Source: Haloplanus sp. GDY1
GTDB taxonomy: Archaea > Halobacteriota > Halobacteria > Halobacteriales > Haloferacaceae
Reading direction: 5' to 3'
Assembly (NCBI RefSeq): GCF_023703775.1
Contig: NZ_CP098515.1
Coordinates: forward strand, 1-64,000
Length of the DNA stretch: 64,000 bases
This document shows, one piece after another, positions 1 through 64,000 of the stretch (positions are counted from its first letter, which is position 1; every line of letters starts with the position of its first letter). Below the pieces are notes generated by a model. It was not told the DNA's origin. It saw only the letters and a list, made by a program, of their open reading frames with translations, and ran no database searches. The translations under genes were made by a program, and so were the position numbers.

Positions 1-92
1 AATGTTAGAAATTCAATTATCGTCAAGGGCGTTCACTCGGGATTGGGCGGATAATTCACTACCGAGATACACCAGATTACTTGCCTAACATC

Positions 93-362
93 ATGACCTC
101 TGATCCACGCTTTCGTGGTTGGAACGTAATCAATCAGCACGGTATTTGGGCTACAATTCAATGCCCTGAGTGCGGTACCGAACAGATGGTTAACAAACGA
201 GCCCCGGTAGCGACTGAACCTGCTGAGTGTTCTGAGTGTAGAGAAGTGGCAGAGTACGACCACTCCGCTGGACTTGCGCTTGTCTTGGTGGCTGTCGGTC
301 TTCTGTGTGCCATCGCTCGCAAAGGTTGGTTACCAAGGATTGCGAATAGTCCGTCTCGTTAG
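93..362 (+). CDS. Small zinc-ribbon membrane protein, hypothetical
   Basis: The protein has about 89 residues. Two CxxC pairs (CPECG near residue 25 and CSEC near residue 45) suggest one zinc ribbon. A hydrophobic stretch (AGLALVLVAVGLLCAIA) near residues 60-77 is probably one membrane helix, followed by a short basic tail. An in-frame ATG four codons upstream (81) is an alternative start. It lies upstream of the partition locus on the same strand but about 175 bp away, so it is probably a separate unit. I do not recognise a family and infer no function beyond metal binding and membrane anchoring. Confidence 0.45.
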   Translation: MTSDPRFRGWNVINQHGIWATIQCPECGTEQMVNKRAPVATEPAECSECREVAEYDHSAGLALVLVAVGLLCAIARKGWLPRIANSPSR

Positions 363-465
363 AATGACTCGCTGGATTTGCCCATTAGACTGTGTAGCTA
401 ATCCGATCATCCAATCTATTCAGTTCATCAACCTGGCTATCTATTCCAGCTAGGTATGATGACTG

Positions 466-498
466 GACGGTATAGCTATACTACTCAGCTATACCGTC
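466..498. promoter_or_regulatory. Perfect 12-bp inverted repeat upstream of parA
   Basis: The arms GACGGTATAGCT and AGCTATACCGTC are perfectly complementary around a 9-bp spacer, 40 bp before the chosen parA start. A weaker imperfect repeat (ACCTGGCT/AGCTAGGT) lies just upstream at about 431-455. Partition operons commonly carry an operator or centromere in this position, so this is a candidate parS or autoregulatory site. No protein-binding evidence exists here. Confidence 0.65.
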
Positions 499-537
499 TG
501 ACTTAGTTTTATGGATACTCCCTGTCGTTGTAGAGCT

Positions 538-1377
538 ATGCTGGCCTATACGACGTACTCGGAAGCGGGCGGCGTCGGTAAGTCCACACTCGCGGCGAAC
601 CTTGCTGTCGCGGACGCACGCGCAGGCCGAGACGTACTGGTCGTCGACTTGGATCCCCAAGAAGCGTCAGTTTCGTACCTCCTTGATGTAGGCGAGCGCC
701 GGAGCGATGCGCAGGCCGATTCCCTCGTTCGACACATGGTCGAACGCGAGCGAGGCCCGTTCGAAGATCTCATCGAAACCAGCGAAGGCGTCGATGTCAT
801 TCCGGCACACAATAGCCTCGAACAGCTCGACCGGCATTTGAGTCGACGAGAAGAGGAAGCGAACGACTTCGGTGAGAACTGGAATCGGAACGTCCAGTTA
901 CTGCGTGTCCTCCGAGACAACGGCATCCACGAGAAGTACGACACCCTTATCGTCGATCCGCCGGCGACGGCTGATGTCAAATTATACAACGCCATCCACG
1001 CCACGCGCTCGCTACTTGTGCCGTTTGAACCATCGGGTAAGGGCCGAAAATCCGTCGACGGACTCGAAGATCTCGTCCCTGGCCTCGAAGAGAACCTCAA
1101 CATCAACGTGGGCGTCCTCGCAATCGTCCCCAACCGCTTCAAGGGAACGAACGACCAGCAGGATATGCTCGACGACATCAAGAAACGGGAGTACGATATT
1201 CCGGTTGTACTGAATGAACGCGGATCACTATTCGAGGGCTGCTGGCGACAACAGTGTTCGGCGTTCAAATACATCGAAGAACATCGATCCCGGAAGCGAG
1301 ATTACGAATTAGAGACTCTCGAACGGATCGAGCAACTTGCCGATCACCTGTGGAAGACCGTGGAGGCTCCAGCATGA
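538..1377 (+). CDS. parA: ParA/Soj-type partition ATPase
   Basis: This 279-residue deviant Walker ATPase of the ParA/MinD family should separate plasmid copies or position the element. The N-terminal SEAGGVGKST is the deviant Walker A motif, with GG and the signature lysine. VLVVDLDPQ follows as the A' motif and YDTLIVDPP as Walker B. An ATG at 511 adds nine residues (DTPCRCRA and the initiator) that do not look like the family, so I start at MLAYTTYSEAGG (538), the usual beginning of haloarchaeal ParA. The stop overlaps the next start (ATGA), indicating a two-gene partition operon. Confidence 0.93.
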   Translation: MLAYTTYSEAGGVGKSTLAANLAVADARAGRDVLVVDLDPQEASVSYLLDVGERRSDAQADSLVRHMVERERGPFEDLIETSEGVDVIPAHNSLEQLDRHLSRREEEANDFGENWNRNVQLLRVLRDNGIHEKYDTLIVDPPATADVKLYNAIHATRSLLVPFEPSGKGRKSVDGLEDLVPGLEENLNINVGVLAIVPNRFKGTNDQQDMLDDIKKREYDIPVVLNERGSLFEGCWRQQCSAFKYIEEHRSRKRDYELETLERIEQLADHLWKTVEAPA

Positions 1378-1781
1378 AATCCGGCGCTGGCGACGATCCA
1401 TTCGCTGAGGATAGTTCGGAGGCAGAAGATACGTCCACGGACGCGGATACCGACCAGGACGGTGGGGTGTCAGAGGAAACGCAATCGGTTTCGGAATCGA
1501 GTTCGCCGTCTCTCAGTGGTCCAAGCGGTCAGGCACAAACTCAGTCTCTTCCTTACAAATACAGACGCGATTCGGTGAAACAGGGGCGGAATCAGCAACC
1601 GGTCTTCCTACAGTCTGAGACTGAAGAACTGATCGAGAAGACCATCGATCGTATTGAGGAGCGCTTCGACGAGAATATCTACAAGACCGATGTCGTCGAG
1701 GCGATGTTGGTAGCCGGGGGTGAAGGAACGACGCCGGAGGCCGTGCTACAGCGATGGGGTTATGGGATGAAAAATCGGTGA
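1374..1781 (+). CDS. Partition partner (ParB-like position), acidic DNA-binding candidate
   Basis: This 135-residue protein starts inside the parA stop codon (ATGA overlap), so it is translationally coupled. Residues 1-60 are very acidic and low in complexity (SSEAEDTSTDADTDQDGG). The C-terminal half is helical (ETEELIEKTIDRIEERFDEN, then KTDVVEAMLVAG) and resembles a ribbon-helix-helix or small centromere-binding domain more than a classical ParB nuclease fold. From position and size I infer the centromere-binding partner of ParA. Sequence alone does not name the family. Confidence 0.65.
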   Translation: MKSGAGDDPFAEDSSEAEDTSTDADTDQDGGVSEETQSVSESSSPSLSGPSGQAQTQSLPYKYRRDSVKQGRNQQPVFLQSETEELIEKTIDRIEERFDENIYKTDVVEAMLVAGGEGTTPEAVLQRWGYGMKNR

Positions 1782-1838
1782 TGTATCCTCTTCGGACGCT
1801 GGGCGTCAAGCCCTAACTCGGCCTTGTAAAGCGACCTC

Positions 1839-2333
1839 TTACCCTCTCTCGGCAACACTCAGATAGAGTGCGTAGTTTCCGGTCTGCTCTCCCGTCTCCT
1901 TATCCTCAGTTTCCTTCAGATTGATTTCCACACGCCGACTGTAGTCTTCCATCTCCACGATCCAACTGAAGAGTCCGGCGACTGTTTCAATAAATTCTGC
2001 ATGACCCGTGAGACGAACCGTCGAGATATCGGTGGGGAACGTACTTCCCGTGAAGTCACTCGGTTTTTCGATGGTCGCTCGTCTGAGTTCGCTTGCAGAT
2101 GGGCGATCGAGATCCTCGAGCCATTCCATCGCGCTGGCTTTCTTCACACTACCGGACCCCGTCGTAGGCAACTGTTCGAGTTCTGTGTTCGGTGACTGAT
2201 TTGTGTTCTTTTCCGGTTTTCCTGAGCCGGCTGATCCCCTGTTCGTCCGCTCGAACGATGCTCCACACTGATCACACTCGCCACTGGCTTCGTTGGCTGG
2301 CAGGAGGGCACCACATTCTTCGCAAAACTTCAT
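1839..2333 (-). CDS. Zinc-ribbon hypothetical protein
   Basis: The protein has about 164 residues. An N-terminal zinc ribbon reads MKFCEECGALL...CDQCG (CxxC-x14-CxxC). A linker rich in S, N and E follows, then a conserved-looking C-terminal domain (EWLEDLDRPSASELRR onward). I chose the start immediately before KFCEECG; a further 22 codons upstream lack conserved character. It runs against the partition operon and appears monocistronic. The zinc-ribbon-plus-domain layout is common in haloarchaeal accessory proteins; the role is unknown. Confidence 0.6.
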   Translation of the reverse strand: MKFCEECGALLPANEASGECDQCGASFERTNRGSAGSGKPEKNTNQSPNTELEQLPTTGSGSVKKASAMEWLEDLDRPSASELRRATIEKPSDFTGSTFPTDISTVRLTGHAEFIETVAGLFSWIVEMEDYSRRVEINLKETEDKETGEQTGNYALYLSVAERG

Positions 2334-2900
2334 GCTCACTGGGTTCTCTGCGTCTGGATTTTTAAATTGGAGGGGAAGGGGGTTTTCGATCTGTCGCATC
2401 CCAGCACGGTTCCGTGTGATTGACTCTCTCCCTTCGAACTCTGATTTCGTGCACAGTAGTTGAGACCCGCTCTCTCAATGCACGAGTGCTGGGCGAGGAC
2501 CTCCCAACGTCCACTCACCGCTCGGAGGCCTCGTCGATCGCCGTGGCGAACTCCTCGACGCGCTGTGACCCGACGAGAACGTCGCGACGGTTCGAGCTCA
2601 GTTTTAGTATAGCGATATATGATTTATATATGGGTATTTTGGTCTGTTAGGGTCTCTAAGGCTGGAAATGGGCATTTCAGGTTGTTTTCTACTTGTTCAT
2701 GATTACACGAATAATCACGACCAAATTTTAGTACCCCACCGCTGTCGGTGAAGCACGAATGCTGCAATCGGCTCAGAAAGACGCTTTCCCCGGGGTAGAG
2801 CCGTCAAGAACAGGGCTCGAGATTTCTTTGATTCTATTCAGCCGAGTCCGTGGAGATAGCGGGGGCCGTTTTCCTGATAGACCAGATGCCTGTGACCTAT
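2334..2900. other. AT-rich intergenic region without a convincing gene
   Basis: About 570 bp with no convincing coding sequence. Positions 2600-2740 are markedly AT-rich, with TATA-like tracts (gatttatatatgg near 2622-2634). These could be a promoter for an untranslated or long-leader transcript toward the wHTH gene. Short open frames here have no recognisable features. Confidence 0.4.
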
Positions 2901-2927
2901 ATGACCACAAAGTACGAATGGTGTTCT

Positions 2928-3431
2928 ATGACTGGAGGTGAATCGAGCTCCGAGGACCCGATGAAACGCCAACCCACGGGTGAAGACCGGGTGCGGATGG
3001 TCGCCCGGCAGGTTTCAGAGCCGCGGACAGCAAACTGGATCGCCTCCGAAGCGGACTGGTCACACGGGCCGACTAAGCGCGCCCTCGAACGGCTCGTCGA
3101 CGACGGCATCCTCCACCGTGACGACACCGGGGCCCACACGACATATTTCCCCGATTATCGTCGTCAAGCGATTACGGAGGCCATACGCCTTCGGGACAGC
3201 GACCACACCGTCGAAGACCTCACCCAACGGCTGACCGAGATGAACGATCAGATCCGAGGATGGAGGAACGAGTTCGATGTCGGGTCACCGAGCCAACTTC
3301 GCTGGACGATCGTTGATCAGGTACTCGACGTCACCGAAGAGGACCGTCGCCGAGAGATTGCGCGTGAGTGGGAACAGCTCCAGCGGCGAATCGAAATTGT
3401 GGGGTTTGCATCCGGGAGTGGGACTATCTAG
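2928..3431 (+). CDS. Winged-helix regulator, paralog of the gene at 41.9 kb
   Basis: This 167-residue protein has an N-terminal winged helix (RVRMVARQVSEPRTANWI, then TKRALERLVDDGILHRD) followed by a helical region (HTVEDLTQRLTEMNDQIRGW) that may dimerise. It shares the SEPRxxNWI helix, the 'LPDY/FPDYxR' wing and the overall length with the minus-strand gene at 41898-42449, so the two are paralogs. The haloarchaeal family may be DUF7342, by memory. Upstream in-frame ATGs at 2901 and 2850 exist; I chose the start nearest the conserved block. A DNA-binding regulator is inferred; the target is unknown. Confidence 0.72.
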   Translation: MTGGESSSEDPMKRQPTGEDRVRMVARQVSEPRTANWIASEADWSHGPTKRALERLVDDGILHRDDTGAHTTYFPDYRRQAITEAIRLRDSDHTVEDLTQRLTEMNDQIRGWRNEFDVGSPSQLRWTIVDQVLDVTEEDRRREIAREWEQLQRRIEIVGFASGSGTI

Positions 3432-3563
3432 CCCCAGCGACCGAATGTGGGGTCCGGAGATGACGGACCTCGTTCTCCGCACGTTCGTTGCTGCCAAGTG
3501 AATATTTAGGTCTATTCCGATTCACATATAATGTTTTTATAGTAGTGGTCCGTGATACGGCAT

Positions 3564-4259
3564 ATGAACCGTGAGACGGATAGTTCGAATTCGTCTGGGG
3601 CAGCTATTTCTCTTTCAATACCCCCTTCAGATCCGACTTTATTCAAACATAAGGCGACGAGCGACGTCCTTCTCTTTTTAACAAACCACCGATTCAGTGA
3701 ATTCTCACTGCGAGAACTCGCGACACAGATCGGGCACTCACACCAGTCCGTTCGGCGGGCAGTGAACGTTCTCAGCGCGAACGACCTGGTCGTCGAATCG
3801 CCCGAGAGCAACCAGCGACTCGTCCAGATCAACAGACAGCGTCTGTCGATTCCAGACGATCCGATCCTCCGGATTCCCCAACCAGAGTATCACCAACCCG
3901 TCAAAGCCGCGGTTACAGAGCTCCGTGAAAACATCAACGACGTCGTGGGCATCATCCTCTATGGGAGTGTCGCTCGAGGCGAGGCTGACCGACGGAGCGA
4001 CATCGATCTCTGGGTGCTAACCCGCTCTGAGCGAGCTGAAAGCCAACGAGAAGCGAACGCCATTGCCCGTGATCTCGAAGACACGGAGTTCGATGGTGAC
4101 CGATACGCCTACGATATCGATGTCGAGGCTGTCCAGGCAATCCCGGCGTACACCGAAGATATCCGAGAGATCGTCGTTTCGGGGATTCCGGTCTACAAGA
4201 CGAATGACTTCGAAACCGTCGAGAACCTCCTCTTGGAGGAAGGAACTGCTGATGAATAG
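3564..4259 (+). CDS. HTH-nucleotidyltransferase (MNT-type)
   Basis: This 231-residue protein has two domains. Residues 20-95 form a winged helix (FSEFSLRELATQIGHSHQSVRRAV). Residues 125-160 carry the DNA-polymerase-beta-like nucleotidyltransferase signature GIILYGSVARGEADRRSDIDL, that is GS-x6-9-DxD. Family members transfer AMP to proteins or act as antitoxins to HEPN toxins. Here no HEPN gene follows; the next genes are an antitoxin-like/PIN-like pair. The N-terminal DNA-binding domain suggests autoregulation. The start at 3564 removes four residues that precede MNRETDSS. Confidence 0.82.
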   Translation: MNRETDSSNSSGAAISLSIPPSDPTLFKHKATSDVLLFLTNHRFSEFSLRELATQIGHSHQSVRRAVNVLSANDLVVESPESNQRLVQINRQRLSIPDDPILRIPQPEYHQPVKAAVTELRENINDVVGIILYGSVARGEADRRSDIDLWVLTRSERAESQREANAIARDLEDTEFDGDRYAYDIDVEAVQAIPAYTEDIREIVVSGIPVYKTNDFETVENLLLEEGTADE

Positions 4260-4354
4260 CGATGTGTCGACAGCTACTGTACTCGTGTAGAATTGTACCC
4301 ATGTGTTCACACATTGGGGAACAATTTATCAAACTGGGCCGTGTATCTCCTGTT

Positions 4355-4666
4355 ATGAGTCAGGAATCGCTCGACGATACGATCAAATTCCGTGCTGGTC
4401 CGCTTAAAGAAGCGGCAACCGAACTGGATTCCGTCCATTTGGGTGGCATCAATATCAGCGAACTCGCACGTGAGGGGCTTACGCAGATGCTTCAGCGATC
4501 GATGACGGACGACGACAAAATCGCGATTTACGAGCGCTATTCGGCAGGTGACCTCTCGGAGGACGCTGCTCGAGTACTCCTCGGTGACGAATTCGACTTC
4601 CTCGAAGAGGATATTGACGCCTTCCGTGAGGCTGCCACTGACGACACCAGTGACTATCTCGTCTAA
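4355..4666 (+). CDS. Antitoxin candidate (UPF0175-like)
   Basis: This 103-residue protein begins MSQESLDDTIKFR. Its helical N-terminal half (NISELAREGLTQMLQRSM) resembles small DNA-binding antitoxins. The C-terminal half (YSAGDLSEDAARVLLGDEFDF) resembles the UPF0175 pattern in which a helix-turn-helix precedes a toxin-binding tail. The stop codon directly abuts the start of the next gene (TAAATG), so both are co-translated, as expected for a toxin-antitoxin pair. The upstream in-frame region is cysteine-rich and unlike the rest, so I reject it as N-terminus. Confidence 0.65.
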   Translation: MSQESLDDTIKFRAGPLKEAATELDSVHLGGINISELAREGLTQMLQRSMTDDDKIAIYERYSAGDLSEDAARVLLGDEFDFLEEDIDAFREAATDDTSDYLV

Positions 4667-5272
4667 ATGGCTAACGCCGACACACGGTATCCGATTCTCG
4701 TCGATACGGACACATTGATCGCTGTTGCGAATAGCTCCTTGTGGACCCAACTAACGAAACACGTCGGTCTCACGACGACGAACGTCTGCAAACAGGAACT
4801 CAAGCGGCACGCCGAAAACACGCGCGAGACCGCACCAGAGGGAAGCCGCCCATACCGGCTTCATTACGGGAGCCGTACCGCGCTCGGGGCGCTTGAGGAC
4901 GACGAGACACCGCTTACCCAAGTGACGAGCGTCCCCCGGCCCCACGGAGCGGATGCTGGCGAGGAATCGCTCCGACGGGAAGTGGTACAGAATCCCGAAG
5001 CTATCGACTACGTCATCTTGATGGACGCAGCCGGCCGGCGTTCGATTCGCCGCGCTGTCGACGACCAAGACGGAGATATCCGTGTTGTGACTCCGCCGTT
5101 TCTGTTTTATATACTCTACGACAACGAGCTCATTTCGCGTCGTGAGTTCTGCGAAGCGTGCGGAGAGCTGTTGGAACGTGAGGGCTGGACCGGATACAAC
5201 GCCGTGAAGGCTGCGTGGGAAGGGATTCCGATTGATTGTAGCGATATTCTGGACAACCACCTGCTCCCCTGA
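4667..5272 (+). CDS. PIN-like toxin candidate
   Basis: This 201-residue protein has a beta-strand and acidic motif at the N-terminus (YPILVDTDTLIAVANSS), the typical PIN-nuclease opening with a catalytic Asp. A conserved GEESL motif lies near residue 105, and further acidic residues occur mid-protein (YVILMDAAGRRSIRRAV). It lies directly behind the antitoxin candidate with zero spacing. RNA cleavage is inferred from the PIN resemblance; it is longer than minimal VapC (about 130 residues), with an extra C-terminal region containing CEACGELL. An unusual PIN subfamily or another nuclease fold remains possible. Confidence 0.6.
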   Translation: MANADTRYPILVDTDTLIAVANSSLWTQLTKHVGLTTTNVCKQELKRHAENTRETAPEGSRPYRLHYGSRTALGALEDDETPLTQVTSVPRPHGADAGEESLRREVVQNPEAIDYVILMDAAGRRSIRRAVDDQDGDIRVVTPPFLFYILYDNELISRREFCEACGELLEREGWTGYNAVKAAWEGIPIDCSDILDNHLLP

Positions 5273-5281
5273 CGAACCAGT

Positions 5282-6547
5282 ATGAATCAGAACACCTCAT
5301 CGACACACGATGGTACGACACCGCTCACGAGTTCCTTCCAGCGCTACCTCCAAGACAAAGGGAAAGGCCGCGGTGGGGACGGTGGGAACTATCGACGAAA
5401 CGCTGCACGCGAGCTCGAGCGGTTCGCCGAATGGGCCGCCGGTGATCGGGGTAACGACGACTGGACCGGGATCGTCCCCAACGACGTCGACCGTGACCCC
5501 ACCTTCGACGATCTCGATGAACGCGTCTTCCGCGAATACGCCCGGCATCTTGTCGGCGATCGGGGACTCAAACAGAACACGGTACAAACCTATTATCGCT
5601 ATATCTCTGCGTGGTGTGGCTGGTGTGTCAACGAGGGCTATCTCGAGGCGCACTACGCCCAGCGGGCGAGTGCGATGGCGCCGCTGCCTGAAGACGACGG
5701 CCGCAAGCCCGGCGACCAACAGGCCTGGACATCCGAGCAGCGCCACGCTCTCACCCGCTACGTCGACGAACGGGCCCGTGACGCCGTCGAGGCGTACACG
5801 ACACTCCCAGAGGATACTGACCCACTCGACAAGCAGCGAGCCCGCTACGCGGCGCTAAAGGCGGCTCGTGACCGGGCGCTGGTGTTCGTCCTCGCGTACA
5901 CCGCCGTTCGGGTTGGGGAGCTCCTTCGGGACCCGAACGACCCGCGCCGGCGCGGCGTCCGCTGGGAGGACCTCTCCCTCGACGACGGGAGTATGGACGT
6001 CTACCGCAAGAAACAGCAGTGGGACGCCGCGAGCCTCCCTGACCCGGTGATCTCGCCGCTGCGGAGCTACCGCCAGCTGATGGACCCACCGACGGAGCGC
6101 TGGCCAGTGTTTCCGACGTTCGATCAACGGACGCTCGCAGAACTCGTCGAGGAAAAGCTAGCCGACCGAGGGGAACGCCCAGAAGCGATTACTGAGCGAC
6201 GTGAAGAATACGCTCGCGACCTCCTGCTGGCGCTCGATGAGGACATTCGGCCGCCGTCGATCACGACGGACGGTGCACGGTCGATTCTCCAACGGCTCTC
6301 GGAGACCGCAGAGATCGATATCGACCATCCGAAACACGATTATCTCGCGCCGCACGGTGGTCGACGTGGGATGGGGGAGGTACTTGTCCGCGCGTTTGGG
6401 TACACGGTGGCTGCCCGGTACCTGGACAATTCAGAGGAGATGGTGCGAGAGCGGTACTCGCACATTGAGGCCGGCGAACTCGGCGACGTGGCGACAGAAG
6501 CTCTAAACGAGATTGATTCAATCTCAGGGCACTCCGGGAATCAGTAA
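5282..6547 (+). CDS. Tyrosine recombinase/integrase
   Basis: This 421-residue site-specific recombinase has an N-terminal SAM-like DNA-binding domain (about residues 10-125, with LKQNTVQTYYRYISAWCGW) and a C-terminal catalytic domain. Visible catalytic residues are Arg in AYTAVRVGELL near residue 207, His-x-x-Arg in PHGGRRGMGEVL near 357, and the nucleophile Tyr in VRERYSHIE near 390. The usual GH motif before the tyrosine reads LDNS. It begins 10 bp after the PIN-like gene. It could integrate the element or resolve multimers. No tRNA or attachment-site core is visible next to it. Confidence 0.9.
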   Translation: MNQNTSSTHDGTTPLTSSFQRYLQDKGKGRGGDGGNYRRNAARELERFAEWAAGDRGNDDWTGIVPNDVDRDPTFDDLDERVFREYARHLVGDRGLKQNTVQTYYRYISAWCGWCVNEGYLEAHYAQRASAMAPLPEDDGRKPGDQQAWTSEQRHALTRYVDERARDAVEAYTTLPEDTDPLDKQRARYAALKAARDRALVFVLAYTAVRVGELLRDPNDPRRRGVRWEDLSLDDGSMDVYRKKQQWDAASLPDPVISPLRSYRQLMDPPTERWPVFPTFDQRTLAELVEEKLADRGERPEAITERREEYARDLLLALDEDIRPPSITTDGARSILQRLSETAEIDIDHPKHDYLAPHGGRRGMGEVLVRAFGYTVAARYLDNSEEMVRERYSHIEAGELGDVATEALNEIDSISGHSGNQ

Positions 6548-6620
6548 CGAAATTGCTGAATCAGAAGGATACAGGCCTGTAACAGCAAATTCTCAGTACC
6601 TCTAACCCGTAGCTTGCAGT

Positions 6621-7133
6621 ATGCCCCACTGCCCGAATTGCGGAAGCCAGGTCAAAGAAGTTCACCACTATTGCGGATCCTGTGGACGGGCGTTATCCGA
6701 TATTGCAGAGTCGGAAACCGATCCACCGATGGCGATTGATAGAGAAGGATTCCTGTCGGTACGCTCGCTTTCCTACGTCAACGAACTGCTGGAGGGAGAG
6801 CGAGAACTCGACCATGACTCAGTTTCTCACACGCAGTTATCTCGGGATGTGAGCGCAGCATTTGCTGATTTTGCTCGATTAGCGATGGTAAATGATCTCG
6901 ATCTTCTCCAACTATGGGCTGGTGGTTCGAACACGGATGCGCTGAGTATGTCCGTCGACGATATGAACAGCAATCAGTTCCGAGACTGGCTTGCTGCCAT
7001 TGGACTGGGACGAACTCTTCGGATGTACGATGATGCGCTCCACACTGAATTCGAGGACCAGTTCAACGACAGATTACAGAAGTTGATTGAGTTCGCAAAT
7101 GAGGAACTCGACGACGAAGAATTCTCTGAGTAG
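6621..7133 (+). CDS. Zinc-ribbon hypothetical protein
   Basis: The protein has 170 residues. Residues 1-26 form a zinc ribbon (CPNCG-x11-CGSCG). A helical domain follows, rich in L, D and E (SRDVSAAFADFARLAMVND, then DDMNSNQFRDWLAAIGLG). No family is recognised. It stands alone on the plus strand downstream of the integrase. The ribbon at the extreme N-terminus supports the start. Zinc binding is likely; anything else would be a guess. Confidence 0.65.
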   Translation: MPHCPNCGSQVKEVHHYCGSCGRALSDIAESETDPPMAIDREGFLSVRSLSYVNELLEGERELDHDSVSHTQLSRDVSAAFADFARLAMVNDLDLLQLWAGGSNTDALSMSVDDMNSNQFRDWLAAIGLGRTLRMYDDALHTEFEDQFNDRLQKLIEFANEELDDEEFSE

Positions 7134-7308
7134 TTCTTTGCTGCGAGGACTGTCTCGATTCTGTCGACAAAGGGTGCTACCTGAGAGTAGGCTACTTTCG
7201 ACCGAATCGGAATTCCTCGCGCTATCGTGGAAGTAGCTTCCGCTCGGGATGCCTCAGATCTATTCGAGCGCTACTCTGTCGATGCTGCTGGGAGCCGGAA
7301 AACGAAAA

Positions 7309-7890
7309 TCAGCCTAAGAGCGATTCTTCACTCGGTTCACGATCTTCCTCCGCAAGCAACTTCTTGCGAGCTGAGTTGACATTTGACCGAACAGCGTCCT
7401 CGGTGACGCCTCTGATGTCGGCCCACTGAGCGATGGTGTAGCGCTCGGCCTCTTCGACGACGGTCCAGTCGACCGCTTCGTGAAGCGAGCAATCGCCTGC
7501 CACCAACTCGGCGATCCGTTCGAGGAAATCCTGCTCCTCCCAGGCGAGGGCGACATCTTCGAACCGGTGCTGGTCCCGATCGTAGACAGCGAACATCTGG
7601 ACGGCGCCGTCGCGCTCTAGGTCAGCACGAACGTGGGCCGGGAGTGCCTCTAGCGCAACCTCCGGAAGCGGATACGCAGGAACGTCGTGGAGTGAAGCGA
7701 CATCGAAGGGGGTCAGGCCTCGGTGTGAGACATCGCCAAATTTCATCAAGTATCCTGTTTCCGAGGCGAGTTGCGTCCGCCCTTCGAGCAGGTTCTCAGT
7801 CAACTCTGGATAGTCGTCTCGGTCGACCGAGCCGGTCTTGAAGATCGTCACGAAATCACGGTCGCCGCCACTGGGTGGATGTGCTCCCAT
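7309..7890 (-). CDS. Putative HTH protein with sigma-region-4-like tail
   Basis: This 193-residue protein is acidic. Its N-terminal part (residues 10-110, DFVTIFKTGSVDRDDYPE onward) is of unknown fold. Residues 135-185 contain a helix-turn-helix like that of sigma-70 region 4 or archaeal regulators (YTIAQWADIRGVTEDAVRSN). It is the second gene of a minus-strand pair, 34 bp behind the 85-aa gene. A DNA-binding role is inferred; no family name is certain. Confidence 0.65.
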   Translation of the reverse strand: MGAHPPSGGDRDFVTIFKTGSVDRDDYPELTENLLEGRTQLASETGYLMKFGDVSHRGLTPFDVASLHDVPAYPLPEVALEALPAHVRADLERDGAVQMFAVYDRDQHRFEDVALAWEEQDFLERIAELVAGDCSLHEAVDWTVVEEAERYTIAQWADIRGVTEDAVRSNVNSARKKLLAEEDREPSEESLLG

Positions 7891-7924
7891 CAGTCGTCAC
7901 CTTCTGGTATGTGATAGCAATTCG

Positions 7925-8182
7925 TCAGTATGGACTATGAGTCTGGCCCTCCGATGAGTGGTCCTTTGGGGCAGGTTCCCGAAGCGACGCAGCACGATCG
8001 GCAAGCATTTGGAGTACCCAACGTCGGCGTCGATGCTGGTTCTCGTGAGCAACATACGCCCGAACAGTCTCGATGTCGTGCATACAGGCGACGCCGGCGC
8101 GGATGAGTCGTAAGTGGTCAGTCTCGAGGAGCGTTTCCGGCGGGAGTTCCTCGAGAATTCCGCCGACATTCGTTCTGCTCAC
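7925..8182 (-). CDS. Small hypothetical protein, first gene of a two-gene unit
   Basis: This 85-residue, largely helical, basic-and-acidic protein (ELPPETLLETDHLRLIRAGV, then QHRRRRWVLQMLADRAAS) precedes the HTH protein on the same strand with a short gap. The GTTACCCCAC inverted repeat lies 45 bp upstream of its start, inside the probable promoter. No family is recognised. The regulatory palindrome and tight linkage support it as real. Confidence 0.55.
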   Translation of the reverse strand: MSRTNVGGILEELPPETLLETDHLRLIRAGVACMHDIETVRAYVAHENQHRRRRWVLQMLADRAASLREPAPKDHSSEGQTHSPY

Positions 8183-8226
8183 GTGTACCGCCCAAGCGAC
8201 TCAATTGGCTCGCTCCGTTCGATTAA

Positions 8227-8269
8227 CGTTACCCCACAGAAGCGAATTGCTCGGATTCGTGGGGTAACG
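8227..8269. promoter_or_regulatory. Inverted repeat CGTTACCCCAC...GTGGGGTAACG, copy 1
   Basis: Eleven-bp arms separated by 21 bp, 45 bp upstream of the start at 8182. A second copy with the same arms lies at 10527-10566. Between the two copies sit the lipoprotein, DUF192 and 82-aa genes. The interiors differ apart from a GGATTC core in each. This suggests a shared operator or the two ends of an inserted segment. Confidence 0.65.
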
Positions 8270-8467
8270 AAGCTCTCAGGAGCGCATCCTGCTCGCGAAC
8301 CAATCCGTCGGGACGGGTGGCTGGGCTGCGATGATCGGTTAGAGGGATCCGTATGGTTGGTGGAATCAGTCATCGGTTATCTGATGGCCGCGTCTGATCA
8401 GCCTCCTCGTCCCGTTGTCATCGATAAACCGCCAGCAAACAGAGATCAGTCTATCAATCCACAAGCA

Positions 8468-9211
8468 TCACAGCGGCTCGGTGACGAACACGCCCGAGTC
8501 GTGAATGAATGGCCCTTGAATACTCGCCGTTAGTGCGTCGGGCCGGCCTCCCTCGAATCGTCCCGTGATGCTGAACGAAATCGCCCACGGGCCCAGCCCC
8601 GCCGGATTGTCCGGAGTCCGGCAGGAATCTACCTCGCGGGTCTCAGCGTACACCCGGGCATGACGACCGTCGACGATCACGGTTTTGAGCCTGATGGTGT
8701 CACACTCCCACTCAGTGTGACCCCGTCCACGAATCTCGAAGCGAGTGCCTTCAATATCGACAGAGAGCTGATCGTCCAGCCGGAGCCTACTGTCACGCTG
8801 GCGTTCCTCGCCCATCCGGACGGTTACCCCTGATAATGTGAGCCCGTCGACGGGATCATCATAGGGGGCGTCGTTCCTCGAAGAACTGTCGACCGGCCCG
8901 TCGGTCTGAATCGCAGGCTTCGACGCTTCGTCTGTGGACTGGTCGTCGGTATTCTTCGAACCCACCGACAGCGAGTCAGATGGCGTCGTCGAGGTTGGAT
9001 CCTCGTCAGGAGCGGTAGCCGTTGAAACCTCCGCCGATGGCGGCTCGTTGCGACGATTTTCAGGTGACCCGAGGATGTTCGTACAGCCAGCGAGCCCGCT
9101 GACTCCGGCAGCTGCGACGGCACTCAGCACACGTCGGCGGCAAGGCCCGGATCGGGGCGACAGTCGGTTCGACGGGGATGTTTCGGGAGGGAATCGTGTC
9201 GGTGTCTTCAT
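8468..9211 (-). CDS. Tat-exported lipoprotein, hypothetical
   Basis: This 247-residue protein has an N-terminal twin-arginine signal (CRRRVLSAVAAAGVSGLAGC). Its LAGC lipobox places the lipidated cysteine at about residue 43, as usual for haloarchaeal lipoproteins facing the cell surface. A threonine/serine/aspartate-rich linker follows (about residues 45-125). A beta-rich C-terminal domain then contains two or three cysteines (WECDTIRLK, VDSCRTPDN). Its start overlaps the DUF192 stop (ATGA), so both belong to one operon. The ligand or partner is unknown. Confidence 0.75.
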   Translation of the reverse strand: MKTPTRFPPETSPSNRLSPRSGPCRRRVLSAVAAAGVSGLAGCTNILGSPENRRNEPPSAEVSTATAPDEDPTSTTPSDSLSVGSKNTDDQSTDEASKPAIQTDGPVDSSSRNDAPYDDPVDGLTLSGVTVRMGEERQRDSRLRLDDQLSVDIEGTRFEIRGRGHTEWECDTIRLKTVIVDGRHARVYAETREVDSCRTPDNPAGLGPWAISFSITGRFEGGRPDALTASIQGPFIHDSGVFVTEPL

Positions 9212-9861
9212 CTTGAATTACTTTCTTGATGGGATGCTGACTGCGGGTCGAACGCATACGTCGGCCCAGTAATCTGAATCGAGGTCCCCTGGACGATGGC
9301 GTGGCGCTCCGCGGTTCCATGAGGAATCTCGAGAATCCATCGCGCCCGTCCGGAGTAGCGCGTGAGCTCGTCGTCGGGAACTCCGGGTTCGGGGGCTGCT
9401 GAGTGGACCGCCGTGACGGTTCCCGATCCGTCGATGAAGACGACGTCGATTGGATAGTCCATCGCACGCATCACGATTGCCCGGTCGGCAGCCTCCTGGT
9501 CGTAGACGAACAGCAGACCGGTATCGGCGGGAAGTGTCTCGGTCCCGCTCAGGCCCTGGTAGCGCTCGGAATCTGTGTCGGCCACCCAAACATCATACAC
9601 CCACAGGATCCGCCCACGTTGGTTCTCAAAGAACACCCGGTGAGTTGGCGGTTTATCGTCGACCACCGATGACTCGAGTTCCGCTGGTGAAGCCCCAGCT
9701 CCCAACAGGAAGACGGTGCCGGCGACAACGAAGACCGTCGCACCAATCACTAACGCCGCGACAACCGTCGCTCGGCGTTCGAATATTGGGATGGGAGTCC
9801 CGGCTGCCTTCTCGCAATCAGGCGAGTCGACAGTCGGCACAGCGTGGGTTGAGTTGTCCAT
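9208..9861 (-). CDS. DUF192 family protein with N-terminal membrane anchor
   Basis: This 217-residue protein has one membrane helix near residues 30-55 (VVAALVIGATVFVVAGTVFLL) followed by a DUF192 domain facing outside. Family motifs are visible: YQGLSGTETLPADTGLLFVY near 105-125 and MRAMDYPIDVVFIDGSG near 138-155. DUF192 proteins are small secreted or anchored proteins of unknown chemistry. It leads an operon with the Tat lipoprotein (ATGA overlap). A single 15-bp GTRCGC-type palindrome lies 51 bp upstream of its start, as at the conjugation operons. Confidence 0.85.
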   Translation of the reverse strand: MDNSTHAVPTVDSPDCEKAAGTPIPIFERRATVVAALVIGATVFVVAGTVFLLGAGASPAELESSVVDDKPPTHRVFFENQRGRILWVYDVWVADTDSERYQGLSGTETLPADTGLLFVYDQEAADRAIVMRAMDYPIDVVFIDGSGTVTAVHSAAPEPGVPDDELTRYSGRARWILEIPHGTAERHAIVQGTSIQITGPTYAFDPQSASHQESNSR

Positions 9862-9911
9862 CGCCCTGTGAGACCGATAATCAGTCGTTCAGGGACATGA
9901 ACATTCAGAGT

Positions 9912-9926
9912 GTGCGCACTGCGCAC
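9912..9926. promoter_or_regulatory. 15-bp palindromic box (GTGCGCACTGCGCAC), single copy
   Basis: A perfect 6+3+6 palindrome, 51 bp upstream of the DUF192 start. It matches GTRCGCNNTGCGYAC, the box found in arrays upstream of the pilin and T4SS operons at 49.4 and 56.2 kb and singly at 50.6 kb. It is probably an operator of a common regulator. Confidence 0.7.
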
Positions 9927-10143
9927 AGTCCTAGCTACTGGCTCAGAGACACTGGGTATTCTGCTCGGAGAACGGTGGTTAACTGTGGCTCGGCAGCTGT
10001 TGAGACGGATCTTTCGTCTCTCGTGGGAGGCTGTCTCGAACTTTCCCGGGGCGCCCCGTCCTCTCAACAGCCAGAATTCGAGCTCTCATAGGACCGACTC
10101 ACTAGTAGATCCCAATTGTCCACAACGACGGCCGTCGGCGTGC

Positions 10144-10392
10144 CTACTCTTCGGGAATTGTGACTCGAAGGTTTCCGGCAACCTCGTACAGCCACCCTGA
10201 ATTCAGAAGCTGATCGATCGCATAGTCCGCATCATCCGGGTTGTCCGGGAAATCCTCGTGGGCAACTAACTCCTCGCGAGCGCGGTTGCGGGGCATTCCC
10301 TCGTCGTGATCGCCTTCCGTGATCTCCGTCGAGAGGATGTCGTATCCCCGCTCGATCCAGTCGGGTAACGACCGCGGCTTATCTGAAAACAT
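10144..10392 (-). CDS. Small hypothetical protein, wHTH-like
   Basis: This 82-residue acidic protein has alternating helices (NRAREELVAHEDFPDNPDDA, then YAIDQLLNSGWLYEV) ending in a short beta strand (LRVTIPEE), a layout like a small winged helix. The copy-2 GTTACCCCAC palindrome lies 135 bp upstream. No family is recognised. It is probably a regulator or antitoxin-like protein. Confidence 0.55.
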   Translation of the reverse strand: MFSDKPRSLPDWIERGYDILSTEITEGDHDEGMPRNRAREELVAHEDFPDNPDDADYAIDQLLNSGWLYEVAGNLRVTIPEE

Positions 10393-10526
10393 GATCCCTC
10401 ATACTCGAATTACTCGTCACGGTAGTTCGTTCTCTGTTGGTGTTAAACGACCGCAATTTGTCTGACGCTTGGCTGACGGAGACCTCCGATGAGCTGTCTG
10501 CGGCAAGAACGACTCAGTGGATATGA

Positions 10527-10566
10527 GTTACCCCACGGATTCAAATATCCTGTTTCGTGGGGTAAC
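10527..10566. promoter_or_regulatory. Inverted repeat GTTACCCCACG...CGTGGGGTAAC, copy 2
   Basis: Perfect 11-bp arms with an 18-bp AT-rich interior, matching the palindrome at 8227-8269. It lies between the 82-aa gene and the 3' end of the SWIM gene. As an operator it would face the 82-aa gene. Confidence 0.65.
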
Positions 10567-10607
10567 CAAGACGGCCCGTACGTTTCAGTCCCCCCACAAA
10601 GGAGTCA

Positions 10608-11621
10608 TCAATGGAGCTCTGAACCGGTCCAAGGCGAGTGTCGACTGGCAATTGCCGGGGTCACAAACCGGCGCGCCCGATGTGGAACTTCCAGTCCTCG
10701 AGTAACGGGGAGGAAGATCGAGTCTTCTCCGCCGGCGACGATGGCGGCGAGCAACTCGTGCTTGCACAGCACCCGCCACGGCCGGTCGTGTTTGTACGGA
10801 CACGAGCAGACCAGCCCGTCTGACCAGGGCAATAGCGGATATCGGCTTCCGCTGGCGTAATCTCCCACCAGCAGTGGAGCCGGGAGGTCGATTCCGAAGT
10901 TGCTCGGTCCCGGCGAACACTCAACGGCGCTCGAGGAGAGATCGCGTTCGTGAACAACGAATCGACCGGAGATCTCGTGTTCTCGTGCGACCGTCCGGAT
11001 GTCAGCCCCGTCGTCGACGACGACCATCCCGACGAATGCGTTGTACTCAGTAAGTTCGTCGATGTCGGCGCTACGTCCGACCGACGGCGATAGAAGCGAG
11101 CCGTACGAGGAACGTTTGAGGACGTGATAGAGGTTCATCCATGGGATGACTGTCGAGTACCAGCGTTCGCGACGGATCTGTTCATCCTCGAGGGCAGTAG
11201 ATAGATCATCAGCCTCCCGGCACGCCTGCAGTCGGTGAGCAAGAAACGCGGGGACATCGTCCAACTCCGCCGACGGATCTGCCTCGATGCGGTCGTAGTA
11301 CCGCCGTTCCTCGACGAGGGTTCGCCGACACGATTCCTCGGCATACAGCAAGCCGAGCGGCTTCGATTGGCCTGCCTCTCGCCACGGATCAGCTTCGCTG
11401 GAATCGGCCGTCCACGGGTTGTGCTGGTCGAGGAGCTGTGAGCGATGAACTGGACCCGCGGTCATGAAATCGAGTCGGATGCGATGCTCGATCGGTTCGA
11501 TGGTCGGAGGCTCGTCGTCAACGTCGTAGCGATGCTGCTGATCTGTCTTCGCGAGCGCTCCTGGCGGGAGTGAGAGCGGCGGAAGGCTCCCGTTGCCAGG
11601 GTGAATTCGTCGTGTCGTCAT
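10608..11621 (-). CDS. SWIM zinc-finger protein
   Basis: This 337-residue protein has a C-terminal SWIM finger near residues 268-290 (LVCSCPYKHDRPWRVLCKHE; CxC-x-CxH). SWIM domains bind nucleic acid or protein, and haloarchaeal plasmids often carry one. The N-terminal 250 residues are acidic, of unknown fold, with a conserved-looking helical segment (RRERWYSTVIPWMNLYHVLK). The promoter carries a GATTTATC TATA box about 24 bp before the ATG, so the transcript is probably leaderless. The CAGGAGAGTGA motif shared with other plasmid genes lies between them. Confidence 0.8.
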   Translation of the reverse strand: MTTRRIHPGNGSLPPLSLPPGALAKTDQQHRYDVDDEPPTIEPIEHRIRLDFMTAGPVHRSQLLDQHNPWTADSSEADPWREAGQSKPLGLLYAEESCRRTLVEERRYYDRIEADPSAELDDVPAFLAHRLQACREADDLSTALEDEQIRRERWYSTVIPWMNLYHVLKRSSYGSLLSPSVGRSADIDELTEYNAFVGMVVVDDGADIRTVAREHEISGRFVVHERDLSSSAVECSPGPSNFGIDLPAPLLVGDYASGSRYPLLPWSDGLVCSCPYKHDRPWRVLCKHELLAAIVAGGEDSIFLPVTRGLEVPHRARRFVTPAIASRHSPWTGSELH

Positions 11622-11622
11622 G

Positions 11623-11650
11623 ACCTCACTCTCCTGTGGAGGATAAATCG
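11623..11650 (-). promoter_or_regulatory. Promoter with shared motif (SWIM gene)
   Basis: Read on the minus strand: a TATA-like GATTTATC, then CAGGAGAGTGA directly before the ATG. It is the closest-spaced member of the CAAGGGAGTGA promoter family seen at six other genes of this window. Confidence 0.6.
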
Positions 11651-11725
11651 GGAACGAGACCGTACCGGGAGATTAGGTCAGACGGTGGTGTTGAACTTCT
11701 CGATAGCTGATGGGTTTCGGCGGTC

Positions 11726-11742
11726 CTGCTGAATACAGGGCG
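11726..11742 (+). repeat. 17-bp end-like repeat, left of the UspA/permease cargo
   Basis: CTGCTGAATACAGGGCG matches GTGCTGMATACAGAGCG at 15 of 17 positions. An inverted partner lies at 15283-15299, so the pair brackets the zinc-ribbon, UspA and permease genes. Confidence 0.5.
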
Positions 11743-11776
11743 AGAATCGCTTAGTATAGACGAAAGACCGCTCCGT

Positions 11777-11818
11777 ATAAGCGAATGGCTTAGTGGGTAG
11801 ATACAAAGATTCGCTTAT
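11777..11818. promoter_or_regulatory. Perfect 10-bp inverted repeat overlapping a start codon
   Basis: ATAAGCGAAT at 11777-11786 and ATTCGCTTAT at 11809-11818. The right arm ends inside the ATG of the 50-aa zinc-ribbon gene (11817). A protein bound here, or an RNA hairpin, would control that gene directly. Confidence 0.6.
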
Positions 11819-11969
11819 GCGATCTCCCCCCGACACGTGTTCTGTGTGCGGAACTTCAGAGTCGTACAAAGCCCGATACACAACCGGGGGTGGGTGGCGC
11901 ATTTCGTACTATGTGTGCGAACAGTGTGGACGACGATTCACCCCCGAACGTGATTCGGAAAAAGACTGA
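11817..11969 (+). CDS. 50-residue zinc-ribbon protein
   Basis: This short gene encodes 50 residues with two CxxC pairs (CSVCG near residue 8 and CEQCG near 34) spaced like a zinc ribbon, joined by an aromatic strand (WRISYYV). It ends in an acidic tail (ERDSEKD). An inverted repeat overlaps the start codon. It precedes uspA on the same strand by 77 bp. The intact cysteine quartet and regulatory palindrome support a real gene, perhaps a small transcription- or nucleic-acid-linked protein. Confidence 0.65.
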   Translation: MRSPPDTCSVCGTSESYKARYTTGGGWRISYYVCEQCGRRFTPERDSEKD

Positions 11970-12002
11970 ATTGCTGCGGTCAGTACGCGAAATCGCTGCC
12001 GC

Positions 12003-12010
12003 ATATAAAA
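12003..12010 (+). promoter_or_regulatory. TATA box of the UspA gene
   Basis: ATATAAAA is centred about 40 bp upstream of the UspA ATG, giving a predicted leader of roughly 10-15 nt. Confidence 0.6.
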
Positions 12011-12046
12011 CGCGAATCTCGTGTGAAGTCTCTCTCACCCTGAAGT

Positions 12047-12820
12047 ATGAGCAGTGGACACGAACAATCAAGCCGGTTCGCTGAAAATGTGACCGATAAG
12101 ATGCCTCTCACCGGCGACTCGACGATTCTCGTCCCCGTGGACGTGTCGATCACGGAACCACCCGACCAGGTAATCCTTGATCTGTTGAAGCCAGTCAATC
12201 TCGTCGTCCTTGGGTACTATCCCGTCCCGAAACAGACGGCCCCGGCACATCTCAAGGAGGAACACGAAGCAGAGGCAGCAGAGCGGTTAGAGAGTATCGT
12301 CTCCAGATTCGTCCGCGGAGACCACGAGGTCGAGGACGTTCTCGTATTTACGAAGGATCGGCAGGATACGATCGACCGAATCGCAGAGCAACACGACTGT
12401 GACGCGGTCTTTGTTCCCGGTGAGACTGACGCGATTGATCGGATTCTCGTGCCGTTGCGCGGCGATGTGAATCTCGAACGAATCGTTTCTCTCGTTGGTG
12501 AGTTAGTCCGAGCCAGTGATGCTACAGTTACGTTGTTTCACTCAGTCCCCGAAGGGGCCGATCCGAGTCAGGGCGAATTCATCCTCCGTGGAGCGGCCGA
12601 CCGACTAACCGAGGAGGGGGTCGACCGCGATCAGGTCGACTGGCAGCTCTCGGAGGGCGGCTCCCCGAAGCGCAAGATCATCGATCTCGTTGCGGACTAC
12701 GACTTCGTTGTGCTCGGGGAAGCAGAGCCGTCGCTCAGAGATCGGATTCTCGGGACTGTACTCACACCAATTCTCGAAGAAATCGAGAAGCCCGCCATCA
12801 TCGTGAGAGATATCGAGTGA
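12047..12820 (+). CDS. Universal stress protein, tandem Usp domains
   Basis: This 257-residue soluble protein has two UspA-like halves. Residues 25-125 (STILVPVDVS, then VFTKDRQDTIDRIAEQHDCD) form the first domain. Residues 130-257 (DRILVPLRGDVNLERIVSL, then DFVVLGEAEPSLRDRILG) form the second. The second ends in a near-standard phosphate-binding pattern, G-x2-9-G-x-ILG, while the first lacks a clear one. Such proteins sense nucleotide or stress. Its neighbour is an amino-acid permease carrying its own Usp domains, so it may modulate transport. Confidence 0.85.
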   Translation: MSSGHEQSSRFAENVTDKMPLTGDSTILVPVDVSITEPPDQVILDLLKPVNLVVLGYYPVPKQTAPAHLKEEHEAEAAERLESIVSRFVRGDHEVEDVLVFTKDRQDTIDRIAEQHDCDAVFVPGETDAIDRILVPLRGDVNLERIVSLVGELVRASDATVTLFHSVPEGADPSQGEFILRGAADRLTEEGVDRDQVDWQLSEGGSPKRKIIDLVADYDFVVLGEAEPSLRDRILGTVLTPILEEIEKPAIIVRDIE

Positions 12821-13087
12821 GGAGTTCGAGTTGATCTATACGAAGACACCAGTAGTGACTGCACAGACACTCCCCAGATACCCGACAAGGCCAGTTACAC
12901 CGGTACCAGCGAGGACCGAACAAGACAACCGTAGCTGGCTGAAGGCTGCCCACCACCAGGCCTCGCTCTTCGACAGTAGAGTTATCGCTCGGAGACAAAC
13001 TCCCGGTGATCGTCACTCAGCGGCGCGTGACGCCCTGTCTGTACGCTACTTGGAGGGTCCAATTCGACACTCTTGGATGGTGAATCG

Positions 13088-15271
13088 ATGAGCAAGGGAC
13101 AACTTGAGCGCAACATCGGCTTTCTCGAGGCGATGACGCTCGGTGGGGGGACGATGATCGGGGCCGGGATCTTCATTCTCCCCGGGATCGCAGCCGAGGG
13201 CGCCGGTCCAGCGAGTTCGGTCTCGTTCCTCATCGCAGGGTTCGTCGCTCTGCTCGCAGCGCTCTCTTTATCCGAGCTGGCGACCGGGATGCCGATTGCC
13301 GGCGGGAGCTATCACTACGTCAACCGAGCACTCGGTGGCTTCTTCGGGAGCATCGTCGGGTGGGGGATGTGGACCGGCCTGATGTTCGCGAGCGCCTTCT
13401 ACATGATCGGATTCGGGCAGTATCTCGTCGAGCCGATTCCGTTTCTGGACGGCCGGGCACTCGTTGTTCTCCTCGGCCTCATCGGGCTGTCACTAATCGT
13501 CGGCGTCAACTACTACGGCACCGAGGAATCCAGCCAGCTGCAGAACGTGATGATCGGCGCCGAGACCGTCGTCGTCCTCGCCTACGTCGTACTCGGGTTG
13601 TTCTTCATCGACCCGAATAACCTCGAGCCCTTCGCGCCGACGGGCCCGAGCGGCATCATCGCGACGACCGGCGTCGTCTTCGTCTCCTTTCTCGGGTTCG
13701 AGATCATCGCCACGGTCGCGGGTGAGGTCAAGGATCCGAGTCGGAACATCCCGCTGACGATGATTCTCTCCGTCGTTCTTGTGACGATCCTCTACGCCCT
13801 GGTGATGATCGTCACGACGGGCGTGCTGCCATACCAGGCGATCGGCGACTCACTGGTCCCGGTCTCGGACGTCGCGGTCGTCTTCGCCGGGGCCGTCGGC
13901 GTGGTGGCGATCGTGGCCGCCGCCGCCATCGCCGCGATTTCGAGTTCGAACTCGTCGGTCCTCGCCGCGGCACGGGTGAACTTCGCCATGGGTCGAGACG
14001 ACCTGATGAGCGAGTGGCTGAACGTCACCCACGACCGGTTCGGCACACCACACCGGGCGATCATCGCCACTGGGGCCGTCACCGCGCTGTTGATCGCCGC
14101 CGGCCTTCAGGTCGAAACCATCGTCGCTCTCCTGGCCGAGGTGGCCAGCTTCAGCTTCCTCGTCTCCTACTCGCTGGTCCACGTCGCACTCGTCGTCTTT
14201 CGCCGGGCTGACCCGGAGGACTACGACCCGTCGTTCAAAATTCCGGATGTCCTGTACCCGGCCGTCCCGGTTCTCGGCGTGGTGCTGACGATCGTTGTCA
14301 TCTCACAGATGGCGCCCATCATCATCCTCCTGGGGCTGGGGATCGTCGGACTCGGTGTCGGCTGGTACTTCGTCTACGTCAGAGATCACGCCATCGACCG
14401 GGGACTCATCGACGAGGTCATCACGTCAACGACGGATGCTTACCGGGTCCTCGTCCCGGTTGCGAACCCCGACACCCAGCAGAACCTTATTCGGCTCGCA
14501 GCCGCCACCGCGCATGCGCACACTGACGAGGGGACACCCGAACTCGTCGCCGTCAACGTCCTCCAGGTCGCGGATCCCGACCCACAGCAAAACGTTGCGG
14601 CCGAGCGGCTCGACCACCAACGCGACCTGCTCGACGGAGCCCACGACATCGCAGCCGAGATGGACGTGCAGTTGCGGACGGTCGCGATGACGGGCGAACG
14701 CGTCGACGAGACGATTCTGGAGGCGATCGTCGACGAGGAGCCCGATCAAGTGTTGCTCGGGTGGGGAGGAACACTGACTCGGCAGGGGCACGTCTTCGGC
14801 CCGAACCTCGATGCCGTCGTCGAGGACGCGCCGTGTGAAGTCACCCTCGTAATGCTTTACAACGACACGATCGGCAATCCGGTCGCACTCGCAGGGCCGG
14901 GGCCACACTCACCGGCCGCTGCTCGGCGAGCCGCCGAGTTCGCGAGCGTCGATGGCGCCGTGCCCACGTTGCTGAACGTCCAGCAACCGATGGGGGACGA
15001 TGACACTACAGCCTCCGAACGAGGGAACGCGGTCATCGACGATGTTGTTGAGCGGGCAGGACTCAACCCGGAGGACTACGAGCGAGCGGTCGTCGTCGAC
15101 GATGACATCGAAGCGGCCATCCTCGCGACAGCCGATCAATTCGATACGATCTGTGTCGGGCTCTCCGAACGGAGTGCCGCGTCCCGGGTCATGTTTGGCA
15201 CGATCGCAGAACGAATCAGTCAGGAGGCGACGAGCAACGTCGGCATCGTCCGGGGATGGAATGAATCCTGA
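13088..15271 (+). CDS. APC-family amino-acid permease fused to Usp domains
   Basis: This 727-residue protein has about 430 N-terminal residues with some 12 membrane helices of the APC superfamily (LGGGTMIGAGIFILPG near residue 17 is the consensus helix-1 motif). Two cytosolic Usp-like domains follow (residues ~455-600, YRVLVPVANPDTQQNL, and ~610-727). It probably imports cationic or other amino acids, with the Usp part binding nucleotide. The start at MSKGQLERN is five codons inside a longer frame. The cargo it shares with UspA is bracketed by inverted 17-bp repeats. Confidence 0.9.
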   Translation: MSKGQLERNIGFLEAMTLGGGTMIGAGIFILPGIAAEGAGPASSVSFLIAGFVALLAALSLSELATGMPIAGGSYHYVNRALGGFFGSIVGWGMWTGLMFASAFYMIGFGQYLVEPIPFLDGRALVVLLGLIGLSLIVGVNYYGTEESSQLQNVMIGAETVVVLAYVVLGLFFIDPNNLEPFAPTGPSGIIATTGVVFVSFLGFEIIATVAGEVKDPSRNIPLTMILSVVLVTILYALVMIVTTGVLPYQAIGDSLVPVSDVAVVFAGAVGVVAIVAAAAIAAISSSNSSVLAAARVNFAMGRDDLMSEWLNVTHDRFGTPHRAIIATGAVTALLIAAGLQVETIVALLAEVASFSFLVSYSLVHVALVVFRRADPEDYDPSFKIPDVLYPAVPVLGVVLTIVVISQMAPIIILLGLGIVGLGVGWYFVYVRDHAIDRGLIDEVITSTTDAYRVLVPVANPDTQQNLIRLAAATAHAHTDEGTPELVAVNVLQVADPDPQQNVAAERLDHQRDLLDGAHDIAAEMDVQLRTVAMTGERVDETILEAIVDEEPDQVLLGWGGTLTRQGHVFGPNLDAVVEDAPCEVTLVMLYNDTIGNPVALAGPGPHSPAAARRAAEFASVDGAVPTLLNVQQPMGDDDTTASERGNAVIDDVVERAGLNPEDYERAVVVDDDIEAAILATADQFDTICVGLSERSAASRVMFGTIAERISQEATSNVGIVRGWNES

Positions 15272-15282
15272 GACAGGATATA

Positions 15283-15299
15283 CCCTCTATATTCAGCGC
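15283..15299 (-). repeat. 17-bp end-like repeat, right of the UspA/permease cargo
   Basis: The reverse complement reads GCGCTGAATATAGAGGG, 14 of 17 matches to GTGCTGMATACAGAGCG, 11 bp after the permease stop. It is inverted relative to 11726-11742. Confidence 0.45.
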
Positions 15300-15373
15300 G
15301 CCGCTTGTTCTAATCTACGGTGATTTCCAACGAGCCATGGAGACTGTTCTCTCGCCAATTCAGAGCGGACGGG

Positions 15374-18001
15374 TCACAGTCCGGTCAGAAGACTCGCGAA
15401 CTGGTCGAGACGCTCGTCGATGGCGCCGACGTCGTAGACCGCCGCCTGTCGTTCATAGTACGGCGCCAGCGCCGATGCATCAGGAACTAACGTCCCAGGG
15501 TCACAGTCGGTCGCGATGGTCAACGAGCACACCGGAGCGTACGATGCCTGGAGTTCGCGCGTGACCGCCTCGATGTCGCTGGGGCGGTCGTCGGTGACAG
15601 TGATGATCAGTGGTTCATCACGCTGTGTTTCGACAACTGTCCGGGCGAGACCGATTGCCTCGGCTAGCGGTGTTCCACCACCGCAGTCAGTATCGAGCAG
15701 CGTCGTTTGGACGTGACGCGACTCGACGGTGAACGGCTTCGCAAGGCGAGCCTGACCGTCGATGAAATCAATGATGGCAACACGAATCCCCAGTTTCTCG
15801 GCAGCGACGGCGAGTCGGGCGACCGCCTGTGTTGCAACTTCGATTTTCGGGGGGCTACCGTTGCGCATCGACCCCGACCGATCTAGCACTAGCACGAGGG
15901 CGTAGCGCTTCTCGCGGCCAAGCGTCGGAGTTTCACAGACCCGGGGATCGCCGATGGCGAGCCGATGACCGGCGCGAGTATCGTACCGACCAGCGGTCAG
16001 CCCGCTCCGGGTTCCTCGCTGCCGTTCGAGCGCGAGTTCCTTTTCGAGGACCTGCGCGACGCGGGCGGCACTGTCCTCGACCGCACTCCACTGTCCCGGT
16101 GGGACGAGGTCGTCGCTGACCGGGACGAACACGACATCGTCGAGACGCTCCGGTCCGGCACCGTTCCCGCCTGCACCCGTCTCTGTCGATGACTTAGTCC
16201 CGTCCTCCCGGTGGTCCTCGTCGCCTTGGTGCCCCCGACCCAAGACGTCACCGAGGTCGCGAAGCTCTCGCTCGACAGCCTCCCGGTCGACCTGCTCTCG
16301 GGCCGCCTCTTGTTGGGCGACTTCACGGTCGTGTTCGAGCGCCTGTCCGTACTCTGTCGGCGACGGTGCGGCCCGCTCGACACGCTCGTGAGCTGGCCCC
16401 GGCTCCGGTTCGTCCGTTGCTGCGGACTCGCCATCTCCATCGCGATGTTCTATCTGTTCATCCTCGCCAGACGGGATTGGATCGTTCGAGGGGCCGCTCA
16501 GGTTGTTAGTCTCCGCAGATTCGGTGGCTCTCGCTCCGGCGTCGAACGCATCGAGTGGTGTCTGGACCGACTGGTCGTGGGGAGTGGCTCGTTCATTTAT
16601 CGTAGCTGATGGGGACGATGGATCAGTCCTGTCTCCCGAATCGTCCCGATTATCGCGAGCGCGCTCGACAGCCGCCGCGAGTGCGTGGGATCTCGACGGG
16701 TACTCCGCTGGCTCCTCGCTGCTTTCGATGGATGAGTCTGCTCGCGACGCTGAACAGTCGTCCGCTATCGACGGCTCTTGGTCACCTTTCTGATCGTCCT
16801 CCTTCTGGCGGCCTGGAGTCGATGCGGTGTCACCAGTGACGTCCTCGGTATCCGGCTCGGGCGAGCTGACCGTGCCGTCCGTATCCTCTCTGGCGGGATC
16901 CGGCGTCATCGCGGGATGGTCGAACACGTCCTGATACGGGTCCACCGTTGCCTCGCGATCGACCGAGACCCCAGTTGCCTCGGGAGTACTAGCAGGTCCC
17001 TCCTCCTGCGGCGAATGGTCGTGCCCGTCAGTTCCCGAGTCAGCGCCATCGTGGCTCTGCGAGTCGCCTGTTGGCTCGACGGCGCTCGCGACGACTGGCT
17101 GGAGCGTCGACGTCCAGGTGTCGATAACACGGCGAGCCCGCTCGACCGAGGCGGTCTTGTCGTGCCTGTGGGTCGCGTCGTCGAGGTCGACACCTCGAAT
17201 AGCGAGAGCATCAGCGGCGAGCTGAGTCAGTGCATCTTGTACCGACCGAAAAGCGATCTCGTCGGCTTCGGAGACGAACCCGATGCGGTCGTCGTCCCCG
17301 TTGAGCAGGACTTCGGTGGTGCCGGTCGGGTACACCGCGGCGTCGTACAGAGCGGTGGTTACCGCGTTCCAGAACGAGAGGCGTGCCTGCTGCCCATCTC
17401 CGAGGTCGTCGGGAGTCTGCGAGTGGATTCGGCGAGTGAGTTCGAGTCGGATCTCGGCCGTGTCGCTGAAGTTCGCGCCGTGGATCGCCTCGTACTCGAT
17501 TGCGCCGTCCTCGACGATGTTGATCATTTCGTGGACGTGCTGATGGTATGCCGGGTCGACCTCGGCGTCGAGCAACGCGGCGATTGGGGCAATCGCTGTC
17601 TTGAGGATGTGGAGGAGCTCGTGGAAGGCGAGCCCGAACTGGTGGGCGTGGTCGGCGGTGAGCTGGTCGTTCAGCGGCACCCGCTCCAGCGACGCCGGCG
17701 CGGTCGTGACGAGTACGAGAAACGCAGCGTCGATACCGTCGAGCAACTGAGCGGCCTGTTGTCGTTCGAGGTCGGTCGCGTCGCTGCTAACCAGCGCGTC
17801 GACGTCGGCAGGGAGGACAGCCGCCGTCTGTACCGCAGGGGTAAGGACGACTTCGACATCAACGCCGGCCGGGAGATGGCCCTGCAGGAACGCCCGGAGC
17901 CGGTCGCGCCGACCGGCTGACGCCCGCACCCGGGCGTGGATATCGGGGGTGAACGTCTCGACGGAGGCGTTCGAAGTGATCGAGGAATTAGTATCGGACA
18001 T
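15374..18001 (-). CDS. Large vWA-domain protein with HELLH metalloprotease-like motif
   Basis: This 875-residue protein has three parts. Residues ~1-290 are helical and contain FHELLHILK near residue 128, an HExxH zinc-protease signature of the kind seen in vWA/VMAP-like proteins. Residues ~310-600 are an acidic low-complexity linker. Residues ~690-875 form a von Willebrand A domain with the MIDAS motif DRSGSM (~707), a GGGTPL loop and a TDD strand. vWA proteins commonly work with MoxR ATPases; the AAA gene at 18822-20423 is the evident partner, although a MazEF pair on the other strand separates them. Chaperone or conflict functions are both possible. Confidence 0.85.
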   Translation of the reverse strand: MSDTNSSITSNASVETFTPDIHARVRASAGRRDRLRAFLQGHLPAGVDVEVVLTPAVQTAAVLPADVDALVSSDATDLERQQAAQLLDGIDAAFLVLVTTAPASLERVPLNDQLTADHAHQFGLAFHELLHILKTAIAPIAALLDAEVDPAYHQHVHEMINIVEDGAIEYEAIHGANFSDTAEIRLELTRRIHSQTPDDLGDGQQARLSFWNAVTTALYDAAVYPTGTTEVLLNGDDDRIGFVSEADEIAFRSVQDALTQLAADALAIRGVDLDDATHRHDKTASVERARRVIDTWTSTLQPVVASAVEPTGDSQSHDGADSGTDGHDHSPQEEGPASTPEATGVSVDREATVDPYQDVFDHPAMTPDPAREDTDGTVSSPEPDTEDVTGDTASTPGRQKEDDQKGDQEPSIADDCSASRADSSIESSEEPAEYPSRSHALAAAVERARDNRDDSGDRTDPSSPSATINERATPHDQSVQTPLDAFDAGARATESAETNNLSGPSNDPIPSGEDEQIEHRDGDGESAATDEPEPGPAHERVERAAPSPTEYGQALEHDREVAQQEAAREQVDREAVERELRDLGDVLGRGHQGDEDHREDGTKSSTETGAGGNGAGPERLDDVVFVPVSDDLVPPGQWSAVEDSAARVAQVLEKELALERQRGTRSGLTAGRYDTRAGHRLAIGDPRVCETPTLGREKRYALVLVLDRSGSMRNGSPPKIEVATQAVARLAVAAEKLGIRVAIIDFIDGQARLAKPFTVESRHVQTTLLDTDCGGGTPLAEAIGLARTVVETQRDEPLIITVTDDRPSDIEAVTRELQASYAPVCSLTIATDCDPGTLVPDASALAPYYERQAAVYDVGAIDERLDQFASLLTGL

Positions 18002-18024
18002 GATGGGGAACGAGAGGTATCGGA

Positions 18025-18054
18025 CCTCTTCGCTCCCTTGTGGCCGATAAATCG
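18025..18054 (-). promoter_or_regulatory. Promoter with shared motif (vWA gene)
   Basis: Minus strand: CGATTTATCGG TATA box, then ACAAGGGAGCGAAGAGG, about 30 bp before the ATG. It belongs to the CAAGGGAGTGA promoter family, as does the promoter of the AAA partner. Confidence 0.6.
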
Positions 18055-18157
18055 TCGGCGCGAAATTACCTCATTATTCTCCGAGTGTAAGCCGGGAGTC
18101 TGAGCTTACTGCCTTCTGTCCGAAGGGCTTTTTAGTATGAATAAGATATGAATATGT

Positions 18158-18424
18158 ATGAGTAAGGGCGAACGCCGGAAGATCGGGGAGCGAGGCCAAG
18201 TGACGATTCCCAAAGAGCTCCGAGAACGGTTCGGAATTAAGGGAGGAGATGACGTCGTGATCCACGAAGAGGCGGGGAAGCTCGTTATCGAACGACCGGT
18301 CACTCGTGAGGAGTTGGCTGAGGGGTACCGTCAGCGTGCCCAACGAACCAGCGAGCTCGCTGACGAACTGGAGGGCGTCTCGACGGAGGCTAATGACCAC
18401 CTAGGCGATGCCCCAGAGTGGTAG
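18158..18424 (+). CDS. AbrB/SpoVT-type antitoxin (MazE role)
   Basis: This 88-residue swapped-hairpin AbrB protein (RKIGERGQVTIPKELRERFG) has an N-terminal DNA-binding strand and a C-terminal helical acidic tail that should bind the toxin. It precedes the MazF gene by three base pairs. A TATA-like CTTTTTAGTA lies about 25 bp upstream, consistent with a leaderless, autoregulated operon. Confidence 0.9.
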   Translation: MSKGERRKIGERGQVTIPKELRERFGIKGGDDVVIHEEAGKLVIERPVTREELAEGYRQRAQRTSELADELEGVSTEANDHLGDAPEW

Positions 18425-18427
18425 CAT

Positions 18428-18787
18428 ATGGCTCTGTCTGTCCGCCGAGGGGATATCGTTATCGTCGAACTCGATCCGACACAGGGTTCCGAACAGCGGG
18501 GAACGCGACCGTGTCTCGTCGTGCAGAACGATATCGGGAATGCAAACGCACCGACAACGATCGTTGTTCCGTTCACCACCTCGTTCGGCGAGCAGCTCTA
18601 CCCGTTCGAAGTACTCGTCCCAGCCGAGGAGTGTGCGCTTCGGGAAGACTCAGTCGCGCTCTGTAGCCAGATTCGAACAATCTCTATCGAGCACCGCATC
18701 ACCGAGAACCTCGGCTCGATTCCGCAAGAGCGGATAGACGAGGTCGATACCGCACTCGAATACAGTCTCGGTCTCACCGAAATTTGA
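18428..18787 (+). CDS. MazF/PemK-type mRNA interferase toxin
   Basis: This 119-residue protein has the MazF/PemK fold. RRGDIVIVELDPTQGSEQRG and TRPCLVVQND are the hallmark strands. TTIVVPFTTS and ALREDSVALCSQIRTI carry the conserved catalytic and core positions. It cleaves single-stranded RNA when free of the AbrB antitoxin. The pair sits between the vWA and AAA genes, which run on the opposite strand, and its 3' end converges on the AAA gene with 34 bp between. Confidence 0.92.
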   Translation: MALSVRRGDIVIVELDPTQGSEQRGTRPCLVVQNDIGNANAPTTIVVPFTTSFGEQLYPFEVLVPAEECALREDSVALCSQIRTISIEHRITENLGSIPQERIDEVDTALEYSLGLTEI

Positions 18788-18821
18788 GAGCGATTGGCGA
18801 ACCGGTTCGAGCGTTCCAACG

Positions 18822-20423
18822 TCACAGGAAATCGTCGAGCGTCTCGTAGGTGTCTTCAGGATACTGATTCGGTTCCGCAACTGCCCACACCTCGTTTTTC
18901 ACCGCGGCCTTCGGCGCGGCGCCGTCCTCGATGTGCTCACAGACGATCACGAGGTTCCGGGTCGACAGCGTCGGCCAGTTCTCGTTCTGGCGAGTCTGGT
19001 GGGCGAACTGAACGACCTTCCGGAGCGTCCCACGGTCAACGACGCGGGAGCCACCGTTGACCTGCGCGTCTAGCGTGTCGAGTTCGATCTCGACGTCTTG
19101 GATGTAGGGCTGTTCGAACGCGCGGAACCGCCCCCGAGTGGCGGAGTTCATCGGTTCGGAGTCGCGGTACTCCCGGGTGGGCGGATTCATCGTGATCACG
19201 ATCCGCGCCGACGGATGGGGCTCGACCAGCTCGCCATGTGCCTTCACCAGCAACTTTCCCTCGTTGAGCAGGCGATGGAGCGCCATCGCAGCACCGGCTC
19301 GCATCACCGGGAACTCGTTAAGCACCAAGACCGACCCGTTCAGGAGTGCCTGCTTGGCGGGCCCGTTCCGTGGGACGATCAGGCCGTCCTCGGTGGGCGT
19401 CAGCGGCCCAAACAGGTCCTCCGTGTGGGTCGCCTCGTCACAATCGATCGAGACATAGCCGCGGTTTGTCTCGTGGCAGAGGTACTTGATCAGGTAGTTC
19501 TTTCCCGAGCCGCGCGGCCCGACGAGGCGGACGGGAACCAGCCCTCGGGCGAGTTTCTTCGCGAGCAGTTCGTCAAGAGGAAGCTGGAGTCGCGGTTCGA
19601 CCGGGACCGCCGGCAGGACGACGTGCCCGGTATCGTCGACGGGGAGCGCGTCGTCGCCGGCGTCGGGGTGTGTCGCGGCCTTTGGCACGTCCGGGTGGTC
19701 CGGATCGTCGAGAACGTGCAGGCCGGTCCCCACGGGGTCGTCGGCGTTGCGACCGACGGCACTGACGTACTGCGCCTCGAGGGAGTCGGGATCGGTTTCC
19801 GCAGTTCGGTAGACCGGTTCGCCCACGGCGATGTCGGTGGTCGCGAGGTCGACCACCCGGGCCACACCACGGTCTGTCTCGGCGTCGAGCCGACGCGCGT
19901 ATCGCCCGGCGGCGGCAGTCGCAAGGTGAGTCCCGACGGGGACGTGCTGGGGTGCCTCCTGGAGGATGGCCGCTGCGCGGCTCTGGGTGAGCGTCCCGGT
20001 CAGCCCGGTGAGGTCGTCAGCCCCAGCATTAGCAAGGGAACTGAACGTCTCGTAGCCCGCGTCACGCAACGCCTGGTCGATGCTCTCGGTGACGACGCTG
20101 ATGACGGTGAAGTCTGGCGTGTCCGCCCCAGTCCCGAAGGCCGCGACGATAATGTCGGGTTCGGGTTCCTGCGGGCTAACCCCGGTGATCGTTCTCGTTC
20201 CACCCGCACCTCGCTCCAGCGTGTAGATTCCGGCGTCGGCACCCTCGTCGATGAGGTCAGCGGCGGCCTGCTCGCCGATGTCGACGTAGTCGCTCACCCG
20301 GAGGGTGACTCGTTCGAGGGGGATCTGGCCGCCTTCGCGCTGAAGGAGTCGCTGTACGAGGTGGCTCAAGACGGCCTGTTCGTCGGGCTGGCTGTCCGCG
20401 TCGTCGGTAGTAGTGGATGACAT
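18822..20423 (-). CDS. MoxR-type AAA ATPase, partner of the vWA protein
   Basis: This 533-residue protein has an N-terminal ~260 residues of helix-rich adaptor sequence with helix-hairpin-helix-like segments (DAGYETFSSLANAGADDLTG), then a MoxR/CbbQ-type AAA domain. Walker A reads VGPRGSGKNYLIKY (~residue 304), with Asn in place of Thr/Ser. Walker B reads SVLVLNEFPVM (~362), with Asn replacing the Asp. An MNPPTREYRDSE strand carries sensor 1. The altered Walker positions may lower or change ATPase activity. I start at MSSTTTDD, since the 31 upstream codons are unlike the family. Confidence 0.85.
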   Translation of the reverse strand: MSSTTTDDADSQPDEQAVLSHLVQRLLQREGGQIPLERVTLRVSDYVDIGEQAAADLIDEGADAGIYTLERGAGGTRTITGVSPQEPEPDIIVAAFGTGADTPDFTVISVVTESIDQALRDAGYETFSSLANAGADDLTGLTGTLTQSRAAAILQEAPQHVPVGTHLATAAAGRYARRLDAETDRGVARVVDLATTDIAVGEPVYRTAETDPDSLEAQYVSAVGRNADDPVGTGLHVLDDPDHPDVPKAATHPDAGDDALPVDDTGHVVLPAVPVEPRLQLPLDELLAKKLARGLVPVRLVGPRGSGKNYLIKYLCHETNRGYVSIDCDEATHTEDLFGPLTPTEDGLIVPRNGPAKQALLNGSVLVLNEFPVMRAGAAMALHRLLNEGKLLVKAHGELVEPHPSARIVITMNPPTREYRDSEPMNSATRGRFRAFEQPYIQDVEIELDTLDAQVNGGSRVVDRGTLRKVVQFAHQTRQNENWPTLSTRNLVIVCEHIEDGAAPKAAVKNEVWAVAEPNQYPEDTYETLDDFL

Positions 20424-20509
20424 GGTACGTTCTGGAGAGGCCGAGTCGAGGCGCACTGACCGCCATCCTCGGTGCCTCCGTCGCTCGATTGCAAGAGCGA
20501 AATCGGTGC

Positions 20510-20542
20510 GTGTCACTCCCTGAGATAGCTTAATATCTCAGG
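20510..20542 (-). promoter_or_regulatory. Promoter of the AAA gene: shared motif and perfect palindrome
   Basis: A 9-bp inverted repeat CCTGAGATA/TATCTCAGG (20519-20542) encloses TTAA, the probable TATA region. Next to it, on the minus strand, lies CAGGGAGTGACAC, the motif shared with the vWA and other plasmid genes. The predicted leader to 20423 is about 70 nt. Confidence 0.6.
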
Positions 20543-20572
20543 CTGAATCACTCAATCTCCGACAAAATGGAT

Positions 20573-20601
20573 GTGCTGCATACAGAGCGTCTCTTCAGCA
20601 C
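20573..20601 (+). repeat. 29-bp palindromic end-like element, left of the HEPN gene
   Basis: GTGCTGCATACAGAGCG followed 3' by CTTCAGCAC, so the unit has a GTGCTG/CAGCAC terminal inverted repeat. The first 17 bp match the repeat family exactly. An inverted degenerate copy lies at 22410-22426 on the far side of the TPR-HEPN gene. Confidence 0.6.
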
Positions 20602-20640
20602 GCAGTCGTCATCCCGCACACCGACTATCTTATCCACAGC

Positions 20641-21525
20641 TCACTTTTTCCATTCATCCTCCCAGCGACCGAGACGCATCGGTGCCAGCTTCTCATCATC
20701 AAGATTTTCATCCTTCACTCGTTCCTCCTGCTGGATCGCTAAGGACAGGTAGATGAGAGCAGAGCGAGCCTTCCGCAGGCTCCTGAGAGATAATTCCTCG
20801 AAGTCACTCCGATATAGTGAAATAGCTAAGTCGTCGCGAAGTCTCGATTCGGCATCAGGACCGATCCACATCGGTTCGTGGAGTTTCAAGTAGCCGTGCT
20901 CAAGCTCGTTCCGAGTATCTCTGAGTTCCTTTGCTCCGGGATCCATTGAGGATTCGACGTACATCTCGCTGAAGAACTCGAGGTCCTTACTCAACCAGAA
21001 TAATCCTCGAAGTGCCCAGTTCTCATGTCCATCGAATGCAGGTGCTAGCTTGTTCCGCCCCTGGGATTTGTACCAGACGTTCCCGATGTTGAGTTTGTGC
21101 GAGGGAATGTGAGAGAGGTCGAAGTAGTACTGAATGAAGGAGGCGATTTTATCGAAGAGCGAGTAGGCCATCCGCATGGCAATCCGCACTTTCTCTGCGT
21201 TGAACGAGTAGACAGGGTAGTCGAGCGTGTTCTCTAAGCGGACATCCTTATCTGAGAAGTGGGGTTCATGATTGTAGAGACCTTCATAGAGGAGGTATCG
21301 TGCCGATACATACTCCTGTTTCATTTGGTTGTAGAATCCGACGCAGGAGACAATTTTGCTGCTCTCTTCGCCGGAGACTGAGCCAAGATGTAGGATGTCT
21401 TGTGCAGCGATTGAGTTCGCTCCGAGATCATTGAGTGGATTCAGAAACAGGGTTTGTTCTAAGCACCACTGACGGTACTCCTTTTCCTCGTCAGAATCAC
21501 CCAATGAGTACTCCTCAAACTCCAT
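20641..21525 (-). CDS. HEPN domain part of a frameshifted LA2681-type TPR-HEPN gene
   Basis: This 294-codon frame encodes the C-terminal part of a LA2681-family protein. RDTRNELEHGYLK carries the HEPN Rx4H ribonuclease motif (RNELEH), within a long helical domain (AMRMAYSLFDKIASFIQYYF). Upstream, the frame stays open before its first ATG and reads DQFKPGVLDEEM, which continues the TPR protein encoded one frame away in 21459-22265. HEPN proteins of this family probably act as RNases in stress or antiviral defence. Whether this part is translated independently is unknown. Confidence 0.7.
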   Translation of the reverse strand: MEFEEYSLGDSDEEKEYRQWCLEQTLFLNPLNDLGANSIAAQDILHLGSVSGEESSKIVSCVGFYNQMKQEYVSARYLLYEGLYNHEPHFSDKDVRLENTLDYPVYSFNAEKVRIAMRMAYSLFDKIASFIQYYFDLSHIPSHKLNIGNVWYKSQGRNKLAPAFDGHENWALRGLFWLSKDLEFFSEMYVESSMDPGAKELRDTRNELEHGYLKLHEPMWIGPDAESRLRDDLAISLYRSDFEELSLRSLRKARSALIYLSLAIQQEERVKDENLDDEKLAPMRLGRWEDEWKK

Positions 21526-22265
21526 TTCTTCGTCAAGGACGCCGGGTTTGAACTGGTCGGCATATGTTGCTGAACGCCCTCAAAGTACTCCTTCATCCGT
21601 GGGAAGAGGCCGTCAGCTGCTACTGCCTCGTCTAATTGCTCATGCGCAGCGCGGAGAAAGGTGGCTGCATGTCCGTTGTCGTAGTGTGCTCGGGCATAGC
21701 TGTGGAAACCGATGCCTTTCTGACCTTTTGCCTGTGCGAAGGCGGGATCAATTTCTAGCGCGTGATCCCAGCAGCGGATAGCCTCAACTACACGGCCAAC
21801 CTCGGAGAGGGCGTTTCCAAGGTTCGTGTAGGTTTTACAGGCTTCGATATCTCTAATCTCCGCGATTCCGTCTGGGTCGAGGGCCATTCTGAAGTGGTAG
21901 ATCTCTTGCTCCAAGTCGTCGTTTTCCCACCACCATGATCCGTTATCAACTGCGTTGAGTCGTCTGAGATGGGAAAATGCGTTACCGAGATTGTAGTGGA
22001 TACGGGACCTGTGCCCTGGTGGTAGGTCGCGATCCAGTAGTTCTTCAGCGAGATTTATTGCGTGGTTGATCCCGTCTTTTTTGCCTGTGTCCCCTGAGGC
22101 GTCTACGAGCAGTCCAATTATATTGAGCGCAGGTTCGTCGGCGAAGTCGTCAATAGAGTCGATTGAAAAGAGTTTCTTGTAGACTCCATCAGGGTCTGCC
22201 ACTATTTGTTCATTCAGTTCGAGGAGGGTTTCATTCGGGTCATCGCCAAGCGGATTGTCAGTCAT
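21459..22265 (-). pseudogene. TPR part of a frameshifted LA2681-type TPR-HEPN gene
   Basis: The 268-codon frame begins MTDNPLGDDPNETLLELN and contains TPR repeats (RIHYNLGNAFSHLRRLNAV, TYTNLGNALSEVGRVVEAIR, CWDHALEIDPAFAQAKGQKG). After YFEGVQQHM it slides out of family (LTKKWSLRSTHW), while the other frame supplies the missing continuation. A one- or two-base change at about 21561-21570 would join the halves into a protein of roughly 520 residues. The lesion may be real decay, an assembly error or a programmed shift. Confidence 0.7.
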
Positions 22266-22409
22266 AGATTCTGGTGGTTCCAGCTATGGGACGCGATTCT
22301 GTCCACATGATGAATACTTCGGATATCATCATAATATTCGGTGCCATGTTCCTGAAGATAGAAACGTTCGTGGGAGAAGTCGATTGCAGGAATGGACCTG
22401 AACGATTAG

Positions 22410-22426
22410 CGCGCTGTATGCAGCAG
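22410..22426 (-). repeat. 17-bp end-like repeat, right of the HEPN gene
   Basis: The reverse complement reads CTGCTGCATACAGCGCG, matching GTGCTGMATACAGAGCG at 15 of 17 positions, and is inverted relative to 20573-20589. It is bordered by CAGCAG-GA-CTGCTG. Confidence 0.45.
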
Positions 22427-22479
22427 GACTGCTGAAACCTATCACCGAATGAGGCTTTCAACAGAGCCGATTGCTCAAA

Positions 22480-22761
22480 TCAGGTGTCGTCCAGCTGCTG
22501 CTGGACCTGGTCGTGGAGGCGCTGAGCCTCCCGGTCCGAGAGAGCGGCCTCGGTATCGACGTCGATGCCCGGGATCTCGACGATGTCCTCGAGGGTGTCG
22601 CTCAACGTCTGTTGGCCCTCTGCGAGGACCCGTTCGGCTGCGTCTTCGACCTGCCTGTCGTGCTCCTGCATGGCCAGTTGGATCATCATCGCCGGCGTCC
22701 GAAGCAATTCGCCAGCCACATCGAGATACTCTTGGTAATTTTTGTTGGTAATACGATTTCT
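22480..22761 (-). pseudogene. 3' remnant of a second copy of the 501-aa plasmid gene
   Basis: Read on the minus strand, the fragment encodes NYQEYLDVAGELL, then AMMIQLAMQEHDRQV and TLEDIVEIPGIDVD. It matches the C-terminal ~90 residues of the intact gene at 26039-27544 nearly residue for residue. Homology starts about 14 codons before the first usable start (a GTG at 22719), after an in-frame TAA at 22762-22764, so the 5' part has been lost. The RAMP cassette lies between this fragment and the intact copy. A short protein from the GTG cannot be excluded. Confidence 0.75.
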
Positions 22762-23026
22762 TTATGACTCGCTTGGAGAAGGTCGAGGCTGCACAACTTA
22801 GCGCTCTCATACATTCTGATCATCAGTGGTCTCTGTACGGTCGAGGACTGGTATAACGCGTAATTCGCCGAATCCCAGCCGTGAGTGAGAACCGACCCGT
22901 GTGAGCCCGTTTCGGGCCGTCTCGATCGGTCTGTCACCGAGATATCAATTGTTACAAATACGATCTCTTTATTCAGTCTGCGGCGTGATTTTTTCGTGCC
23001 GATTCTCCCGTCACACATGAGTTATT
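22762..23026. other. Intergenic region beside the RAMP cassette
   Basis: About 265 bp at the junction between the gene fragment and the RAMP cassette. It is AT-richer than its surroundings, and no gene, repeat or CRISPR unit is visible. One of the original insertion boundaries should lie here. Confidence 0.4.
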
Positions 23027-23959
23027 TCATTCGGTGACCTTCGGATTTTTCTCTGAATCCTGACACTGATTCGAGCAGGGTTCGACGGGCTTCACTCGGA
23101 GCTCTCCAAAGCCGTACTTCGAGTGACTGCCGACCCGGAGAATACCGCTCTTCGCGGTCTCTACCGGGCGGTCGTCCTCGTAGGCGACCACCTGCCCGTG
23201 GTCTACCGTCTGAAGATTGTACACCTCGCGTTGCATCAGCACCTTCTCCTCGCGTTCACGGAGATTGCGGCGGTCCTCCTTCCACCACCACGGCACGTCC
23301 TGATCGTGAGCGTTCGGGTACTCTGACTCCAGCACGAACGGCGTCACGAGCTCGACGAGGTACGTCTCCGCGTCTTCGAGCCGCGAGTAGTCCAGTTCGT
23401 CGAGGCTAACCATCTGCGTGTCCTTCAACTCGACCTCGCCGTAGCCATAGTTGCGCTTGCCGCCGAACTGGAGGCCCTCCAGCACGTCCTCGCCGAGCGG
23501 AAGTACCGTCGGGTCATTGGCGTGGAGGTAGGCGTGGACGTACCACTTCGTCGTCTGCTGCTGTTTTCGCTGGTCTTCCCGGCGGCCCATGATGGTCTCG
23601 TGAGCGAGCGTCGGATGGCCGCCGTGGACGCGGAGATCGTGCGTGTTCAGCGCATCCCGTGCGCGGGTATCCAGCAACCACGGATGTAGCGCCTCCCGCT
23701 GGAGGAACAGATCGTCGTAGGCCTCGACCTCGGGTAGGCCGCTCCCGAGGTACGGGCGAATGCCTGACTGCGTGTGTTCCTCGGGGAATGCCCCGAACTG
23801 GCCGGGGACGAAGACGCCGTGACTGGCCGACACTGCCGCGTGGGTTTCGGGATCGAGGTGGTGACCGAGAGCGTGCAGGATGGCGTTCCCCGAGACGTAG
23901 TACGGATGGCCGATGTAGTCCATCCGTAGCTCCCACAGGACTTGCTGAATCTCCGTCAT
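23027..23959 (-). CDS. RAMP protein with two glycine-rich loops (Cas5/Cas6-like)
   Basis: This 310-residue protein shows two RAMP-type G-loops: GGKRNYGYGEVELKD near residue 170 and GSHSKYGFGELRVKP near residue 285. The N-terminal IGHPYYVSGNAILHALGHHL resembles the first strand-helix of Cas6/Cas5-like ferredoxin folds, with two histidines. Its start overlaps the preceding stop (ATGA). In CRISPR effectors such proteins cap or process guide RNA. Here there is no array, Cas1, Cas3 or Cas10, so function is inferred only from family fold. Confidence 0.7.
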   Translation of the reverse strand: MTEIQQVLWELRMDYIGHPYYVSGNAILHALGHHLDPETHAAVSASHGVFVPGQFGAFPEEHTQSGIRPYLGSGLPEVEAYDDLFLQREALHPWLLDTRARDALNTHDLRVHGGHPTLAHETIMGRREDQRKQQQTTKWYVHAYLHANDPTVLPLGEDVLEGLQFGGKRNYGYGEVELKDTQMVSLDELDYSRLEDAETYLVELVTPFVLESEYPNAHDQDVPWWWKEDRRNLREREEKVLMQREVYNLQTVDHGQVVAYEDDRPVETAKSGILRVGSHSKYGFGELRVKPVEPCSNQCQDSEKNPKVTE

Positions 23960-24696
23960 CGGTCGGGCCTCCATTCAGCGTAGTCTTCGACGTACTGGAG
24001 CGCCGTACTCCACGACTGCATCCGCCGAAGGTTAGCATCGAGCGTCATATCGTACTTATGATGGTCGGTATCGAGCGGGTGCGCAGTCAGGCGATTCCAC
24101 GCCGACGCCCACGACCGCCACGGACGACTCCCGAGGCGGGCCGATGGTCGATCACCGTCCTCGGCGTCGATCCGGAACGCGAAACGATCGCCGTCGAAGA
24201 CAGTGCGGAACGGGACGACCTCGCCCGGCGGATCGACGATGAGCCGGAGGTCGGCGAACTCGTTCCCGTCGAGGTAGTTGTCCAGCAGCGCCGCCACGAG
24301 CAGCGTGTGGTACTTCAGCGAGGTGTACGGGTGATACACCGACTCATTGAACGCGGCGGCCACGTCGGACGTCAGCCACCGTTCGTGGACCATCTGCGCG
24401 TCCTCGACGCCGATGAGATCCGCCACCTCGCTTTCGATGGTCGCCCGCGAGAACTCGCCGGGATCGTAAGCAGTCTCGCCGGTCAGCAGCGAGAGGCGGT
24501 AGTGGTCGTTGTGGGTCGGGACGGTCTGCTCTTGTTTGTGTTGAGGCCGTGAGAGCGCCGCTGCATCGCTGTCAGCACCTTCAGGAACCGACTGGTTCAC
24601 CGGGACACCAGCGAACTCCTCGCTGGCGTCTTCATGACTCTCGCCGGTGAACTTGTGAGCATCGTGCCGGAAGGCGATGAGCATCACGTCGCTCAT
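23956..24696 (-). CDS. Cassette protein of unknown family, RAMP-associated
   Basis: This 246-residue protein begins MSDVMLIAFRHDAHKFTGE, possibly the first strand of a Cas5-like RAMP. It carries an acidic linker (residues 18-60) and a histidine- and tyrosine-rich helical region (NESVYHPYTSLKYHTLLVAA). No glycine-rich loop is obvious. It is locked by ATGA overlaps between the Cas7-like gene upstream and the two-G-loop gene downstream, so its product surely works with them. It could be a divergent Cas5 or a small-subunit equivalent; I cannot name it. Confidence 0.65.
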   Translation of the reverse strand: MSDVMLIAFRHDAHKFTGESHEDASEEFAGVPVNQSVPEGADSDAAALSRPQHKQEQTVPTHNDHYRLSLLTGETAYDPGEFSRATIESEVADLIGVEDAQMVHERWLTSDVAAAFNESVYHPYTSLKYHTLLVAALLDNYLDGNEFADLRLIVDPPGEVVPFRTVFDGDRFAFRIDAEDGDRPSARLGSRPWRSWASAWNRLTAHPLDTDHHKYDMTLDANLRRMQSWSTALQYVEDYAEWRPDR

Positions 24697-25553
24697 ACGT
24701 CTACCACGCGCTCTGCAAGCGCCTCTTGGAACGCCGGGAGGTACTCTTGTTCCCACGTCTCGTCCTTCTCTTTCATCTTCTGCGTCTTACCCTTGCCTCG
24801 GTCGAAGACGCGGCGAAACTCGTGTTCCTCGTAGAGTGGATTCACGAGGTTGCAGTCCACGATCCCACCGCCGAAGTTCCGAGCGCCGCCGAGCTGGTGC
24901 ATGAAGTCTGTCTGATGGGCATCTAGGAAGTCGATGGTCTCGACGAGCAGTGCGACGAACTCGGGCTTGGGCTCTCGGAAGGAGAGGTGCCAGCAGCCGT
25001 CGAGGTTCCCGACAGCGTCCAGTTCGGCGTTCCTGAGAGGCTCTCGGTTGTCTTCTTCGTTCCGGGAGACGACGTCCCGATTGATTCGGCGGTAGTGGCC
25101 TTCGGCCTGTCCGCGCGTGTAGTCCACGCTGGAGCGGACCGGCGAGAACTGAATCGGGCGGCGCATCACCTTACCGGGACGGTTCCCGAAGCCGCCGAAG
25201 AGGTCGAGAATCACGCACCCGTCGTCGCCATCTTCGTCGAGACAGGCCCCTTTCTCGTGGTAGCCCGCGTTGAGGTCGCGGTCGTAGATGTCGTCTTTCC
25301 GGAAGTTCGCATTGGCCTCTCCAGGGTGGCACACGGTTTCGCCGTGGTTCTGGACGACCCGTTCCATGCCGTGGCGAAGCCACCCCGATAGCGAGAACGA
25401 CGGGATGATCCCACCGATCTGGTTCTGTGGGTCCTTCGGGTCGTAGTTCCCGTTCGAGGCGTGGTGCCGGTCGGTCAGGATGCTGTCCCCGATGACCAGC
25501 AAATCCGAGCGGAGACGAACGAAGAACTCCGGACCAATCTCATCAAGCGCCAC
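24693..25553 (-). CDS. Cas7-like RAMP backbone protein
   Basis: This 286-residue protein has Cas7/Csm3-like features. FFVRLRSDLLVIGDS is the first strand. IPSFSLSGWLRHGMERVV near residue 52 corresponds to the LPASSLRGALR helix of Cas7/Cmr/Csm proteins. CVILDLFGGFGNRPGKVMRR corresponds to the FG loop. A late glycine stretch reads HQLGGARNFGGGIVDC. A GTG start at 25553 overlaps the stop of the 68-aa gene and removes an arginine-rich extension. Family members polymerise along guide RNA. It is probably the backbone of a stand-alone RAMP complex. Confidence 0.75.
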   Translation of the reverse strand: MALDEIGPEFFVRLRSDLLVIGDSILTDRHHASNGNYDPKDPQNQIGGIIPSFSLSGWLRHGMERVVQNHGETVCHPGEANANFRKDDIYDRDLNAGYHEKGACLDEDGDDGCVILDLFGGFGNRPGKVMRRPIQFSPVRSSVDYTRGQAEGHYRRINRDVVSRNEEDNREPLRNAELDAVGNLDGCWHLSFREPKPEFVALLVETIDFLDAHQTDFMHQLGGARNFGGGIVDCNLVNPLYEEHEFRRVFDRGKGKTQKMKEKDETWEQEYLPAFQEALAERVVDV

Positions 25554-25749
25554 GGAGGTCCTCCGGTGGCTCGGTCTCGGGCGGAACGGCCCACTCCCTT
25601 GGAACGTAACCACGTCGTTCGATGCACTTAGCGTGTGATCGCAACAGGCCAATCAGTACGAGCTCTGGAACGCCTGTGCACGCCTGAATGGCGAGCCAGC
25701 ATCTCAGCTCTCGATCAGCACGGTCGATACGGCGTCTGTTCTGGTTCAT
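25543..25749 (-). CDS. 68-residue leader gene of the RAMP operon
   Basis: This basic helical protein (RRIDRADRELRCWLAIQACT, then LVLIGLLRSHAKCIERRGYV) is followed by a proline/glutamate tail. Its stop overlaps the GTG start of the Cas7-like gene, and a TATA box sits about 30 bp upstream of its ATG, so it is the first gene of the operon. No family is recognised. A small regulator or small subunit is plausible. Confidence 0.65.
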   Translation of the reverse strand: MNQNRRRIDRADRELRCWLAIQACTGVPELVLIGLLRSHAKCIERRGYVPREWAVPPETEPPEDLRGA

Positions 25750-25775
25750 TTCGGTGGGTTCGGGTGTCCCGTTAT

Positions 25776-25786
25776 CGTATATAAGG
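25776..25786 (-). promoter_or_regulatory. TATA box of the RAMP operon
   Basis: Minus strand CTTATATACG, centred about 32 bp upstream of the first ATG (25749). It predicts a nearly leaderless transcript covering all four cassette genes. The CAAGGGAGTGA motif of the plasmid backbone genes is absent, consistent with an acquired cassette. Confidence 0.65.
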
Positions 25787-26038
25787 GTCGAGAACCGGAC
25801 GGAGAGACGTTCACCTCACCAAATCACTCCCTCCGTGTACTCGATCGAGTATCGCCTCACTACACTGCCCAGAGAGGGCGAGTCCCCGACCAGGCGCGAT
25901 CCGTGTCGATTATTCGCGGTACCCCGCCGGTCGCGACTACTCTCTCTCCATCCCATTGGTACTGATAAACTGTGTTCGCGGACGCCGCACCTCCTGTTTA
26001 TTGAAGGGCGAACTTTCCGAGTGTGTGGGATTTCACCT

Positions 26039-27544
26039 CTAAGGCCCTACCTCTGTGAGCGTGCGCTGAATCCGGTCGGTGAGTCGCTGTGCCTGCTGAT
26101 CCGTCAGCGCCCTCTCCGCGTCGACCTCGATGCCCGGAATCTCGACAATGTCTTCCAGCGCATCCGATAGCGTCTGCTGTCCATCCGGAAGGACGCGATC
26201 ACGCTGGTCCTTGACCTGCCGATCGTGTTCCTGCACCGCGAGTTGGATCATCATCGCTGGCTTCTGGAGGAGTTCCCCGGCGGTCTCAATATACTCTTGA
26301 TAGGTGTTCGAGGCCCACGACCCGGTGTACTCATCCAACAGCGCAATCAGCAACGACAGCTGGAGGTTGAACACCGTCGGTCGGGACGTGGGAACGGCGA
26401 GGCTGGTCGCCCGTTCAGCCGCGACAGTGGCATACGTGTCGGCAATACCCCAATATCGGTAGCAGTCGGTAGCCGAGAACGGAAGCACCTCGAAATCGTA
26501 GGTGATCGCACGGGCTCGCCGGAGTGTTTCGTCGACATCGACCAGTCGCGTCTCGACGTCGTCGTAGATCGACGCCCACCACTCGCTGATGGGCACCCGG
26601 TCGTTCGCGCGCTCGTGATCGGCGTTGGTCGCCTGTCCGTAGTGCCGGCGAGTGTACCGCTGGCCCGTATCCGGAACGACTGTTTCGCTATCCGGGAAGT
26701 ACAGGATCGGCTTCGCCCACAGCGTCTGCGTTCCCCGGAAGTCGTACCCCGTCTCGAAGCCGCCGTACACGACCAGATCATCATCTGAATCCGGCGCTTC
26801 GGCCTCCCGAACGCGACCAGCCCCGAGGGCATCGATATCGTCCTCCTCGTCGTCGATGTCGACTACCTCCTCAGGCGGGCAGACGACCTGCCTGAGGCTG
26901 GGACAGACGACGAACAGCTTGAGCATCCCGCCCCAGTCGCGGTAGCTCAGCCAGCCGAATGTCCCGGTTTCACCCCGTCCCCGGAGTGCAGTGATGATTG
27001 GCTGGTAGGCTTCTTGCGGATTGATGATCGAGTAGCGGTTGGAGGCGATCTGCCAGCGGAACCGAACGTCATAGCCCAGCGCACACAGCGCCTTCCGTCG
27101 CCGGTCGACGATGTCCTGGTGATCGTCGACGGGGACGATCGGCTCGGCGTCGGTCTGTGCGGCCAGTTCGTCCAGCGAGCGTCCGGCCGTCCGTTCGAGT
27201 GCATCCGTATCGAGTCCGTGAGCCGACTCGATAGCGGTGATGTCGACGGTGCCGTCGGTTTCAACGAATTCATTGGTCGCCCAGAGTTCCCCGGAACTGG
27301 CTCGTGGCAGCACCGCGACGGCCTGCTCAAGTGCCGTCACGCTGTCGTCTCCACACCAGGCGTCCGGTGAACGCTCGTCGTTTCCGGGGACCGCCTCCGC
27401 GTCGCCGTCGGTGAGTCCGGCGAACCGAAGCGTGTATTCTTCGGCGATGAGTGCCGGCACGTGGGCGTGGTCGGCTGCTGGAGTGCCGTCGTTCGTCGAG
27501 TCGGTGCTCCGTTCGTGTCGCTGCGTGTGCTGGTCAGTAGCCAT
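26039..27544 (-). CDS. Conserved plasmid protein of unknown function (501 aa)
   Basis: This acidic 501-residue protein has a middle region of alternating strands (LWATNEFVETDGTVDITAIE, KLFVVCPSLRQVVCPPEEVV, LVVYGGFETGYDF). Its C-terminal ~90 residues (AMMIQLAVQEHDRQV, then TLSDALEDIVEIPGIEVD) are helical, and a second copy of them survives at 22480-22761. The start at MATDQHTQ is 12 codons inside a longer frame. The promoter carries CAAGGGAGTGA. No known domain is evident; conserved duplication suggests a backbone gene of this element family. Confidence 0.7.
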   Translation of the reverse strand: MATDQHTQRHERSTDSTNDGTPAADHAHVPALIAEEYTLRFAGLTDGDAEAVPGNDERSPDAWCGDDSVTALEQAVAVLPRASSGELWATNEFVETDGTVDITAIESAHGLDTDALERTAGRSLDELAAQTDAEPIVPVDDHQDIVDRRRKALCALGYDVRFRWQIASNRYSIINPQEAYQPIITALRGRGETGTFGWLSYRDWGGMLKLFVVCPSLRQVVCPPEEVVDIDDEEDDIDALGAGRVREAEAPDSDDDLVVYGGFETGYDFRGTQTLWAKPILYFPDSETVVPDTGQRYTRRHYGQATNADHERANDRVPISEWWASIYDDVETRLVDVDETLRRARAITYDFEVLPFSATDCYRYWGIADTYATVAAERATSLAVPTSRPTVFNLQLSLLIALLDEYTGSWASNTYQEYIETAGELLQKPAMMIQLAVQEHDRQVKDQRDRVLPDGQQTLSDALEDIVEIPGIEVDAERALTDQQAQRLTDRIQRTLTEVGP

Positions 27545-27613
27545 GTTTGAGTTTGGGTGAAGAGCGTTCGGCGCCACGGGCGCCAGCCGAGACGGTTACT
27601 CGACTGCTCTCGA

Positions 27614-27644
27614 ACTCTTCACTCCCTTGTCTGTGAGAAATTCG
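27614..27644 (-). promoter_or_regulatory. Promoter with shared motif (501-aa gene)
   Basis: Minus strand: AATTTCTC TATA-like box, then AGACAAGGGAGTGAAGAG, about 75 bp before the start. A full-length match to the core motif CAAGGGAGTGA. Confidence 0.6.
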
Positions 27645-27733
27645 CGTAACGCCTGACCAGCCAACCACCTCTGGGTGAGGTCCGTGACGCGAACTATCTA
27701 CTGTAGATTGTCTGGAATCAGTACCGCTGAAAG

Positions 27734-28285
27734 CTACTGGCTCGGCTGTCCCGAAGGGGTCTGCTGGTCGTCATCACAACGGGGGATGTACTCCTCGCCG
27801 CCGAACCACCGGATGAAGACGCCACGGCGAGAGCGGAGACGCTCGGCAGTCGTCTCGCCGATCTGATCACGGTCAGTAAGCGTGGTCGCGTACAATACCC
27901 ACCCGGCGAGTTCGCCCATCGTCTCGAAGTCGTCGGCCAGCGCTCGCTTCGCAGCCGCCGCGGTGAGACCGAGATGGGTCCCGATCCACTGTTTCGAGAC
28001 CGGTTCGTCAGCTGGGTCGAGCGACCCGGAGCGAATTTCCTGTAGCCGACGCAGGTTACCCCGGCGGTTCCCCTTCTTCCACAGGACGTCGTCGTATCGG
28101 CGGGCGAGCGCGATCTCTTCGGCGTCGCTCAGCCCGTCGATGTCGGCTGTCTCGATGTCGACGTCCGACGGTGACGGTGCTGTGTTCTCCGGGTACTCCC
28201 GGTGGGCGAACTTCGTCCGAAGGCCGTCCGCCTTGAGGTCCTGCGACCGGACTGTCCAGGTGTCGACGGTCAATTCCCGTTTCAT
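27734..28285 (-). CDS. Hypothetical protein with helix-hairpin-helix-like C-terminus
   Basis: This 183-residue acidic protein has an N-terminal strand region (LTVDTWTVRSQDLKADGLRT) and a helical middle (DGLSDAEEIALARRYDDVLW). A C-terminal stretch (GLTAAAAKRALADDFETMGE, then DQIGETTAERLRSRRGVFIRWF) is reminiscent of helix-hairpin-helix DNA binding. It lies 150 bp downstream of TnpB and upstream of the 501-aa gene on the same strand. No family is assigned. Confidence 0.6.
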   Translation of the reverse strand: MKRELTVDTWTVRSQDLKADGLRTKFAHREYPENTAPSPSDVDIETADIDGLSDAEEIALARRYDDVLWKKGNRRGNLRRLQEIRSGSLDPADEPVSKQWIGTHLGLTAAAAKRALADDFETMGELAGWVLYATTLTDRDQIGETTAERLRSRRGVFIRWFGGEEYIPRCDDDQQTPSGQPSQ

Positions 28286-28356
28286 GAAGTTCGTCGCGAA
28301 GAGATGTTGACCTCCACTATCCCCCGGCTGGGACAGCTTCCCCTGCGGGTGAGCGA

Positions 28357-29625
28357 TTACTCCAGAGGTAACTCACAGGTTCGTGCGCTGTTCGTTGGGG
28401 TTTCTGCCGGGGCGTCTGTGGTCGAACGCCACTGATGATTGTCCCACTGGAACCGCACGGGCCGGGCCATCGGCCTGACTGCTCCGCTCGCTTGTTCGGC
28501 GAGGATGTTTCGAGCACCGACGAGGTCGGCGTGCCCACGGAACTGACACCGCTGGCAATAAAACGAGTCGCCGTCCCGGACGGTGTTCTCACGAACTCCG
28601 CACCGCGGGCATCGCTGGCTCGTCCACGCTTCGGAGACTTCCCGAACGTCGATCCCGTACTCCTCGCTGACACACGAGAGCCGGTCGGTGAACCGGCGGT
28701 GCGCCCAAAACGAGTGCGTCTTTTGATTTACTTTGACACACCAGTGATCCATGACGATATCCGTGAGGTCACCTACGAAGACGGTCGCCACGCCTTCGGC
28801 GTGGAGTCGCTTGACGAGCGTGCGAACGAGGACATCCTGAGCGTGGTTGCGCTGGCGGGTGCGTTTGCGATACAGCCGTTTGATCCGCCGGCTGGAGCGA
28901 CGCCCTTCAGGAAGTTTCCCAGCGAGGGCCGCGATATGCTCTGTGATGGCTCGATACTGATCAAAGAGCGGTCGTCCCTCGAAGAGATACTGTGACCCAC
29001 CGCTCGTCGAGCAGGCGACCAGGTTGTTCGCGCCAATATCCACAGCGGCTTCTGTTTCACCCAGTGACGTCTCCAGGGCGGACTGATTAACGGCGACTGA
29101 TTGGTACGCCCGGTACTGCTTTGCGACCTCATCATAGTTGATCACCAGACGTCCCCGCGTGCCTTTCCACCGTGGAACCCCGCGAACCGGCAGTCGTAGC
29201 CGTTCGCGGTACCTGAGACCGAACTCCTCTTTCAATTTCTGGCCGATTAGGAGGTCGATCCGAGAACGAGACCCCCACTCGATAGTGTATGTATCGTTCC
29301 GCAGATAGACCCGGAGATCACGCCCATCGTCCTGATTCCCCCAGTACCCCGGCGGACTTGTCGAGTGGTCTTTTCGACGCTCGAAGAACGACCGCCACGC
29401 CTCGTCGTTCACGCGCCGTACCGTCTGGACCGTCGCGGCACCGAGGCGGCTCTTATACCGGTCCCCACAGTCCGACCCCTCCCAGACGGGATCACCCGCG
29501 AAGAGCCGTTGGCGGCGTTCGTACGTCAACTCGTTCCAGAAGCTCGCTGACGCATCCAGCAACCGTCGGAGACACTCCTCGTCGTCGAGGTCTGGTGCGA
29601 TCACAAACGTATTCGTGCGTCTCAT
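28357..29625 (-). CDS. TnpB-type RNA-guided nuclease homolog (IS200/IS605, IS1341-type)
   Basis: This 422-residue protein has the TnpB layout. RuvC I: DIGANNLVAC (D196). RuvC II region: TVFVGDLTDI, where the usual catalytic Glu is Gly285, followed by D286. A zinc ribbon with C339, C342, C357 and C360, then RuvC III GHADLVGARNI (D367). There is no TnpA gene nearby, so any mobility would be supplied in trans. The promoter resembles that of plasmid backbone genes. Canonical TnpB cleaves DNA guided by a 3'-derived RNA; the missing Glu may reduce or remove cleavage unless D286 substitutes. Confidence 0.9.
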   Translation of the reverse strand: MRRTNTFVIAPDLDDEECLRRLLDASASFWNELTYERRQRLFAGDPVWEGSDCGDRYKSRLGAATVQTVRRVNDEAWRSFFERRKDHSTSPPGYWGNQDDGRDLRVYLRNDTYTIEWGSRSRIDLLIGQKLKEEFGLRYRERLRLPVRGVPRWKGTRGRLVINYDEVAKQYRAYQSVAVNQSALETSLGETEAAVDIGANNLVACSTSGGSQYLFEGRPLFDQYRAITEHIAALAGKLPEGRRSSRRIKRLYRKRTRQRNHAQDVLVRTLVKRLHAEGVATVFVGDLTDIVMDHWCVKVNQKTHSFWAHRRFTDRLSCVSEEYGIDVREVSEAWTSQRCPRCGVRENTVRDGDSFYCQRCQFRGHADLVGARNILAEQASGAVRPMARPVRFQWDNHQWRSTTDAPAETPTNSARTCELPLE

Positions 29626-29632
29626 GATTCAG

Positions 29633-29663
29633 CCACCTGCACCCTCTTGGGTTCGATAAATCG
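29633..29663 (-). promoter_or_regulatory. Promoter with motif resembling the shared family (TnpB)
   Basis: Minus strand: GATTTATCG TATA box, then CCCAAGAGGGTGCAGG, a weaker match to CAAGGGAGTGA. The TATA lies about 33 bp before the ATG. Confidence 0.45.
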
Positions 29664-29726
29664 CTGGAGCGTCCCTCCGGACGGCGTGTTCACCCTCGTC
29701 CCCCGATGTGGAGGCCACTGGTTGGC

Positions 29727-29924
29727 TCATTCTGAGTCACAGTCGTGACAGACGATACGCTCGGGAAGCCCGACTCGGCCACAGACGGGACACTCGACCA
29801 ACGGGGTCGGTGGCAGATTCTCCCACTCGCAGAGTGCGGCCCGGATGTGCTCTCGAACGTCGGGTGAATCTGCCCGGGTAAGCGCCTGTGCGAGGTGCAT
29901 TCGGAGCCGTTCACGGGCCGTCAT
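29727..29924 (-). CDS. Small zinc-ribbon protein (65 aa)
   Basis: The protein has an N-terminal helical part (RLRMHLAQALTRADSPDVREHI) and a C-terminal zinc ribbon with two CxxC pairs (CPVCG and CHDC). Its first codons overlap the end of the DUF6166 gene, so the two are co-transcribed. No family is recognised; the short length and intact cysteines support translation. Confidence 0.6.
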   Translation of the reverse strand: MTARERLRMHLAQALTRADSPDVREHIRAALCEWENLPPTPLVECPVCGRVGLPERIVCHDCDSE

Positions 29925-30348
29925 TCACCCTCCGGGCGGCCGTGCTAAGCCGTGATCTGTACTCTTCTGGAAATCGATGGCCCCGTCTCGACACTAGATC
30001 GGCCTGCTGTGGGACGTCTCGGTACATCGCAGGGCGGTCTGAAGCGACATCGTATTTAACGATAGAGTCGGATGCGCCGACTACTGACCGGCGTTTATCA
30101 CTACGTATCCGGGAGTCGTCGACGGCGACTTCGAGCCCGAACGTCGGGGCGAGCAGGGCGATTGCCAGCTGGCAGGCACGGTCGTCATCGGCATCCGGCC
30201 CCCAGTCGAATCCGCCCGGCGAGACCGGGTAGACGAACAGGTGCTTATCGAGGATGTCGTCGCCGGCGTAGACGAGACAGCCGCCGATGGTTCGCTCGCC
30301 GCGGTACCGTCGAGCGCGATGCGTGGATCGTCGATAGTTGGTTGACAT
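29911..30348 (-). CDS. DUF6166-like protein
   Basis: This 145-residue protein has the layout of the DUF6166 family: RYRGERTIGGCLVYAGDD near the start, then PGGFDWGPDADDDRACQLAI with LLAPTFG. A C-terminal basic tail ends in RRVNDGP and overlaps the next gene. The start at MSTNYRRST removes 17 upstream residues unlike the family. Function unknown; the family is common on haloarchaeal plasmids next to PCNA and zinc-ribbon genes. Confidence 0.72.
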   Translation of the reverse strand: MSTNYRRSTHRARRYRGERTIGGCLVYAGDDILDKHLFVYPVSPGGFDWGPDADDDRACQLAIALLAPTFGLEVAVDDSRIRSDKRRSVVGASDSIVKYDVASDRPAMYRDVPQQADLVSRRGHRFPEEYRSRLSTAARRVNDGP

Positions 30349-30399
30349 CGTTGTGGGTGTGGTGTCGATCGGGTACGGACCCCGTCTGGTTCGAGGCAA

Positions 30400-31341
30400 T
30401 CAAGTCTCGATCCGCGGCGCGAGCATCCGGGTGATGGTGCCATCGCCGTCGGCGAGTTCGTAGGAGAGGATTAGTGGGAAGTCCTCGCCGAGTTCGAGCG
30501 TTACTGGGGTCCCCGCCGGGATCGTCCGGACGAACTTCTTGCAGTAGTCCAGACTGAACAGTGTGCTCGCGTCCCCGGCAGCGAGGACCTCGATGTCGTC
30601 ACCGTCGAGTTCGAGCGTGACGGCGTCGGTGTCGCCTTCGGCTTCGATGACGAGTGCATCGGCGCTAGCCTCCATCCGGAATCGAACGTGGTCGGCAACC
30701 AGATCGGCCGCTTTCACCCCTCGCTGGAGGGTTTCGCGGTCGACCGTCACCGTTGCGGGCAGGTCGAACTCCGGGAGCGTCGGTTCCGTCCGGATGGTCC
30801 TCGAGTCGAGGCAGGCCATCGAGTAGCGCAGTCCATCGACCACGACGATCAGCTTCCCCGATCCCGGGTCGAGGAACAGCTGCACGAGGTCGTCTTTACT
30901 GGCGAGGCGGACAGAGTCGGCGAGCCGGTCAAGGTTCAATCCCAGCGTCCCTGGGCTGGCCTCGAAGGATTCGAACGCCGCTGCCTTGAGTTCGAGATCG
31001 TCCATCGCGACGTTCGCGGAGTCGACCGCCCGGACAGTCAGGCCGTCCTCGGTGACACGGATTCGGGCCTCGTCGACGAGTGCCCGCAGTGAGGAGAGGG
31101 CGGTCTTCAGGTAAGGAGCTTGGATCGTCGCCCGGAACGAGGCCGGTGGCTCGTCGGGAACGCCATCGACAGGAGTTGTTTCCTCAGTCGAATCCTCGCC
31201 ATCGGGGCTCGCTGTCGATTCGGGGTGGTCGTTCGGCGTGGACTCACCGTCGTCGTCAGCCGGTGTCGGGGGCTCTGTTTCAGGCTGTTCGGGGGTGGGT
31301 TCGGGCTCGCGGTCCGGTTCAGTATCTGAATCAGTACTCAT
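30400..31341 (-). CDS. pcn: PCNA sliding clamp with an acidic N-terminal extension
   Basis: The protein has 313 residues. About 70 N-terminal residues are low-complexity and rich in P, E, D and T. A complete PCNA follows: FRATIQAPYLKTALSSLRAL, GLTVRAVDSANVAMDDLEL, a central KDDLVQLFLDPGSGKLIVVV and a C-terminal RMLAPRIET tail. Chromosomal archaeal PCNA has about 247 residues without the extension. The clamp should load onto plasmid DNA and recruit polymerase. It is part of a replication set with the RPA-RPAP fusion and primase-polymerase. Confidence 0.92.
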   Translation of the reverse strand: MSTDSDTEPDREPEPTPEQPETEPPTPADDDGESTPNDHPESTASPDGEDSTEETTPVDGVPDEPPASFRATIQAPYLKTALSSLRALVDEARIRVTEDGLTVRAVDSANVAMDDLELKAAAFESFEASPGTLGLNLDRLADSVRLASKDDLVQLFLDPGSGKLIVVVDGLRYSMACLDSRTIRTEPTLPEFDLPATVTVDRETLQRGVKAADLVADHVRFRMEASADALVIEAEGDTDAVTLELDGDDIEVLAAGDASTLFSLDYCKKFVRTIPAGTPVTLELGEDFPLILSYELADGDGTITRMLAPRIET

Positions 31342-31476
31342 AACAGGTGTGCGGGATCAGTCGAGCGAGCCTTGACCAACCGAGTTCAGGCATTCGTTCG
31401 ATGACCCCTCGCACCTTTGCATTCGCTAAAGAGCAATCTCGAAGCTCTCCGCTACCGCGCTACTGCCAGCCGAGAC

Positions 31477-31719
31477 TTACTCTCGGTGGACGGGTGGCAG
31501 CCAGTCGCAGTTCGGACAGAACGCCTCGTACACCCCCAGTATCTCTTCGAGGTCCCAGCTCCCGCTATCGCGGAACAGGACGCCGGCGCGGACGATCGTA
31601 TGGACATTCCCGTGGCCACACCCTGGGCAGGGTGCTCCCGGCGTCCAGTCAGCCCGTTCAAGATCGAGGAACCGCTCGAGGTCATCGGCTGGGACATCCA
31701 CCCCTCCCGGCGGCGTCAT
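31477..31719 (-). CDS. Small zinc-binding protein (80 aa), coupled to TFB
   Basis: This 80-residue protein has two CxxC pairs separated by about 36 residues (CPGCGHG and CPNCDW), a widely spaced zinc ribbon. Its ATG overlaps the TFB stop (ATGA), so it is translated directly after the transcription factor. Function unknown; the coupling suggests a role in transcription. Confidence 0.7.
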   Translation of the reverse strand: MTPPGGVDVPADDLERFLDLERADWTPGAPCPGCGHGNVHTIVRAGVLFRDSGSWDLEEILGVYEAFCPNCDWLPPVHRE

Positions 31720-32690
31720 GCGTCTCCCCGATGGTGTGGGTTGCTCGACTCGTTGAGCACTGACTGGAGTTGTTTCCATCGGGCCCGTAGGGTCACGGGG
31801 GTGACCTCGGCGATATCGGCGAGAGATTCCTGGGTTAGCCGTTCGCCATGCTCCAGAGACGCCTGATAGACACAGCCCGCGGCGACGCCCACCGGATTAC
31901 AGCCGCTTGCAACGCCGCTGCTCGCCAATTGCCTGGCGAGGCCGACGGCCCGCTGTCGAGTCGCCGGCGAGACCTCGAGTTCCGACGTCAGCTTCGGGAC
32001 GTACTCGTGGTGCTCCATCGGCACTGTCGGCAGGTCCAGTTCTCGATTGAGGACGCCGTAGGCATTCCGGACGCGCTCGTCGCTGACAGCTGCCATCGTT
32101 TCAACTTCTGTGAACGTCCGAGGGAGGCCGGCACACCGACAGGCAGCAGAGACACTCGCAGCGGCCACCGCCTCGATCGACCGGCCACGGATGAGATCCT
32201 CATGGGCAGCGGTTCGGTACAGCTGACAGGCCTGATCCCGAAGGCTCCGCGGCAGATCGAGTGCGCCGACGATCCGTCGCACCTCCGAGAGACCATGTGC
32301 GAGGTTTTGTTCGGCCTTACTGGACCACCGCCCACGCTGGTGCTCACGCCGGAGGCGAGCGATTTGACTCCGTTTCCGGCCTGATAACGTGGAGCCATTG
32401 GCGTCGGCCTGATCGAAGCCAATCTCACTCGAAAGTCCGTGGTCGTGGCGGGTCGGCGTCAGCGGTGGCCCGGTTCGCTTGCGCTCGTTGCCCTCCGTCT
32501 CGTCGAATGCCCGCCACTCCGGACCGTGGTCGATGGGACGATCCTCGAGGACCAGCCCGCAGTCCTCGCAGGCTGTCTCGATGCTGTTCGTGTGGACGAG
32601 GCCGCCGCACTCGGGACAACCGTTGCTGGACCGTTCGATGGAGGGGACGTCCTCGTCGAACGTCCGCTCGTAGACGTGTCGTAGTGACAT
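31716..32690 (-). CDS. tfb: Transcription initiation factor TFB
   Basis: This 324-residue archaeal TFIIB homolog has an N-terminal zinc ribbon (CPECG-x14-CEDCG), a B-finger/reader region (RKRTGPPLTPTRHDHGLSSE) and two cyclin-like repeats (about 120-210 and 220-315, e.g. KAEQNLAHGLSEVRRIVGAL). A final helix-turn-helix (LTQESLADIAEVTPVTLRAR) binds BRE DNA. It recruits RNA polymerase to TBP-bound promoters. A plasmid-borne TFB can redirect transcription to particular promoters; its own promoter bears the shared motif. Confidence 0.93.
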   Translation of the reverse strand: MSLRHVYERTFDEDVPSIERSSNGCPECGGLVHTNSIETACEDCGLVLEDRPIDHGPEWRAFDETEGNERKRTGPPLTPTRHDHGLSSEIGFDQADANGSTLSGRKRSQIARLRREHQRGRWSSKAEQNLAHGLSEVRRIVGALDLPRSLRDQACQLYRTAAHEDLIRGRSIEAVAAASVSAACRCAGLPRTFTEVETMAAVSDERVRNAYGVLNRELDLPTVPMEHHEYVPKLTSELEVSPATRQRAVGLARQLASSGVASGCNPVGVAAGCVYQASLEHGERLTQESLADIAEVTPVTLRARWKQLQSVLNESSNPHHRGDA

Positions 32691-32722
32691 GGTTCACGCG
32701 GAGAGACCGACCTGTCGGTCGA

Positions 32723-32753
32723 CTCCCCGCACTCCATTGGAGATGATAAAATC
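32723..32753 (-). promoter_or_regulatory. Promoter with shared motif (TFB)
   Basis: Minus strand: GATTTTATC TATA box, then CTCCAATGGAGTGCGGGG, about 40 bp before the ATG. It fits the plasmid promoter family CAAGGGAGTGA with two changes, so this TFB could control itself. Confidence 0.55.
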
Positions 32754-32834
32754 AGCTCGCAACAGGGGCGTACCTAGAGTAAATCGAACGACGCTGACGC
32801 GAGTACTACCGGCACTGTGAGCGCGGACTGGGAG

Positions 32835-33311
32835 TTACTCAGCGACATCTAGCACTGTCGCCTCCGACAGCTCTCGAATGCGAGACGGTGCAATCGGGAA
32901 CACCGCCTCGGGCGTGCCAGCCGCCGCCCAGACGGTGTCGAACGCCGTCAGAGTCTCATCGAACAGAACAGGAACCGCAGCATCATGACAGAACGGCGGG
33001 ACGCCGCCGATTGACCAGCCGATCCGGTCTTTGACCTGTTCGGCGTCAGCCATCGACACCGACTCATCCGGAGTGTCAAAGTGAGCGGCAAGCGTCGACT
33101 CGCTCACGTGGTTCGCACCGCTGGTCACGACCACGACCAGACCGTCGTCGACGGACATGACGATACTGCTGGCGATTTGAGCGACTTCGCAGCCGATCGC
33201 ATCGGCCGCGTCGGCAGCCGTCTTCGTTCCCTCAGGGAACTCGTGGACGTCGATCTCGACACCGTACTGTTCACGAGCTCGATCAACGAAGCGCTCGGCG
33301 CTCGGGTGCAT
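32835..33311 (-). CDS. YbaK/ProX-type aminoacyl-tRNA deacylase
   Basis: This 158-residue protein carries the YbaK/EbsC fold: HEFPEGTKTAADAADAIGC, EVAQIASSIVMSVDDGLVV and SIGGVPPFCH. Family members hydrolyse mischarged tRNA such as Cys-tRNA(Pro) or Ala-tRNA(Pro). The start at MHPSAERF fits the family; 29 upstream codons do not. It sits alone between TFB and a toxin-antitoxin pair and is probably cargo. Confidence 0.85.
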   Translation of the reverse strand: MHPSAERFVDRAREQYGVEIDVHEFPEGTKTAADAADAIGCEVAQIASSIVMSVDDGLVVVVTSGANHVSESTLAAHFDTPDESVSMADAEQVKDRIGWSIGGVPPFCHDAAVPVLFDETLTAFDTVWAAAGTPEAVFPIAPSRIRELSEATVLDVAE

Positions 33312-33445
33312 AGCCGCGCTGTCGTCACCACAGAGGAAAACCTCACCGGAGCCTTCGCGCGGATTCCTAATCCGGCAGACAACATGACGGGAGAGCAAGA
33401 ACCGACAAACGTGCTCACAGAGATGCGAGGAAGAAGCCCACGACT

Positions 33446-33958
33446 TCAGTTGTGGGTCGATGACTCGTGTCTCCGATAGGGGAGCGTCGTCACGTCGAAG
33501 GCGTCATAATGCCGGTCGTACGTGAGGATGTGATCAATCTCTAGCTCGGCCATGTGTGACGCGACGATGAAGTCCGTCAGGGATGCATCGAGGTCAGTCC
33601 ACTCGATGAACGTGTCTGTCGCATCACTGAATACCTCCGGCGTAACTGATTCGAGTTGATAGAGGGCACTCTTATCGAGCGTCGTCAGAAACGTCGCAGC
33701 GTTTCGCACCGACGCCTGTTTTTTGAGTCGGGTAGCAGCTTCGTCGACGATGTGATCGTTCACGATCAGTCGTCGATATGGGAGGTTGCCGTCGCGGACA
33801 AAATCCATGAATGCACGTGAGACGGAATGCATCTGATCCTGTGGATTGAACAGCGCATAGAGGAACTTCGGGCCACAGACGACCTGATGACGAATCGAAC
33901 CCGGTCGAAAATGTTCAGGGGTTACCGTCCCAATCGGTGTCTCAACGGGGTCTGCCAT
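33446..33958 (-). CDS. PIN-domain toxin (VapC-like) lacking the first Asp
   Basis: This 170-residue protein has a PIN fold: VVCGPKFLYALFNPQDQ, NDHIVDEAATRLKKQ, and TDFIVASHMAELEIDHILTYDRHYDAF near the C-terminus. In normal VapC the opening reads VxDTN/S; here VVCGPKF has no acidic residue in that position, though the later acidic residues are intact. It follows its antitoxin with a 5-bp gap. Activity may be reduced or altered; the antitoxin context still marks it as a toxin. Confidence 0.75.
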   Translation of the reverse strand: MADPVETPIGTVTPEHFRPGSIRHQVVCGPKFLYALFNPQDQMHSVSRAFMDFVRDGNLPYRRLIVNDHIVDEAATRLKKQASVRNAATFLTTLDKSALYQLESVTPEVFSDATDTFIEWTDLDASLTDFIVASHMAELEIDHILTYDRHYDAFDVTTLPYRRHESSTHN

Positions 33959-33963
33959 CGGAG

Positions 33964-34275
33964 CTAGGTATTCGAGGAGGGGTCCTCAGCGAGAACGAAT
34001 GATTCATCCTTGCCGTGCCACTCGTCAACGAGATCGTCTTCCTCTCTGGCGTCTGTCTGTGCTGTCCGTGGGAGCGACGAAGCATCGAGCTCATCGAGAA
34101 CTGTAAAGGCTGCATCGTTCGGATCGGCCTGTTGCTGGCGTTCGACCCACTCAATCAACGCCTCGTGACTGGCTTCTTTGAGCGACAGTCCGTGTTCCTC
34201 AGCGAACGCTCGAAATCGTTCGTACTCCTCTTCATCCAACTCAGTTTGGACGTGTTTGGTATCGTTGCTACTCAT
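33964..34275 (-). CDS. VapB-type antitoxin
   Basis: This 103-residue acidic protein starts with a ribbon-helix-helix-like domain (KHVQTELDEEEYERFRAFAE, then EHGLSLKEASHEALIEWVER) followed by a flexible toxin-binding tail (DEWHGKDESFVLAEDPSSNT). The PIN toxin gene starts five base pairs downstream. Ten-bp direct repeats in its upstream region are probable self-operators. Confidence 0.75.
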   Translation of the reverse strand: MSSNDTKHVQTELDEEEYERFRAFAEEHGLSLKEASHEALIEWVERQQQADPNDAAFTVLDELDASSLPRTAQTDAREEDDLVDEWHGKDESFVLAEDPSSNT

Positions 34276-34307
34276 TCTGAGCCACCTAATGTTGTGTGGG
34301 TGTAGCG

Positions 34308-34349
34308 TCTCATGAAGCATAAGATGTTCGCATGTATTATCTCATGAAG
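34308..34349. promoter_or_regulatory. Direct repeats upstream of the VapB gene
   Basis: TCTCATGAAG occurs at 34308-34317 and again at 34340-34349, 32 bp apart (about three helical turns). The region between is AT-rich. It is a likely operator pair for the antitoxin. Confidence 0.5.
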
Positions 34350-34532
34350 TGGGTTGACCCCTCGCTCTTCACAGTATATTTTGTGAGGGAACGTCAGTAT
34401 CAGTTCGAAGGTGCAGATCCGCTGTGGAGACGAGAAATTGAGTGTGGGAATGATGTGGGAATTCCTTCGAAAACAACGGCCTTGGGCTTCTTCTCCAGCG
34501 ATACACCTAAGCTTCGCTAGTCGGTGTAGAAT

Positions 34533-34555
34533 GTGAGGCTGTACCAGAGCCTCAC
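34533..34555. promoter_or_regulatory. Hairpin-type inverted repeat directly before the 594-aa gene
   Basis: GTGAGGCT and AGCCTCAC form a perfect 8-bp stem with a 7-nt loop (gtaccag). It ends 3 bp before the ATG at 34559, where it could be an operator or an RNA hairpin that hides the ribosome entry. Confidence 0.6.
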
Positions 34556-34558
34556 GAA

Positions 34559-36343
34559 ATGGAATGGAGTATTCCAATGAATAGTAGCAACCAATCCGAT
34601 AAGAAGTTATCGGGCACGACAGACACGCTGACAGAGCCGAACACGACAGATGCGACCGCTTGCACGCGGCCGACCGACACGCCATTCCAACAGGTCCGGG
34701 CCGACCGGACACACGGTGAGCGTGCCGACATCCCAGCAGGTCGCTCCGCACTGGTGCGAACGCTCACGGGATTGCTGCACGCGCTCGTCCAGGACGACAG
34801 CGAGTCGTCGACGAGCACCGCGCCCGACGGAACGGCACCCGAGTCGACGGCATACACCGAACGGACCGCCTCCAAAGGCGAGTACGGCTCCCGGACGGAA
34901 CCCGTCGACGGCGTCTACGGTCACACAGCCGACGGCGATCCGGTGGTTGCCCCGACTGGGCGACTCGCCGCGAGCCGCATCGACGCCAACTGGACGCCCG
35001 GCGACACGCTCTACGACCCTGACAGGGCTGGAGACGTCGCCGCAGCGACCGGCACGAACGCCAGCTTCCTGTTCGCCGAACAGTCCGGTGAGCAACGCGC
35101 AACGTTCGCGATTGAGTACGACCACACGGCGGGCCCGACGCTCGTCGACCCGAGTGGTGAGCGCATGATCGGTGTTGCGAGTGGCCTCGAACCGAGGACG
35201 ACCCGGACAGCTCCGGCCACGACGCCGAAGTCTGCCACGAGTCGCCGCAACTCGCCCTGGCCAGCTCGCGCCCGCTCGGAAGCCCACGTCGATGGGATCG
35301 ATCACGAGTTGCTCGAGACGTTGCCGGCCGCCGAACAGGCGCGCCTGCGCCGTCTCCGTGCGTTCGACATCCCGACCGATCCGACGCCCGAAGATGCGAC
35401 CGAGGGAATCCCGACGGCCGAGTTGGAGGTGCAGACGCCCGATGGGCGACTCACGCCACTCGGTGAGCTGTTCGCAGAGCCCGAACAGTTTGCGCGGAGT
35501 TCACTCGAATCGATCGAGTGTTCCCTTGCCGTCGCAGCCGAGAGACGCCGCGTCACTGACGGAATCCTGACTGCCCAGATCGATCCGGAGATTGCAGCAG
35601 GTGACGTCGAACTCGTGGGGCATGCGAAGTGGCTGGCCAATCGGTACGACGAGTACGCCGCGGCCAGGCCATCCAGCGCCAAACTCGCAGCCGCGCGAGC
35701 AACGCGCCAAGCCGAGCGCTATCGCACGCGGATTCGACCGCTCACCGAACTCACCGCCGAGCAGCACGACCGAGTCTCCCGAATGGTAGACCGACTGCTG
35801 AGCGACGAGTTCGATCGAGTGGTCGAGATACGCAAATCACGGTTGACACTGGCGCTTGCGCTTGCGAACCGCCTCCGTGACGGCGCTGAGCCGACACAAG
35901 GCCTACTGAGACAGGCCGATGCCGAGGCGACCGACCCACGGAACGTCCTGACGGTCGGCAACGTTCGGTACACGCCCGTCGACGCAACGCGTGGGCGATT
36001 CTCGACCCAGGGGACGATCCTCCGGTTGTTCGAGAACACCCACCCGGCGATCAAGCAGGCTGGTCTGTTGGGCGACGACACTGGCGTGATGAAGTTTGCC
36101 GTTTGGGAGAAGAGTGAGTGGGACGAGACGCGACCGATGCCTGACCCGACCGATGACGGCCGGACGCTCATCCGTTCCCACCGCTTCCCCGAGCTGTGCG
36201 AAGGTGACGTTGTTCGCTGTGAAGACGTTGTGAAGCGATGGTACGACGGCAACCCGACGTTCGAGACACGCCGAGACAGTACGCTCACGATTATTGAGCG
36301 ACCGACCGGCGGCCAGAGCAATCGTATGGACGGTGTTCGGTGA
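34559..36343 (+). CDS. OB-fold (RPA-like) DNA-binding protein
   Basis: This 594-residue protein's C-terminal ~180 residues contain an OB fold (RFSTQGTILRLFENTHPAIK, then QAGLLGDDTGVMKFAVWEKS). It closely resembles the RPA-like part of the fusion at 38426-39991 (QVGLLGDESGRLKFVKWES). The N-terminal 400 residues are acidic and helical, with low-complexity stretches. A second ATG lies at 34577. It probably binds single-stranded DNA in replication or transfer. A hairpin lies immediately upstream of its start. Confidence 0.75.
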   Translation: MEWSIPMNSSNQSDKKLSGTTDTLTEPNTTDATACTRPTDTPFQQVRADRTHGERADIPAGRSALVRTLTGLLHALVQDDSESSTSTAPDGTAPESTAYTERTASKGEYGSRTEPVDGVYGHTADGDPVVAPTGRLAASRIDANWTPGDTLYDPDRAGDVAAATGTNASFLFAEQSGEQRATFAIEYDHTAGPTLVDPSGERMIGVASGLEPRTTRTAPATTPKSATSRRNSPWPARARSEAHVDGIDHELLETLPAAEQARLRRLRAFDIPTDPTPEDATEGIPTAELEVQTPDGRLTPLGELFAEPEQFARSSLESIECSLAVAAERRRVTDGILTAQIDPEIAAGDVELVGHAKWLANRYDEYAAARPSSAKLAAARATRQAERYRTRIRPLTELTAEQHDRVSRMVDRLLSDEFDRVVEIRKSRLTLALALANRLRDGAEPTQGLLRQADAEATDPRNVLTVGNVRYTPVDATRGRFSTQGTILRLFENTHPAIKQAGLLGDDTGVMKFAVWEKSEWDETRPMPDPTDDGRTLIRSHRFPELCEGDVVRCEDVVKRWYDGNPTFETRRDSTLTIIERPTGGQSNRMDGVR

Positions 36344-36562
36344 TGGTGTGACGATGAAGCCGACGACTGGTAGCGATCCGTAGCACGGCGAGTCTCTCTC
36401 CGAGACTCAGAACTCTAGACCCCCTTTTCATAGCGCACCACCGAGCTATTCCATCACTGAAGACTGTAGATTCGGACTGCGTCATATCGACCGTGGAGAA
36501 GAACTTCAGAACGCGAGATAACCTGATGATGATATAGGCAGCGAGTGTAAACGCGGGCATCA
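36344..36562. other. Intergenic region with candidate TRAM-gene promoter
   Basis: No gene is visible. At 36529-36538, GATGATATAG provides a TATA about 29 bp before the TRAM-gene ATG (36563), predicting a leaderless transcript. A run of short C and T tracts near 36420 could be a weak terminator for the preceding gene. Confidence 0.4.
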
Positions 36563-37069
36563 ATGGATTCACCCATCCCGTTGTGTCTGTGCACCGCTCG
36601 CGTCGAGGACAGAGGCGGAGAATACGTTGTCACGGTTCCAAAACAGGAAGTCGAACTCGGAACACTCGATGCTGGAGAAACCTATCGCGTAGGATTGTAT
36701 CCCGGCCCGGCGACAGCCTCCGAAACTACGCCCGCAGGAACTCCGAAGACGGCGGAGCACAAGCCCGATCTCGAACGGTCTACGCACAGTGGACCCGACC
36801 CGGAGACATCGCAGCCGTCCGATCCAACGTCGTCGGGAAGTACCGATCCGTCGGTTTCGCCCGAAGAGCGTCCTGATCAACCGCCAGTGGCTGAGGGCGA
36901 GGAGCGCCGTCTCCAGATTGAGGATGTCGGAGACAAGGGTGACGGAATCGCCAGAGTCGGCCCCGGATACGTCGTGTTTGTCTCCGATACGGAGATCGGT
37001 CAGCAACCGTTGGTTCGAATCACGACGGTTCGCGAGAACTTCGCGTTTGCCGAAGTCCTCAAGCAATAG
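36563..37069 (+). CDS. TRAM-domain protein
   Basis: The protein has 168 residues. The N-terminal ~65 residues are of uncertain fold, a linker follows (about 70-110, rich in P, S, T and D), and a C-terminal TRAM OB-fold covers 112-168 (RRLQIEDVGDKGDGIARVGP, then GYVVFVSDTEIGQQPLVRIT). TRAM domains bind RNA, often tRNA or mRNA, and halophiles use stand-alone ones as RNA chaperones. It is probably leaderless. Confidence 0.85.
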   Translation: MDSPIPLCLCTARVEDRGGEYVVTVPKQEVELGTLDAGETYRVGLYPGPATASETTPAGTPKTAEHKPDLERSTHSGPDPETSQPSDPTSSGSTDPSVSPEERPDQPPVAEGEERRLQIEDVGDKGDGIARVGPGYVVFVSDTEIGQQPLVRITTVRENFAFAEVLKQ

Positions 37070-37091
37070 TGCGCCTGTCCACCGTCGTCGG

Positions 37092-37451
37092 TCATCGCGG
37101 CGTCTGAACGAGTCGGAGAGGAGTATCCGGAAGGAGCGGGCCGAGTTCGCGTTGCCCCACGAGCCCGCTTTTCTTTGGGGAACGTGCCTGCACTTCAACG
37201 GTGAGGAGCAGACCGACGAGAGCTTCGCCCGAGACGACCGTTGCAACGTTCATCTCGTTCCCACACGCGTTGCAGGGAACCGACTGCACCGAGATATCAG
37301 CGTTCCGAATCGGACCATCAGCCTCGGCGACGCGCTTGCCGAGTTCGGCGACGGCGATGTTAATCGCATCTTGTGCAGTAGCAGCCCCGTGAACAATCCA
37401 CGGGACCGAGAAGGACACTTCGTACCAATCCGTGTTCGATGTGGAAGTCAT
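37092..37451 (-). CDS. UPF0212/DUF555-like protein
   Basis: This 119-residue protein resembles UPF0212: SFSVPWIVHGAATAQDAINI and AVAELGKRVAEADG match the family's VPxYDVxTPDEAV...E pattern, followed by CNACGNEMN as a zinc-binding pair. Chromosomal copies are commonly about 110 residues. The start at MTSTSNTDW suits the family; the longer upstream frame does not. Function unknown; it stands between the TRAM gene and the HicAB pair. Confidence 0.7.
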   Translation of the reverse strand: MTSTSNTDWYEVSFSVPWIVHGAATAQDAINIAVAELGKRVAEADGPIRNADISVQSVPCNACGNEMNVATVVSGEALVGLLLTVEVQARSPKKSGLVGQRELGPLLPDTPLRLVQTPR

Positions 37452-37745
37452 TGATGGTATGGGGGATGAGCGGCTACGCGTCGGCACTGTTCGGAGGATC
37501 GACAGAGCGCTATCGTGAGAGCCAAGCGATCTGAATTCCTTGGAGGGGCTCCATAGATTCCTGAACCCACTGGTCGACGACCGTCCCCACGCGACGAGCG
37601 AATATGTACTCATCTACGAGGGCAACGAGACACTACCAGTTGCGAGGGAGTCTCTCTTAGCGCAACGTAGCTGCTTTCCCCGGTCATTGGTGACCGCGAA
37701 AGTTGATGGTGGCCTTCAGATTCTCAGCCGAACGCGAAAGATGCG

Positions 37746-37991
37746 TTAGAGCAATTCCTCTATCGCATCGAGAAACGCTTGAAAATCTTCAGCGCCGGCC
37801 TGCTCGGCGATACTTTTCAACGTCCCCGGTGCGAGTTCGTCGTGCAGCGGAACCGACACTGTCCGCTTCTCGCCCGTATTTGGATCCTGATAGCGGAGTT
37901 TGACGTGGCTCCCGGTTTGGTCGACTTTTCGGAAACGCCACTTCCCGAGCGCTTTCACGATCTCCTGTCCGGAGTAGGTTCGCCGCGCCAC
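37746..37991 (-). CDS. hicA: HicA-type mRNA interferase toxin
   Basis: This 81-residue HicA toxin has a dsRBD-like fold (MARRTYSGQEIVKALGKW, then TGSHVKLRYQDP). The histidine in TGSHVKL is the catalytic position. It lies 46 bp downstream of its HicB antitoxin on the same strand. It cuts mRNA when unopposed. Confidence 0.9.
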   Translation of the reverse strand: MARRTYSGQEIVKALGKWRFRKVDQTGSHVKLRYQDPNTGEKRTVSVPLHDELAPGTLKSIAEQAGAEDFQAFLDAIEELL

Positions 37992-38037
37992 TACCGAGAG
38001 AGTGGACTCGGGGCGTTAAAAACACCCGCTGTTAACG

Positions 38038-38253
38038 TTATAACCACGGTGCCGTCGACGGTTCATCGACGTCTTCGTCCTCGGAGACTGGCCGTTCGTG
38101 AAGTTCGAGTGCCTCGGCGAGGTTTGCGAGGGCTTCGGCCCGCGTTTTCCCCTGGCTCGCGACGCCCGTTTCCTCGTCGCGAGCGACGTACCACTCGCCC
38201 TCAAGGGTGAGAGAAACCGCGCCAGCATCGTCGGGGTCACGGGCCTGGCTCAT
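38038..38253 (-). CDS. hicB: HicB-type antitoxin
   Basis: This 71-residue protein has the partial RNase H-like HicB fold (VSLTLEGEWYVARDEETGVA, then SQGKTRAEALANLAEALELH). A C-terminal DNA-binding extension is absent, as in short archaeal HicB. It precedes HicA, the usual order for haloarchaeal pairs. The start at MSQARDPD lies 28 codons inside a longer frame. Confidence 0.85.
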   Translation of the reverse strand: MSQARDPDDAGAVSLTLEGEWYVARDEETGVASQGKTRAEALANLAEALELHERPVSEDEDVDEPSTAPWL

Positions 38254-38425
38254 ACTAACTACATTGTGGCTATTGGTGATATGCCTTCGGGATGGTGCCG
38301 ATGAACCACGCCGCTGCCCGCAGTACGAGACCATCACTCAGACACGATGAGACAATCTGGGAGACGCGGAGGTAACAGCGTTTTCGGTCTACCGGTCCGG
38401 TATCTCGAACGCCCACTAGCGCGGG

Positions 38426-39991
38426 CTACGGGCTCTCAGCATCCATCCCCAGCTCCGTCATCGCATCGGTGAGGGCGTGCTCAATCTGGCCGAGATCATC
38501 GCCGTAGTACTCGGTTGCCGCTGCCGCCTGTGCCGCTCCCCGCTCGAACGCCGCCATCCGCGCCGTCGTGTGTTCGACCGCCTCAGCCAACCACGCCTTG
38601 CGGGTCGTTTCGTCGACGGTTGCAATCGTTTCGGGTTCGATGGCCACGTTCACGCGGTCACCCGCCTCGTAGGAGCGAAGCTTCCCGACCACGGCAACGT
38701 ACGACGGCGTGACCGCCTGCTGGAGGAACTCCATCGCTTCCGGCTGGTATTGCCCCGCGTAGACGAAGACCGACTCAGAGCCGGCGAACACGCGTCCTCG
38801 CCAATACTCGGTACTCGACCCGACATCCCTCGTCTCGGTGAGCGCCCCGACGATCAGCACTCGGTTCACCGCGACGCCAGTCGGTGACAGGCTGAGCACT
38901 GGCGCTCGCTCCTCGTCGGATTCCTGAAACGTGTGCGTTGAACCGTTGATCTCCTGGGCGAGCATCCGTCGAGCTGGCTGGCGGGCCGTCACCGCAGGTT
39001 CAAGCACCTCGTCACTGAGATCCTCCTCGGCGGACCCTTGGGCCACGTCGTCGACGAGGAAGTACTCGCCCACAACCGGTCCAGTGAGTTGATACGGCCG
39101 ACCGAACACCCGCTCAACGAGTTCGTCGACGACGACACTGGTATCGAGTGCGTCCATCGCCATCGCCTGGGCGTCCGCCATCGACAGCCTCGAAACCGCG
39201 GTCGTCGCCTCGGCGTCGAAAACCGCGTTGATCGACCGGTTGCCGTCGTCGACGACGGCCTTGATTCGAAGATCGAACGCACCTTCAACGTCGCCATGCT
39301 CGGCACATCGCTCTCCCGAGAGTACCCGGGTACAGTTGGACTCGGGACAGCGCTTGATCAGCCCCGATCCCTCCTGGATAGCCACGATAGCCCCACCTAT
39401 GGTGACGCCCTCTGCAGCCGTGTTGACCGCCTCCTCGGATGGTTCGACGGCGCTCGCTGAATTGAGACTCACCGAGTAGCGGCCCTGGTACTCGTGGGTG
39501 ACGGCGTTCTGGAATTGATACGTCTCCCCTTCGACCAGTTCGGGAAGGTTCGCGCTCTCCCACTTGACGAACTTGAGCCGGCCGGACTCATCGCCGAGTA
39601 GCCCGACTTGCGCAATCTTCTCGCTCCGGGGCTCCCAGAGTTCGACGACCTCGGCGACGAGGTCGATCCATTGATCAGGTTCTGCAACGTCCCCGAGCAT
39701 CGCACGCTCGAACTGCGAGCCCGTCGAGTACCCGGCCAGCGTGGCGAGTTCAGCTGGAAGGTCCGATCGCTCGAGCCCGGCGTCGCGCATGACTCCCCGG
39801 ACAACCGTCCGAACGGCCTCATCCACCGGAACCTGATGGGCGACCAGTTCGTCAAGGCGCTGCTCGATTGCCTGCCGGGTGATCTCTCCTTCGAGTGCTA
39901 ACCCGTCACTCGGCGATGTCGTAATCGCGTCGAAGTGGGGGGTGATTGTTTCCGCACGGTCCCGCAGCTCGGTCGTGGTGGTCTGCGACAT
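38426..39991 (-). CDS. RPA-RPAP fusion, single-stranded DNA-binding protein
   Basis: This 521-residue protein joins two normally separate proteins. Residues ~1-290 match haloarchaeal RPA: OB fold (SEKIAQVGLLGDESGRLKFV), beta strands (TYQFQNAVTHEYQGRYSVSL) and a zinc-finger-like CPESNC...CAEH. Residues ~330-480 match the RPA-associated protein RPAP/COG3390: MLAQEINGSTHTFQESDEER, STEYWRGRVFAGSESVFVYA and YVAVVGKLRSYE. In Haloferax these are separate, co-operonic proteins. The fusion should coat ssDNA during replication or transfer. Confidence 0.85.
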   Translation of the reverse strand: MSQTTTTELRDRAETITPHFDAITTSPSDGLALEGEITRQAIEQRLDELVAHQVPVDEAVRTVVRGVMRDAGLERSDLPAELATLAGYSTGSQFERAMLGDVAEPDQWIDLVAEVVELWEPRSEKIAQVGLLGDESGRLKFVKWESANLPELVEGETYQFQNAVTHEYQGRYSVSLNSASAVEPSEEAVNTAAEGVTIGGAIVAIQEGSGLIKRCPESNCTRVLSGERCAEHGDVEGAFDLRIKAVVDDGNRSINAVFDAEATTAVSRLSMADAQAMAMDALDTSVVVDELVERVFGRPYQLTGPVVGEYFLVDDVAQGSAEEDLSDEVLEPAVTARQPARRMLAQEINGSTHTFQESDEERAPVLSLSPTGVAVNRVLIVGALTETRDVGSSTEYWRGRVFAGSESVFVYAGQYQPEAMEFLQQAVTPSYVAVVGKLRSYEAGDRVNVAIEPETIATVDETTRKAWLAEAVEHTTARMAAFERGAAQAAAATEYYGDDLGQIEHALTDAMTELGMDAESP

Positions 39992-40070
39992 CTCGAAACA
40001 CTCCTGAGGACGCTCAGAGCACCGCTCGCGATTCCGACGCTGCGTCGGGACCTCGCGCCGTGCTTGGCCT

Positions 40071-40100
40071 CCTCACTCCCTTGGGATTGGTAAAATCCGG
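40071..40100 (-). promoter_or_regulatory. Promoter with shared motif (RPA-RPAP)
   Basis: Minus strand: GGATTTTACC TATA box, then AATCCCAAGGGAGTGAGGAG. The motif lies about 83 bp before the ATG and is the best full match to CAAGGGAGTGA. Confidence 0.65.
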
Positions 40101-40222
40101 ACGGCAGGCTGAACCGATTGGCAGGCAGCTCGTCCTCCCGACCTTACTCGTTGGAGTCAGTAGGTAGGAGACAACGAGAACCTAAATATCATCTGCTCAA
40201 ATTATCAATCTAACGTGCCGGT

Positions 40223-41632
40223 TCAATCCGAGAGAGTTCGCACGACGTTGTCGACGGTAAACAGCCGGATGTCGTCGCGCTCTTCAGCAGCTTCCACGAC
40301 GGATTGCTTGAATCCGTTCCGGCTGAACAGTGCGTACTGATACGCCGGTTCCTGGCCACCCTCAGGAGTCCAGTCCACGAGGGGTACTTCGTTCTCGAGG
40401 TGGCTGAGGATATCGTATCCAACTGGGTGTCGGCGGAATTTCGCTTCACCGACCACGAGCGTGTCTCCGTCTGTCGGTGCGACGATATCGATCTCCCGAC
40501 CGCTCCCATCCCACCAGTTACTTGGCTCCTCCACGAAGCGATACTGATCACCGTACTCGTACAGAATGGTCTGCTGGCACAGCCGTTCGAAGGTACCACT
40601 GACGAAGTCCGGAAGTTCCGGTTCGACGAGGTCTGCGTACGCATCGTCGCCGTACACTTCGTACCGAGCCGTTCGACCGTACACGAACCGAAACCAGAAC
40701 CGGAACAACGGGTCACTCGTCCGGTATCGCCCTTTTCGACTTCGGTCCGGATCGACCGTAGCCGGATAGTGCTGCTCGATGATTCGGAGATCCCGGAGTC
40801 GACTGAGGTAGTAGCCAACGCTCCCGCTGGTGATGCCAGCCGACTGTGCAATCTCGTTAGGCGTCCGGTTCCCCTCAGCCATCGACTTCAGCACCGCGAA
40901 GTACCGGTCGACCTCGTCGACCTCCCGGTGGAGTACGTTCTCGGGTTCTTCGTGGAGGCTCCCGTCCCGCTGGAGCAGCGTCCGTGTGACGTTCGCTTCG
41001 AGTGGTTCGTCGTCACGGACCGCCCTGAGATACTCTGGCGTTCCGCCGAAGATGCCGTAGGTCATCACCTGCTCGGCGGGCTCGTACGCAGGGAAGAACG
41101 ACAGCGCCGCATCGAAGGGGAGCGGTCCCACATCGATCTGTCCGTTCGGGTCTTTCGCCACTCGACCATAGAGCGGTCCCGAGCCGTCGAGTGCGTACTC
41201 GTACATCATTCCGATCGCTGAGCCCGTGAGGACGAACGTCGTCGCCGTCTCCGACGCCGTGTGATCCCAGACCCGCTGGAGAATCGATGGTAGCGCCTCA
41301 GTCTGCTCAACGAGATACGGGAACTCGTCGACGACGACAATCGCATCTTCCTCTGCGAGATACCCGAAGAGCGCCTCCCAGTCCTCTCGGATCCGCGTGA
41401 TACCTGGGTACACAGTTGCGGCATCACTCGCGAACGAGCTGAGTTGCTGTTCGGCGCTCCCTCGTGTCGCTTGGTAGTAGACAGCATCATCTCGGTCCTT
41501 GATTGACTCGAGAACGAGCGTGGTCTTTCCCATGCGCCGGCGCCCATATACCACAGCAAGTGATGCGCCCTCCGTCTCGTAGAGCGCTCGCAGCCGATCG
41601 AGTTCCCGTTCTCTGTCAACGAATCGCGCCAT
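40223..41632 (-). CDS. Archaeal DUF234-type ATPase with nuclease-like C-terminus
   Basis: This 469-residue protein has a P-loop ATPase of the archaeal ATPase/DUF234 group. Walker A is VVYGRRRMGKTTLV near residue 30; Walker B is IVVVDEFPYL. A winged helix (NEIAQSAGITSGSVGYYLSR) follows. The C-terminus has a PD-(D/E)xK-like core, REIDIVAPTDGDTLVVGEAK. Such proteins are common on archaeal mobile elements and suspected of DNA-cutting or maintenance roles. The start at MARFVDRERE follows a TATA box by about 25 bp, so it is probably leaderless. Confidence 0.85.
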   Translation of the reverse strand: MARFVDRERELDRLRALYETEGASLAVVYGRRRMGKTTLVLESIKDRDDAVYYQATRGSAEQQLSSFASDAATVYPGITRIREDWEALFGYLAEEDAIVVVDEFPYLVEQTEALPSILQRVWDHTASETATTFVLTGSAIGMMYEYALDGSGPLYGRVAKDPNGQIDVGPLPFDAALSFFPAYEPAEQVMTYGIFGGTPEYLRAVRDDEPLEANVTRTLLQRDGSLHEEPENVLHREVDEVDRYFAVLKSMAEGNRTPNEIAQSAGITSGSVGYYLSRLRDLRIIEQHYPATVDPDRSRKGRYRTSDPLFRFWFRFVYGRTARYEVYGDDAYADLVEPELPDFVSGTFERLCQQTILYEYGDQYRFVEEPSNWWDGSGREIDIVAPTDGDTLVVGEAKFRRHPVGYDILSHLENEVPLVDWTPEGGQEPAYQYALFSRNGFKQSVVEAAEERDDIRLFTVDNVVRTLSD

Positions 41633-41649
41633 ACCCTGCATTCAATCGG

Positions 41650-41671
41650 AGGGGTAAAAAGATGTTCCCCT
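41650..41671. promoter_or_regulatory. TATA-spanning inverted repeat of the DUF234 ATPase gene
   Basis: AGGGG and CCCCT flank TAAAAAGATGTT, whose minus-strand CTTTTTA is the TATA box about 25 bp from the ATG at 41632. A second repeat, CTTAG-TTGAAG-CTAAG, lies at 41674-41689. This is consistent with repression at the core promoter. Confidence 0.55.
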
Positions 41672-41754
41672 ACCTTAGTTGAAGCTAAGATAGTTCAACC
41701 TAACCAAATCTATAATATATTAGCTAGAACACAGGTAGCCGCGCTCCGAGAGAC

Positions 41755-41901
41755 ATGTCGTACACTATCGACTCCATCCTCGGCGCCCGGATCGTATTGG
41801 ATAGCTCCGCTCGATTCGCGGCAAGCGACACTAGGCACGTCGTCAGACACACCATCCAGCATCGCGGCCGGCGCGAAACGAACACCGAGGAGTGGAGTTA
41901 G
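41755..41901 (+). CDS. 48-residue hypothetical protein
   Basis: A short open frame (MSYTIDSILGARIVLDSSAR, then a basic tail) lies 40 bp after an AT-rich TATATTA promoter-like stretch (41712-41722). It ends 4 bp inside the convergent wHTH gene. No family is recognised. The promoter-like sequence gives some support, but chance is not excluded. Confidence 0.35.
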   Translation: MSYTIDSILGARIVLDSSARFAASDTRHVVRHTIQHRGRRETNTEEWS

Positions 41902-42449
41902 CTGGTCGCGCAGTCGGTGGCGTCGAGCATCCGCTCACGAGCGGCTTCGACGTCCGAATATAACTCGAGAGCGTGTTTGATGAAGCGTCGATCCTCCTCA
42001 ATGAGTTGCCAGTCTTGAACGACATCACGTCGCTCTCGGATCTCCGTACTCGACAAGGAACCATCCGCGAGAGACTGTTCGAGTTCTTCCCACGTCTCGA
42101 CGTTGTAGGTCTCCTGCCAGGCTTCGATTTTCTTGGCGATGGTGGTCAGTTCGTCTTGTAACTCCTCACGGGTGTGCCCCTCAATGAGCCGACGAAGCTC
42201 GTCGAACAACAACCGGGTGTAATCGGGTAGGTACAGCATCGACTCGTCCGCGTCAACCCGACGCAACTGCCCCCGATCGACGAGATCTTCGAGTTCTTGA
42301 TTCGTGGTACTCCAGGCCGTCTCGGCCTGCTCGCTGATCCAGTTGGTCGATCGGGGTTCACTGAGCGTGAGCGCGACCGAGCGAATCCGCTCTCGAGCGC
42401 TCATCGTCCCGGTCCACGACTGGACACCACCAGTGTGATCGTCTGTCAT
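41898..42449 (-). CDS. Winged-helix regulator, paralog of the gene at 2.9 kb
   Basis: The protein has 183 residues. The winged helix (RIRSVALTLSEPRSTNWISE, then NQELEDLVDRGQLRRVDADE) and the LPDYTRLLFDELRRLI segment match the gene at 2928-3431. The C-terminal helices (REELQDELTTIAKKIEAWQE) look like a coiled dimer interface. It neighbours the DUF234 ATPase on the same strand. It is a candidate regulator of a plasmid operon; the target is not known. Confidence 0.75.
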   Translation of the reverse strand: MTDDHTGGVQSWTGTMSARERIRSVALTLSEPRSTNWISEQAETAWSTTNQELEDLVDRGQLRRVDADESMLYLPDYTRLLFDELRRLIEGHTREELQDELTTIAKKIEAWQETYNVETWEELEQSLADGSLSSTEIRERRDVVQDWQLIEEDRRFIKHALELYSDVEAARERMLDATDCATS

Positions 42450-42564
42450 CCGGTTCCCCCCGTCTCCCCGTTCGCCCTACCTGCTCATATATGATTGTAC
42501 CATCTTGTATAATCAAGATAAGCCACTCCGATGGGTCAGTTAGGTGTATACGCTGGCTCTCGGC

Positions 42565-44235
42565 TCATAGCCACCGTCGTCGGAGCCAGTCCCTCAGTCG
42601 TGACCCGCCATCGTCCTCGGGTGGCGAATCTTCCGCCTCGTGCTCCGATGCGGGTGACCTGGGCGTCTGTTTCGTGGGGCCTATTACGTCTCGGTCATCA
42701 CTACGCGACTCCTCGATATCGAGGTCCCCTTCAGGCGGGGCAGCAGGCTCGCCCCGTGGGTCGATATCGTCCGTATCGGCCCCGTTCTCAAGTGGATCGT
42801 CGGAAAGAGACGCGTCGCTGGACTGGAGATCGAGCGCAATGCGGTACCATCGAAGGCGTGTTTCGAGGTCTGCGATCTGCTCCTCGTAGGCATCAAGCTG
42901 CTCCTGTTGTCGCCTAACCTTGGTTGCTAGCCGCTGGGCATCCTCGACCGCGTCCATATCGAGTGGTGGCACTGTACCGTCCGTCGATCCCTCAGTAGAA
43001 CGGTGCGGACCTGCTCCCGGAGTCGACGGGGAGGGAATGGTTCGTCCAGTCGACCTCTCTGATGTCTTCCGCAGGTCGACCCCATCATCCTCTTTCGGGT
43101 CGCTCGCCGGCGGGCTGTAATAGTCGTCGAGTTTGAGGAGGGTTCGAGCGATGCAAACCTCGCCGTACGTGGCCCCGTTCCCGAAGTGACGCCGGTCCCA
43201 TTTTTCGCGCATCAACCCAGATTCCCGGAACAGTTGGTCCATCCGCTCGGGGTCGCCAGCGGTCCAGAAGGCTAGATAAAAACACAACCCCATGTCTGCC
43301 TCCGACTGCGACGGATAGCGGCTATCCCGTCCACGCCACAGCGAATGATTGCCGTCGAGGAGCGCCTGGATAGTCGCCCCGCTCTTCGAGGCCGTCGCGC
43401 GCCTGAGCAGTTCCGCGTCCGGGAGGTCCACACCCGGACCCGCAACCTCGTCGATGGTTCGGGGCACGGGATCGGGCATTTCGGCCGGCGACAGTCCATG
43501 CAGTGCCGCCTCGAGGGCCGGATCGTCCACCGCTGGCGGGTCCCGGCCGAACTTCCGGCGCAGTCCAGAGTGCGGCCCCACCGGTTGGGCCGACGCCCCG
43601 TCCTCACTCGCACCCTGTAGGGTTCCATTCGAGGTCGCCTGGTCCGTCGCCTCGGTCAGCGTGATCGCCTCGTCGTCGCCGGCGGTCTGGACGAACTCGT
43701 GATGCACCGCGAGCAGGGCGTCCTGCCGGCGGGCGACCACATCGGGTGTCTCGGAGAGGTGCGCCCCAGTCACGGTGAAAAAGCGATCCCGGTCGTACAT
43801 CTCGACGTCGCCCCGGCGGTTCCGTCCCGGCGGGAGTTCCCCCTCGACGAGAACGTGGATGCCCGTCCCCGAGGGCGAAACCTCAGTGTAGGAATCGAGG
43901 CGGTCGACGATGGCGGCAGCCCACGGCGCCAGTTCCTCGCTGTTGGCGTCGCGACAGTGATCCAAGTCGACACCGACGATCCGCTCCTCTGGGTCGAATA
44001 CGAAACCCACGCCGTCGGTCCGGGTGGACGACTCGCGATGATACGTCACCGCCGTCTCGAAGCCTCGCCACGTTCCCGGATCGGTGGCACTTGCGAACAC
44101 CGTCCCGCTCGTCGGGTAGGGTTTGATCGGGACCTTCGTCGGCTTGCCGTCGCGGTCGTCTTCACGCCAGCAAATCCACTGCTCGAGGTCGGCCAACTGC
44201 GCGGGGATCGAATCGGTGTCGAGCGTCGGTGTCAT
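42565..44235 (-). CDS. Primase-polymerase (NrS-1-like)
   Basis: This 556-residue protein has an N-terminal PrimPol domain. QWICWREDDRDGKPTKVPIK and RIVGVDLDHCRDAN carry catalytic acidic residues near residue 115. SPSGTGIHVLVEGELP and MYDRDRFFTVTGAHL are the conserved beta elements. The middle (ATASKSGATIQALLDG, then EADMGLCFYLAFWTAGDPER) resembles the helix-bundle domain of NrS-1-type polymerases. The C-terminal third is low-complexity with a coiled coil. It could prime and copy plasmid DNA. Confidence 0.85.
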   Translation of the reverse strand: MTPTLDTDSIPAQLADLEQWICWREDDRDGKPTKVPIKPYPTSGTVFASATDPGTWRGFETAVTYHRESSTRTDGVGFVFDPEERIVGVDLDHCRDANSEELAPWAAAIVDRLDSYTEVSPSGTGIHVLVEGELPPGRNRRGDVEMYDRDRFFTVTGAHLSETPDVVARRQDALLAVHHEFVQTAGDDEAITLTEATDQATSNGTLQGASEDGASAQPVGPHSGLRRKFGRDPPAVDDPALEAALHGLSPAEMPDPVPRTIDEVAGPGVDLPDAELLRRATASKSGATIQALLDGNHSLWRGRDSRYPSQSEADMGLCFYLAFWTAGDPERMDQLFRESGLMREKWDRRHFGNGATYGEVCIARTLLKLDDYYSPPASDPKEDDGVDLRKTSERSTGRTIPSPSTPGAGPHRSTEGSTDGTVPPLDMDAVEDAQRLATKVRRQQEQLDAYEEQIADLETRLRWYRIALDLQSSDASLSDDPLENGADTDDIDPRGEPAAPPEGDLDIEESRSDDRDVIGPTKQTPRSPASEHEAEDSPPEDDGGSRLRDWLRRRWL

Positions 44236-44629
44236 AGGAATCCTGAGCGTGGTGGCGATCGGTATCGGATATGTGAGAGATTCGGATTACTGGCTTGCTC
44301 GTTACGCCGTTCACTCGGTTGATGTCTCAGAAATGTGTCTGGTGCGTGTTGGCCCGTCCGGCGACCGACGAGCACTCTCCACGACCGACTCTGTCCAGAC
44401 GGAATCAGACCCGACGTGCGAGCGACTTGTCGGGGTGAGCGAGGTGCGTCGTCTCCACTTCGAGTTGCAGGTCTCCAAACCGTTCGACAGCGCTCGCTTG
44501 TGGGTCTCCCGGTGAGCAACGGACCCCACCCTACTAAGCTATGTATTCGTCGAAGACCTGCATGGGCAGTCGAGCATCGCGGAGAGATGTTCCTGTGCGA
44601 TCTGAGGGCGCTAGGAGACCTGCAACTCA
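44236..44629. other. Intergenic gap between primase and coupling-protein genes
   Basis: About 390 bp with no coding sequence, repeat or recognisable RNA. Only weak TATA-like sequence (gatatgtgag near 44267) is visible, about 30 bp from the primase start on the minus strand. Confidence 0.35.
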
Positions 44630-47600
44630 TCACTCGCTCTCCTCGTCTGAGAATGCCTCCACGGCATCGATGAGGTTGGTCGCGCCGAGGATTCGCCACT
44701 CGGTCAGGTCACCGAACGTCTCTTCGGAGATCGTTTCATAATTGTTGATACTTTTGTATGGGACGTCACTCACTCGTCCCGCCTCGTGAAGGGTTCTGAC
44801 AAGTTCGTGGGCGGTGTCGTAGTTGGGGACGACCCACACCCGCAGAAGACCCTCGGTCCGAGCCATGTCGTCGTAGTGCTTGACGATCCACTCGGGTCGA
44901 AGATTCGTGACCACCTCGCCGACGCATCGGAGTCGCCGGGTACCGTCTGAGTGCTCAATAAACGCGGCGACATCATAGATAATCCCGCCCCCCATCGGCT
45001 CATAGTAAGTCTCGACAACGAACTCCTGACGCTCGATGTAGCGTTTGAGGTACTCGACGTACACTTTGTGCTGAACCTTCTCGTGCGGGTCGCCGGTGTT
45101 ACGACCGCGGTACAACGTCCGGTCGACCACCGTCTGTCCCTCGGGAGTGACGTAGTAGTACTTGCGGCCACGGATGCGCTGGATCTCCAAGTATCCGTAT
45201 TCCTCCAGTTTCGAGACATCGATGTCACTACCGGCGGTGTTCCTAATCGTAGTCATCGATTCCGTGAGGTCGTAGCCACCGAGTTCACCGTTCAGCGCGT
45301 CGATCACGCATCGGAGAAAACGACGTTCATCGTCGGTCAACGCCCCATCTCGCGCCACGTCGTTGGCGTCTTGTTCTGAGGTACCGCCATCTGACGTTCG
45401 GGATGTGGCATCGCCACCGGGTTGGGAGTCGGGATCGTCCGAGTCAGGTGTCCCGCTAGAGAGGCCATGTCGGGTCCGTACGGAGAGATCCTCCGAGGGT
45501 GTCGTGCCGGTACCCATGGTCGTTCCGAACTCATTCGAGCCCCCACCGGACCGAGAGCGTCCGTCTGCATGCTCGTTCGAGGACTGGTCGTCGTTCTGTT
45601 CCGACGATTGCTCGCTCGACGTGTCTGTGCTACTGCGCTTGCCATGACGCTCATCAGGATCCTCGTCGGTAGTCTGTCCGGTGTGTTCGGTCGCCTCCAC
45701 CGGCCTGTCGGTTCTACCGGAATTCGTGGCGCCAGCTCCCCATCGCGCAACACGCTGGGCAGCATCGGGCGGACAGTTCACTCCCGGCAGGAGGCAGTAG
45801 GTAAATCGCGTGCGCGACCACTGGAGGTGATCCGCCTCCTGATAGGTCTGTGCTTGCGCTCCCCCATCTCCGGGATCCGAGCGATACGTCCCAGGATGTA
45901 CGGGGTCGTCGCTGTCGCTGTGACCGGACGGAATCGGGAGCGGTTTGAGCGTCACCAGCTCCGGGGTGTCAGTCATGAACCCCGTATCAGGGAGTTGAGC
46001 CAGCCACTCCCCGCGAGGGAGTGAGGCAACCCGGTTGGCCAGCCCTTCAGCGTCCAAGTCCTCGTGGAACAGTGTCGTCGCGAGTTCGTCGTCGATGGCG
46101 AGCTTCCCGATTAGCTTGGTGTTGATGTTCCGGAGGATCTCCTTGTACGCTCGCGTGTCCAGCGCGTCGCGTTTGACCTGTTCAGGGAAGTGGACGATCA
46201 CCTCGAATGCGAGGGCGAACTCCCGAGCGTCGGGAATCATCTCGTTGCGGACCAGACCGGCTTTCAGCACCGGCGCGGCCTCGTCGATAATCAGGTTCAC
46301 GCAGTAGCCGTCCGCCGGGCCGGGGAGGTCCCGATCCCAGCGCTTGCGCAGCCGGACCCACGACCAGAGATAATCGAGCATCAGTACCGTGAACAGATTG
46401 CTCGAGGCTGGCCGGAGATCCCCCGTGTCGATGAGGACGACCGTCGTCGAGTCGAGTAGCGCATCCAGATTGAACAACATCTGGTCGTCAGCGTAGGTGT
46501 CGGCGGTGTCGTCCCACTCGGGAACAAAATTGAGCATCCGCCAGATGAAATCGCGTTCGCGGAGTTTGGTGATCCGATTCAGCACCGCGTCGATGGAGGT
46601 TGCAAATCGGCGTGGATCACCGCTGAGGTGACGTCTGAGCGTTTGATCGAGATCATTATCCGTCACCTTCGGGAGATACTGGTCGCCTTGTATCTCGGCG
46701 CCTGTTCGCTGCATCTCGATGACGGCCTTCTGCATCTCGGTAGCCGCCGTGAGCAGGTCGCTGATCGCGTAGGCGTCCTCGCCGTGGATGGGGTCGAAGA
46801 GCGCAACGATCAGGTTCGAGAGGATTTCCTGAGCGACGAACGCCTGGTTGTGCTGTTCCTCGCCGAGGACGTACGTGAGCAACTCGTTGTACCGATCCAC
46901 CTTCTCCTGGACGGCCGCCTCCCGCGAGATCCCGGCGGCGAGCTGCGGCCGAATGTCGAAGAACGGGAATGCCGGCAGTTCGCCGTTCGGCCCCGGCACC
47001 GGCAGATGGACGATGTCATCGAGGTCACCAAACCGGTGAAAGTGGGCCCGCTTGTACTCGCTGGCCATGCTGCCGCCCTTCTTATCGAAGATGAAGATCG
47101 GCCCGTCGAGTTCCGCGTAGGCGGTTAGCGCATCGTTGATCATCGCGGTGGTCTTCCCGCTGCCCGTCGTCGACGCCCGGAGGACGTGGTGGACGAGTTG
47201 TTCCGCGGTGAGGTGAACTGGAATATTCCGGCGTGAGAGTGCGGCTGTCTCCGCCTCGCCGATGCACATTCCGGTGTCGAAGGTCCGGAGCAGTTCTTCG
47301 TTGGTTGCGGTCAGTGGCGACCGCACGTCTGGAGCCCCACCAGACGCCCCGCGACTCGGCTTGGGAAGTGCCCCCGTGCTGGGGACGGTGACGAAGTTCG
47401 CGAGTTCGTCCGGGCTGGTGACGATCACTGGCGCGTCGTCACCGAAGCGATCTCTGAACCCGACGCGCCCGAGTTGGGCCTCGGTGAGTCGTCGGTACTC
47501 GCGGTCGGCGTCGCCAAGCACGCTCCCCTCGATCCCATAGTAGGGACCGCTAAGCGCGGTGAAGGCTCCCGCGATGCCACCGATGACGGCCGTGTCGCCG

Positions 47601-48775
47601 GCGGCTCTGATGGAAACATCGAAGGTCACAGCGGGCTGTTTGAGGTCGATCTGTCCCATCCGACTGTGCTGAGTGGACTGTCCACTAGCATCCGGGCCGC
47701 TGATGGTGCCCCCGATCTGTTCGGGTGTATCCGGGCGGTGACGCTGGCGTCGTTCCTCCTCGGAGGTTCCGAGCAGCGTCGCCGCCGCCTCTTGCTTGAA
47801 CGCGCTCCACATGCTCGTCGTTCCCATCTTGAGGTTGCGCTTGTGGCGTTCGGCATCCCTCGTCCAGTCGCGCTTCGGCGTGAACACTACCTGGTAGACG
47901 AACGGCTCGTCGGTCGCGAGCGCCTGTTCGAGGAGAACGCTCAACGGGGAGCGATACCCGTCGTCAGCGTCTAACGAAAGTTCGCTAAATCGCGAAAGCA
48001 GGGTCATCCAGTCGTTGTTCTTCGTCTCGACGCCGTGCCATCGGACGAATTCGGGAGGCTCGCGCTCGTCGGCGTCACTTAGGCCCTCACCCGTAAGTGG
48101 ATGAGCCGCCTCAATGTCGAGCGGCTCGAAGCCCTCCAGTTGACCGAGTTCGTCGATGCCTTCGAACTCGGCGAGTTGTGCGGCCTCCCCCGAGGCGGAT
48201 GGCTCGAATACTTCAGTGACGGAGAAGGGGACGACCTCGAAGTGGAACGACTCGGGGTACATCGCTCGAACGTTCGCCGCGAGCGTCTCGAAGGCTTCCC
48301 GCTCGTAGGGGCGGACGCCGAGGTAGAAGTCGAACCGCTGCGTGGCCCGTGGCTTGTGGATCAGGAACTCGAAGGTGAGACGCGTACTAACGAACGAGAG
48401 TCGCTGTTCGAGGCTGAAGGGCATCTGCCGGCCGCTCCCAGTTCGATAGAGTCCGTATAGCGCTTTGACGACGTGACCCGGCGTGACCTGCTCGCGGGCC
48501 GGTGTGATCTTGATGAATGGTCGTGCAGTGTCGTTCGACTCCGCGGCACTCGAAGAGTCGTCCGAATCCCCGTCTATGGAGTCGTCGTCCGCACTCGCCC
48601 CTGACGAGGTATTCTGTGCGTCGGTGGTCTCTGAGGTGGGCGAACCTTCTGAGTCTCCAGTGTCGATGTCGCTCGGGGCAGTACCCTGCAGGCGGGTCGC
48701 CACAGCCGTGCGGAGTTCGTCGTCGCTGACATCCGGTATTCGACCGCGATGCTTCGACCGATCTGGCTCACGCAC
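44630..48775 (-). CDS. TraD/VirD4-like conjugative coupling ATPase with C-terminal extension
   Basis: This 1381-residue protein should couple DNA to the transfer channel. Walker A is RASTTGSGKTTAMINDAL near residue 538, followed by IFIFDKKGG. Walker B is YCVNLIIDEAAPVLK near 828. Acidic spacers surround the N-terminal ~480 residues. A winged-helix-like region (near residue ~1200) precedes a C-terminal ~180-residue domain (EYLKRYIERQEFVVETYYEP, then IIYDVAAFIEH) with strand-acid patterns of a restriction-like fold. A GTG start is used. The size far exceeds bacterial VirD4 (about 600). Confidence 0.88.
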   Translation of the reverse strand: MREPDRSKHRGRIPDVSDDELRTAVATRLQGTAPSDIDTGDSEGSPTSETTDAQNTSSGASADDDSIDGDSDDSSSAAESNDTARPFIKITPAREQVTPGHVVKALYGLYRTGSGRQMPFSLEQRLSFVSTRLTFEFLIHKPRATQRFDFYLGVRPYEREAFETLAANVRAMYPESFHFEVVPFSVTEVFEPSASGEAAQLAEFEGIDELGQLEGFEPLDIEAAHPLTGEGLSDADEREPPEFVRWHGVETKNNDWMTLLSRFSELSLDADDGYRSPLSVLLEQALATDEPFVYQVVFTPKRDWTRDAERHKRNLKMGTTSMWSAFKQEAAATLLGTSEEERRQRHRPDTPEQIGGTISGPDASGQSTQHSRMGQIDLKQPAVTFDVSIRAAGDTAVIGGIAGAFTALSGPYYGIEGSVLGDADREYRRLTEAQLGRVGFRDRFGDDAPVIVTSPDELANFVTVPSTGALPKPSRGASGGAPDVRSPLTATNEELLRTFDTGMCIGEAETAALSRRNIPVHLTAEQLVHHVLRASTTGSGKTTAMINDALTAYAELDGPIFIFDKKGGSMASEYKRAHFHRFGDLDDIVHLPVPGPNGELPAFPFFDIRPQLAAGISREAAVQEKVDRYNELLTYVLGEEQHNQAFVAQEILSNLIVALFDPIHGEDAYAISDLLTAATEMQKAVIEMQRTGAEIQGDQYLPKVTDNDLDQTLRRHLSGDPRRFATSIDAVLNRITKLRERDFIWRMLNFVPEWDDTADTYADDQMLFNLDALLDSTTVVLIDTGDLRPASSNLFTVLMLDYLWSWVRLRKRWDRDLPGPADGYCVNLIIDEAAPVLKAGLVRNEMIPDAREFALAFEVIVHFPEQVKRDALDTRAYKEILRNINTKLIGKLAIDDELATTLFHEDLDAEGLANRVASLPRGEWLAQLPDTGFMTDTPELVTLKPLPIPSGHSDSDDPVHPGTYRSDPGDGGAQAQTYQEADHLQWSRTRFTYCLLPGVNCPPDAAQRVARWGAGATNSGRTDRPVEATEHTGQTTDEDPDERHGKRSSTDTSSEQSSEQNDDQSSNEHADGRSRSGGGSNEFGTTMGTGTTPSEDLSVRTRHGLSSGTPDSDDPDSQPGGDATSRTSDGGTSEQDANDVARDGALTDDERRFLRCVIDALNGELGGYDLTESMTTIRNTAGSDIDVSKLEEYGYLEIQRIRGRKYYYVTPEGQTVVDRTLYRGRNTGDPHEKVQHKVYVEYLKRYIERQEFVVETYYEPMGGGIIYDVAAFIEHSDGTRRLRCVGEVVTNLRPEWIVKHYDDMARTEGLLRVWVVPNYDTAHELVRTLHEAGRVSDVPYKSINNYETISEETFGDLTEWRILGATNLIDAVEAFSDEESE

Positions 48776-48921
48776 GAGAAGGCCTCCGATACCGTTCCCT
48801 GATCGTGGACGTATCGTCCGCCCAGTAGCTGGTGTGTGAGATGTACCGCTGGTGATGAGGTGTACTCATGGACGGGAGATTGACGAGGTCGAGAGGTGGT
48901 GCTGAATCGCGAGTGGGTAGC

Positions 48922-49311
48922 TCACCCGGCGATGAACTCGAGCAGGGAGACGAGGGCACCCAGCCCGAAGTACGCGACGACCATCGCAGCCCCACCCATC
49001 GTGAGTTTCATGCCGGTTTCGGAGCGCTGTGAGTTGTTCCGGGCGCTAAGCCAGACGATGAACCCCAACACCAGTATGGTCAATCCAGCGTACTGGAGCG
49101 TGATGTAGAGGACGTTGTACAGGTTATCGAGGATCGTCTCCCAACCGGATGTGTTTCCTCCGCCCCCGCCGACCGGCGCCTGTGCCGCAGCACCGCCGGT
49201 GAAGAAGACGAGGGTGACGAAGACCGCGATGAAGACGATCTCGAAACTCAGGATGGAGTTCAGACATTTGAGGCGATTCGACAGTCGGTTGACGGCGTGC
49301 TTGGGAATCAT
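48922..49311 (-). CDS. VirB2/TrbC-like pilin candidate
   Basis: This 129-residue protein has an N-terminal signal/TM region (FEIVFIAVFVTLVFFTGGAAAQAP) ending in AQA, a plausible signal-peptidase site, followed by a glycine-rich stretch. Two more hydrophobic helices follow (NVLYITLQYAGLTILVLGFI and MGGAAMVVAYFGLGALVSL). The cleavage-plus-two-helix layout is that of conjugative pilins. A triple 17-bp-period box array sits 45 bp upstream of the start. Confidence 0.65.
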   Translation of the reverse strand: MIPKHAVNRLSNRLKCLNSILSFEIVFIAVFVTLVFFTGGAAAQAPVGGGGGNTSGWETILDNLYNVLYITLQYAGLTILVLGFIVWLSARNNSQRSETGMKLTMGGAAMVVAYFGLGALVSLLEFIAG

Positions 49312-49355
49312 TGCACGGCCGCCGTTTGCGCCCAACTGTGATTGTAGTATCAGGT

Positions 49356-49404
49356 GTTCGCACTGCGTACCCGTGCGCGATGCGCACTCGTACGCGTTGC
49401 GTAC
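49356..49404. promoter_or_regulatory. Triple array of the 15-bp palindromic box
   Basis: Boxes at 49356 (GTTCGCACTGCGTAC), 49373 (GTGCGCGATGCGCAC) and 49390 (GTACGCGTTGCGTAC), each 15 bp with 2-bp spacers, so an exact 17-bp period. The array lies 45 bp upstream of the pilin ATG on the minus strand, just upstream of a TACTACAA TATA-like box, suggesting cooperative regulator binding. Confidence 0.8.
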
Positions 49405-49590
49405 ATGGTCCGTCTACCCCCGAAATATGCGTCTTTTGTGGGATGTAGAGTAACAGTTAAGATTGGTAACTACTCTCATAGGGATGAACTCGTAGTCGCA
49501 GTTCCCGACTGGTAGCATACAGGCAGTGACCACCATGGAAGTCAAAACTCCATCAGACGGCCCCGTCCTCACGAGGAGGTCGTCCCAGCC

Positions 49591-49854
49591 ATGAGCAGGA
49601 AGTCGATACCCGTCAGCGAACAAACCCGAGACCGCCTGCTCGCGTACAGCAATCGAAACCTACTGCAGGATCAGTCCTACGACGAGGCAGTGAACGAACT
49701 GCTCGACTGGCTCGAATTTCCCACGACCGACGAAATCTACCAGAACTACAGCGTCATCTGGGACGTTGTCCCGCGGATGTGCGATGAGACAGCTGAGCAA
49801 GAGGATTTTGAACCGCTGGTTCGGGTTGAGCCAGTCAGCGATCACGACGACTAG
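49591..49854 (+). CDS. VapB-like RHH protein
   Basis: This 87-residue protein has a ribbon-helix-helix-like N-terminus (KSIPVSEQTRDRLLAYSNRN, then SYDEAVNELLDWLEF), the pattern of archaeal VapB/DUF7557 antitoxins. No toxin gene follows. It may be an orphan antitoxin or a regulator of the neighbouring conjugation genes. It is flanked by minus-strand membrane-protein genes. Confidence 0.65.
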   Translation: MSRKSIPVSEQTRDRLLAYSNRNLLQDQSYDEAVNELLDWLEFPTTDEIYQNYSVIWDVVPRMCDETAEQEDFEPLVRVEPVSDHDD

Positions 49855-50016
49855 AGCATCCCGATCACAACTCCAGGAGAGCAGTCACCAACTGAGCCTC
49901 ACATTTTGCTCGGCTGTTCAAACATTCCTCAATCGAACCTTCCTGCGTGACGAAATCGCCCGAAATCCCCCCGTGGTTCCGCGTATTCTGTGACAGGCAA
50001 GGAATCTCCGACAGCG

Positions 50017-50520
50017 CTACAAAGCGGTGAAAACGCTCGCGAAGACGGTGAAAAGAGTCCCACCCATCGAGACGCCGATCATCACTAAACCGTAGGTGAC
50101 GCCGTGGTAGCCACGAGTTCGTGTCTGTCCGTACGGACTGCCCACAGCCCACAGCGCTGCCCCGAGCGAGAAGCAGGCCAGGCCCAGAAACGAGAGCATC
50201 CCTGAGACGGCATGTGCAATCGGGAGTAGTTCACTCGCGCCTACGGCCCCGTAGGGCCAACCCGGTGGGAGGAATCCTGAACCGCCCATGACGTACGCGA
50301 CGAGATCATAGAACGCGCTCAATCCGAAGATCGCCACGAGTGCTGCACACGATCCAAGGATCATCCCCTGGAAGCGAAGCGACCGGCGAACGTTTGACCC
50401 AGAGACCCAGTAGCCCATTACCCCCACGACGAGCGCACAGAGCGCAATGTACTTCGCCGTCAGTTCAGCCACCACGAACAATCTGAACGCTGTATCGACG
50501 ATGGCGGCGACAGAGGGCAT
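50017..50520 (-). CDS. Four-helix membrane protein of the conjugation region
   Basis: This 167-residue protein has four predicted transmembrane segments (TAKYIALCALVVGVMGYWVS, MILGSCAALVAIFGLSAFYD, LLPIAHAVSGMLSFLGLACF and VTYGLVMIGVSMGGTLFTVF). It probably belongs to the conjugation apparatus, since a 15-bp box lies 53 bp upstream of its ATG, as at the pilin and T4SS operons. The start at MPSVAAIVD gives the first helix a normal length. No family is assigned. Confidence 0.65.
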   Translation of the reverse strand: MPSVAAIVDTAFRLFVVAELTAKYIALCALVVGVMGYWVSGSNVRRSLRFQGMILGSCAALVAIFGLSAFYDLVAYVMGGSGFLPPGWPYGAVGASELLPIAHAVSGMLSFLGLACFSLGAALWAVGSPYGQTRTRGYHGVTYGLVMIGVSMGGTLFTVFASVFTAL

Positions 50521-50572
50521 ACTGACGGTTCTCAGCTGAATCCCGGCGCCTCTGAACAAAAATACTCAGAAT

Positions 50573-50587
50573 GTACGCAATGCGCAC
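50573..50587. promoter_or_regulatory. 15-bp palindromic box (GTACGCAATGCGCAC), single copy
   Basis: A perfect GTRCGCNNTGCGYAC match, 53 bp upstream of the four-helix membrane-protein start. On the minus strand a GTATTTTTG TATA-like box follows about 10 bp downstream of it. Confidence 0.75.
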
Positions 50588-50730
50588 TTCGGATCGAGCG
50601 CCGATGATCACTGATTGTGGGCAAAACGTGGGGAATAGCTGATTTGGCAGCGATACAGCCAAGCTACTACTCCTCGAAGTGTGCCTGCTCGACTGTCGAC
50701 GACGGCGGGAGTGAGGTGAATTTCGTCAGT

Positions 50731-51237
50731 ATGTACAAAAACGGACATCGCGGTGCCGCCCTCGTGCTAATGGCCCCTCTGACAGTTGTCTTCGGTGTGC
50801 TTGGTCTCGGGATGAGTATGGTAGCGGTTGCCGTCTGCCGACTCCCCGATATCGATCACGACTACGAGTGGCTGGCACACCGTGGGCCGACCCACACGAT
50901 CTGGTTCGCGATCGGGATCGCCGCGCTGGTCGTCGCGGGCGGATACGCGTGGCTGTCAGTATTACCCGTCGACTTGCCCGCCCTCCTGCTCGCACTACTT
51001 CTCGGGGCGACCGTCTTTCTCGGCCTCCTCTCACACCTGTTCGCCGATGGGCTGACGGCCGGGCGGGGTACTCACGCGATCAGACCGTTCCGCCCGCTGT
51101 CTTCTCATCCGTTCCGGCTGGGGCTGGTTCGAGCGGATTCTGAACTCGCTAACCGCCTGTTGCTCGTCGGGGGGATGCTATTCCAAGGTTTAGCGTTCGC
51201 TGTCTCCGTTAGCGGGGTAACTGGGGTGGTAGTCTGA
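50731..51237 (+). CDS. YdjM/DUF457-like membrane metal-dependent hydrolase
   Basis: This 168-residue protein has four hydrophobic segments and conserved histidines/acids typical of the DUF457/YdjM family: CRLPDIDHDYEWLAHRGPTH near residue 30 and FADGLTAGRGTH later. Family members are membrane-bound metal-dependent hydrolases and one subgroup acts on LexA-like stress responses. The start at MYKNGHRG removes a cysteine-containing extension. It stands alone on the plus strand. Confidence 0.8.
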   Translation: MYKNGHRGAALVLMAPLTVVFGVLGLGMSMVAVAVCRLPDIDHDYEWLAHRGPTHTIWFAIGIAALVVAGGYAWLSVLPVDLPALLLALLLGATVFLGLLSHLFADGLTAGRGTHAIRPFRPLSSHPFRLGLVRADSELANRLLLVGGMLFQGLAFAVSVSGVTGVVV

Positions 51238-51299
51238 GAAGAATATAAATAAAGCCATGGAGTCGGATCAGGTCCTTTCCGTTTGCTGGTAGAACGATG

Positions 51300-51328
51300 G
51301 TGCTGAATACAGAGCGCGTATACAGCAC
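51300..51328 (+). repeat. 29-bp palindromic end-like element, left of the TFS-like gene
   Basis: GTGCTGAATACAGAGCG (exact consensus) followed by CGTATACAGCAC, so the 29-mer has GTGCTG/CAGCAC ends and an ATAC/GTAT inner pair. An inverted degenerate copy at 51792-51820 closes a 521-bp unit around the TFS-like gene. Confidence 0.65.
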
Positions 51329-51418
51329 ATCGTACACCAAGAACCGAAGCTGTCTGAGTCGACCAGTACAGTCAGCATGAGCAGTTGCCTGAAATCCACG
51401 ACGGATCGGAAGTTAACA

Positions 51419-51426
51419 CATATATC
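51419..51426 (+). promoter_or_regulatory. TATA box of the TFS-like gene
   Basis: CATATATC, about 27 bp upstream of the ATG at 51451, predicting a leaderless transcript and supporting that start. Confidence 0.6.
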
Positions 51427-51450
51427 GGACAACCATGTATTCTTTTTTAT

Positions 51451-51768
51451 ATGCGATTCTGTGACGAGTGTGGTTCGATGATGCACACGGAGGGCAATAG
51501 GTGGGCGTGTCGCTCCTGTGAGAACGAGGAGCCACGGGACTCGCGAGCAGAAGCAGCGATGACGACCCAGGATGGACAGCAGGACGACGGGACACCCGAC
51601 GTGGCCGACGCGACTCAGGACACCACCGAGACGATGCAGGAGCCCTGTCCAGTCGAGGATTGCGACAGCGACCGGGCCTCCTACGAGATGCTGCCGAAGC
51701 CAGGCGGCTCTTACGAGGTTCGACTGTTCACCTGTGTCGAGTGCGGCCACAAGTGGCGCGAATCCTGA
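51451..51768 (+). CDS. TFS/RpoM-like zinc-ribbon transcription factor
   Basis: This 105-residue protein has two zinc ribbons: N-terminal MRFCDECGSMM...CRSCEN and C-terminal CPVEDCDS...CVECGHKWRES. The acidic linker (residues ~30-65) is unusually long. The C-terminal ribbon in TFS/TFIIS carries a catalytic acidic pair; the usual RSADEP loop is not seen here, so cleavage stimulation is doubtful. Haloarchaeal plasmids often carry extra TFS copies that modify RNA polymerase. It is bracketed by inverted 29-bp elements. Confidence 0.75.
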   Translation: MRFCDECGSMMHTEGNRWACRSCENEEPRDSRAEAAMTTQDGQQDDGTPDVADATQDTTETMQEPCPVEDCDSDRASYEMLPKPGGSYEVRLFTCVECGHKWRES

Positions 51769-51791
51769 CGACGCAACTCGCGAACCCCGCC

Positions 51792-51820
51792 GCGCTGCAT
51801 GAACCCTCTCTATTCAGCAC
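51792..51820 (-). repeat. 29-bp palindromic end-like element, right of the TFS-like gene
   Basis: The reverse complement reads GTGCTGAATAGAGAGGG, 15 of 17 matches to the consensus, followed by TTCATGCAGCGC at the inner end. It is inverted relative to 51300-51328. Confidence 0.55.
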
Positions 51821-51991
51821 AGCAGTTCTGTCGGCAGTTGGGGGTCCTGAGGCCAAATGGGCCGATCCCCAGTCATGCTCATCCCAGCCTTCGTAGTGTT
51901 TCAACTGCCTCTTGATGTGGAATAGCTCCCATTTGCAGTCGTAATAGAGGACGTTAGCGAGCGCTCCATCCTCGCCGACGAACTCCTCGAC

Positions 51992-52216
51992 ATGCCACCA
52001 GGACGGGAGTTCAACAAAACCGAGTTCGCAGAGCATGCCGGCGTCACGCGACAGACAGTCGGCAACTACATCGGCGTGCTTCTAGAACTCGATATCATCG
52101 AGGAGGTTCCGAACATTTCTCCACAGCGACACCAGTTGGCAGAGAGCGATGTCGTCGAGGAACTATTCGCGTTCAACAGCGTACTAACGCTGCTGGAGAA
52201 TAGATCACGAACCTGA
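51992..52216 (+). pseudogene. N-terminally truncated HTH regulator
   Basis: This 74-codon frame encodes a helix-turn-helix (EFNKTEFAEHAGVTRQTVGN) and a C-terminal helical tail. The same frame stays open upstream without ATG, GTG or TTG, reading VVIEDVSERSILADELLD, back to a TAG near 51925. This looks like the normal N-terminal helix of such regulators with its start lost. It may be a remnant, or translated from the internal ATG. Its 5' boundary lies about 100 bp past the TFS unit. Confidence 0.5.
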
Positions 52217-52564
52217 ATACAAACACGCGTTCTTCGTTAGCCGTGAGTTTGATAAGTGGCACTTTCTAACGCCCGACTGGTTCCCCACTCCGTGACATCC
52301 CCCTGGGAACCCGACGTCACGTCCATTCGTTACGTCGCTCACAGCGTGGGGAAACGAGGCACCCCTCTCTCCCCCCTTTTCCCACGCGGTTTTGAAAGAC
52401 ACTCAGTAAGACGGTCAGTCGGACTCCTCAGCAGCAACGAGATACCGCAGGGGATGGGGAAGAGGATATCGCATTTTCGTCCTCAACAGCGTCAACGATG
52501 TCCCGGGCTTGCTCGGTCGGTGTCGTGGAGACCGAGTCGGGGTGAGATGAAATCATGAACAGAC
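52217..52564. other. Intergenic region without recognised features
   Basis: About 350 bp. No convincing gene, repeat or promoter is visible. Short open frames here lack conserved residues. A GAATACAAACACGCG stretch at 52216-52230 may be a fragment of a longer repeat. Confidence 0.35.
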
Positions 52565-53200
52565 TCACTTCCACTTCTGGCGGTATTCTTCCAACTCCTC
52601 CGAATCGATCCACTCCTCGGGGTCAAGACCGTGCTTCTCGCACAGGACTAGCTTCGTACTAACCGAGTCTGCACGTTCAACTGCCCAAGCTTCGGGCGGC
52701 CGCTCCGTCGACGTACGCTCACTCACGTGCTGATCCTCCAACAGCATCGGCGTCAAGCCGTGGACAGCGAGTCTGTTGATCATGAGCATCGTCTGCACCA
52801 ACGGATGTCGAACGTTCTTGATGTAGAGCTGATTCCCATGTTCATCTGAGCCCGCTTCAGCCAACACGCCCCACTGCAGGAACACGTCCTTGTGACGGCT
52901 GAACGACGAGCGCGACACCTTCTCACCCATGGAACAGAACTCAGCCGCGGTCACCGGACGCTCGTGGAGACGCATTATGACATCCCACATCGCCGCTCGC
53001 GTCGGCGGCAGGAACAGGTTGGCAAACGCAGTATCCTGATTTCCGAGATCTTAGATGACCTCGTCGTGGGACATGAGCCGGTGGGGGCGACGCTGCTTGA
53101 CCGTCTCGCGTCTGAGCTTCGCGCTCTCGCTATACAGCTTGTCCTTCGAGTAAACCGTCAGCGGGTCAGGAGTCGGACTGTCAGGCTCTTCTGCGGCCAT
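52565..53200 (-). pseudogene. Winged-helix regulator interrupted by an in-frame TAA
   Basis: From ATG at 53200 the frame reads MAAEEPDSPTPDPLTVYSKD, then KLRRETVKQRRPHRLMSHDEVI. A TAA follows (53051-53053), after which the same frame continues without shift, DLGNQDTAFANLFLPPTRAA, then MWDVIMRLHERPVTAAEFCS and a wHTH to the stop at 52565. Family wHTH proteins have this continuous layout, so a nonsense codon has replaced a sense codon (one base change from CAA, GAA or AAA). Translation could restart at ATG 52990, giving a 141-residue protein. A leaderless-type TATA lies upstream. Confidence 0.75.
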
Positions 53201-53220
53201 ACTCCGTGAGTCTCGAACCC

Positions 53221-53230
53221 TGTATTTATG
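53221..53230 (-). promoter_or_regulatory. TATA box of the interrupted wHTH gene
   Basis: Minus strand CATAAATACA, about 25 bp before the ATG at 53200. The intact promoter and start despite the downstream nonsense codon suggest recent damage. Confidence 0.6.
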
Positions 53231-53302
53231 CTTTCAAATTACAGAGATGAATTTCACGACTGAAATGGGAAATATCAATAGAATCATATGAATTCCTACG
53301 GT

Positions 53303-55621
53303 TCATACTGGACGACATCGCATATACCGCATCCAGAACACCGCGAAAATCCCGAGCACCAGCCACTCGACGAAGAGCATCGCATTCGATACTGCGTCGT
53401 TCAGGTAGCTAACCACTTCGATCGCGTCGACGAAGATTGAGGCACTCGAGACAGCCACCGCCTGCGTCCGCAGGTAGTACGTCGAGTGGGGTTCCCACCA
53501 GTCGTCGCCGGTGAACCGCGCTTGGACGATTGGTCTGTTAATGTCGACCGTCGCGACGCCGCTCGCATTCGTGACCACCGCCGGGACCGTTGCCCCGTCG
53601 ACATAGACCTCCCGCCCGCTAATCGGTGTGCCGTCCGTCTCACGGAGGGTTATTTCCGCGGTGCCCGTTCCGTCGTCAATCGTCACGTTCAGCACCGCTT
53701 CCTCGTACCGTGTGACCTGCTTCCGTGTCGTCACCGGGAACCCCCAGATATCGACGGCACTGACGGAAATCGACTCGCCGGTCACGGCATCCGTACTCTT
53801 CAGGGTGCCCGCATACTGGTCATATAGCGGGGTTCGATTCGCGTTCTCTGGCGCGACGATCGTATCTGGAAGGGGTGTCGCTGCAACCGACCCAGCCTCG
53901 TCGGCACGGGTCGTCTCCCACCAGATGTGCCGGTCGGCGGGCTGGTCGGCGAGGACGCTCACGTTCGCGGGACTCATCCGGTACCGCAACATCGCCGGAT
54001 ACTGCCCGCCGTACGAATGCGACGCGGCGACTTCCGAGGTCCCGCTCTCGGTTCGTTCCTCGACAGCGGTGTTCCGCGAGACAGAGAAGAACCGCCACGG
54101 GGCAGTCACGTACATCGTCTTCTCACCGACCTGCACCTCGACGCGCTCCCAGCCAGCGGCGCCGGCGGCCAGTCCTTGTGCACCCGTCCACTCGACTGAG
54201 ACGACATCGTCACCGGGCCGGTCGTAGACGCGGACATCGACCGAGAGGTCGTCGCTGTTTATCGTCTCGATAGGCACCGACCGCGTGAGCGTAACCGATC
54301 GGGTTTCGACCCGCGTCCGATCCCAATCACCACACCGGGAACTGGAAACGCCGTAGCGCTTCTGGAGTTCGACATCGATCTGGAGTGTGGCAGTCATGGT
54401 ATGGATGCCGACAGGCAACGGCCTCGGCTCGGACAGCGGCGAGGTATAGTTCAGCGTCGTCCATTGGCCCGGTCCCCACTGCTGCATACTGATATTGCCT
54501 GCAGTGACATCCACTACCGTGGCCTCCGAGTCCAGTAGTCGGTAGTTCGCCCACCGCGTGAGCGAGTAAGATTTCCCATTGATGGTACAGGAATCGCTCT
54601 CGGAGTAGTCCGTGGGCACGCTGATGCGGTAATCCCACGGAATGTACGTGTTCACCTGCCGGGTCTGGGTAACGTATCGATTCCGGTACCAGACGCCTGG
54701 TGTGACATCGATGAAGCCGAGATAGGCGTCTCGAACCAGATCGTGCGAGCCACTACGCCACACGAGCGAGGTCGACGCCCCGTCGACGGTCGGAAACACT
54801 TCGCTCCCATTGTCCATCGGAACCGCTACCGTGCTCCGGGCGACGCTCTCGCTCGGCGCGAGTTCGGAATACCGGAGGAGTCCTTCGACGATATCGCGCT
54901 TCCGGTCGGTGATCGTCTGGTACTCAGCGGACTGTACCAACGCTGTCCCAGGGTTGGTAACCTCGGGGACACTCCCGTTCACCTCGACTTCAGCACCGTA
55001 CACGGGATTCCACCAGCCGTTCGGGTTCCGCACCTCGACCGTATACTCCCCGTCAGTGTCCGTTGCCTGGCTCGGATCGGCGTCGTAGAGCGGGAGGATG
55101 CGGAGTTCCCGGTCACCCCACTTGGTGTTCCACTCCTCGAGTGTGTACCACCGATCCCGATAGGGAATGGTGTAGTAGCCGGTGAGCCCGCTCTGGTACA
55201 TATCCGACTCGTTGGCGATGACGAGTGCGTCGCGCGGGCGGATGCTGTCCTCCCAGAGCTGAACCGGCTGCGTGACGACGGTCTGATTGACCTCTCGGAT
55301 GGTACCGTTGTCGTACTCGTAGATCTGAATCGTGCTTGATCCTCGGGCTGGATCGGGATCGTTGCTGGCGAGCACCCGAAACGTGTCGTTATAGGTTCGG
55401 TCAACGCCCGGCTCGGGTTCAGGGATCGTCAGTCCACCGCTAAATGCCGCCCCTGCAAGGGTGCTCGTAACGACCAAGAGAACCACCCCGACAGTAACGA
55501 TCCGCGAGCATCGACTGACCATCCGACGGAGTCGGAAGCCACCCGCATCACGACGCGCTGACGGCGATTGCTCGCGTGTCCGTTCCTGGGACGGACGCAC
55601 TCCCGTCTCATCCGAGGACAT
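53303..55621 (-). CDS. Large surface-exposed membrane-anchored protein of the conjugation operon
   Basis: The protein has 772 residues. An N-terminal hydrophobic segment (IVTVGVVLLVVTSTLAGAAF, ~residues 41-60) acts as signal or anchor. A long extracellular beta-rich region follows (about 70-725), rich in T, S and aromatic residues, with N-glycosylation-type N-x-S/T sites and an Ig/carboxypeptidase-regulatory-like repeat near 640-700 (LRETDGTPISGREVYVDGAT). A C-terminal helix (SNAMLFVEWLVLGIFAVFWM) ends in basic residues. It may be a contact or adhesion protein for mating. Its start overlaps the preceding gene's stop. Confidence 0.7.
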   Translation of the reverse strand: MSSDETGVRPSQERTREQSPSARRDAGGFRLRRMVSRCSRIVTVGVVLLVVTSTLAGAAFSGGLTIPEPEPGVDRTYNDTFRVLASNDPDPARGSSTIQIYEYDNGTIREVNQTVVTQPVQLWEDSIRPRDALVIANESDMYQSGLTGYYTIPYRDRWYTLEEWNTKWGDRELRILPLYDADPSQATDTDGEYTVEVRNPNGWWNPVYGAEVEVNGSVPEVTNPGTALVQSAEYQTITDRKRDIVEGLLRYSELAPSESVARSTVAVPMDNGSEVFPTVDGASTSLVWRSGSHDLVRDAYLGFIDVTPGVWYRNRYVTQTRQVNTYIPWDYRISVPTDYSESDSCTINGKSYSLTRWANYRLLDSEATVVDVTAGNISMQQWGPGQWTTLNYTSPLSEPRPLPVGIHTMTATLQIDVELQKRYGVSSSRCGDWDRTRVETRSVTLTRSVPIETINSDDLSVDVRVYDRPGDDVVSVEWTGAQGLAAGAAGWERVEVQVGEKTMYVTAPWRFFSVSRNTAVEERTESGTSEVAASHSYGGQYPAMLRYRMSPANVSVLADQPADRHIWWETTRADEAGSVAATPLPDTIVAPENANRTPLYDQYAGTLKSTDAVTGESISVSAVDIWGFPVTTRKQVTRYEEAVLNVTIDDGTGTAEITLRETDGTPISGREVYVDGATVPAVVTNASGVATVDINRPIVQARFTGDDWWEPHSTYYLRTQAVAVSSASIFVDAIEVVSYLNDAVSNAMLFVEWLVLGIFAVFWMRYMRCRPV

Positions 55622-55850
55622 ACGTCAGGAGGTTCAGGAACGTACTCCAGGCCGACCCCACGACGAACAGGCCACAACCGGAGAGGGCAAGTCGACGGCC
55701 CCACGTGCGCCGCTGGAGGCGGTGGCTCCCAAGCCACGCCATCAGGCCGAGCAGGAGGAGACAGAGCCCGGCGTAAATGAACACTTCTGCAGTCCAAGCT
55801 GGGAAGTTGAGGAGCGCTCCGAAGTCGACACCACTCGCGAGCACTGTCAT
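55608..55850 (-). CDS. Two-helix membrane protein (80 aa)
   Basis: This 80-residue protein has two transmembrane segments (VFIYAGLCLLLLGLMAWLG and LALSGCGLFVVGSAWSTFLN) with a basic loop between (HRLQRRTWGRR). It resembles pilin-type or small T4SS inner-membrane proteins in size. Its stop overlaps the start of the 772-aa gene by 14 bp, and its ATG overlaps the upstream gene's stop (ATGA). Confidence 0.65.
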   Translation of the reverse strand: MTVLASGVDFGALLNFPAWTAEVFIYAGLCLLLLGLMAWLGSHRLQRRTWGRRLALSGCGLFVVGSAWSTFLNLLTYVLG

Positions 55851-56086
55851 CTGCCACCCCCTGAGAGTCCAAGTGACGGGATGTTCCTCATGAGAGAGGC
55901 AGTCACTCCGTTCGGGAACGTGTCACAGAGAACTGGCGCCCCGCTGATCGAGTGGAGTTGCTGGGCGTCGGGATTCAGTATCAAAGGCAGACGAGTCCCC
56001 ACAGTGTGAGTACCCGCCGGGTCGGGACTGCCGGCACTCTGGCTCAAGGTTCCATACTCGAAAAGGGCGTGGAGTCGTTGGATCAT
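55847..56086 (-). CDS. 79-residue leader protein of the surface-protein operon
   Basis: This 79-residue protein of no recognised family (RLHALFEYGTLSQSAGSPDP, then VLCDTFPNGVTASLMRNIPS) ends in a glycine-rich tail. Its stop overlaps the next start (ATGA), the strongest support that it is translated. It opens the minus-strand operon that diverges from the T4SS operon; the quadruple box array lies about 105 bp upstream. Confidence 0.5.
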   Translation of the reverse strand: MIQRLHALFEYGTLSQSAGSPDPAGTHTVGTRLPLILNPDAQQLHSISGAPVLCDTFPNGVTASLMRNIPSLGLSGGGR

Positions 56087-56191
56087 GGGAGTCGTGTTGC
56101 GGTTCGGAGACGGTGCAGTCGGGAATCACAGGAAATCCCCACTGGGGCCCCTACCAATACGTACACGACCGGGGACAAAGCGGTTCCAGGG

Positions 56192-56257
56192 TTACGGGAA
56201 GCGTACACGTACGCATTGCGCACACGTACGGGTCGCGCACAGTTGCGAGATGCGTAC
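56192..56257. promoter_or_regulatory. Quadruple array of the 15-bp palindromic box
   Basis: Four boxes at exactly 17-bp period: 56192 (TTACGGGAAGCGTAC), 56209 (GTACGCATTGCGCAC), 56226 (GTACGGGTCGCGCAC) and 56243 (TTGCGAGATGCGTAC). The second is the best match. The array lies between the two divergent operons; the nearest plus-strand start (56300) is 43 bp beyond the last box, the usual distance. It is probably the main operator of the conjugation regulon. Confidence 0.8.
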
Positions 56258-56299
56258 TTCTGAAATGACCAAGGTGACTGGCCGGACAGAAGACGTGTG

Positions 56300-56443
56300 A
56301 TGGCCAGTTATCCGCCCCGGAGGAATCCGCAGTCCGAGATGGAAGCAAACCAAACCCAACGGGAGTGCCCAATCACGAGGAGAGATCATCTGAGCGCTAC
56401 CGAGCACCTGCCAGCAACAGGCGTGGAGGTGACTCATGCCTGA
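56300..56443 (+). CDS. 47-residue first gene of the T4SS operon
   Basis: A 47-codon frame (MASYPPRRNPQSEMEANQTQ, then LPATGVEVTHA) overlaps the start of the next gene by 8 bp (ATGCCTGA). Its ATG lies 43 bp from the last palindromic box, the distance seen at other box-controlled starts. It is proline/charge-rich at the N-terminus with no recognised family. Position and overlap make it a probable small operon-leading gene. Confidence 0.5.
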   Translation: MASYPPRRNPQSEMEANQTQRECPITRRDHLSATEHLPATGVEVTHA

Positions 56444-56693
56444 AATCGAGATCTGCTTCGGTAGTGAGGGGGAGTACGAACGCCTCCGCGATATCCGAGA
56501 CAAATACGGCGTCCAGTGGCGGGGGATGCTCATCCAGGGTGCGAAGCAACTGAAGGGCCTTCACCACCCGGCCTTGATCCGAGACCCCTCCAAGCGACCG
56601 TCCCTCTCCGACTGTTCCGAGCAACCAGTCGAGATCGATATCACCAACGCCGAGGTCGATATCGCCCGGCAGCGGTCCTCCGAGTCGCGATGA
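56436..56693 (+). CDS. Small T4SS-operon protein A (paralog of the next gene)
   Basis: This 85-residue protein contains ERLRDIRDKYGVQWRGMLIQ (residues ~15-34), then a longer acidic tail with serine-rich segment. The same block (YGVxWRGMLIQGA) occurs in the following gene, so the two arose by tandem duplication. The following start overlaps its stop (ATGA). It is a small DNA- or protein-binding factor of the transfer operon, judging from position. Confidence 0.7.
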   Translation: MPEIEICFGSEGEYERLRDIRDKYGVQWRGMLIQGAKQLKGLHHPALIRDPSKRPSLSDCSEQPVEIDITNAEVDIARQRSSESR

Positions 56694-56875
56694 CGTCGAC
56701 ACGCATCGAAGTCGACGACGACCAGTTCGCCGCGCTCGAAGCTATTCGGACGCACTACGGCGTTAACTGGCGCGGAATGCTGATCCAAGGCGCCGAGCGT
56801 CTCGAAGACGGCGTGGTGTTCCGGACTGAGTCCGAACACGGCTGTTCCCGATCCGGCAGGGAGGAGGACGACTGA
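56690..56875 (+). CDS. Small T4SS-operon protein B (paralog of the previous gene)
   Basis: This 61-residue protein (STRIEVDDDQFAALEAIRTH, then NWRGMLIQGAERLEDG) shares the YGVxWRGMLIQGA core with its upstream paralog but lacks the long tail. It is coupled to it by an ATGA overlap and followed one base later by the next gene (TGAAATG). The N-terminal strand resembles ribbon-helix-helix proteins. Confidence 0.7.
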   Translation: MTSTRIEVDDDQFAALEAIRTHYGVNWRGMLIQGAERLEDGVVFRTESEHGCSRSGREEDD

Positions 56876-56876
56876 A

Positions 56877-57314
56877 ATGCCCGATCCAGTACCGGTCGCA
56901 AGTAACCTGCTGGAATCGAAATTCCTCGGGTTCTCTGTCCGCCGATTGCTGGAGTCGATGGTGATCCCAGTCGCACCCTGCGCGATCCTCTACACCATCG
57001 GATTCCCACTGCTGTTCACCTTCCCGCTGTTCGTCGTGGGGATCGGTGTCGGGGTGCTCGTCTTCGTGAAGACCCCACCCGGACAACGCCCGCTGCGATA
57101 CGCCCACGCAGTCGTCCGACACCGGTCGGGTGAGAACGTCTACGTCTGGGCACCCTCGCCCGAGCTGGAGAACGACCTCGCAAGCGGGGCTCGACAGGAC
57201 GACTGGCTGACCCAGCTGCCCAACTCGGGTGTCACTCCGCGCCGTCCCCGAAACGCCGTGGCCACCGACACACCAGCTGGCGCGGGAGAGAACGCCGACG
57301 AGGAGGCCCTTTGA
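56877..57314 (+). CDS. VirB3-like T4SS membrane protein
   Basis: This 145-residue protein has a hydrophobic hairpin near residues 30-65 (MVIPVAPCAILYTIGFPLLF and TFPLFVVGIGVGVLVFVKTP) after an N-terminal KFLGFSVRRLLES segment, and a hydrophilic C-terminal tail. Position between the small proteins and the VirB4-accessory gene and the two adjacent helices match VirB3. Its stop overlaps the next start (TGATG). Confidence 0.65.
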   Translation: MPDPVPVASNLLESKFLGFSVRRLLESMVIPVAPCAILYTIGFPLLFTFPLFVVGIGVGVLVFVKTPPGQRPLRYAHAVVRHRSGENVYVWAPSPELENDLASGARQDDWLTQLPNSGVTPRRPRNAVATDTPAGAGENADEEAL

Positions 57315-58843
57315 TGGCGGCCATCGGTCGGTCGACGCTCGATCTCGTGAACTTCGAGAACGTCCGCGACGGGGGTGTCGTCGAGACACCGACCGCGTAC
57401 GCAATGCTGGTCGAAATCGAGCCTCGGGAGTGGCTCACACTCTCCGAGGAGCGCCGCTCGGGCGTCTATGTCTCGTTCCTGACGTTCCTCCGTGGGCTCC
57501 AGTTCCCGGTACAATTCCTCACGATGACCACAGAGTTCGACGGCGAGCAGTACATTGAGCAGTTCGTCGGGCCCGAGTCGCCGGACGCCCCAACCGCGGT
57601 GACGACGCCAGTGATGAATCCCGACGGGACAGCCCCTGACGAAACGGTGTCCGATACAACTGACTCAGTGGGCGAGATTTCCGCGACCGATGGCGGTGTC
57701 AAGACCGGTACAGGTACCGACGCCGTCGCCGACTCGGCCGTACTCGAGTACGGCCGGGTAGCTCACGCCGAGTGGCTGGACCGGACGCTACGGATGGCAA
57801 ACGTCCGTGACCGACGATTCTTTGTCGCCGTCGCAGTCGAGAAGGGCGAGGATGACAGCGAGGGAGGCAGCCGGTTCGACGGGGTCCGCGACGCCCTGCC
57901 ACTCCCCACCCGTTCTCGATCCGTCGACGCCGAGGAGTTCTACCTCGACGAGGTGTGGGCCCGCACCCAGCGCGTCGCATCCCAGTTGCCCCGGACTCGC
58001 GTCGAGGCGAACATCCTCGATTCCCGCGAAGCTGTTCTCGACGTACTATACCGCGTGTACCGCGGACGAGAGCCGCCACTTGCATTCAATCAAGGTACGC
58101 TCGTCGGAGTCGCAGACGATGCCCTCACCGATGCCAACGGTGGTCTCCTCGATCTGGAGAGTGTCTTCGATGACGCCGACCGAGAGGCGACAACTGCCGC
58201 TGAAGAGTCCGAACCGGAGGACCGCCCCGAGACAGTCGGTGACCTCCCATACGACGGGCACGTCCAAGAGGAGTACGTTGAAGCTGTCGACGGGTCGCGC
58301 CTCCTCCAATGGTACGTCCGGAACGTCGGACCGATCGGGCGTGGGGAGAGGTTCCACTCGCCGGCGTCGGTCTACCTCGGCACGGGCACGTTCGTCGCCA
58401 GCCTCGTCCTCGCGATCGTCGCGCTCGGTGCGTTCCTCGGGAGTTCCCAGCAGCTTCCCGTCGACACCCCACCCCTCCTAGTGCGGGAGGTTTCCTTCGG
58501 TCTCGCCGCCGGGAGCCTCCCAACCTTCCTGCTGAGTCTCGTCGTGCTACTCCCCTCACGGCAGATTGCGCAGAGCCTCGCCGTACTCGGGGTCGGAGTG
58601 GCGGCCGCGGCGATCGCGCTATTCGAGGCGGCCTATCCGGCTCAGTGGACCAGCACCCCAACGGGTCAGACGGCGGTGGTGGTGCCGGTGTACGCAGCCG
58701 GCCTCTTCGTCCTCGTCGTGTCGGTCAGCTTCGCCGTTCGATCACGCCGGACTGCCCTCGATCACGTCGACGACGCTCCTGCTCAAGAGGTGCCACCCGT
58801 GGCCGAGGATACCGGGGCTCGTCCGGAGGCAAGCGATGGCTGA
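57314..58843 (+). CDS. VirB4-accessory-like membrane protein
   Basis: This 509-residue protein's N-terminal ~250 residues (AYAMLVEIEPREWLTLSEER, then VSFLTFLRGLQFPVQFLTMT) resemble the N-terminal region of VirB4/TraC proteins without ATPase motifs. A linker follows. The C-terminus has about four helices (TFVASLVLAIVALGAFLGSS, SLPTFLLSLVVLLPSRQIAQ and two more). It may anchor VirB4 to the membrane. The gene starts at an ATG overlapping the previous stop; 66 bp separate it from virB4. Confidence 0.65.
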   Translation: MAAIGRSTLDLVNFENVRDGGVVETPTAYAMLVEIEPREWLTLSEERRSGVYVSFLTFLRGLQFPVQFLTMTTEFDGEQYIEQFVGPESPDAPTAVTTPVMNPDGTAPDETVSDTTDSVGEISATDGGVKTGTGTDAVADSAVLEYGRVAHAEWLDRTLRMANVRDRRFFVAVAVEKGEDDSEGGSRFDGVRDALPLPTRSRSVDAEEFYLDEVWARTQRVASQLPRTRVEANILDSREAVLDVLYRVYRGREPPLAFNQGTLVGVADDALTDANGGLLDLESVFDDADREATTAAEESEPEDRPETVGDLPYDGHVQEEYVEAVDGSRLLQWYVRNVGPIGRGERFHSPASVYLGTGTFVASLVLAIVALGAFLGSSQQLPVDTPPLLVREVSFGLAAGSLPTFLLSLVVLLPSRQIAQSLAVLGVGVAAAAIALFEAAYPAQWTSTPTGQTAVVVPVYAAGLFVLVVSVSFAVRSRRTALDHVDDAPAQEVPPVAEDTGARPEASDG

Positions 58844-58909
58844 AACCCGCCCTACAGGACAGCACCGCGCTCGACCACCCCTCGCTACGTCAAACACTCC
58901 CCTTCAGCC

Positions 58910-61285
58910 ATGATCCAGCGACTCAAACACGCTCTCGGTCTCGACGGGCCTGACGACGGCGTCGAGTCCGTCCCGATCGACGACCTATCCGGCGAGGAAA
59001 CCCAGCACGCAATCGACTACCTGCACCTCCTCGACCGCGAGACCACAACCGAGAACATCGAGTGGGCCGCCTACCAGTTGCAGGCCGACGAGGTCGGACT
59101 CGCGAACGCGATGGAGACCCTCGAGGAGCGGGGCGAACTCGACAAGCGGATCGTCGCCCCACGGCTCGTCGAGGATCACCCGCAGTTCCAGATCCGCGAC
59201 GACACCGTCTCGCAGATCCTGACCGTCACCTCGCTCCCACGGAAGGTGGGCCTCGGGTGGCTCGTGCCGCTCACACTCGCCGACGTCGACCTCCGGCTGA
59301 CGTTTCACGTCCGGCCACGGGAACCGAAGGACGTCCGCCGGCAACTCCAGAAGCGCTACACGCAGGCGGTTACCTCGCTTGCGCTGAAGCAAAAACGCGG
59401 CCGAACCGACACCTATCAAGACCAACTCGACCGCGAGGACCTCGAACGCCTACTTCAGCGGACCATCCGCGGCACGACCAAGCTGTACGACGTGGCGATC
59501 TACCTCGAACTGGTCGCCGACTCCCGTGACGACCTAGACGGGATGCTCGACAGAGTGGAGGCGATCCTCGCCGAGCAGGATGTCGAGCTGAGTCCGGTGA
59601 AACACCAGCAACTCGACGCGATGGACGCCATCGTCCCGGTGGTGACCGATCCGGTCGACAACACTCATCCGATCCAGCTCGAAGCACTCGGGACGTTCTT
59701 CAACCTCGTCGAGCCCTCGATCTACGACCCGAACGGCGTGCTCTTAGGCTTCGACGATACCAAGCGCCCCGTCATCCTGAACCGGTATGCCCTCTCCGGG
59801 CACTCGATGGCCATCTCGGGAAAGACGGGGTCGGGGAAGAGCTACTTCCGCAAGCTGGAGATCTACCGGCGCCTGCTCGCGGATGCGAACGTCCAGTGTA
59901 TCCTGTTCGATCCCGCCGGCGACGACTACCCGCGGTTCGCACAGTCTCTCGGCGGCGAAGTGATCCGCTTTGGTGGGAATTACACCGTCAATCCAATGGA
60001 CATCTCGCCGCCGGCGACGGCCGAACAGGAGACCGGCGACGACACCTACGCACTCACCATCCGATCGGTGATCGAGATGCTGCACACCCACTTCGACCAG
60101 CGCGATGGGATGTCCGCCGGCGAGGAGGGCGTACTCATCCAGGCCGCCCACTACGCCTACATCTCGAAGGGCATCATACTCGGCGAGTACGAGACCTACG
60201 CTCGAGAGTCACCCACGCTCGATGATCTGATTCGCGGTGTCACCGTGATCGCCGCCGGCGGGCTCGAGGCGGCACGTAAAGCGGACGTGATCGACGAAGT
60301 CGAACTCGATCTGTTCCAGTCCTACGGGGTGACTGAAGTCGAGGAGGACGGTGAGCAGCCGACAAGCGAGTCCTCGGATAGTAGCGGGATCTCGATCTCG
60401 GATACGATCGTCACGCCGACCAATCACCACCAGGAACTGGCACGGAATCTCCAGCCGAAGTTCGAGTCGTTCAAACCCGGCGGTATCAATCACAATCTGA
60501 ACGGCCAGACGAATTTGGATCTCTCCTCGCGACTGGTCGTGATGGATATGAGCTCGTTCGCCGACACCGGCGAAATGCCACTCATCCTCCACGCCATGCT
60601 CTCGTGGGCCTACCTCGAAGCCAAGCGCTCCCCCTACAAAGTGGACGTCACGTTCGACGAAGCCCACTACCTGCTGGGTCGACCGGCAGCGCGGGATCTC
60701 ATCAACCTATACATCCGTCACGCTCGGCACTACGAGGCCGGCCTGACGCTGATGAGTCAGACCTCCCACGAATTCGTCCGGACGAACGAACGCCGCGAGG
60801 TCTACGAGAACTGTGACGTGAAGTGCCTGTTCTACGCCGAATCGGTCTCCGAACAGACCCAGCAGTACTACGGGCTGTCGAGTGACGAGATTCGGTTCAT
60901 CCAGTCAGCCGCCCGCGGACAGGACTCGAACTACTCGGAGTGTCTGCTCGCGACCAGCGTCCACGGTCGCCGTCGGTTGGAGGTGCGAAGCGGCCCGTTC
61001 GAGCATCACGTCCTCGACGATACGCTTGATCCACGGGAGTGGCTGGCGGAGATAGATAGTGTCGTCCACGGCAACAACCCAGAGGACGACGTTCTCCTGA
61101 CGGACCTCGAACTGACCGACCTCCCCCACGTGATGAACCGGGACATGGATCTCGAAATGGCGATGCAGGAATCCCACGAAGACGGCATCAGCGCCGATGT
61201 CCGAGGGCTGGAGAGTGATGCCACCAGGGCGAGCAACGGCGCAGTTGCTGATGACCGTCGATCTGACCGCGGGGAGGATCAGTAA
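58910..61285 (+). CDS. virB4: VirB4/TraC-like T4SS ATPase
   Basis: This 791-residue VirB4-family ATPase energises pilus and channel assembly. N-terminal ~280 residues form the CagE/TrbE-like domain (VSQILTVTSLPRKVGLGWLV). Walker A is MAISGKTGSGKSYFRKLE near residue 303; Walker B is DVTFDEAHYLLG near 578. The C-terminal ~60 residues are hydrophilic and variable. Its stop overlaps a tiny downstream ATG (TAATG). Confidence 0.92.
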   Translation: MIQRLKHALGLDGPDDGVESVPIDDLSGEETQHAIDYLHLLDRETTTENIEWAAYQLQADEVGLANAMETLEERGELDKRIVAPRLVEDHPQFQIRDDTVSQILTVTSLPRKVGLGWLVPLTLADVDLRLTFHVRPREPKDVRRQLQKRYTQAVTSLALKQKRGRTDTYQDQLDREDLERLLQRTIRGTTKLYDVAIYLELVADSRDDLDGMLDRVEAILAEQDVELSPVKHQQLDAMDAIVPVVTDPVDNTHPIQLEALGTFFNLVEPSIYDPNGVLLGFDDTKRPVILNRYALSGHSMAISGKTGSGKSYFRKLEIYRRLLADANVQCILFDPAGDDYPRFAQSLGGEVIRFGGNYTVNPMDISPPATAEQETGDDTYALTIRSVIEMLHTHFDQRDGMSAGEEGVLIQAAHYAYISKGIILGEYETYARESPTLDDLIRGVTVIAAGGLEAARKADVIDEVELDLFQSYGVTEVEEDGEQPTSESSDSSGISISDTIVTPTNHHQELARNLQPKFESFKPGGINHNLNGQTNLDLSSRLVVMDMSSFADTGEMPLILHAMLSWAYLEAKRSPYKVDVTFDEAHYLLGRPAARDLINLYIRHARHYEAGLTLMSQTSHEFVRTNERREVYENCDVKCLFYAESVSEQTQQYYGLSSDEIRFIQSAARGQDSNYSECLLATSVHGRRRLEVRSGPFEHHVLDDTLDPREWLAEIDSVVHGNNPEDDVLLTDLELTDLPHVMNRDMDLEMAMQESHEDGISADVRGLESDATRASNGAVADDRRSDRGEDQ

Positions 61286-61377
61286 TGCGGCCACCGCTCA
61301 CCGAGAGCCGATTCCTCCCATCGTGTGCCTGGTCGACGTCACTGTCGCCTATACTGGAAGGTGAGCGCCGTGGCTGA
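61285..61377 (+). CDS. 30-residue bridging ORF between VirB4 and VirB6
   Basis: A 30-codon frame (MRPPLTESRFLPSCAWSTSL, then SPILEGERRG) starts inside the virB4 stop codon (TAATG) and ends inside the GTG start of the VirB6-like gene (GTGGCTGA). The double overlap fits translational coupling and argues it is translated, if only to carry ribosomes onward. No function can be read. Confidence 0.4.
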   Translation: MRPPLTESRFLPSCAWSTSLSPILEGERRG

Positions 61378-63343
61378 CCTCTTGGACCTTGGCTGGCTTC
61401 CGGATGCGATTGTCCGGGCCATTATCGAATTCCTCCGCTCGCTCCTAGTCGGGGCGATCAACGTGATGTTCAATTTCGGGTTGAAGCCACTGCTCACGAT
61501 TAATCCGAGTATCCTGACCGACGCCCAGTTTGTCGACGCGTGGGACAGTGTGTTCGAACTCTCGATAGCCCTGCTCCCGATCCTTATTGCGGCGGGACTC
61601 ATCGTGATGCCGTTTAGTGAGGATCAGGAGGCGTCACTGTGGAACATGGTCACCCGGATTGTTGCCGTTATCGTCTTCATTGCTATCTCGAAGCCGCTGT
61701 TTGGATTCCTGATCGAGGCGTCGAATGGCGTGACGGATGCCCTCGCCCCAGCGGCGTTCAAACTCACCTTCGACGCCGATCTCGGCGGGAGTTGGGGGGC
61801 GACCCTCGGCACGGGAATTCAACTCGTCGCGCTCGCGGTGGCAGTCCCGTTGATGCTCTTTGCAACCATTCTCTCCTCGGTGTTACTCGTCCTCCGGCAG
61901 TTCATCGTACTCACAGTCGCGGTAGGCGCGCCGTTTTTCGCCGTCCTCTGGTATGCGAACTGGGGACCGATGAAGGCGATCAGCAGGTTTGCCTCGACGT
62001 GGCTTCGGATGGGCGTGTACGCCCTGTTAGTGGGCCCAATCATCGCGCTCGTGATGCGGGTGTTCGATGTGATTGCGGCTGGGGGCGTAGCCAGTTCGGG
62101 TGATATTGCCTCGTTCTACACGGCCTCGGCGCTCGCGCTGATCTTCCCGATCATTCTGTTCGTCACGATCTGGAAGACCATCGGTTGGGCCGGCCAGCCC
62201 CTCGGCGTCGACGCCGCGTTCACGACGACCGTAGCTGCCGCAATCGCCGCCACGGGGGTTGGGGCAGTTGCTGTCGGCGCCGGTGCAGGCTCCGGTGCCG
62301 TGAGCAGTGCCTCGAAGTCCTCGGCTGATGGGGCAAGCGGGGGCAGTGAGTCGAGCGGCGGAAGTGGCAGCTCTGTTGGGACCGGGTCGTCAGGTGGGAC
62401 GGCGACCGACCCTTCAGCAGGAACTGCCAACTCGAGCGTCGGCGGAACGATGCGCAACAGTATCTCGGACGCGCTCAGTACGCGTGAACCGCCGGTTGAA
62501 GACAAGGTCAGCCCTGCGTCTGGTGTAGTCTCGAAAGCCAGAGAGTACACGGGAGGGAAAGTAGCAAGCATGCCAGGACTCCAAGCTGCACGCTCGCAAG
62601 TCAGCCAAGCCAGAACGACAGCGAAAGGACTGGGGTCAAAAACGAAGAACACCGGACTGGCTGAAGCTAGGAAGGCAGTCGGAACTCGGAGCATTGACGC
62701 CCACCGAAAGGCGATCGCCGAGAATCTGGACGCAGTTGATGAAGCCGACTCAAATAGAGATTTCCTTACAGATGCGTACCAGAACGGCGAGATTAACCTT
62801 TCTGAGGCCGCCGACCGCGGTATCCTGACCGGGTCCGATCAACCTGCAGAGGGGATCTCGACAGTAGTTCCGGCTGCCGACGGAACGGTAACCTACGAAA
62901 CCTCAGCGGGTGAGGAGACGACGATGAACATCAACAACAGAGCCCAGCAATTCAGCGAGCAAGCACAATCGCTCAGAGAGAACGCTTCGAAATCGGCCCG
63001 GAGCGTGAAGCGGATCAGGACCGCACAAGTCGCCGCGAAGGCCCCTGCTCAAGTTGCTGTCTCAACCGGCCGAGCTGGCAAGCGAGTCGGGAAAGCCGGT
63101 GTTCAGACGGGAAAGGCCAGTGGGATTGTCTTCGCAGGTGCGATGACACGGAGTCCTTACGCGGCACACCAGATTGGCAAACGAGGCGGAAAACACCTCA
63201 TTGGCCCCGGAAACAATCCTCAGTCGGACGAATCGTCGGATGACGCAGACATCGACTGGTCGACGCAGCGTGACGGTCCCGGACAGGCTACGGACTCCCC
63301 GTGGGACGATGACGACATAGGTGAACCCTCCGAGATGGTATGA
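61370..63343 (+). CDS. VirB6/TrbL-like T4SS channel protein
   Basis: This 657-residue protein's first ~310 residues contain six or more membrane helices (FLRSLLVGAINVMFNFGLKP, ALLPILIAAGLIVMPFSED, ATILSSVLLVLRQFIVLTVA, VGAPFFAVLWYANWGPMKAI, ALALIFPIILFVTIW), the VirB6/TrbL layout. A glycine/serine/alanine-rich linker (residues ~315-390) leads to a long, hydrophilic, coiled-coil-rich C-terminus. The GTG at 61370 (or 61361) overlaps the small bridging ORF. It should form the inner-membrane pore of the mating channel. Confidence 0.8.
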   Translation: MADLLDLGWLPDAIVRAIIEFLRSLLVGAINVMFNFGLKPLLTINPSILTDAQFVDAWDSVFELSIALLPILIAAGLIVMPFSEDQEASLWNMVTRIVAVIVFIAISKPLFGFLIEASNGVTDALAPAAFKLTFDADLGGSWGATLGTGIQLVALAVAVPLMLFATILSSVLLVLRQFIVLTVAVGAPFFAVLWYANWGPMKAISRFASTWLRMGVYALLVGPIIALVMRVFDVIAAGGVASSGDIASFYTASALALIFPIILFVTIWKTIGWAGQPLGVDAAFTTTVAAAIAATGVGAVAVGAGAGSGAVSSASKSSADGASGGSESSGGSGSSVGTGSSGGTATDPSAGTANSSVGGTMRNSISDALSTREPPVEDKVSPASGVVSKAREYTGGKVASMPGLQAARSQVSQARTTAKGLGSKTKNTGLAEARKAVGTRSIDAHRKAIAENLDAVDEADSNRDFLTDAYQNGEINLSEAADRGILTGSDQPAEGISTVVPAADGTVTYETSAGEETTMNINNRAQQFSEQAQSLRENASKSARSVKRIRTAQVAAKAPAQVAVSTGRAGKRVGKAGVQTGKASGIVFAGAMTRSPYAAHQIGKRGGKHLIGPGNNPQSDESSDDADIDWSTQRDGPGQATDSPWDDDDIGEPSEMV

Positions 63344-63593
63344 GTCAACCCGCAACGCTTCGGTACTGAACAATGCGCTCGAGACAACTCAGAGAGAGGG
63401 GCGAGACGTTATATCTGAGCACCACCATGAAACGACCATAGACCATCGCGAGCGCATCTGTCGGGCCCGTTCTCGATGGCTGTACCACCGTGCGGCTTGC
63501 ATGACCACTTCCCCTAGCGCGGCTCGCCCGTGCCAACCGCCACGCTCGCCCCCTCGCGAACTTTCAGAGGATATTCTTCGGATGGTTCGATGA
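63321..63593 (+). CDS. 90-residue ORF coupled to the last membrane gene, uncertain
   Basis: A 90-codon frame overlapping the VirB6-like gene by 23 bp and coupled to the next gene by an ATGA overlap (stop 63591-63593). The sequence is histidine- and arginine-rich with no hydrophobic core (DVISEHHHETTIDHRERICR, then a proline/arginine-rich stretch). The overlaps support translation, but its composition suggests it could be a chance frame. Confidence 0.3.
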   Translation: MNPPRWYESTRNASVLNNALETTQREGRDVISEHHHETTIDHRERICRARSRWLYHRAACMTTSPSAARPCQPPRSPPRELSEDILRMVR

Positions 63594-64000
63594 GTTTCCT
63601 CGATACTGCGCTCTCAGTGGTCGCTTTCCTCGGATTCTTCGCGATAGTGGAGTACGCGACGTACCGAGTCATGGAGCGTGAGCATCGAAAGCGAGACCTC
63701 TATCGGCTGTTCTTCATCTTCGCGTGGACAACGCTTGCGCTCGTCCACATGTGGGTAATTGCACCCTGGCTCAATCTACCACCGACTGCTGCCATCGGAG
63801 TAGGATTAGGCATTCTAGCGATGTTCATTTTGGGCCTGCTCAATCTCCCTGTTTTCAGATCGGTCGGCGTAATCGGACTGTATCCATTCGCACAGGTATA
63901 CGAACTGTTCGTGGTGCTATTGCTGCTTGCTGAAGCGGCGGCGTTAGTCGTGTCATTGATACCGATACCACAGCGGGAGTTCCTCACTGGAATCGGTCCG
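63590..64000 (+). CDS. Membrane protein of the T4SS operon, cut by the window end
   Basis: The first 137 codons are visible, reading into position 64000. Four hydrophobic segments are evident (ALSVVAFLGFFAIVEYATYR, LFFIFAWTTLALVHMWVIAP, AAIGVGLGILAMFILGLLNL, YELFVVLLLLAEAAALVVSL). The ATG overlaps the preceding stop (ATGA). It continues the conjugation operon past the window; family unassigned. Confidence 0.65.
   Translation, partial: MSFLDTALSVVAFLGFFAIVEYATYRVMEREHRKRDLYRLFFIFAWTTLALVHMWVIAPWLNLPPTAAIGVGLGILAMFILGLLNLPVFRSVGVIGLYPFAQVYELFVVLLLLAEAAALVVSLIPIPQREFLTGIGP

Follow-up and report, generated by a model that had tools for sequence, protein, structure and literature searches.

A TPR-HEPN (LA2681-type) RNase gene of Haloplanus sp. 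GDY1, probably inactivated by a recent single-nucleotide deletion

The minus strand of the window (the whole stretch of DNA that was analysed, 64,000 nucleotides of Haloplanus sp. GDY1) carries two open reading frames (ORFs) that lie in different frames with a 67-nt overlap, ORF A encoding a TPR protein and ORF B a HEPN domain, raising the question of whether these are the remains of one broken gene, one gene read through by a programmed ribosomal frameshift, two cooperating genes, or an intact gene that was misread during sequencing. An earlier note, made from the sequence alone, had claimed that a single TPR-HEPN gene was broken by one frameshift, and that either the decay was recent or the shift was programmed. 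The features of the locus are given below with reference to its two closest relatives, G033 (a genome from the same family but a different genus; locus L003) and the more distant G024 (locus L004).

21459-22265, minus strand: ORF A, the N-terminal TPR part (268 aa), with Pfam TPR matches and residues 1-234 aligning to G033
20641-21525, minus strand: ORF B, the C-terminal HEPN_LA2681 domain (294 aa), with a PF18733 match and an open frame
21561-21562, minus strand: the lesion, one nucleotide fewer, located by blastn alignments to L003 (G033) and L004 (G024)
20896-20913, minus strand: the Rx4H catalytic motif RNELEH, with R and H invariant in aligned homologues
21543-21549, minus strand: the heptamer A AAC CCG, the only XXXYYYZ in the ORF A frame
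22399-22468, minus strand: a repeat end of ~70 bp and IS/MITE type, with the outer edge GGCTCTGTTGAAA, at the upstream limit of G033 homology
20573-20640, minus strand: the downstream edge of the segment common to G033, with the inner part of the other repeat end kept

Pfam searches matched ORF A to TPR_1 (E = 1.3e-9) and TPR_2 (E = 1.3e-6), and ORF B to HEPN_LA2681 (PF18733; E = 8.8e-77) over profile positions 3-204 of 204, which is the complete domain. The HEPN frame is open for 312 aa without an internal stop following a TGA at 21583-21581, and the R and H of its intact Rx4H motif are invariant across all aligned homologues (alignments A1 and A2). The coordinates, strand, frames, domains and intact motif described in the earlier note are all borne out. 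The window gene shares with the LA2681-like HEPN family (PF18733; PMC3710099) a complete HEPN domain with Rx4H and N-terminal TPRs; the family's link to TPR, fused or adjacent, is seen here as the TPR matches in ORF A and the fusion in relatives. An AlphaFold model of ORF B (pLDDT 73) was mostly helical and gave no significant match in a PDB fold comparison, the best-noted chain being the toxin-antitoxin structure 7bxo only at E 3.4, so the assignment of a HEPN fold comes from the profile match and the motif. Solved relatives found by sequence matched the TPR region only, with none for HEPN_LA2681 among the 60 matches listed, and none of the PADLOC models matched the ORF A half or the ORF B half.

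Alignment to the closest relatives located the frame break. The G033 copy (L003:1498-3126) shares 94% DNA identity with the window over 22468-20573 and reads through as one uninterrupted 542-aa ORF, which argues that the frame break in the window is not a chance arrangement of unrelated frames. In the blastn alignment to G033, one nucleotide is missing from the window copy between 21562 and 21561, at a site that is not a homopolymer. In its HEPN half the G024 copy is 87% identical to the window at the DNA level, and it carries the same extra base as G033, so that the deletion can be attributed to the window lineage. The earlier note had placed a change of 1-2 nt at about 21561-21570; the site stands, and the change is refined to exactly one missing base. 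Residues 1-234 of ORF A align with the intact G033 protein and its final ~34 residues are out-of-frame sequence past the lesion; as this alignment shows, the gene before the lesion encoded a product of ~541 aa, similar to the 542-aa protein of G033. We read the event as a one-base deletion at the TPR-HEPN linker, and not as a conserved frame transition. The G033 copy is like the window copy in its gene limits and upstream repeat end, and differs in its uninterrupted frame and in having both repeat ends recognisable, whereas the G024 copy is also broken, although by the loss of its 5′ part and an in-frame TAG instead of the window deletion, and adjoins AbiEii/AbiEi (AbiE). This independent breakage fits a high turnover of the gene. 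No second copy of the TPR-HEPN gene was found in the same genome, and a plasmid collection gave no nucleotide-level matches to it.

Comparison with homologues, which the earlier note had proposed as a check, showed that the split is not a usual form of this gene. Across 391 genomes of the class, nine haloarchaeal homologues were found besides the window copy. Eight have an unbroken reading frame of 536-578 aa, the ninth is the differently broken G024 copy, and none of the nine is split at the site seen in the window. Among wider bacterial and archaeal loci, represented by the best 80 of 97 relatives (a selection that favours full-length forms), 71 of 80 read cleanly in a single frame for 480 aa or more, and most of the rest run into contig ends or differ elsewhere. 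A frame change at the linker was seen in only one of these 80, L080 (L080:4001-5552, a Rhodopila MAG), and in the opposite direction, so that the finding named in the earlier note as its refutation, homologues naturally split at the same place, did not materialise. Five copies on bacterial plasmids are each a single CDS of 480-578 aa, and phage-borne copies were limited to distant ones, on two IMG/VR contigs and in one phage record. In the family's founding paper, LA2681 HEPN is listed as "fused to TPR, and in operon with TPR" (PMC3710099); separate TPR and HEPN genes thus do occur in the wider family, but not among the examined relatives of the window copy. A natural two-gene TPR and HEPN architecture was rejected, as a split with separate starts is unseen in close homologues. 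The window copy, split by a one-base deletion, differs from the other LA2681 members examined, which are nearly all single frames.

Substitutions between the window and G033 copies indicate purifying selection on both parts of the gene, with dN/dS values of 0.18 (TPR) and 0.155 (HEPN). When changes were polarised with G024, the window branch carried 8 nonsynonymous and 10 synonymous changes, far below the neutral ratio (binomial p = 0.002), and the G033 branch 4 and 13, respectively. The difference between the two branches (8:10 versus 4:13 nonsynonymous to synonymous) was not significant as a sign of relaxed selection (Fisher p = 0.17). Counting only codons with a single change (5:10 versus 0:11) had made the contrast look stronger, which the fuller count did not uphold. 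The protein was apparently constrained for most of the time since the divergence from G033, and the low dN/dS implies that the break occurred late on the window branch, or is a sequencing error, or left parts that still work; selection statistics cannot separate very recent loss from continued function.

The explanation that best accommodates the single ORF of close relatives and the signature of purifying selection is that the window's TPR-HEPN (LA2681-type) RNase gene was recently inactivated, which we consider probable; to that extent the evidence bears out the claim of a single gene broken by a recent frameshift. With a single nucleotide deleted at the linker, the ribosome would run out of frame after residue ~235, and the predicted product would be a TPR fragment ending at 21459, with little or no HEPN nuclease. 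Within the superfamily, it is established that HEPN domains of the Rx4-6H kind are metal-independent RNases, many of which belong to toxin or abortive-infection systems (PMC3710099). When the protein is intact, its TPR part would probably sense an infection signal, or sense or hold a partner, and on infection release the activity of the HEPN part, which, judging from the family, probably cuts RNA and so causes growth to stop or blocks a mobile element.

A sequencing or assembly error, with the gene intact in the organism, would also account for a lone indel within an otherwise constrained gene, and the lesion is known from one assembly, the plasmid collection having given no second record. However, indel errors usually fall in homopolymers, unlike the site of this lesion, long neighbouring ORFs (e.g. 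875, 564 and 512 aa) are unbroken, and the assembly, in 4 contigs, has a completeness of 99.47%; we regard an error as unlikely.

Continued function as two genes, in which TPR and HEPN are separate cooperating polypeptides and ORF B is translated from its own ATG (21525), has in its favour the low dN/dS in both halves. The start codon of ORF B falls at the domain boundary, immediately ahead of the conserved LGDSDEE..YRQWC block, ORF B keeps the whole PF18733 domain, the family is also reported in operon with TPR (PMC3710099), and the break in L080 occurs at this TPR/HEPN linker too. Yet no GGAGG-like ribosome-binding sequence precedes the ATG, the stop of ORF A lies 64 nt downstream of it, which is far for stop-start reinitiation, ORF A ends in ~34 foreign residues, and the two-frame form is known from one genome only. 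This makes a functional two-gene form quite doubtful, and the particular version in which the deletion split a fused sensor-nuclease into cooperating polypeptides, with HEPN made from the internal ATG, would be an improbable case of a fusion-to-operon transition in a defence RNase.

The idea that the shift is programmed fared worst. The shift needed is -1, and a -1 slip at A AAC CCG (21549-21543), which is in the ORF A frame, would join both frames by continuing as PGVLDEE in the HEPN frame. In archaeal recoding, the site X XXY YYZ usually has A or U as Y and any base but G as Z (PMC8211752), whereas the candidate heptamer has C as Y and G as Z. A stimulatory RNA structure, expected 5-9 nt downstream, was likewise not seen, the RNA after the heptamer folding no better than shuffles (z = -0.47). 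The scan for frameshift signals, which the earlier note had proposed, and the RNA folding gave no support to a programmed -1 frameshift. Intact G033 has the same heptamer letters, read in the other frame as Lys-Pro codons, G024 lacks the heptamer, and the frame transition is not conserved, with eight intact haloarchaeal single frames and a split in L080 that goes the opposite way. We estimate the chance of such a heptamer in the usable stretch at roughly 7%, from 0.0027 per position in homologues, so its position is a real but modest coincidence, and the heptamer is judged to be a chance leftover of the inherited Lys-Pro codons instead of a working shift signal. Absence in relatives alone would leave a programmed shift possible, since one-lineage recoding has been proven for fucA1 of Sulfolobus, which is frameshifted in one species and full length in relatives (PMC8211752). 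That gene resembles the window locus in having two overlapping archaeal ORFs that need a -1 shift, and in its full-length relatives, but its shift is experimentally proven, and it offers an A-rich slippery site and a putative stem-loop. The window locus has none of these, and a programmed shift is extremely unlikely here.

The TPR-HEPN gene lies in a segment with the marks of mobile DNA. Homology to G033 extends from 22468, at GGCTCTGTTGAAA, to 20573, and the first ~70 bp of this shared segment (22399-22468) is a repeat that resembles a haloarchaeal IS/MITE-type end. When the whole segment was searched against 170 genomes of the family, 110 had matches, in nearly every case to the repeat end alone; the TPR-HEPN gene itself is in three of the 170. 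What is new here is that the gene sits behind a ~70-bp IS/MITE-type end common to about two-thirds of the family's genomes. In G033, inward-facing repeat ends flank the gene on both sides (L003 1393+ and 3329-), in G024 a diverged downstream end is retained, and in the window the 5′ end is present and the inner part of the downstream end remains, with the outer 13-mer not recognisable there. Because G033 has ends on both sides, the gene is probably IS/MITE cargo, movement being suggested by these end sequences. Elsewhere in the same genome (G000:C4:40015), the repeat-end 13-mer adjoins a DDE_Tnp_1 transposase gene. The stretch G000:C4:40015-42601 contains a DDE transposase and, by eye, a PAS/histidine-kinase-like gene between two inward-facing copies of GGCTCTGTTGAAA, and may be another cargo unit.

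Homologue neighbourhoods agree with a defence role for the intact protein. Besides the AbiE genes next to the G024 copy, a LA2681 HEPN gene directly follows qatBCD on a Sulfitobacter plasmid (L106:2191-3747), and the 120 flanking ORFs of the 80 wider loci include type I restriction-modification genes, six for methylases and five for specificity subunits, as raw counts without a control set. The patchy distribution of the LA2681-like family, and its frequency on mobile DNA and near defence genes, are like those of the window gene.

Several other genes were observed around the locus in the window. On the minus strand at 23027-27577, RAMP genes, Cmr3-like (23027-23974) and Csm3-like (24693-25652), accompany two unknown genes, and the group is probably a haloarchaeal RAMP (HRAMP) locus of the kind described previously (PMC8730458). 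A short ORF upstream of the TPR-HEPN gene (22480-22719, minus strand) duplicates, at 72% identity, the 3′ end of the 512-aa gene of the RAMP locus (26039-27577, minus strand), so the segment borders a gene remnant. Downstream of the HEPN ORF, 15374-20516 (minus strand) holds an AAA_5 (MoxR-like) ATPase gene and then a VWA-domain gene; a MazE/PemK-type toxin-antitoxin pair lies at 18158-18787 (plus strand) and an IS605 OrfB/TnpB gene at 28357-29625 (minus strand).

Knowledge of HEPN RNases and of decoding is unchanged by this locus, which is most likely an ordinary, decaying, mobile, defence-type gene, and the two adjacent annotated genes here should not be read as a natural TPR and HEPN operon. 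The comparison instead points to a defence-type RNase gene of haloarchaea that has moved, probably carried between IS/MITE ends as cargo, with copies lost soon afterwards through different lesions in related genera.

Follow-up and report, generated by a model that had tools for sequence, protein, structure and literature searches.

If a haloarchaeal plasmid encodes parts of a conjugation-like apparatus and no recognizable relaxase, what prepares its DNA for transfer? The question is raised by a gene for an unusually long ATPase in the window, i.e., the 64,000-nucleotide stretch of Haloplanus sp. GDY1 DNA analysed here (contig NZ_CP098515.1, positions 1 to 64,000). An initial annotation had described the product as a coupling ATPase twice the usual size, with a C-terminal restriction-like domain of ~180 residues that might cut transfer DNA, an interpretation that our analysis supports in part. 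In the reading that we prefer, with a probability of about one half, the protein would serve a haloarchaeal conjugation-like (type IV secretion) system as its coupling-type DNA translocase, with a tail that recognizes plasmid DNA and makes a nick or cut.

Regions with homologues of VirB4 and VirD4/TraG/HerA beside XerC/D-type recombinases have been reported on the Haloferax volcanii chromosome and in fusexin elements, and were read as possible DNA transfer systems; the sections of these reports that we drew on, which allow comparison by description only, do not mention a fused nuclease (PMC2841640, PMC9259645).

Gene and Domain Organization

The reading frame runs from a GTG start without internal stops, as first described, and it is a real gene rather than a chance ORF. 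Over its full length, the product shares 94.5% identity with WP_157969460.1, a protein from Haloplanus rubicundus pCBA1112-01 whose annotated RefSeq start is the equivalent of the start in the window. For this one pair, dN/dS was low in the ATPase (0.05), the winged helix (0.12) and the nuclease-like part (0.12), which argues against a chance ORF; the values for the linker and the first 84 aa were 0.32 and 1.29, respectively.

As shown in Table 1, the N-terminal domain and the ATPase (about 930 aa together) are followed by a linker of ~130 aa and a two-domain tail of about 237 aa, which account for the excess length. The phrase "twice the usual size" is correct with respect to VirD4 (~600 aa, the figure used in the initial annotation), but it misleads, as the ~930 aa also align loosely to the VirB4 protein TrwK.

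Simple hydropathy analysis gave no transmembrane helix in the window protein, and no transmembrane segment over threshold in nine of the ten fused relatives tested; the exception, L124, had a single weak segment, located at ORF residue 391. In a split relative (L068), a separate N-terminal gene holds two transmembrane segments by the same method. An N-terminal transmembrane anchor is typical of VirD4/TraG, if not universal. The window protein differs from the VirD4 type by its lack of an anchor (by hydropathy), its VirB4-like N-terminal domain and its winged-helix/PD-(D/E)XK-like tail.

Table 1. Features of the ATPase gene and its surroundings (window coordinates)
Feature	Coordinates	Strand	Basis or remarks
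Coupling-type ATPase with winged-helix and nuclease-like tail	44630..48775	-	1381 aa, whole gene
N-terminal domain, aa 85-480	47336..48523	-	model aligned to VirB4 TrwK; hydropathy
P-loop ATPase domain, aa 481-1014	45734..47335	-	invariant columns; fold matches
ATPase motifs			Walker A G538-S-G-K541-T; Walker B D831-E832
Low-complexity acidic linker, aa 1015-1144	45344..45733	-	sequence; dN/dS 0.32
Winged helix-turn-helix domain, aa 1145-1220	45116..45343	-	model; MarR/TubR/RosR-type matches; PadR
PD-(D/E)XK-like domain, aa 1221-1381	44633..45115	-	model topology; structure matches; conservation
PD-(D/E)XK-like domain residues			H1236, D1268, E1287 (E-V-V), K1299, Y1301
VirB2/TrbC-like pilin, directly upstream of ATPase gene	48922..49335	-	PF04956 E 0.0032, below Pfam cut-off
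Primase-polymerase-like gene downstream of ATPase	42565..44235	-	PF22763 6.8e-27; PHROG primase 1.8e-79
VirB4-type ATPase	58910..61285	+	PF12846 1.4e-6 and PF01935 4.1e-10, both over cut-off
VirB6/TrbL-like membrane protein	61325..63343	+	PF19590 E 0.0017, below cut-off
DUF7139 membrane protein upstream of VirB4	57311..58843	+	PF23600 5.3e-26; also in C3 cluster
Large secreted/membrane protein with Ig-like part	53303..55621	-	also in C3 cluster
DUF234-type ATPase gene	40223-41641		candidate-defence model PDC-S27 at 6.1e-39
Three TGCGYAC iterons, 17-bp spacing, upstream of pilin gene	49364..49404	+	
Four TGCGYAC-type iterons, 17-bp spacing, between divergent transfer-gene clusters	56200..56257	+	

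Kinship of the ATPase

The window protein contains the Walker A and B motifs of a P-loop ATPase of the FtsK/HerA superfamily, and the columns G454, G456, K457 and E748 of an alignment of 17 ORFs over 850 aa (A2) were invariant. The predicted model of the ATPase domain matched DndH-C, VirB4, HerA and TrwB with Z scores of 22–25; the values for VirB4 (23.3), HerA (22.2) and TrwB (22.0, rmsd 4.4 over 376 aligned residues) are ties by the tool's own note. The N-terminal domain and the ATPase could be aligned together to VirB4 TrwK (8rtd_g) across 560 residues, a loose match (Z 16.8, rmsd 7.8) spanning model residues 1 to 904. VirB4, however, has no such tail, and the window system has a VirB4 gene of its own.

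Among Pfam models, PF01935 alone matched the window protein, below its cut-off. Among four relatives scanned, the cut-offs of coupling-protein models were passed by L169 (PF02534), L172 (PF10412) and L129 (PF10412 and PF12696), and none by L166. The NCBIfam model SXT_TraD was matched by 8/17 members at E ≤ 0.01 and the VirB4_CagE model by 1/17, so that sequence models favour TraD.

The ATPase is of the coupling-protein/HerA/VirB4 kind, its gene being linked to those for a pilin, VirB4 and a primase. In the preferred reading it would work like a coupling protein; we do not file it as a canonical VirD4. Like VirD4, TraD, TrwB and TraG, it is an FtsK/HerA-superfamily ATPase linked to VirB4 and a pilin, being encoded together with VirB4, VirB6-like and pilin-like genes of a mating-pair apparatus.

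Fold of the Tail

Structure prediction of the tail yielded an AlphaFold model with a mean pLDDT of 92.6. A clear non-nuclease fold was not seen; the C-terminal domain has the alpha-beta-beta-beta-alpha-beta core of the PD-(D/E)XK superfamily, and its structure matches agree with a restriction-like fold. What did not survive was the notion of a single restriction-like domain, as the tail begins with a winged helix of ~76 aa. This part resembles MarR/TubR/RosR-type structures (Z 6–8), and Pfam PadR was matched at E ≤ 0.1 by 8 of the 33 tails that a redundancy filter left in alignment A1.

The VIA matches of the nuclease-like half were AF1548 (Z 8.7, rmsd 3.8, 109 residues aligned), SPO1766 (7.3), Can2 (7.2), R.BspD6I2 (6.8), FokI (6.7) and a Pyrococcus repair endonuclease (6.7), which we take to be NucS; Z scores of 6.5–8.7, as found for the PD-(D/E)XK structures, are middling by the tool's own note. 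When the whole tail was searched with Foldseek, the sole match under E 0.001 was Cdn1 (7.8e-4), with a poor rmsd of 12.1, followed mostly by winged-helix proteins. Sequence profiles of the nuclease part gave no PDB match at E ≤ 10, and Pfam families were each matched by at most 2 of 48 members (A4, drawn from the 107 tails described below), with one member matching PDDEXK_4 at E 0.1. The window ATPase protein had no match in PHROGs, and none was found in phage records.

A pump joined to a nuclease could also work on DNA ends. The tail might be the one-protein analogue of HerA–NurA, trimming or resecting double-stranded DNA to single strands without any site-specific nick, and the ATPase does fold like HerA as well as TrwB and VirB4 (the ties given above). 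HerA–NurA and Thermus TdtA/NurA combine a HerA-family pump with a nuclease and, in the sections of the reports that we drew on, no relaxase (PMC5365140, PMC9905601); the former has been proposed to supply the ssDNA in archaeal Ced/Ted transfer (PMC9905601), and efficient transjugation in Thermus is described as requiring a NurA-like nuclease encoded next to a HerA-family ATPase (PMC5365140). However, HerA and NurA are two proteins, and NurA is described as having a different, RNase H fold (PMC9905601), whereas the nuclease-like domain of the window protein lies inside the ATPase polypeptide. Moreover, in the tails examined the winged helix sits between the ATPase and the nuclease-like domain, which suggests sequence recognition and makes mere end processing unlikely. 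To our knowledge, HerA–NurA has no winged helix in between.

Conservation of the Nuclease-Like Domain

Conservation was assessed on 107 non-identical tails, which remained of 118 tail matches once identical ends and those covering less than 60% of the model had been removed. In all 107, residues G93, H101, D133, E152 and W179 (tail numbering) were invariant, with His1236, Asp1268 and Glu1287 (window protein numbering) unchanged. At the ExK position, 98 tails have ExE and nine have Ex[V/I], the latter forming one monophyletic group that includes the window protein (9/9). None of the 107 carries the lysine of the D...(D/E)xK active site at its usual position, hence the name PD-(D/E)XK-"like"; a loss by the window clade of an ExK lysine that its relatives keep is thereby ruled out. 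An ExE active site is present in some nucleases, such as BamHI.

Because ExE is replaced by Ex[V/I] in the window clade, its sequence leaves the nuclease activity of the window protein uncertain, and the domain may be impaired or altered. A lysine in the next helix is found at Tyr-2 in 9/9 window-clade tails and at Tyr+2 in 84/98 ExE members, positions one helical turn apart, so that the window-clade lysine is placed as if the catalytic lysine had shifted.

The window-clade domain could be a nuclease fold that has lost catalysis and is retained to bind DNA, to dimerise or to control the pump, as ExV/ExI in 9/9 clade members and a family-wide lack of the ExK lysine would allow. Yet the H, D and first E are invariant in 107/107 tails, the lysine looks relocated, and purifying selection persists (one pair measured), all of which renders loss of catalysis quite unlikely.

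Distribution and Gene Linkage

The tail is not peculiar to this plasmid, since at E ≤ 0.001 it was matched, in some cases only in part, in at least 118 of 292 Halobacteria genomes; a place outside the matches listed may still hold a weak match. In a phylum-wide sample of 392 genomes, every strong match fell inside the window's order, and in five genomes outside it the matches covered the winged-helix part only.

We tallied the neighbourhoods (fetched stretches of about 11–20 kb) of 76 loci that encode the fused protein, namely six hand-named window-clade loci, 37 loci of group B, defined by a VirB4 match, and 33 of group C, with VirB4 absent within the fetched stretch. Pilin and primase relatives accompany the gene in 6/6 window-clade loci, one member of this clade (G135:C3) having VirB4 about 62 kb away on its contig. 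In group B, primase was present in 37/37 loci and TrbL/VirB6 in 33/37; since VirB4 defines the group, these two figures are the independent ones. In group C, primase was found in 9/33 loci and integrase relatives (five queries) in 3/33. Given the 33/76 VirB4-less loci and the primase count among them, transfer cannot be the sole role of the fused ATPase, unless these copies act in trans, and it may have other roles. Five haloarchaeal VirB4 loci had neither the ATPase nor the tail within 19 kb.

Defence or plasmid competition, with a HerA-like pump and nuclease carried by mobile elements to destroy foreign DNA, would suit those 33 loci, the weak scores of defence models against the window protein (mad8 3e-5, HerA 0.015), the relative of the DUF234-type ATPase gene (PDC-S27, 6.1e-39) near 8/33 group-C copies and the common defence design of HerA with nuclease partners (structures matched), but is very improbable in view of the VirB4/primase or pilin/primase linkage in the other 43 of 76 loci and of a top group-C neighbour family, an OB-fold gene, that reaches no more than 11/33 loci, ORFs overlapping the ATPase gene aside.

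An ATPase-only search, independent of the tail-based choice of loci, gave matches in 65/116 genomes and revealed a further clade (group D), with VirB4 in 14/15 fetched loci. The group-D tails, read only in these 15 loci picked from that search, are a diverged copy with H, PD and ExE in 14/14 readable cases (A5); in the remaining one, L178, the H, PD and ExE are visible ahead of an unknown residue that ends the readable part. By hhalign, group-D and window-family tails are in register (nuclease part: probability 76.9, pairwise E 2.1e-5; whole tail: probability 53.9, E 1.3e-4). The tail is present in 110/113 ATPase ORFs, the other three being short or overlapping pieces, although this count is not independent, because L005–L034 and L053–L134 (own-genome pieces aside) were picked for their tail.

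Search for a Relaxase

In agreement with the initial annotation, no relaxase was recognized among the 20 window proteins scanned. The search elsewhere on the genome that it had proposed likewise gave no match to PF03432, PF08751, PF02486 or PF07514, mostly bacterial families whose positive controls responded. PF13814 (Replic_Relax) and PF01076 had no match in the genome, with controls silent too, and the 14 families listed at E ≤ 0.1 for the 33 tail members do not include PF13814. In PLSDB, 140/140 plasmids with a relative are typed as non-mobilizable; a mating-pair apparatus type (MPF_T) is assigned to only one of four named plasmids, and none is stated for the others. MOB-suite and the Pfam relaxase models are built mostly on bacterial relaxases, so this silence is weak. 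The GIY-YIG nuclease beside the H. rubicundus cluster was discarded as a general nickase, none being seen by eye in the first ~3 kb past the equivalent place in the Haloplanus sp. GDY1 plasmid, a weak test.

Proposed Role

Under the preferred reading, that of a coupling-type translocase with a DNA-recognizing and DNA-cutting tail, the winged helix would bind a plasmid site, the nuclease-like domain would open a strand or an end, and the ATPase (hexameric by analogy) would thread the DNA to VirB4, VirB6 and the pilin; we infer both this direction of pumping and conjugation itself. The neighbouring primase-polymerase would make the complementary strand, and one protein would do the work of a bacterial relaxase plus coupling protein. 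A simple transfer nuclease, as first suggested, is a weakened proposition because the window clade lacks the second acid of ExE, the family lacks the ExK lysine, and 33/76 loci lack VirB4.

The MOBC relaxases (TraX of pAD1, MobC of CloDF13) are described as PD-(D/E)XK-related and start conjugative transfer (PMC12857230), but they are separate proteins, whereas the nuclease-like domain here is part of the pump. In the Streptomyces transfer ATPase TraB, a C-terminal HTH is reported to recognize 8-bp plasmid repeats (PMC5365140). arCOG03166, compared by description only, is listed in archaeal islands and joins an AAA+ ATPase to HTH and RecB nuclease domains (PMC4158269). In the literature examined, whose coverage is partial, we found no description of an ATPase–winged-helix–nuclease fusion. 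TraB belongs to a different ATPase branch and, as far as we know, has no nuclease domain.

A bolder version, which we put forward tentatively as possible rather than probable, is that a single protein replaces the haloarchaeal relaxosome, a PD-(D/E)XK-type nickase and a winged helix for origin recognition being mounted on a coupling ATPase that finds, opens and pumps the plasmid. If true, this would account, as far as haloarchaea are concerned, for the lack of a visible relaxase on archaeal conjugative plasmids. MOB typing, with its 140/140 non-mobilizable calls, would then miss a large class of transferable archaeal plasmids, provided that the nuclease is active in transfer.

The tail-bearing ATPase is a testable candidate for the missing DNA-preparing step in archaeal cell-to-cell transfer, and a concrete one, as a conserved nuclease-like module on a coupling-type ATPase, with named residues and a small operon. 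Such an operon, consisting of VirB4, the ATPase and primase, is found on a Haloferax plasmid, and Haloferax is a genetically tractable genus.

Neither the stretches around the C3, L072 and L073 pilin genes nor the region where the L136 operon begins showed tandem repeats resembling the 17-bp iterons. In the window itself, the TGCGYAC iteron pattern has five matches, against a shuffle mean of 0.05.

Domain Organization of the Fused ATPase

Judged from sequence comparisons and predicted structures, the 1381-residue product is a coupling-type ATPase that carries a DNA-binding and nuclease-like module of its own, an arrangement widespread among haloarchaea. Its gene is a single uninterrupted frame, in keeping with the initial annotation, which had described a coupling-type ATPase of this length with an added C-terminal domain. 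The contig, C2, measures 154,567 bp (the window being its bases 1-64000) and belongs to a genome of 3.44 Mb in four contigs. The closest named relative of the fused ATPase (94.5% identity, full length) is carried by pCBA1112-01, a plasmid of Haloplanus rubicundus, so the window probably comes from a Haloplanus plasmid. Two further copies were found in the same genome, one on contig C3 (52% identity) and one on C4, in two pieces (39% and 32%).

The dN/dS ratios, computed for one pair (the protein and its H. rubicundus copy), were lower in the two domains of the C-terminal tail than in the linker, so that the tail domains appear better kept by selection than the linker.

Domains of the fused ATPase, with dN/dS from a single pair (the window and H. 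rubicundus copies), and other features of the replicon and its relatives
Feature	Position	dN/dS	Remarks
Fused ATPase gene	44630-48775, minus strand		1381 aa
Fast-changing N-terminal stretch	aa 1-84	1.29	
N-terminal domain	aa 85-480	0.09	
P-loop ATPase	aa 481-1014	0.05	
Linker	aa 1015-1144	0.32	
Winged helix	aa 1145-1220	0.12	
Nuclease-like domain	aa 1221-1381	0.12	
VWA-domain protein and AAA_5 (MoxR-like) ATPase	15374-20516		
Small AbrB-like/toxin-like pair	18158-18787		Between VWA and AAA_5 genes; named by eye
79-aa ORF	22480-22719		Similar to a portion of the protein encoded at 26039-27577 (2e-33); partial duplication
Type III-like CRISPR effector parts	23027-25652		Csm3-like (3.8e-6) and Cmr3-like (1.3e-8) matches, on plasmid
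PCNA and TFB genes	30400-32690		On plasmid; relatives also adjacent on C3
ATPase_2/DUF234 gene	40223-41641		PADLOC candidate-defence model PDC-S27, 6.1e-39
Three and four TGCGYAC-type iterons	49364-49404 and 56200-56257		Exact 17-bp spacing; each array in an intergenic region among the transfer genes
AAA+ ATPase gene (C2, just beyond the window)	L035:1530-3176		Directly 3' of VirB6-like gene; N-terminal hydrophobic stretches; CDC48-like by eye; H. rubicundus equivalent annotated ATP-binding protein
Chromosomal copy of part of the cluster, other species of the genus	G239:C1:380975-385414 (partly in L008)		Tail pieces 92% and 80% identical, interrupted; adjoining VirB4 97% identical to the window's

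The structure predicted for aa 85-1025 (mean pLDDT 78) matched DndH-C (Z 24.6), a Thermoanaerobacter VirB4 (23.3), Sulfolobus HerA (22.2) and TrwB (22.0); the VirB4 protein TrwK aligned loosely along the length of the model (Z 16.8, 560 residues, rmsd 7.8). When 17 family members were scanned at E ≤ 0.01, eight matched the SXT_TraD coupling-protein model and one the VirB4 model, HerA being the only match for the window's own protein. Pfam cut-offs for coupling-protein families were passed by three of the four distant members scanned, and none by the window protein. Comparison with hhalign (probability 96, 302 columns) showed the family profile and the VirB4 profile to be related but not the same. 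On the combined basis of fold, sequence-model matches and profile comparison, we named the protein a putative coupling-type ATPase whose N-terminal domain is VirB4-like. It was not filed as a canonical VirD4, because a simple hydropathy test found no transmembrane segment in it.

Predicted Fold and Putative Active Site of the Tail

The model of the tail, built from 33 sequences, had a mean pLDDT of 92.6 and a pTM of 0.89. It contains a winged helix, then a helix (tail residues 99-113), three strands (118-123, 132-139 and 145-153), a helix (159-170) and a strand (176-181); as modeled, the order of elements after the winged helix is that of a PD-(D/E)XK core. Structure matches to the second half of the tail (Z 6.5-8.7) included AF1548, SPO1766, Can2, R.BspD6I2, FokI, PaqCI, a Pyrococcus repair endonuclease, LmuA and BstEII. 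Such Z scores are middling for this tool, and we therefore give more weight to the motif and to how consistent the matches are with one another. Foldseek returned a single match under E 0.001, Cdn1, with a poor rmsd. The restriction-like end proposed in the initial annotation is borne out by model and matches; the winged helix ahead of it had been missed.

Across 107 non-identical tails, the window's included, G93, H101, D133, E152 and W179 (protein G1228, H1236, D1268, E1287 and W1314) were invariant, and residue 97 was E in 100, D in six and G in one. The aspartate starting the second strand and the glutamate ending the third occupy the positions of the catalytic acids in the PD-(D/E)XK superfamily. 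Two residues beyond E152 there is E in 98 tails and V or I in nine; the lysine of the canonical ExK motif occurs there in none of the 107. The nine Ex[V/I] tails, among them those of the window and of the C3 copy, form a single clade (support 1.0). In 84 of the 98 ExE tails, a lysine lies two residues after the conserved tyrosine of the next helix (tail residue 166). That lysine is absent from all nine Ex[V/I] tails, in which another is found two residues before the tyrosine, one helical turn away. From the alignment, the latter may be a shifted catalytic lysine, but the change amounts to a single evolutionary event, and 14 ExE tails are also without the lysine.

Tails also occur as standalone ORFs of 272-377 aa at six loci (L055-L060), which group together in a clade of their own and have more residues between ExE and the helix that follows; another short copy, the seventh (L075), falls in the window's clade. 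Integrase or recombinase-like genes, named by eye, were near the standalone tails in all four of the six loci that were read. From these copies it follows that the module is also able to function, or to travel, by itself.

Distribution and Gene Neighborhood

The tail was present in 118 of 292 Halobacteria genomes, and when 392 genomes sampled from the whole phylum were searched, strong matches were confined to the window's order. Neighborhoods were counted at 76 loci that had been fetched for their tail and whose fused protein has 800 aa or more. The six loci of the window's clade all have pilin and primase, with VirB4 inside the fetched stretch in two. Outside that clade, VirB4 was in the stretch at 37 loci, accompanied by primase in every case and by TrbL/VirB6 in 33; its frame overlaps that of the ATPase at 33 of these loci and is 1-7 kb distant at four. 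At the other 33, the fetched stretch held neither VirB4 nor TrbL, and nine of those had primase.

Larger separations were also seen. VirB4 lies ~10 kb from the fused ATPase, on the opposite strand, in the window; ~9-10 kb away on C3 and in surveyed genomes G135 (contig C4), G108 and G217; ~62 kb away on contig C3 of G135; and, in G113, the two genes are close to opposite contig ends. The gene order on Haloferax lucentense pSVX82-3, typed non-mobilizable and MPF_T, is TrbL/VirB6, unknown, VirB4, fused ATPase, primase and primase-associated protein.

As the tail had been the basis for choosing those loci, an independent check was made by searching with nothing but the ATPase domain. It gave matches in 65 of 116 genomes and revealed a further clade, at roughly 34-39% identity, absent among the tail matches listed. 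Fifteen loci of this clade were picked by hand and fetched, 14 of them with VirB4. Their tails open with a winged-helix-like stretch, after which come H-D, P-D and E-x-E (three motifs in 14 of 14 readable). The window-family tail profile found 14 of the 15 at the right place, at E values between 0.006 and 4.4, most of which would not be significant by themselves. Profile-profile alignment placed H, D and ExE in register, with probability 76.9 and pairwise E 2.1e-5 for the nuclease part, and 53.9 and 1.3e-4 for the whole tail. The order of ATPase, winged helix and nuclease-like domain has therefore been kept while the sequence diverged almost past recognition.

The three members of this clade scanned with Pfam (L166, L169, L172) have a further ~300 aa with a Pox_D5-like stretch near the C-terminus (E 0.0004 to 0.095, below cut-off), a resemblance that suggests a link to primase-helicase proteins. 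Five chromosomal haloarchaeal VirB4 loci (L160-L164), with neither coupling-type ATPase nor tail in the 19 kb fetched, perhaps represent a different type IV-like system.

Possible Role in DNA Transfer

The lack of a visible relaxase, noted at first for the window, extends to the whole genome: PF03432, PF08751, PF02486 and PF07514, whose positive controls were detected, gave no match, nor did PF13814 and PF01076, for which the controls were silent. All 140 plasmids with a relative of the fused ATPase were typed non-mobilizable. According to reviews, archaeal conjugative plasmids have no recognisable relaxase, and HerA-NurA has been put forward as the source of ssDNA (PMC9905601). VirB4/VirD4 or TraG homologues have been noted in haloarchaeal regions, and the portions of those genome papers that concern them make no mention of a fused nuclease (PMC2841640, PMC9259645).

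The suggestion that the domain might cut transfer DNA is plausible. In the most likely mechanism, to which we assign a probability of about one half, the tail would prepare the transfer DNA and the ATPase would pump the DNA so prepared; its boldest form, site-specific nicking by the tail, seems to us less likely than not. Two points chiefly speak against the mechanism: the motif is altered in the clade to which the window belongs, and VirB4 is missing from the fetched stretch at 33 loci, eight of which have nearby a relative of the candidate-defence ATPase gene at 40223-41641.

The two iteron arrays have no counterpart elsewhere on contig C2, with up to one mismatch allowed. They are conserved in H. 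rubicundus pCBA1112-01 and are a candidate for a shared operator or transfer site.
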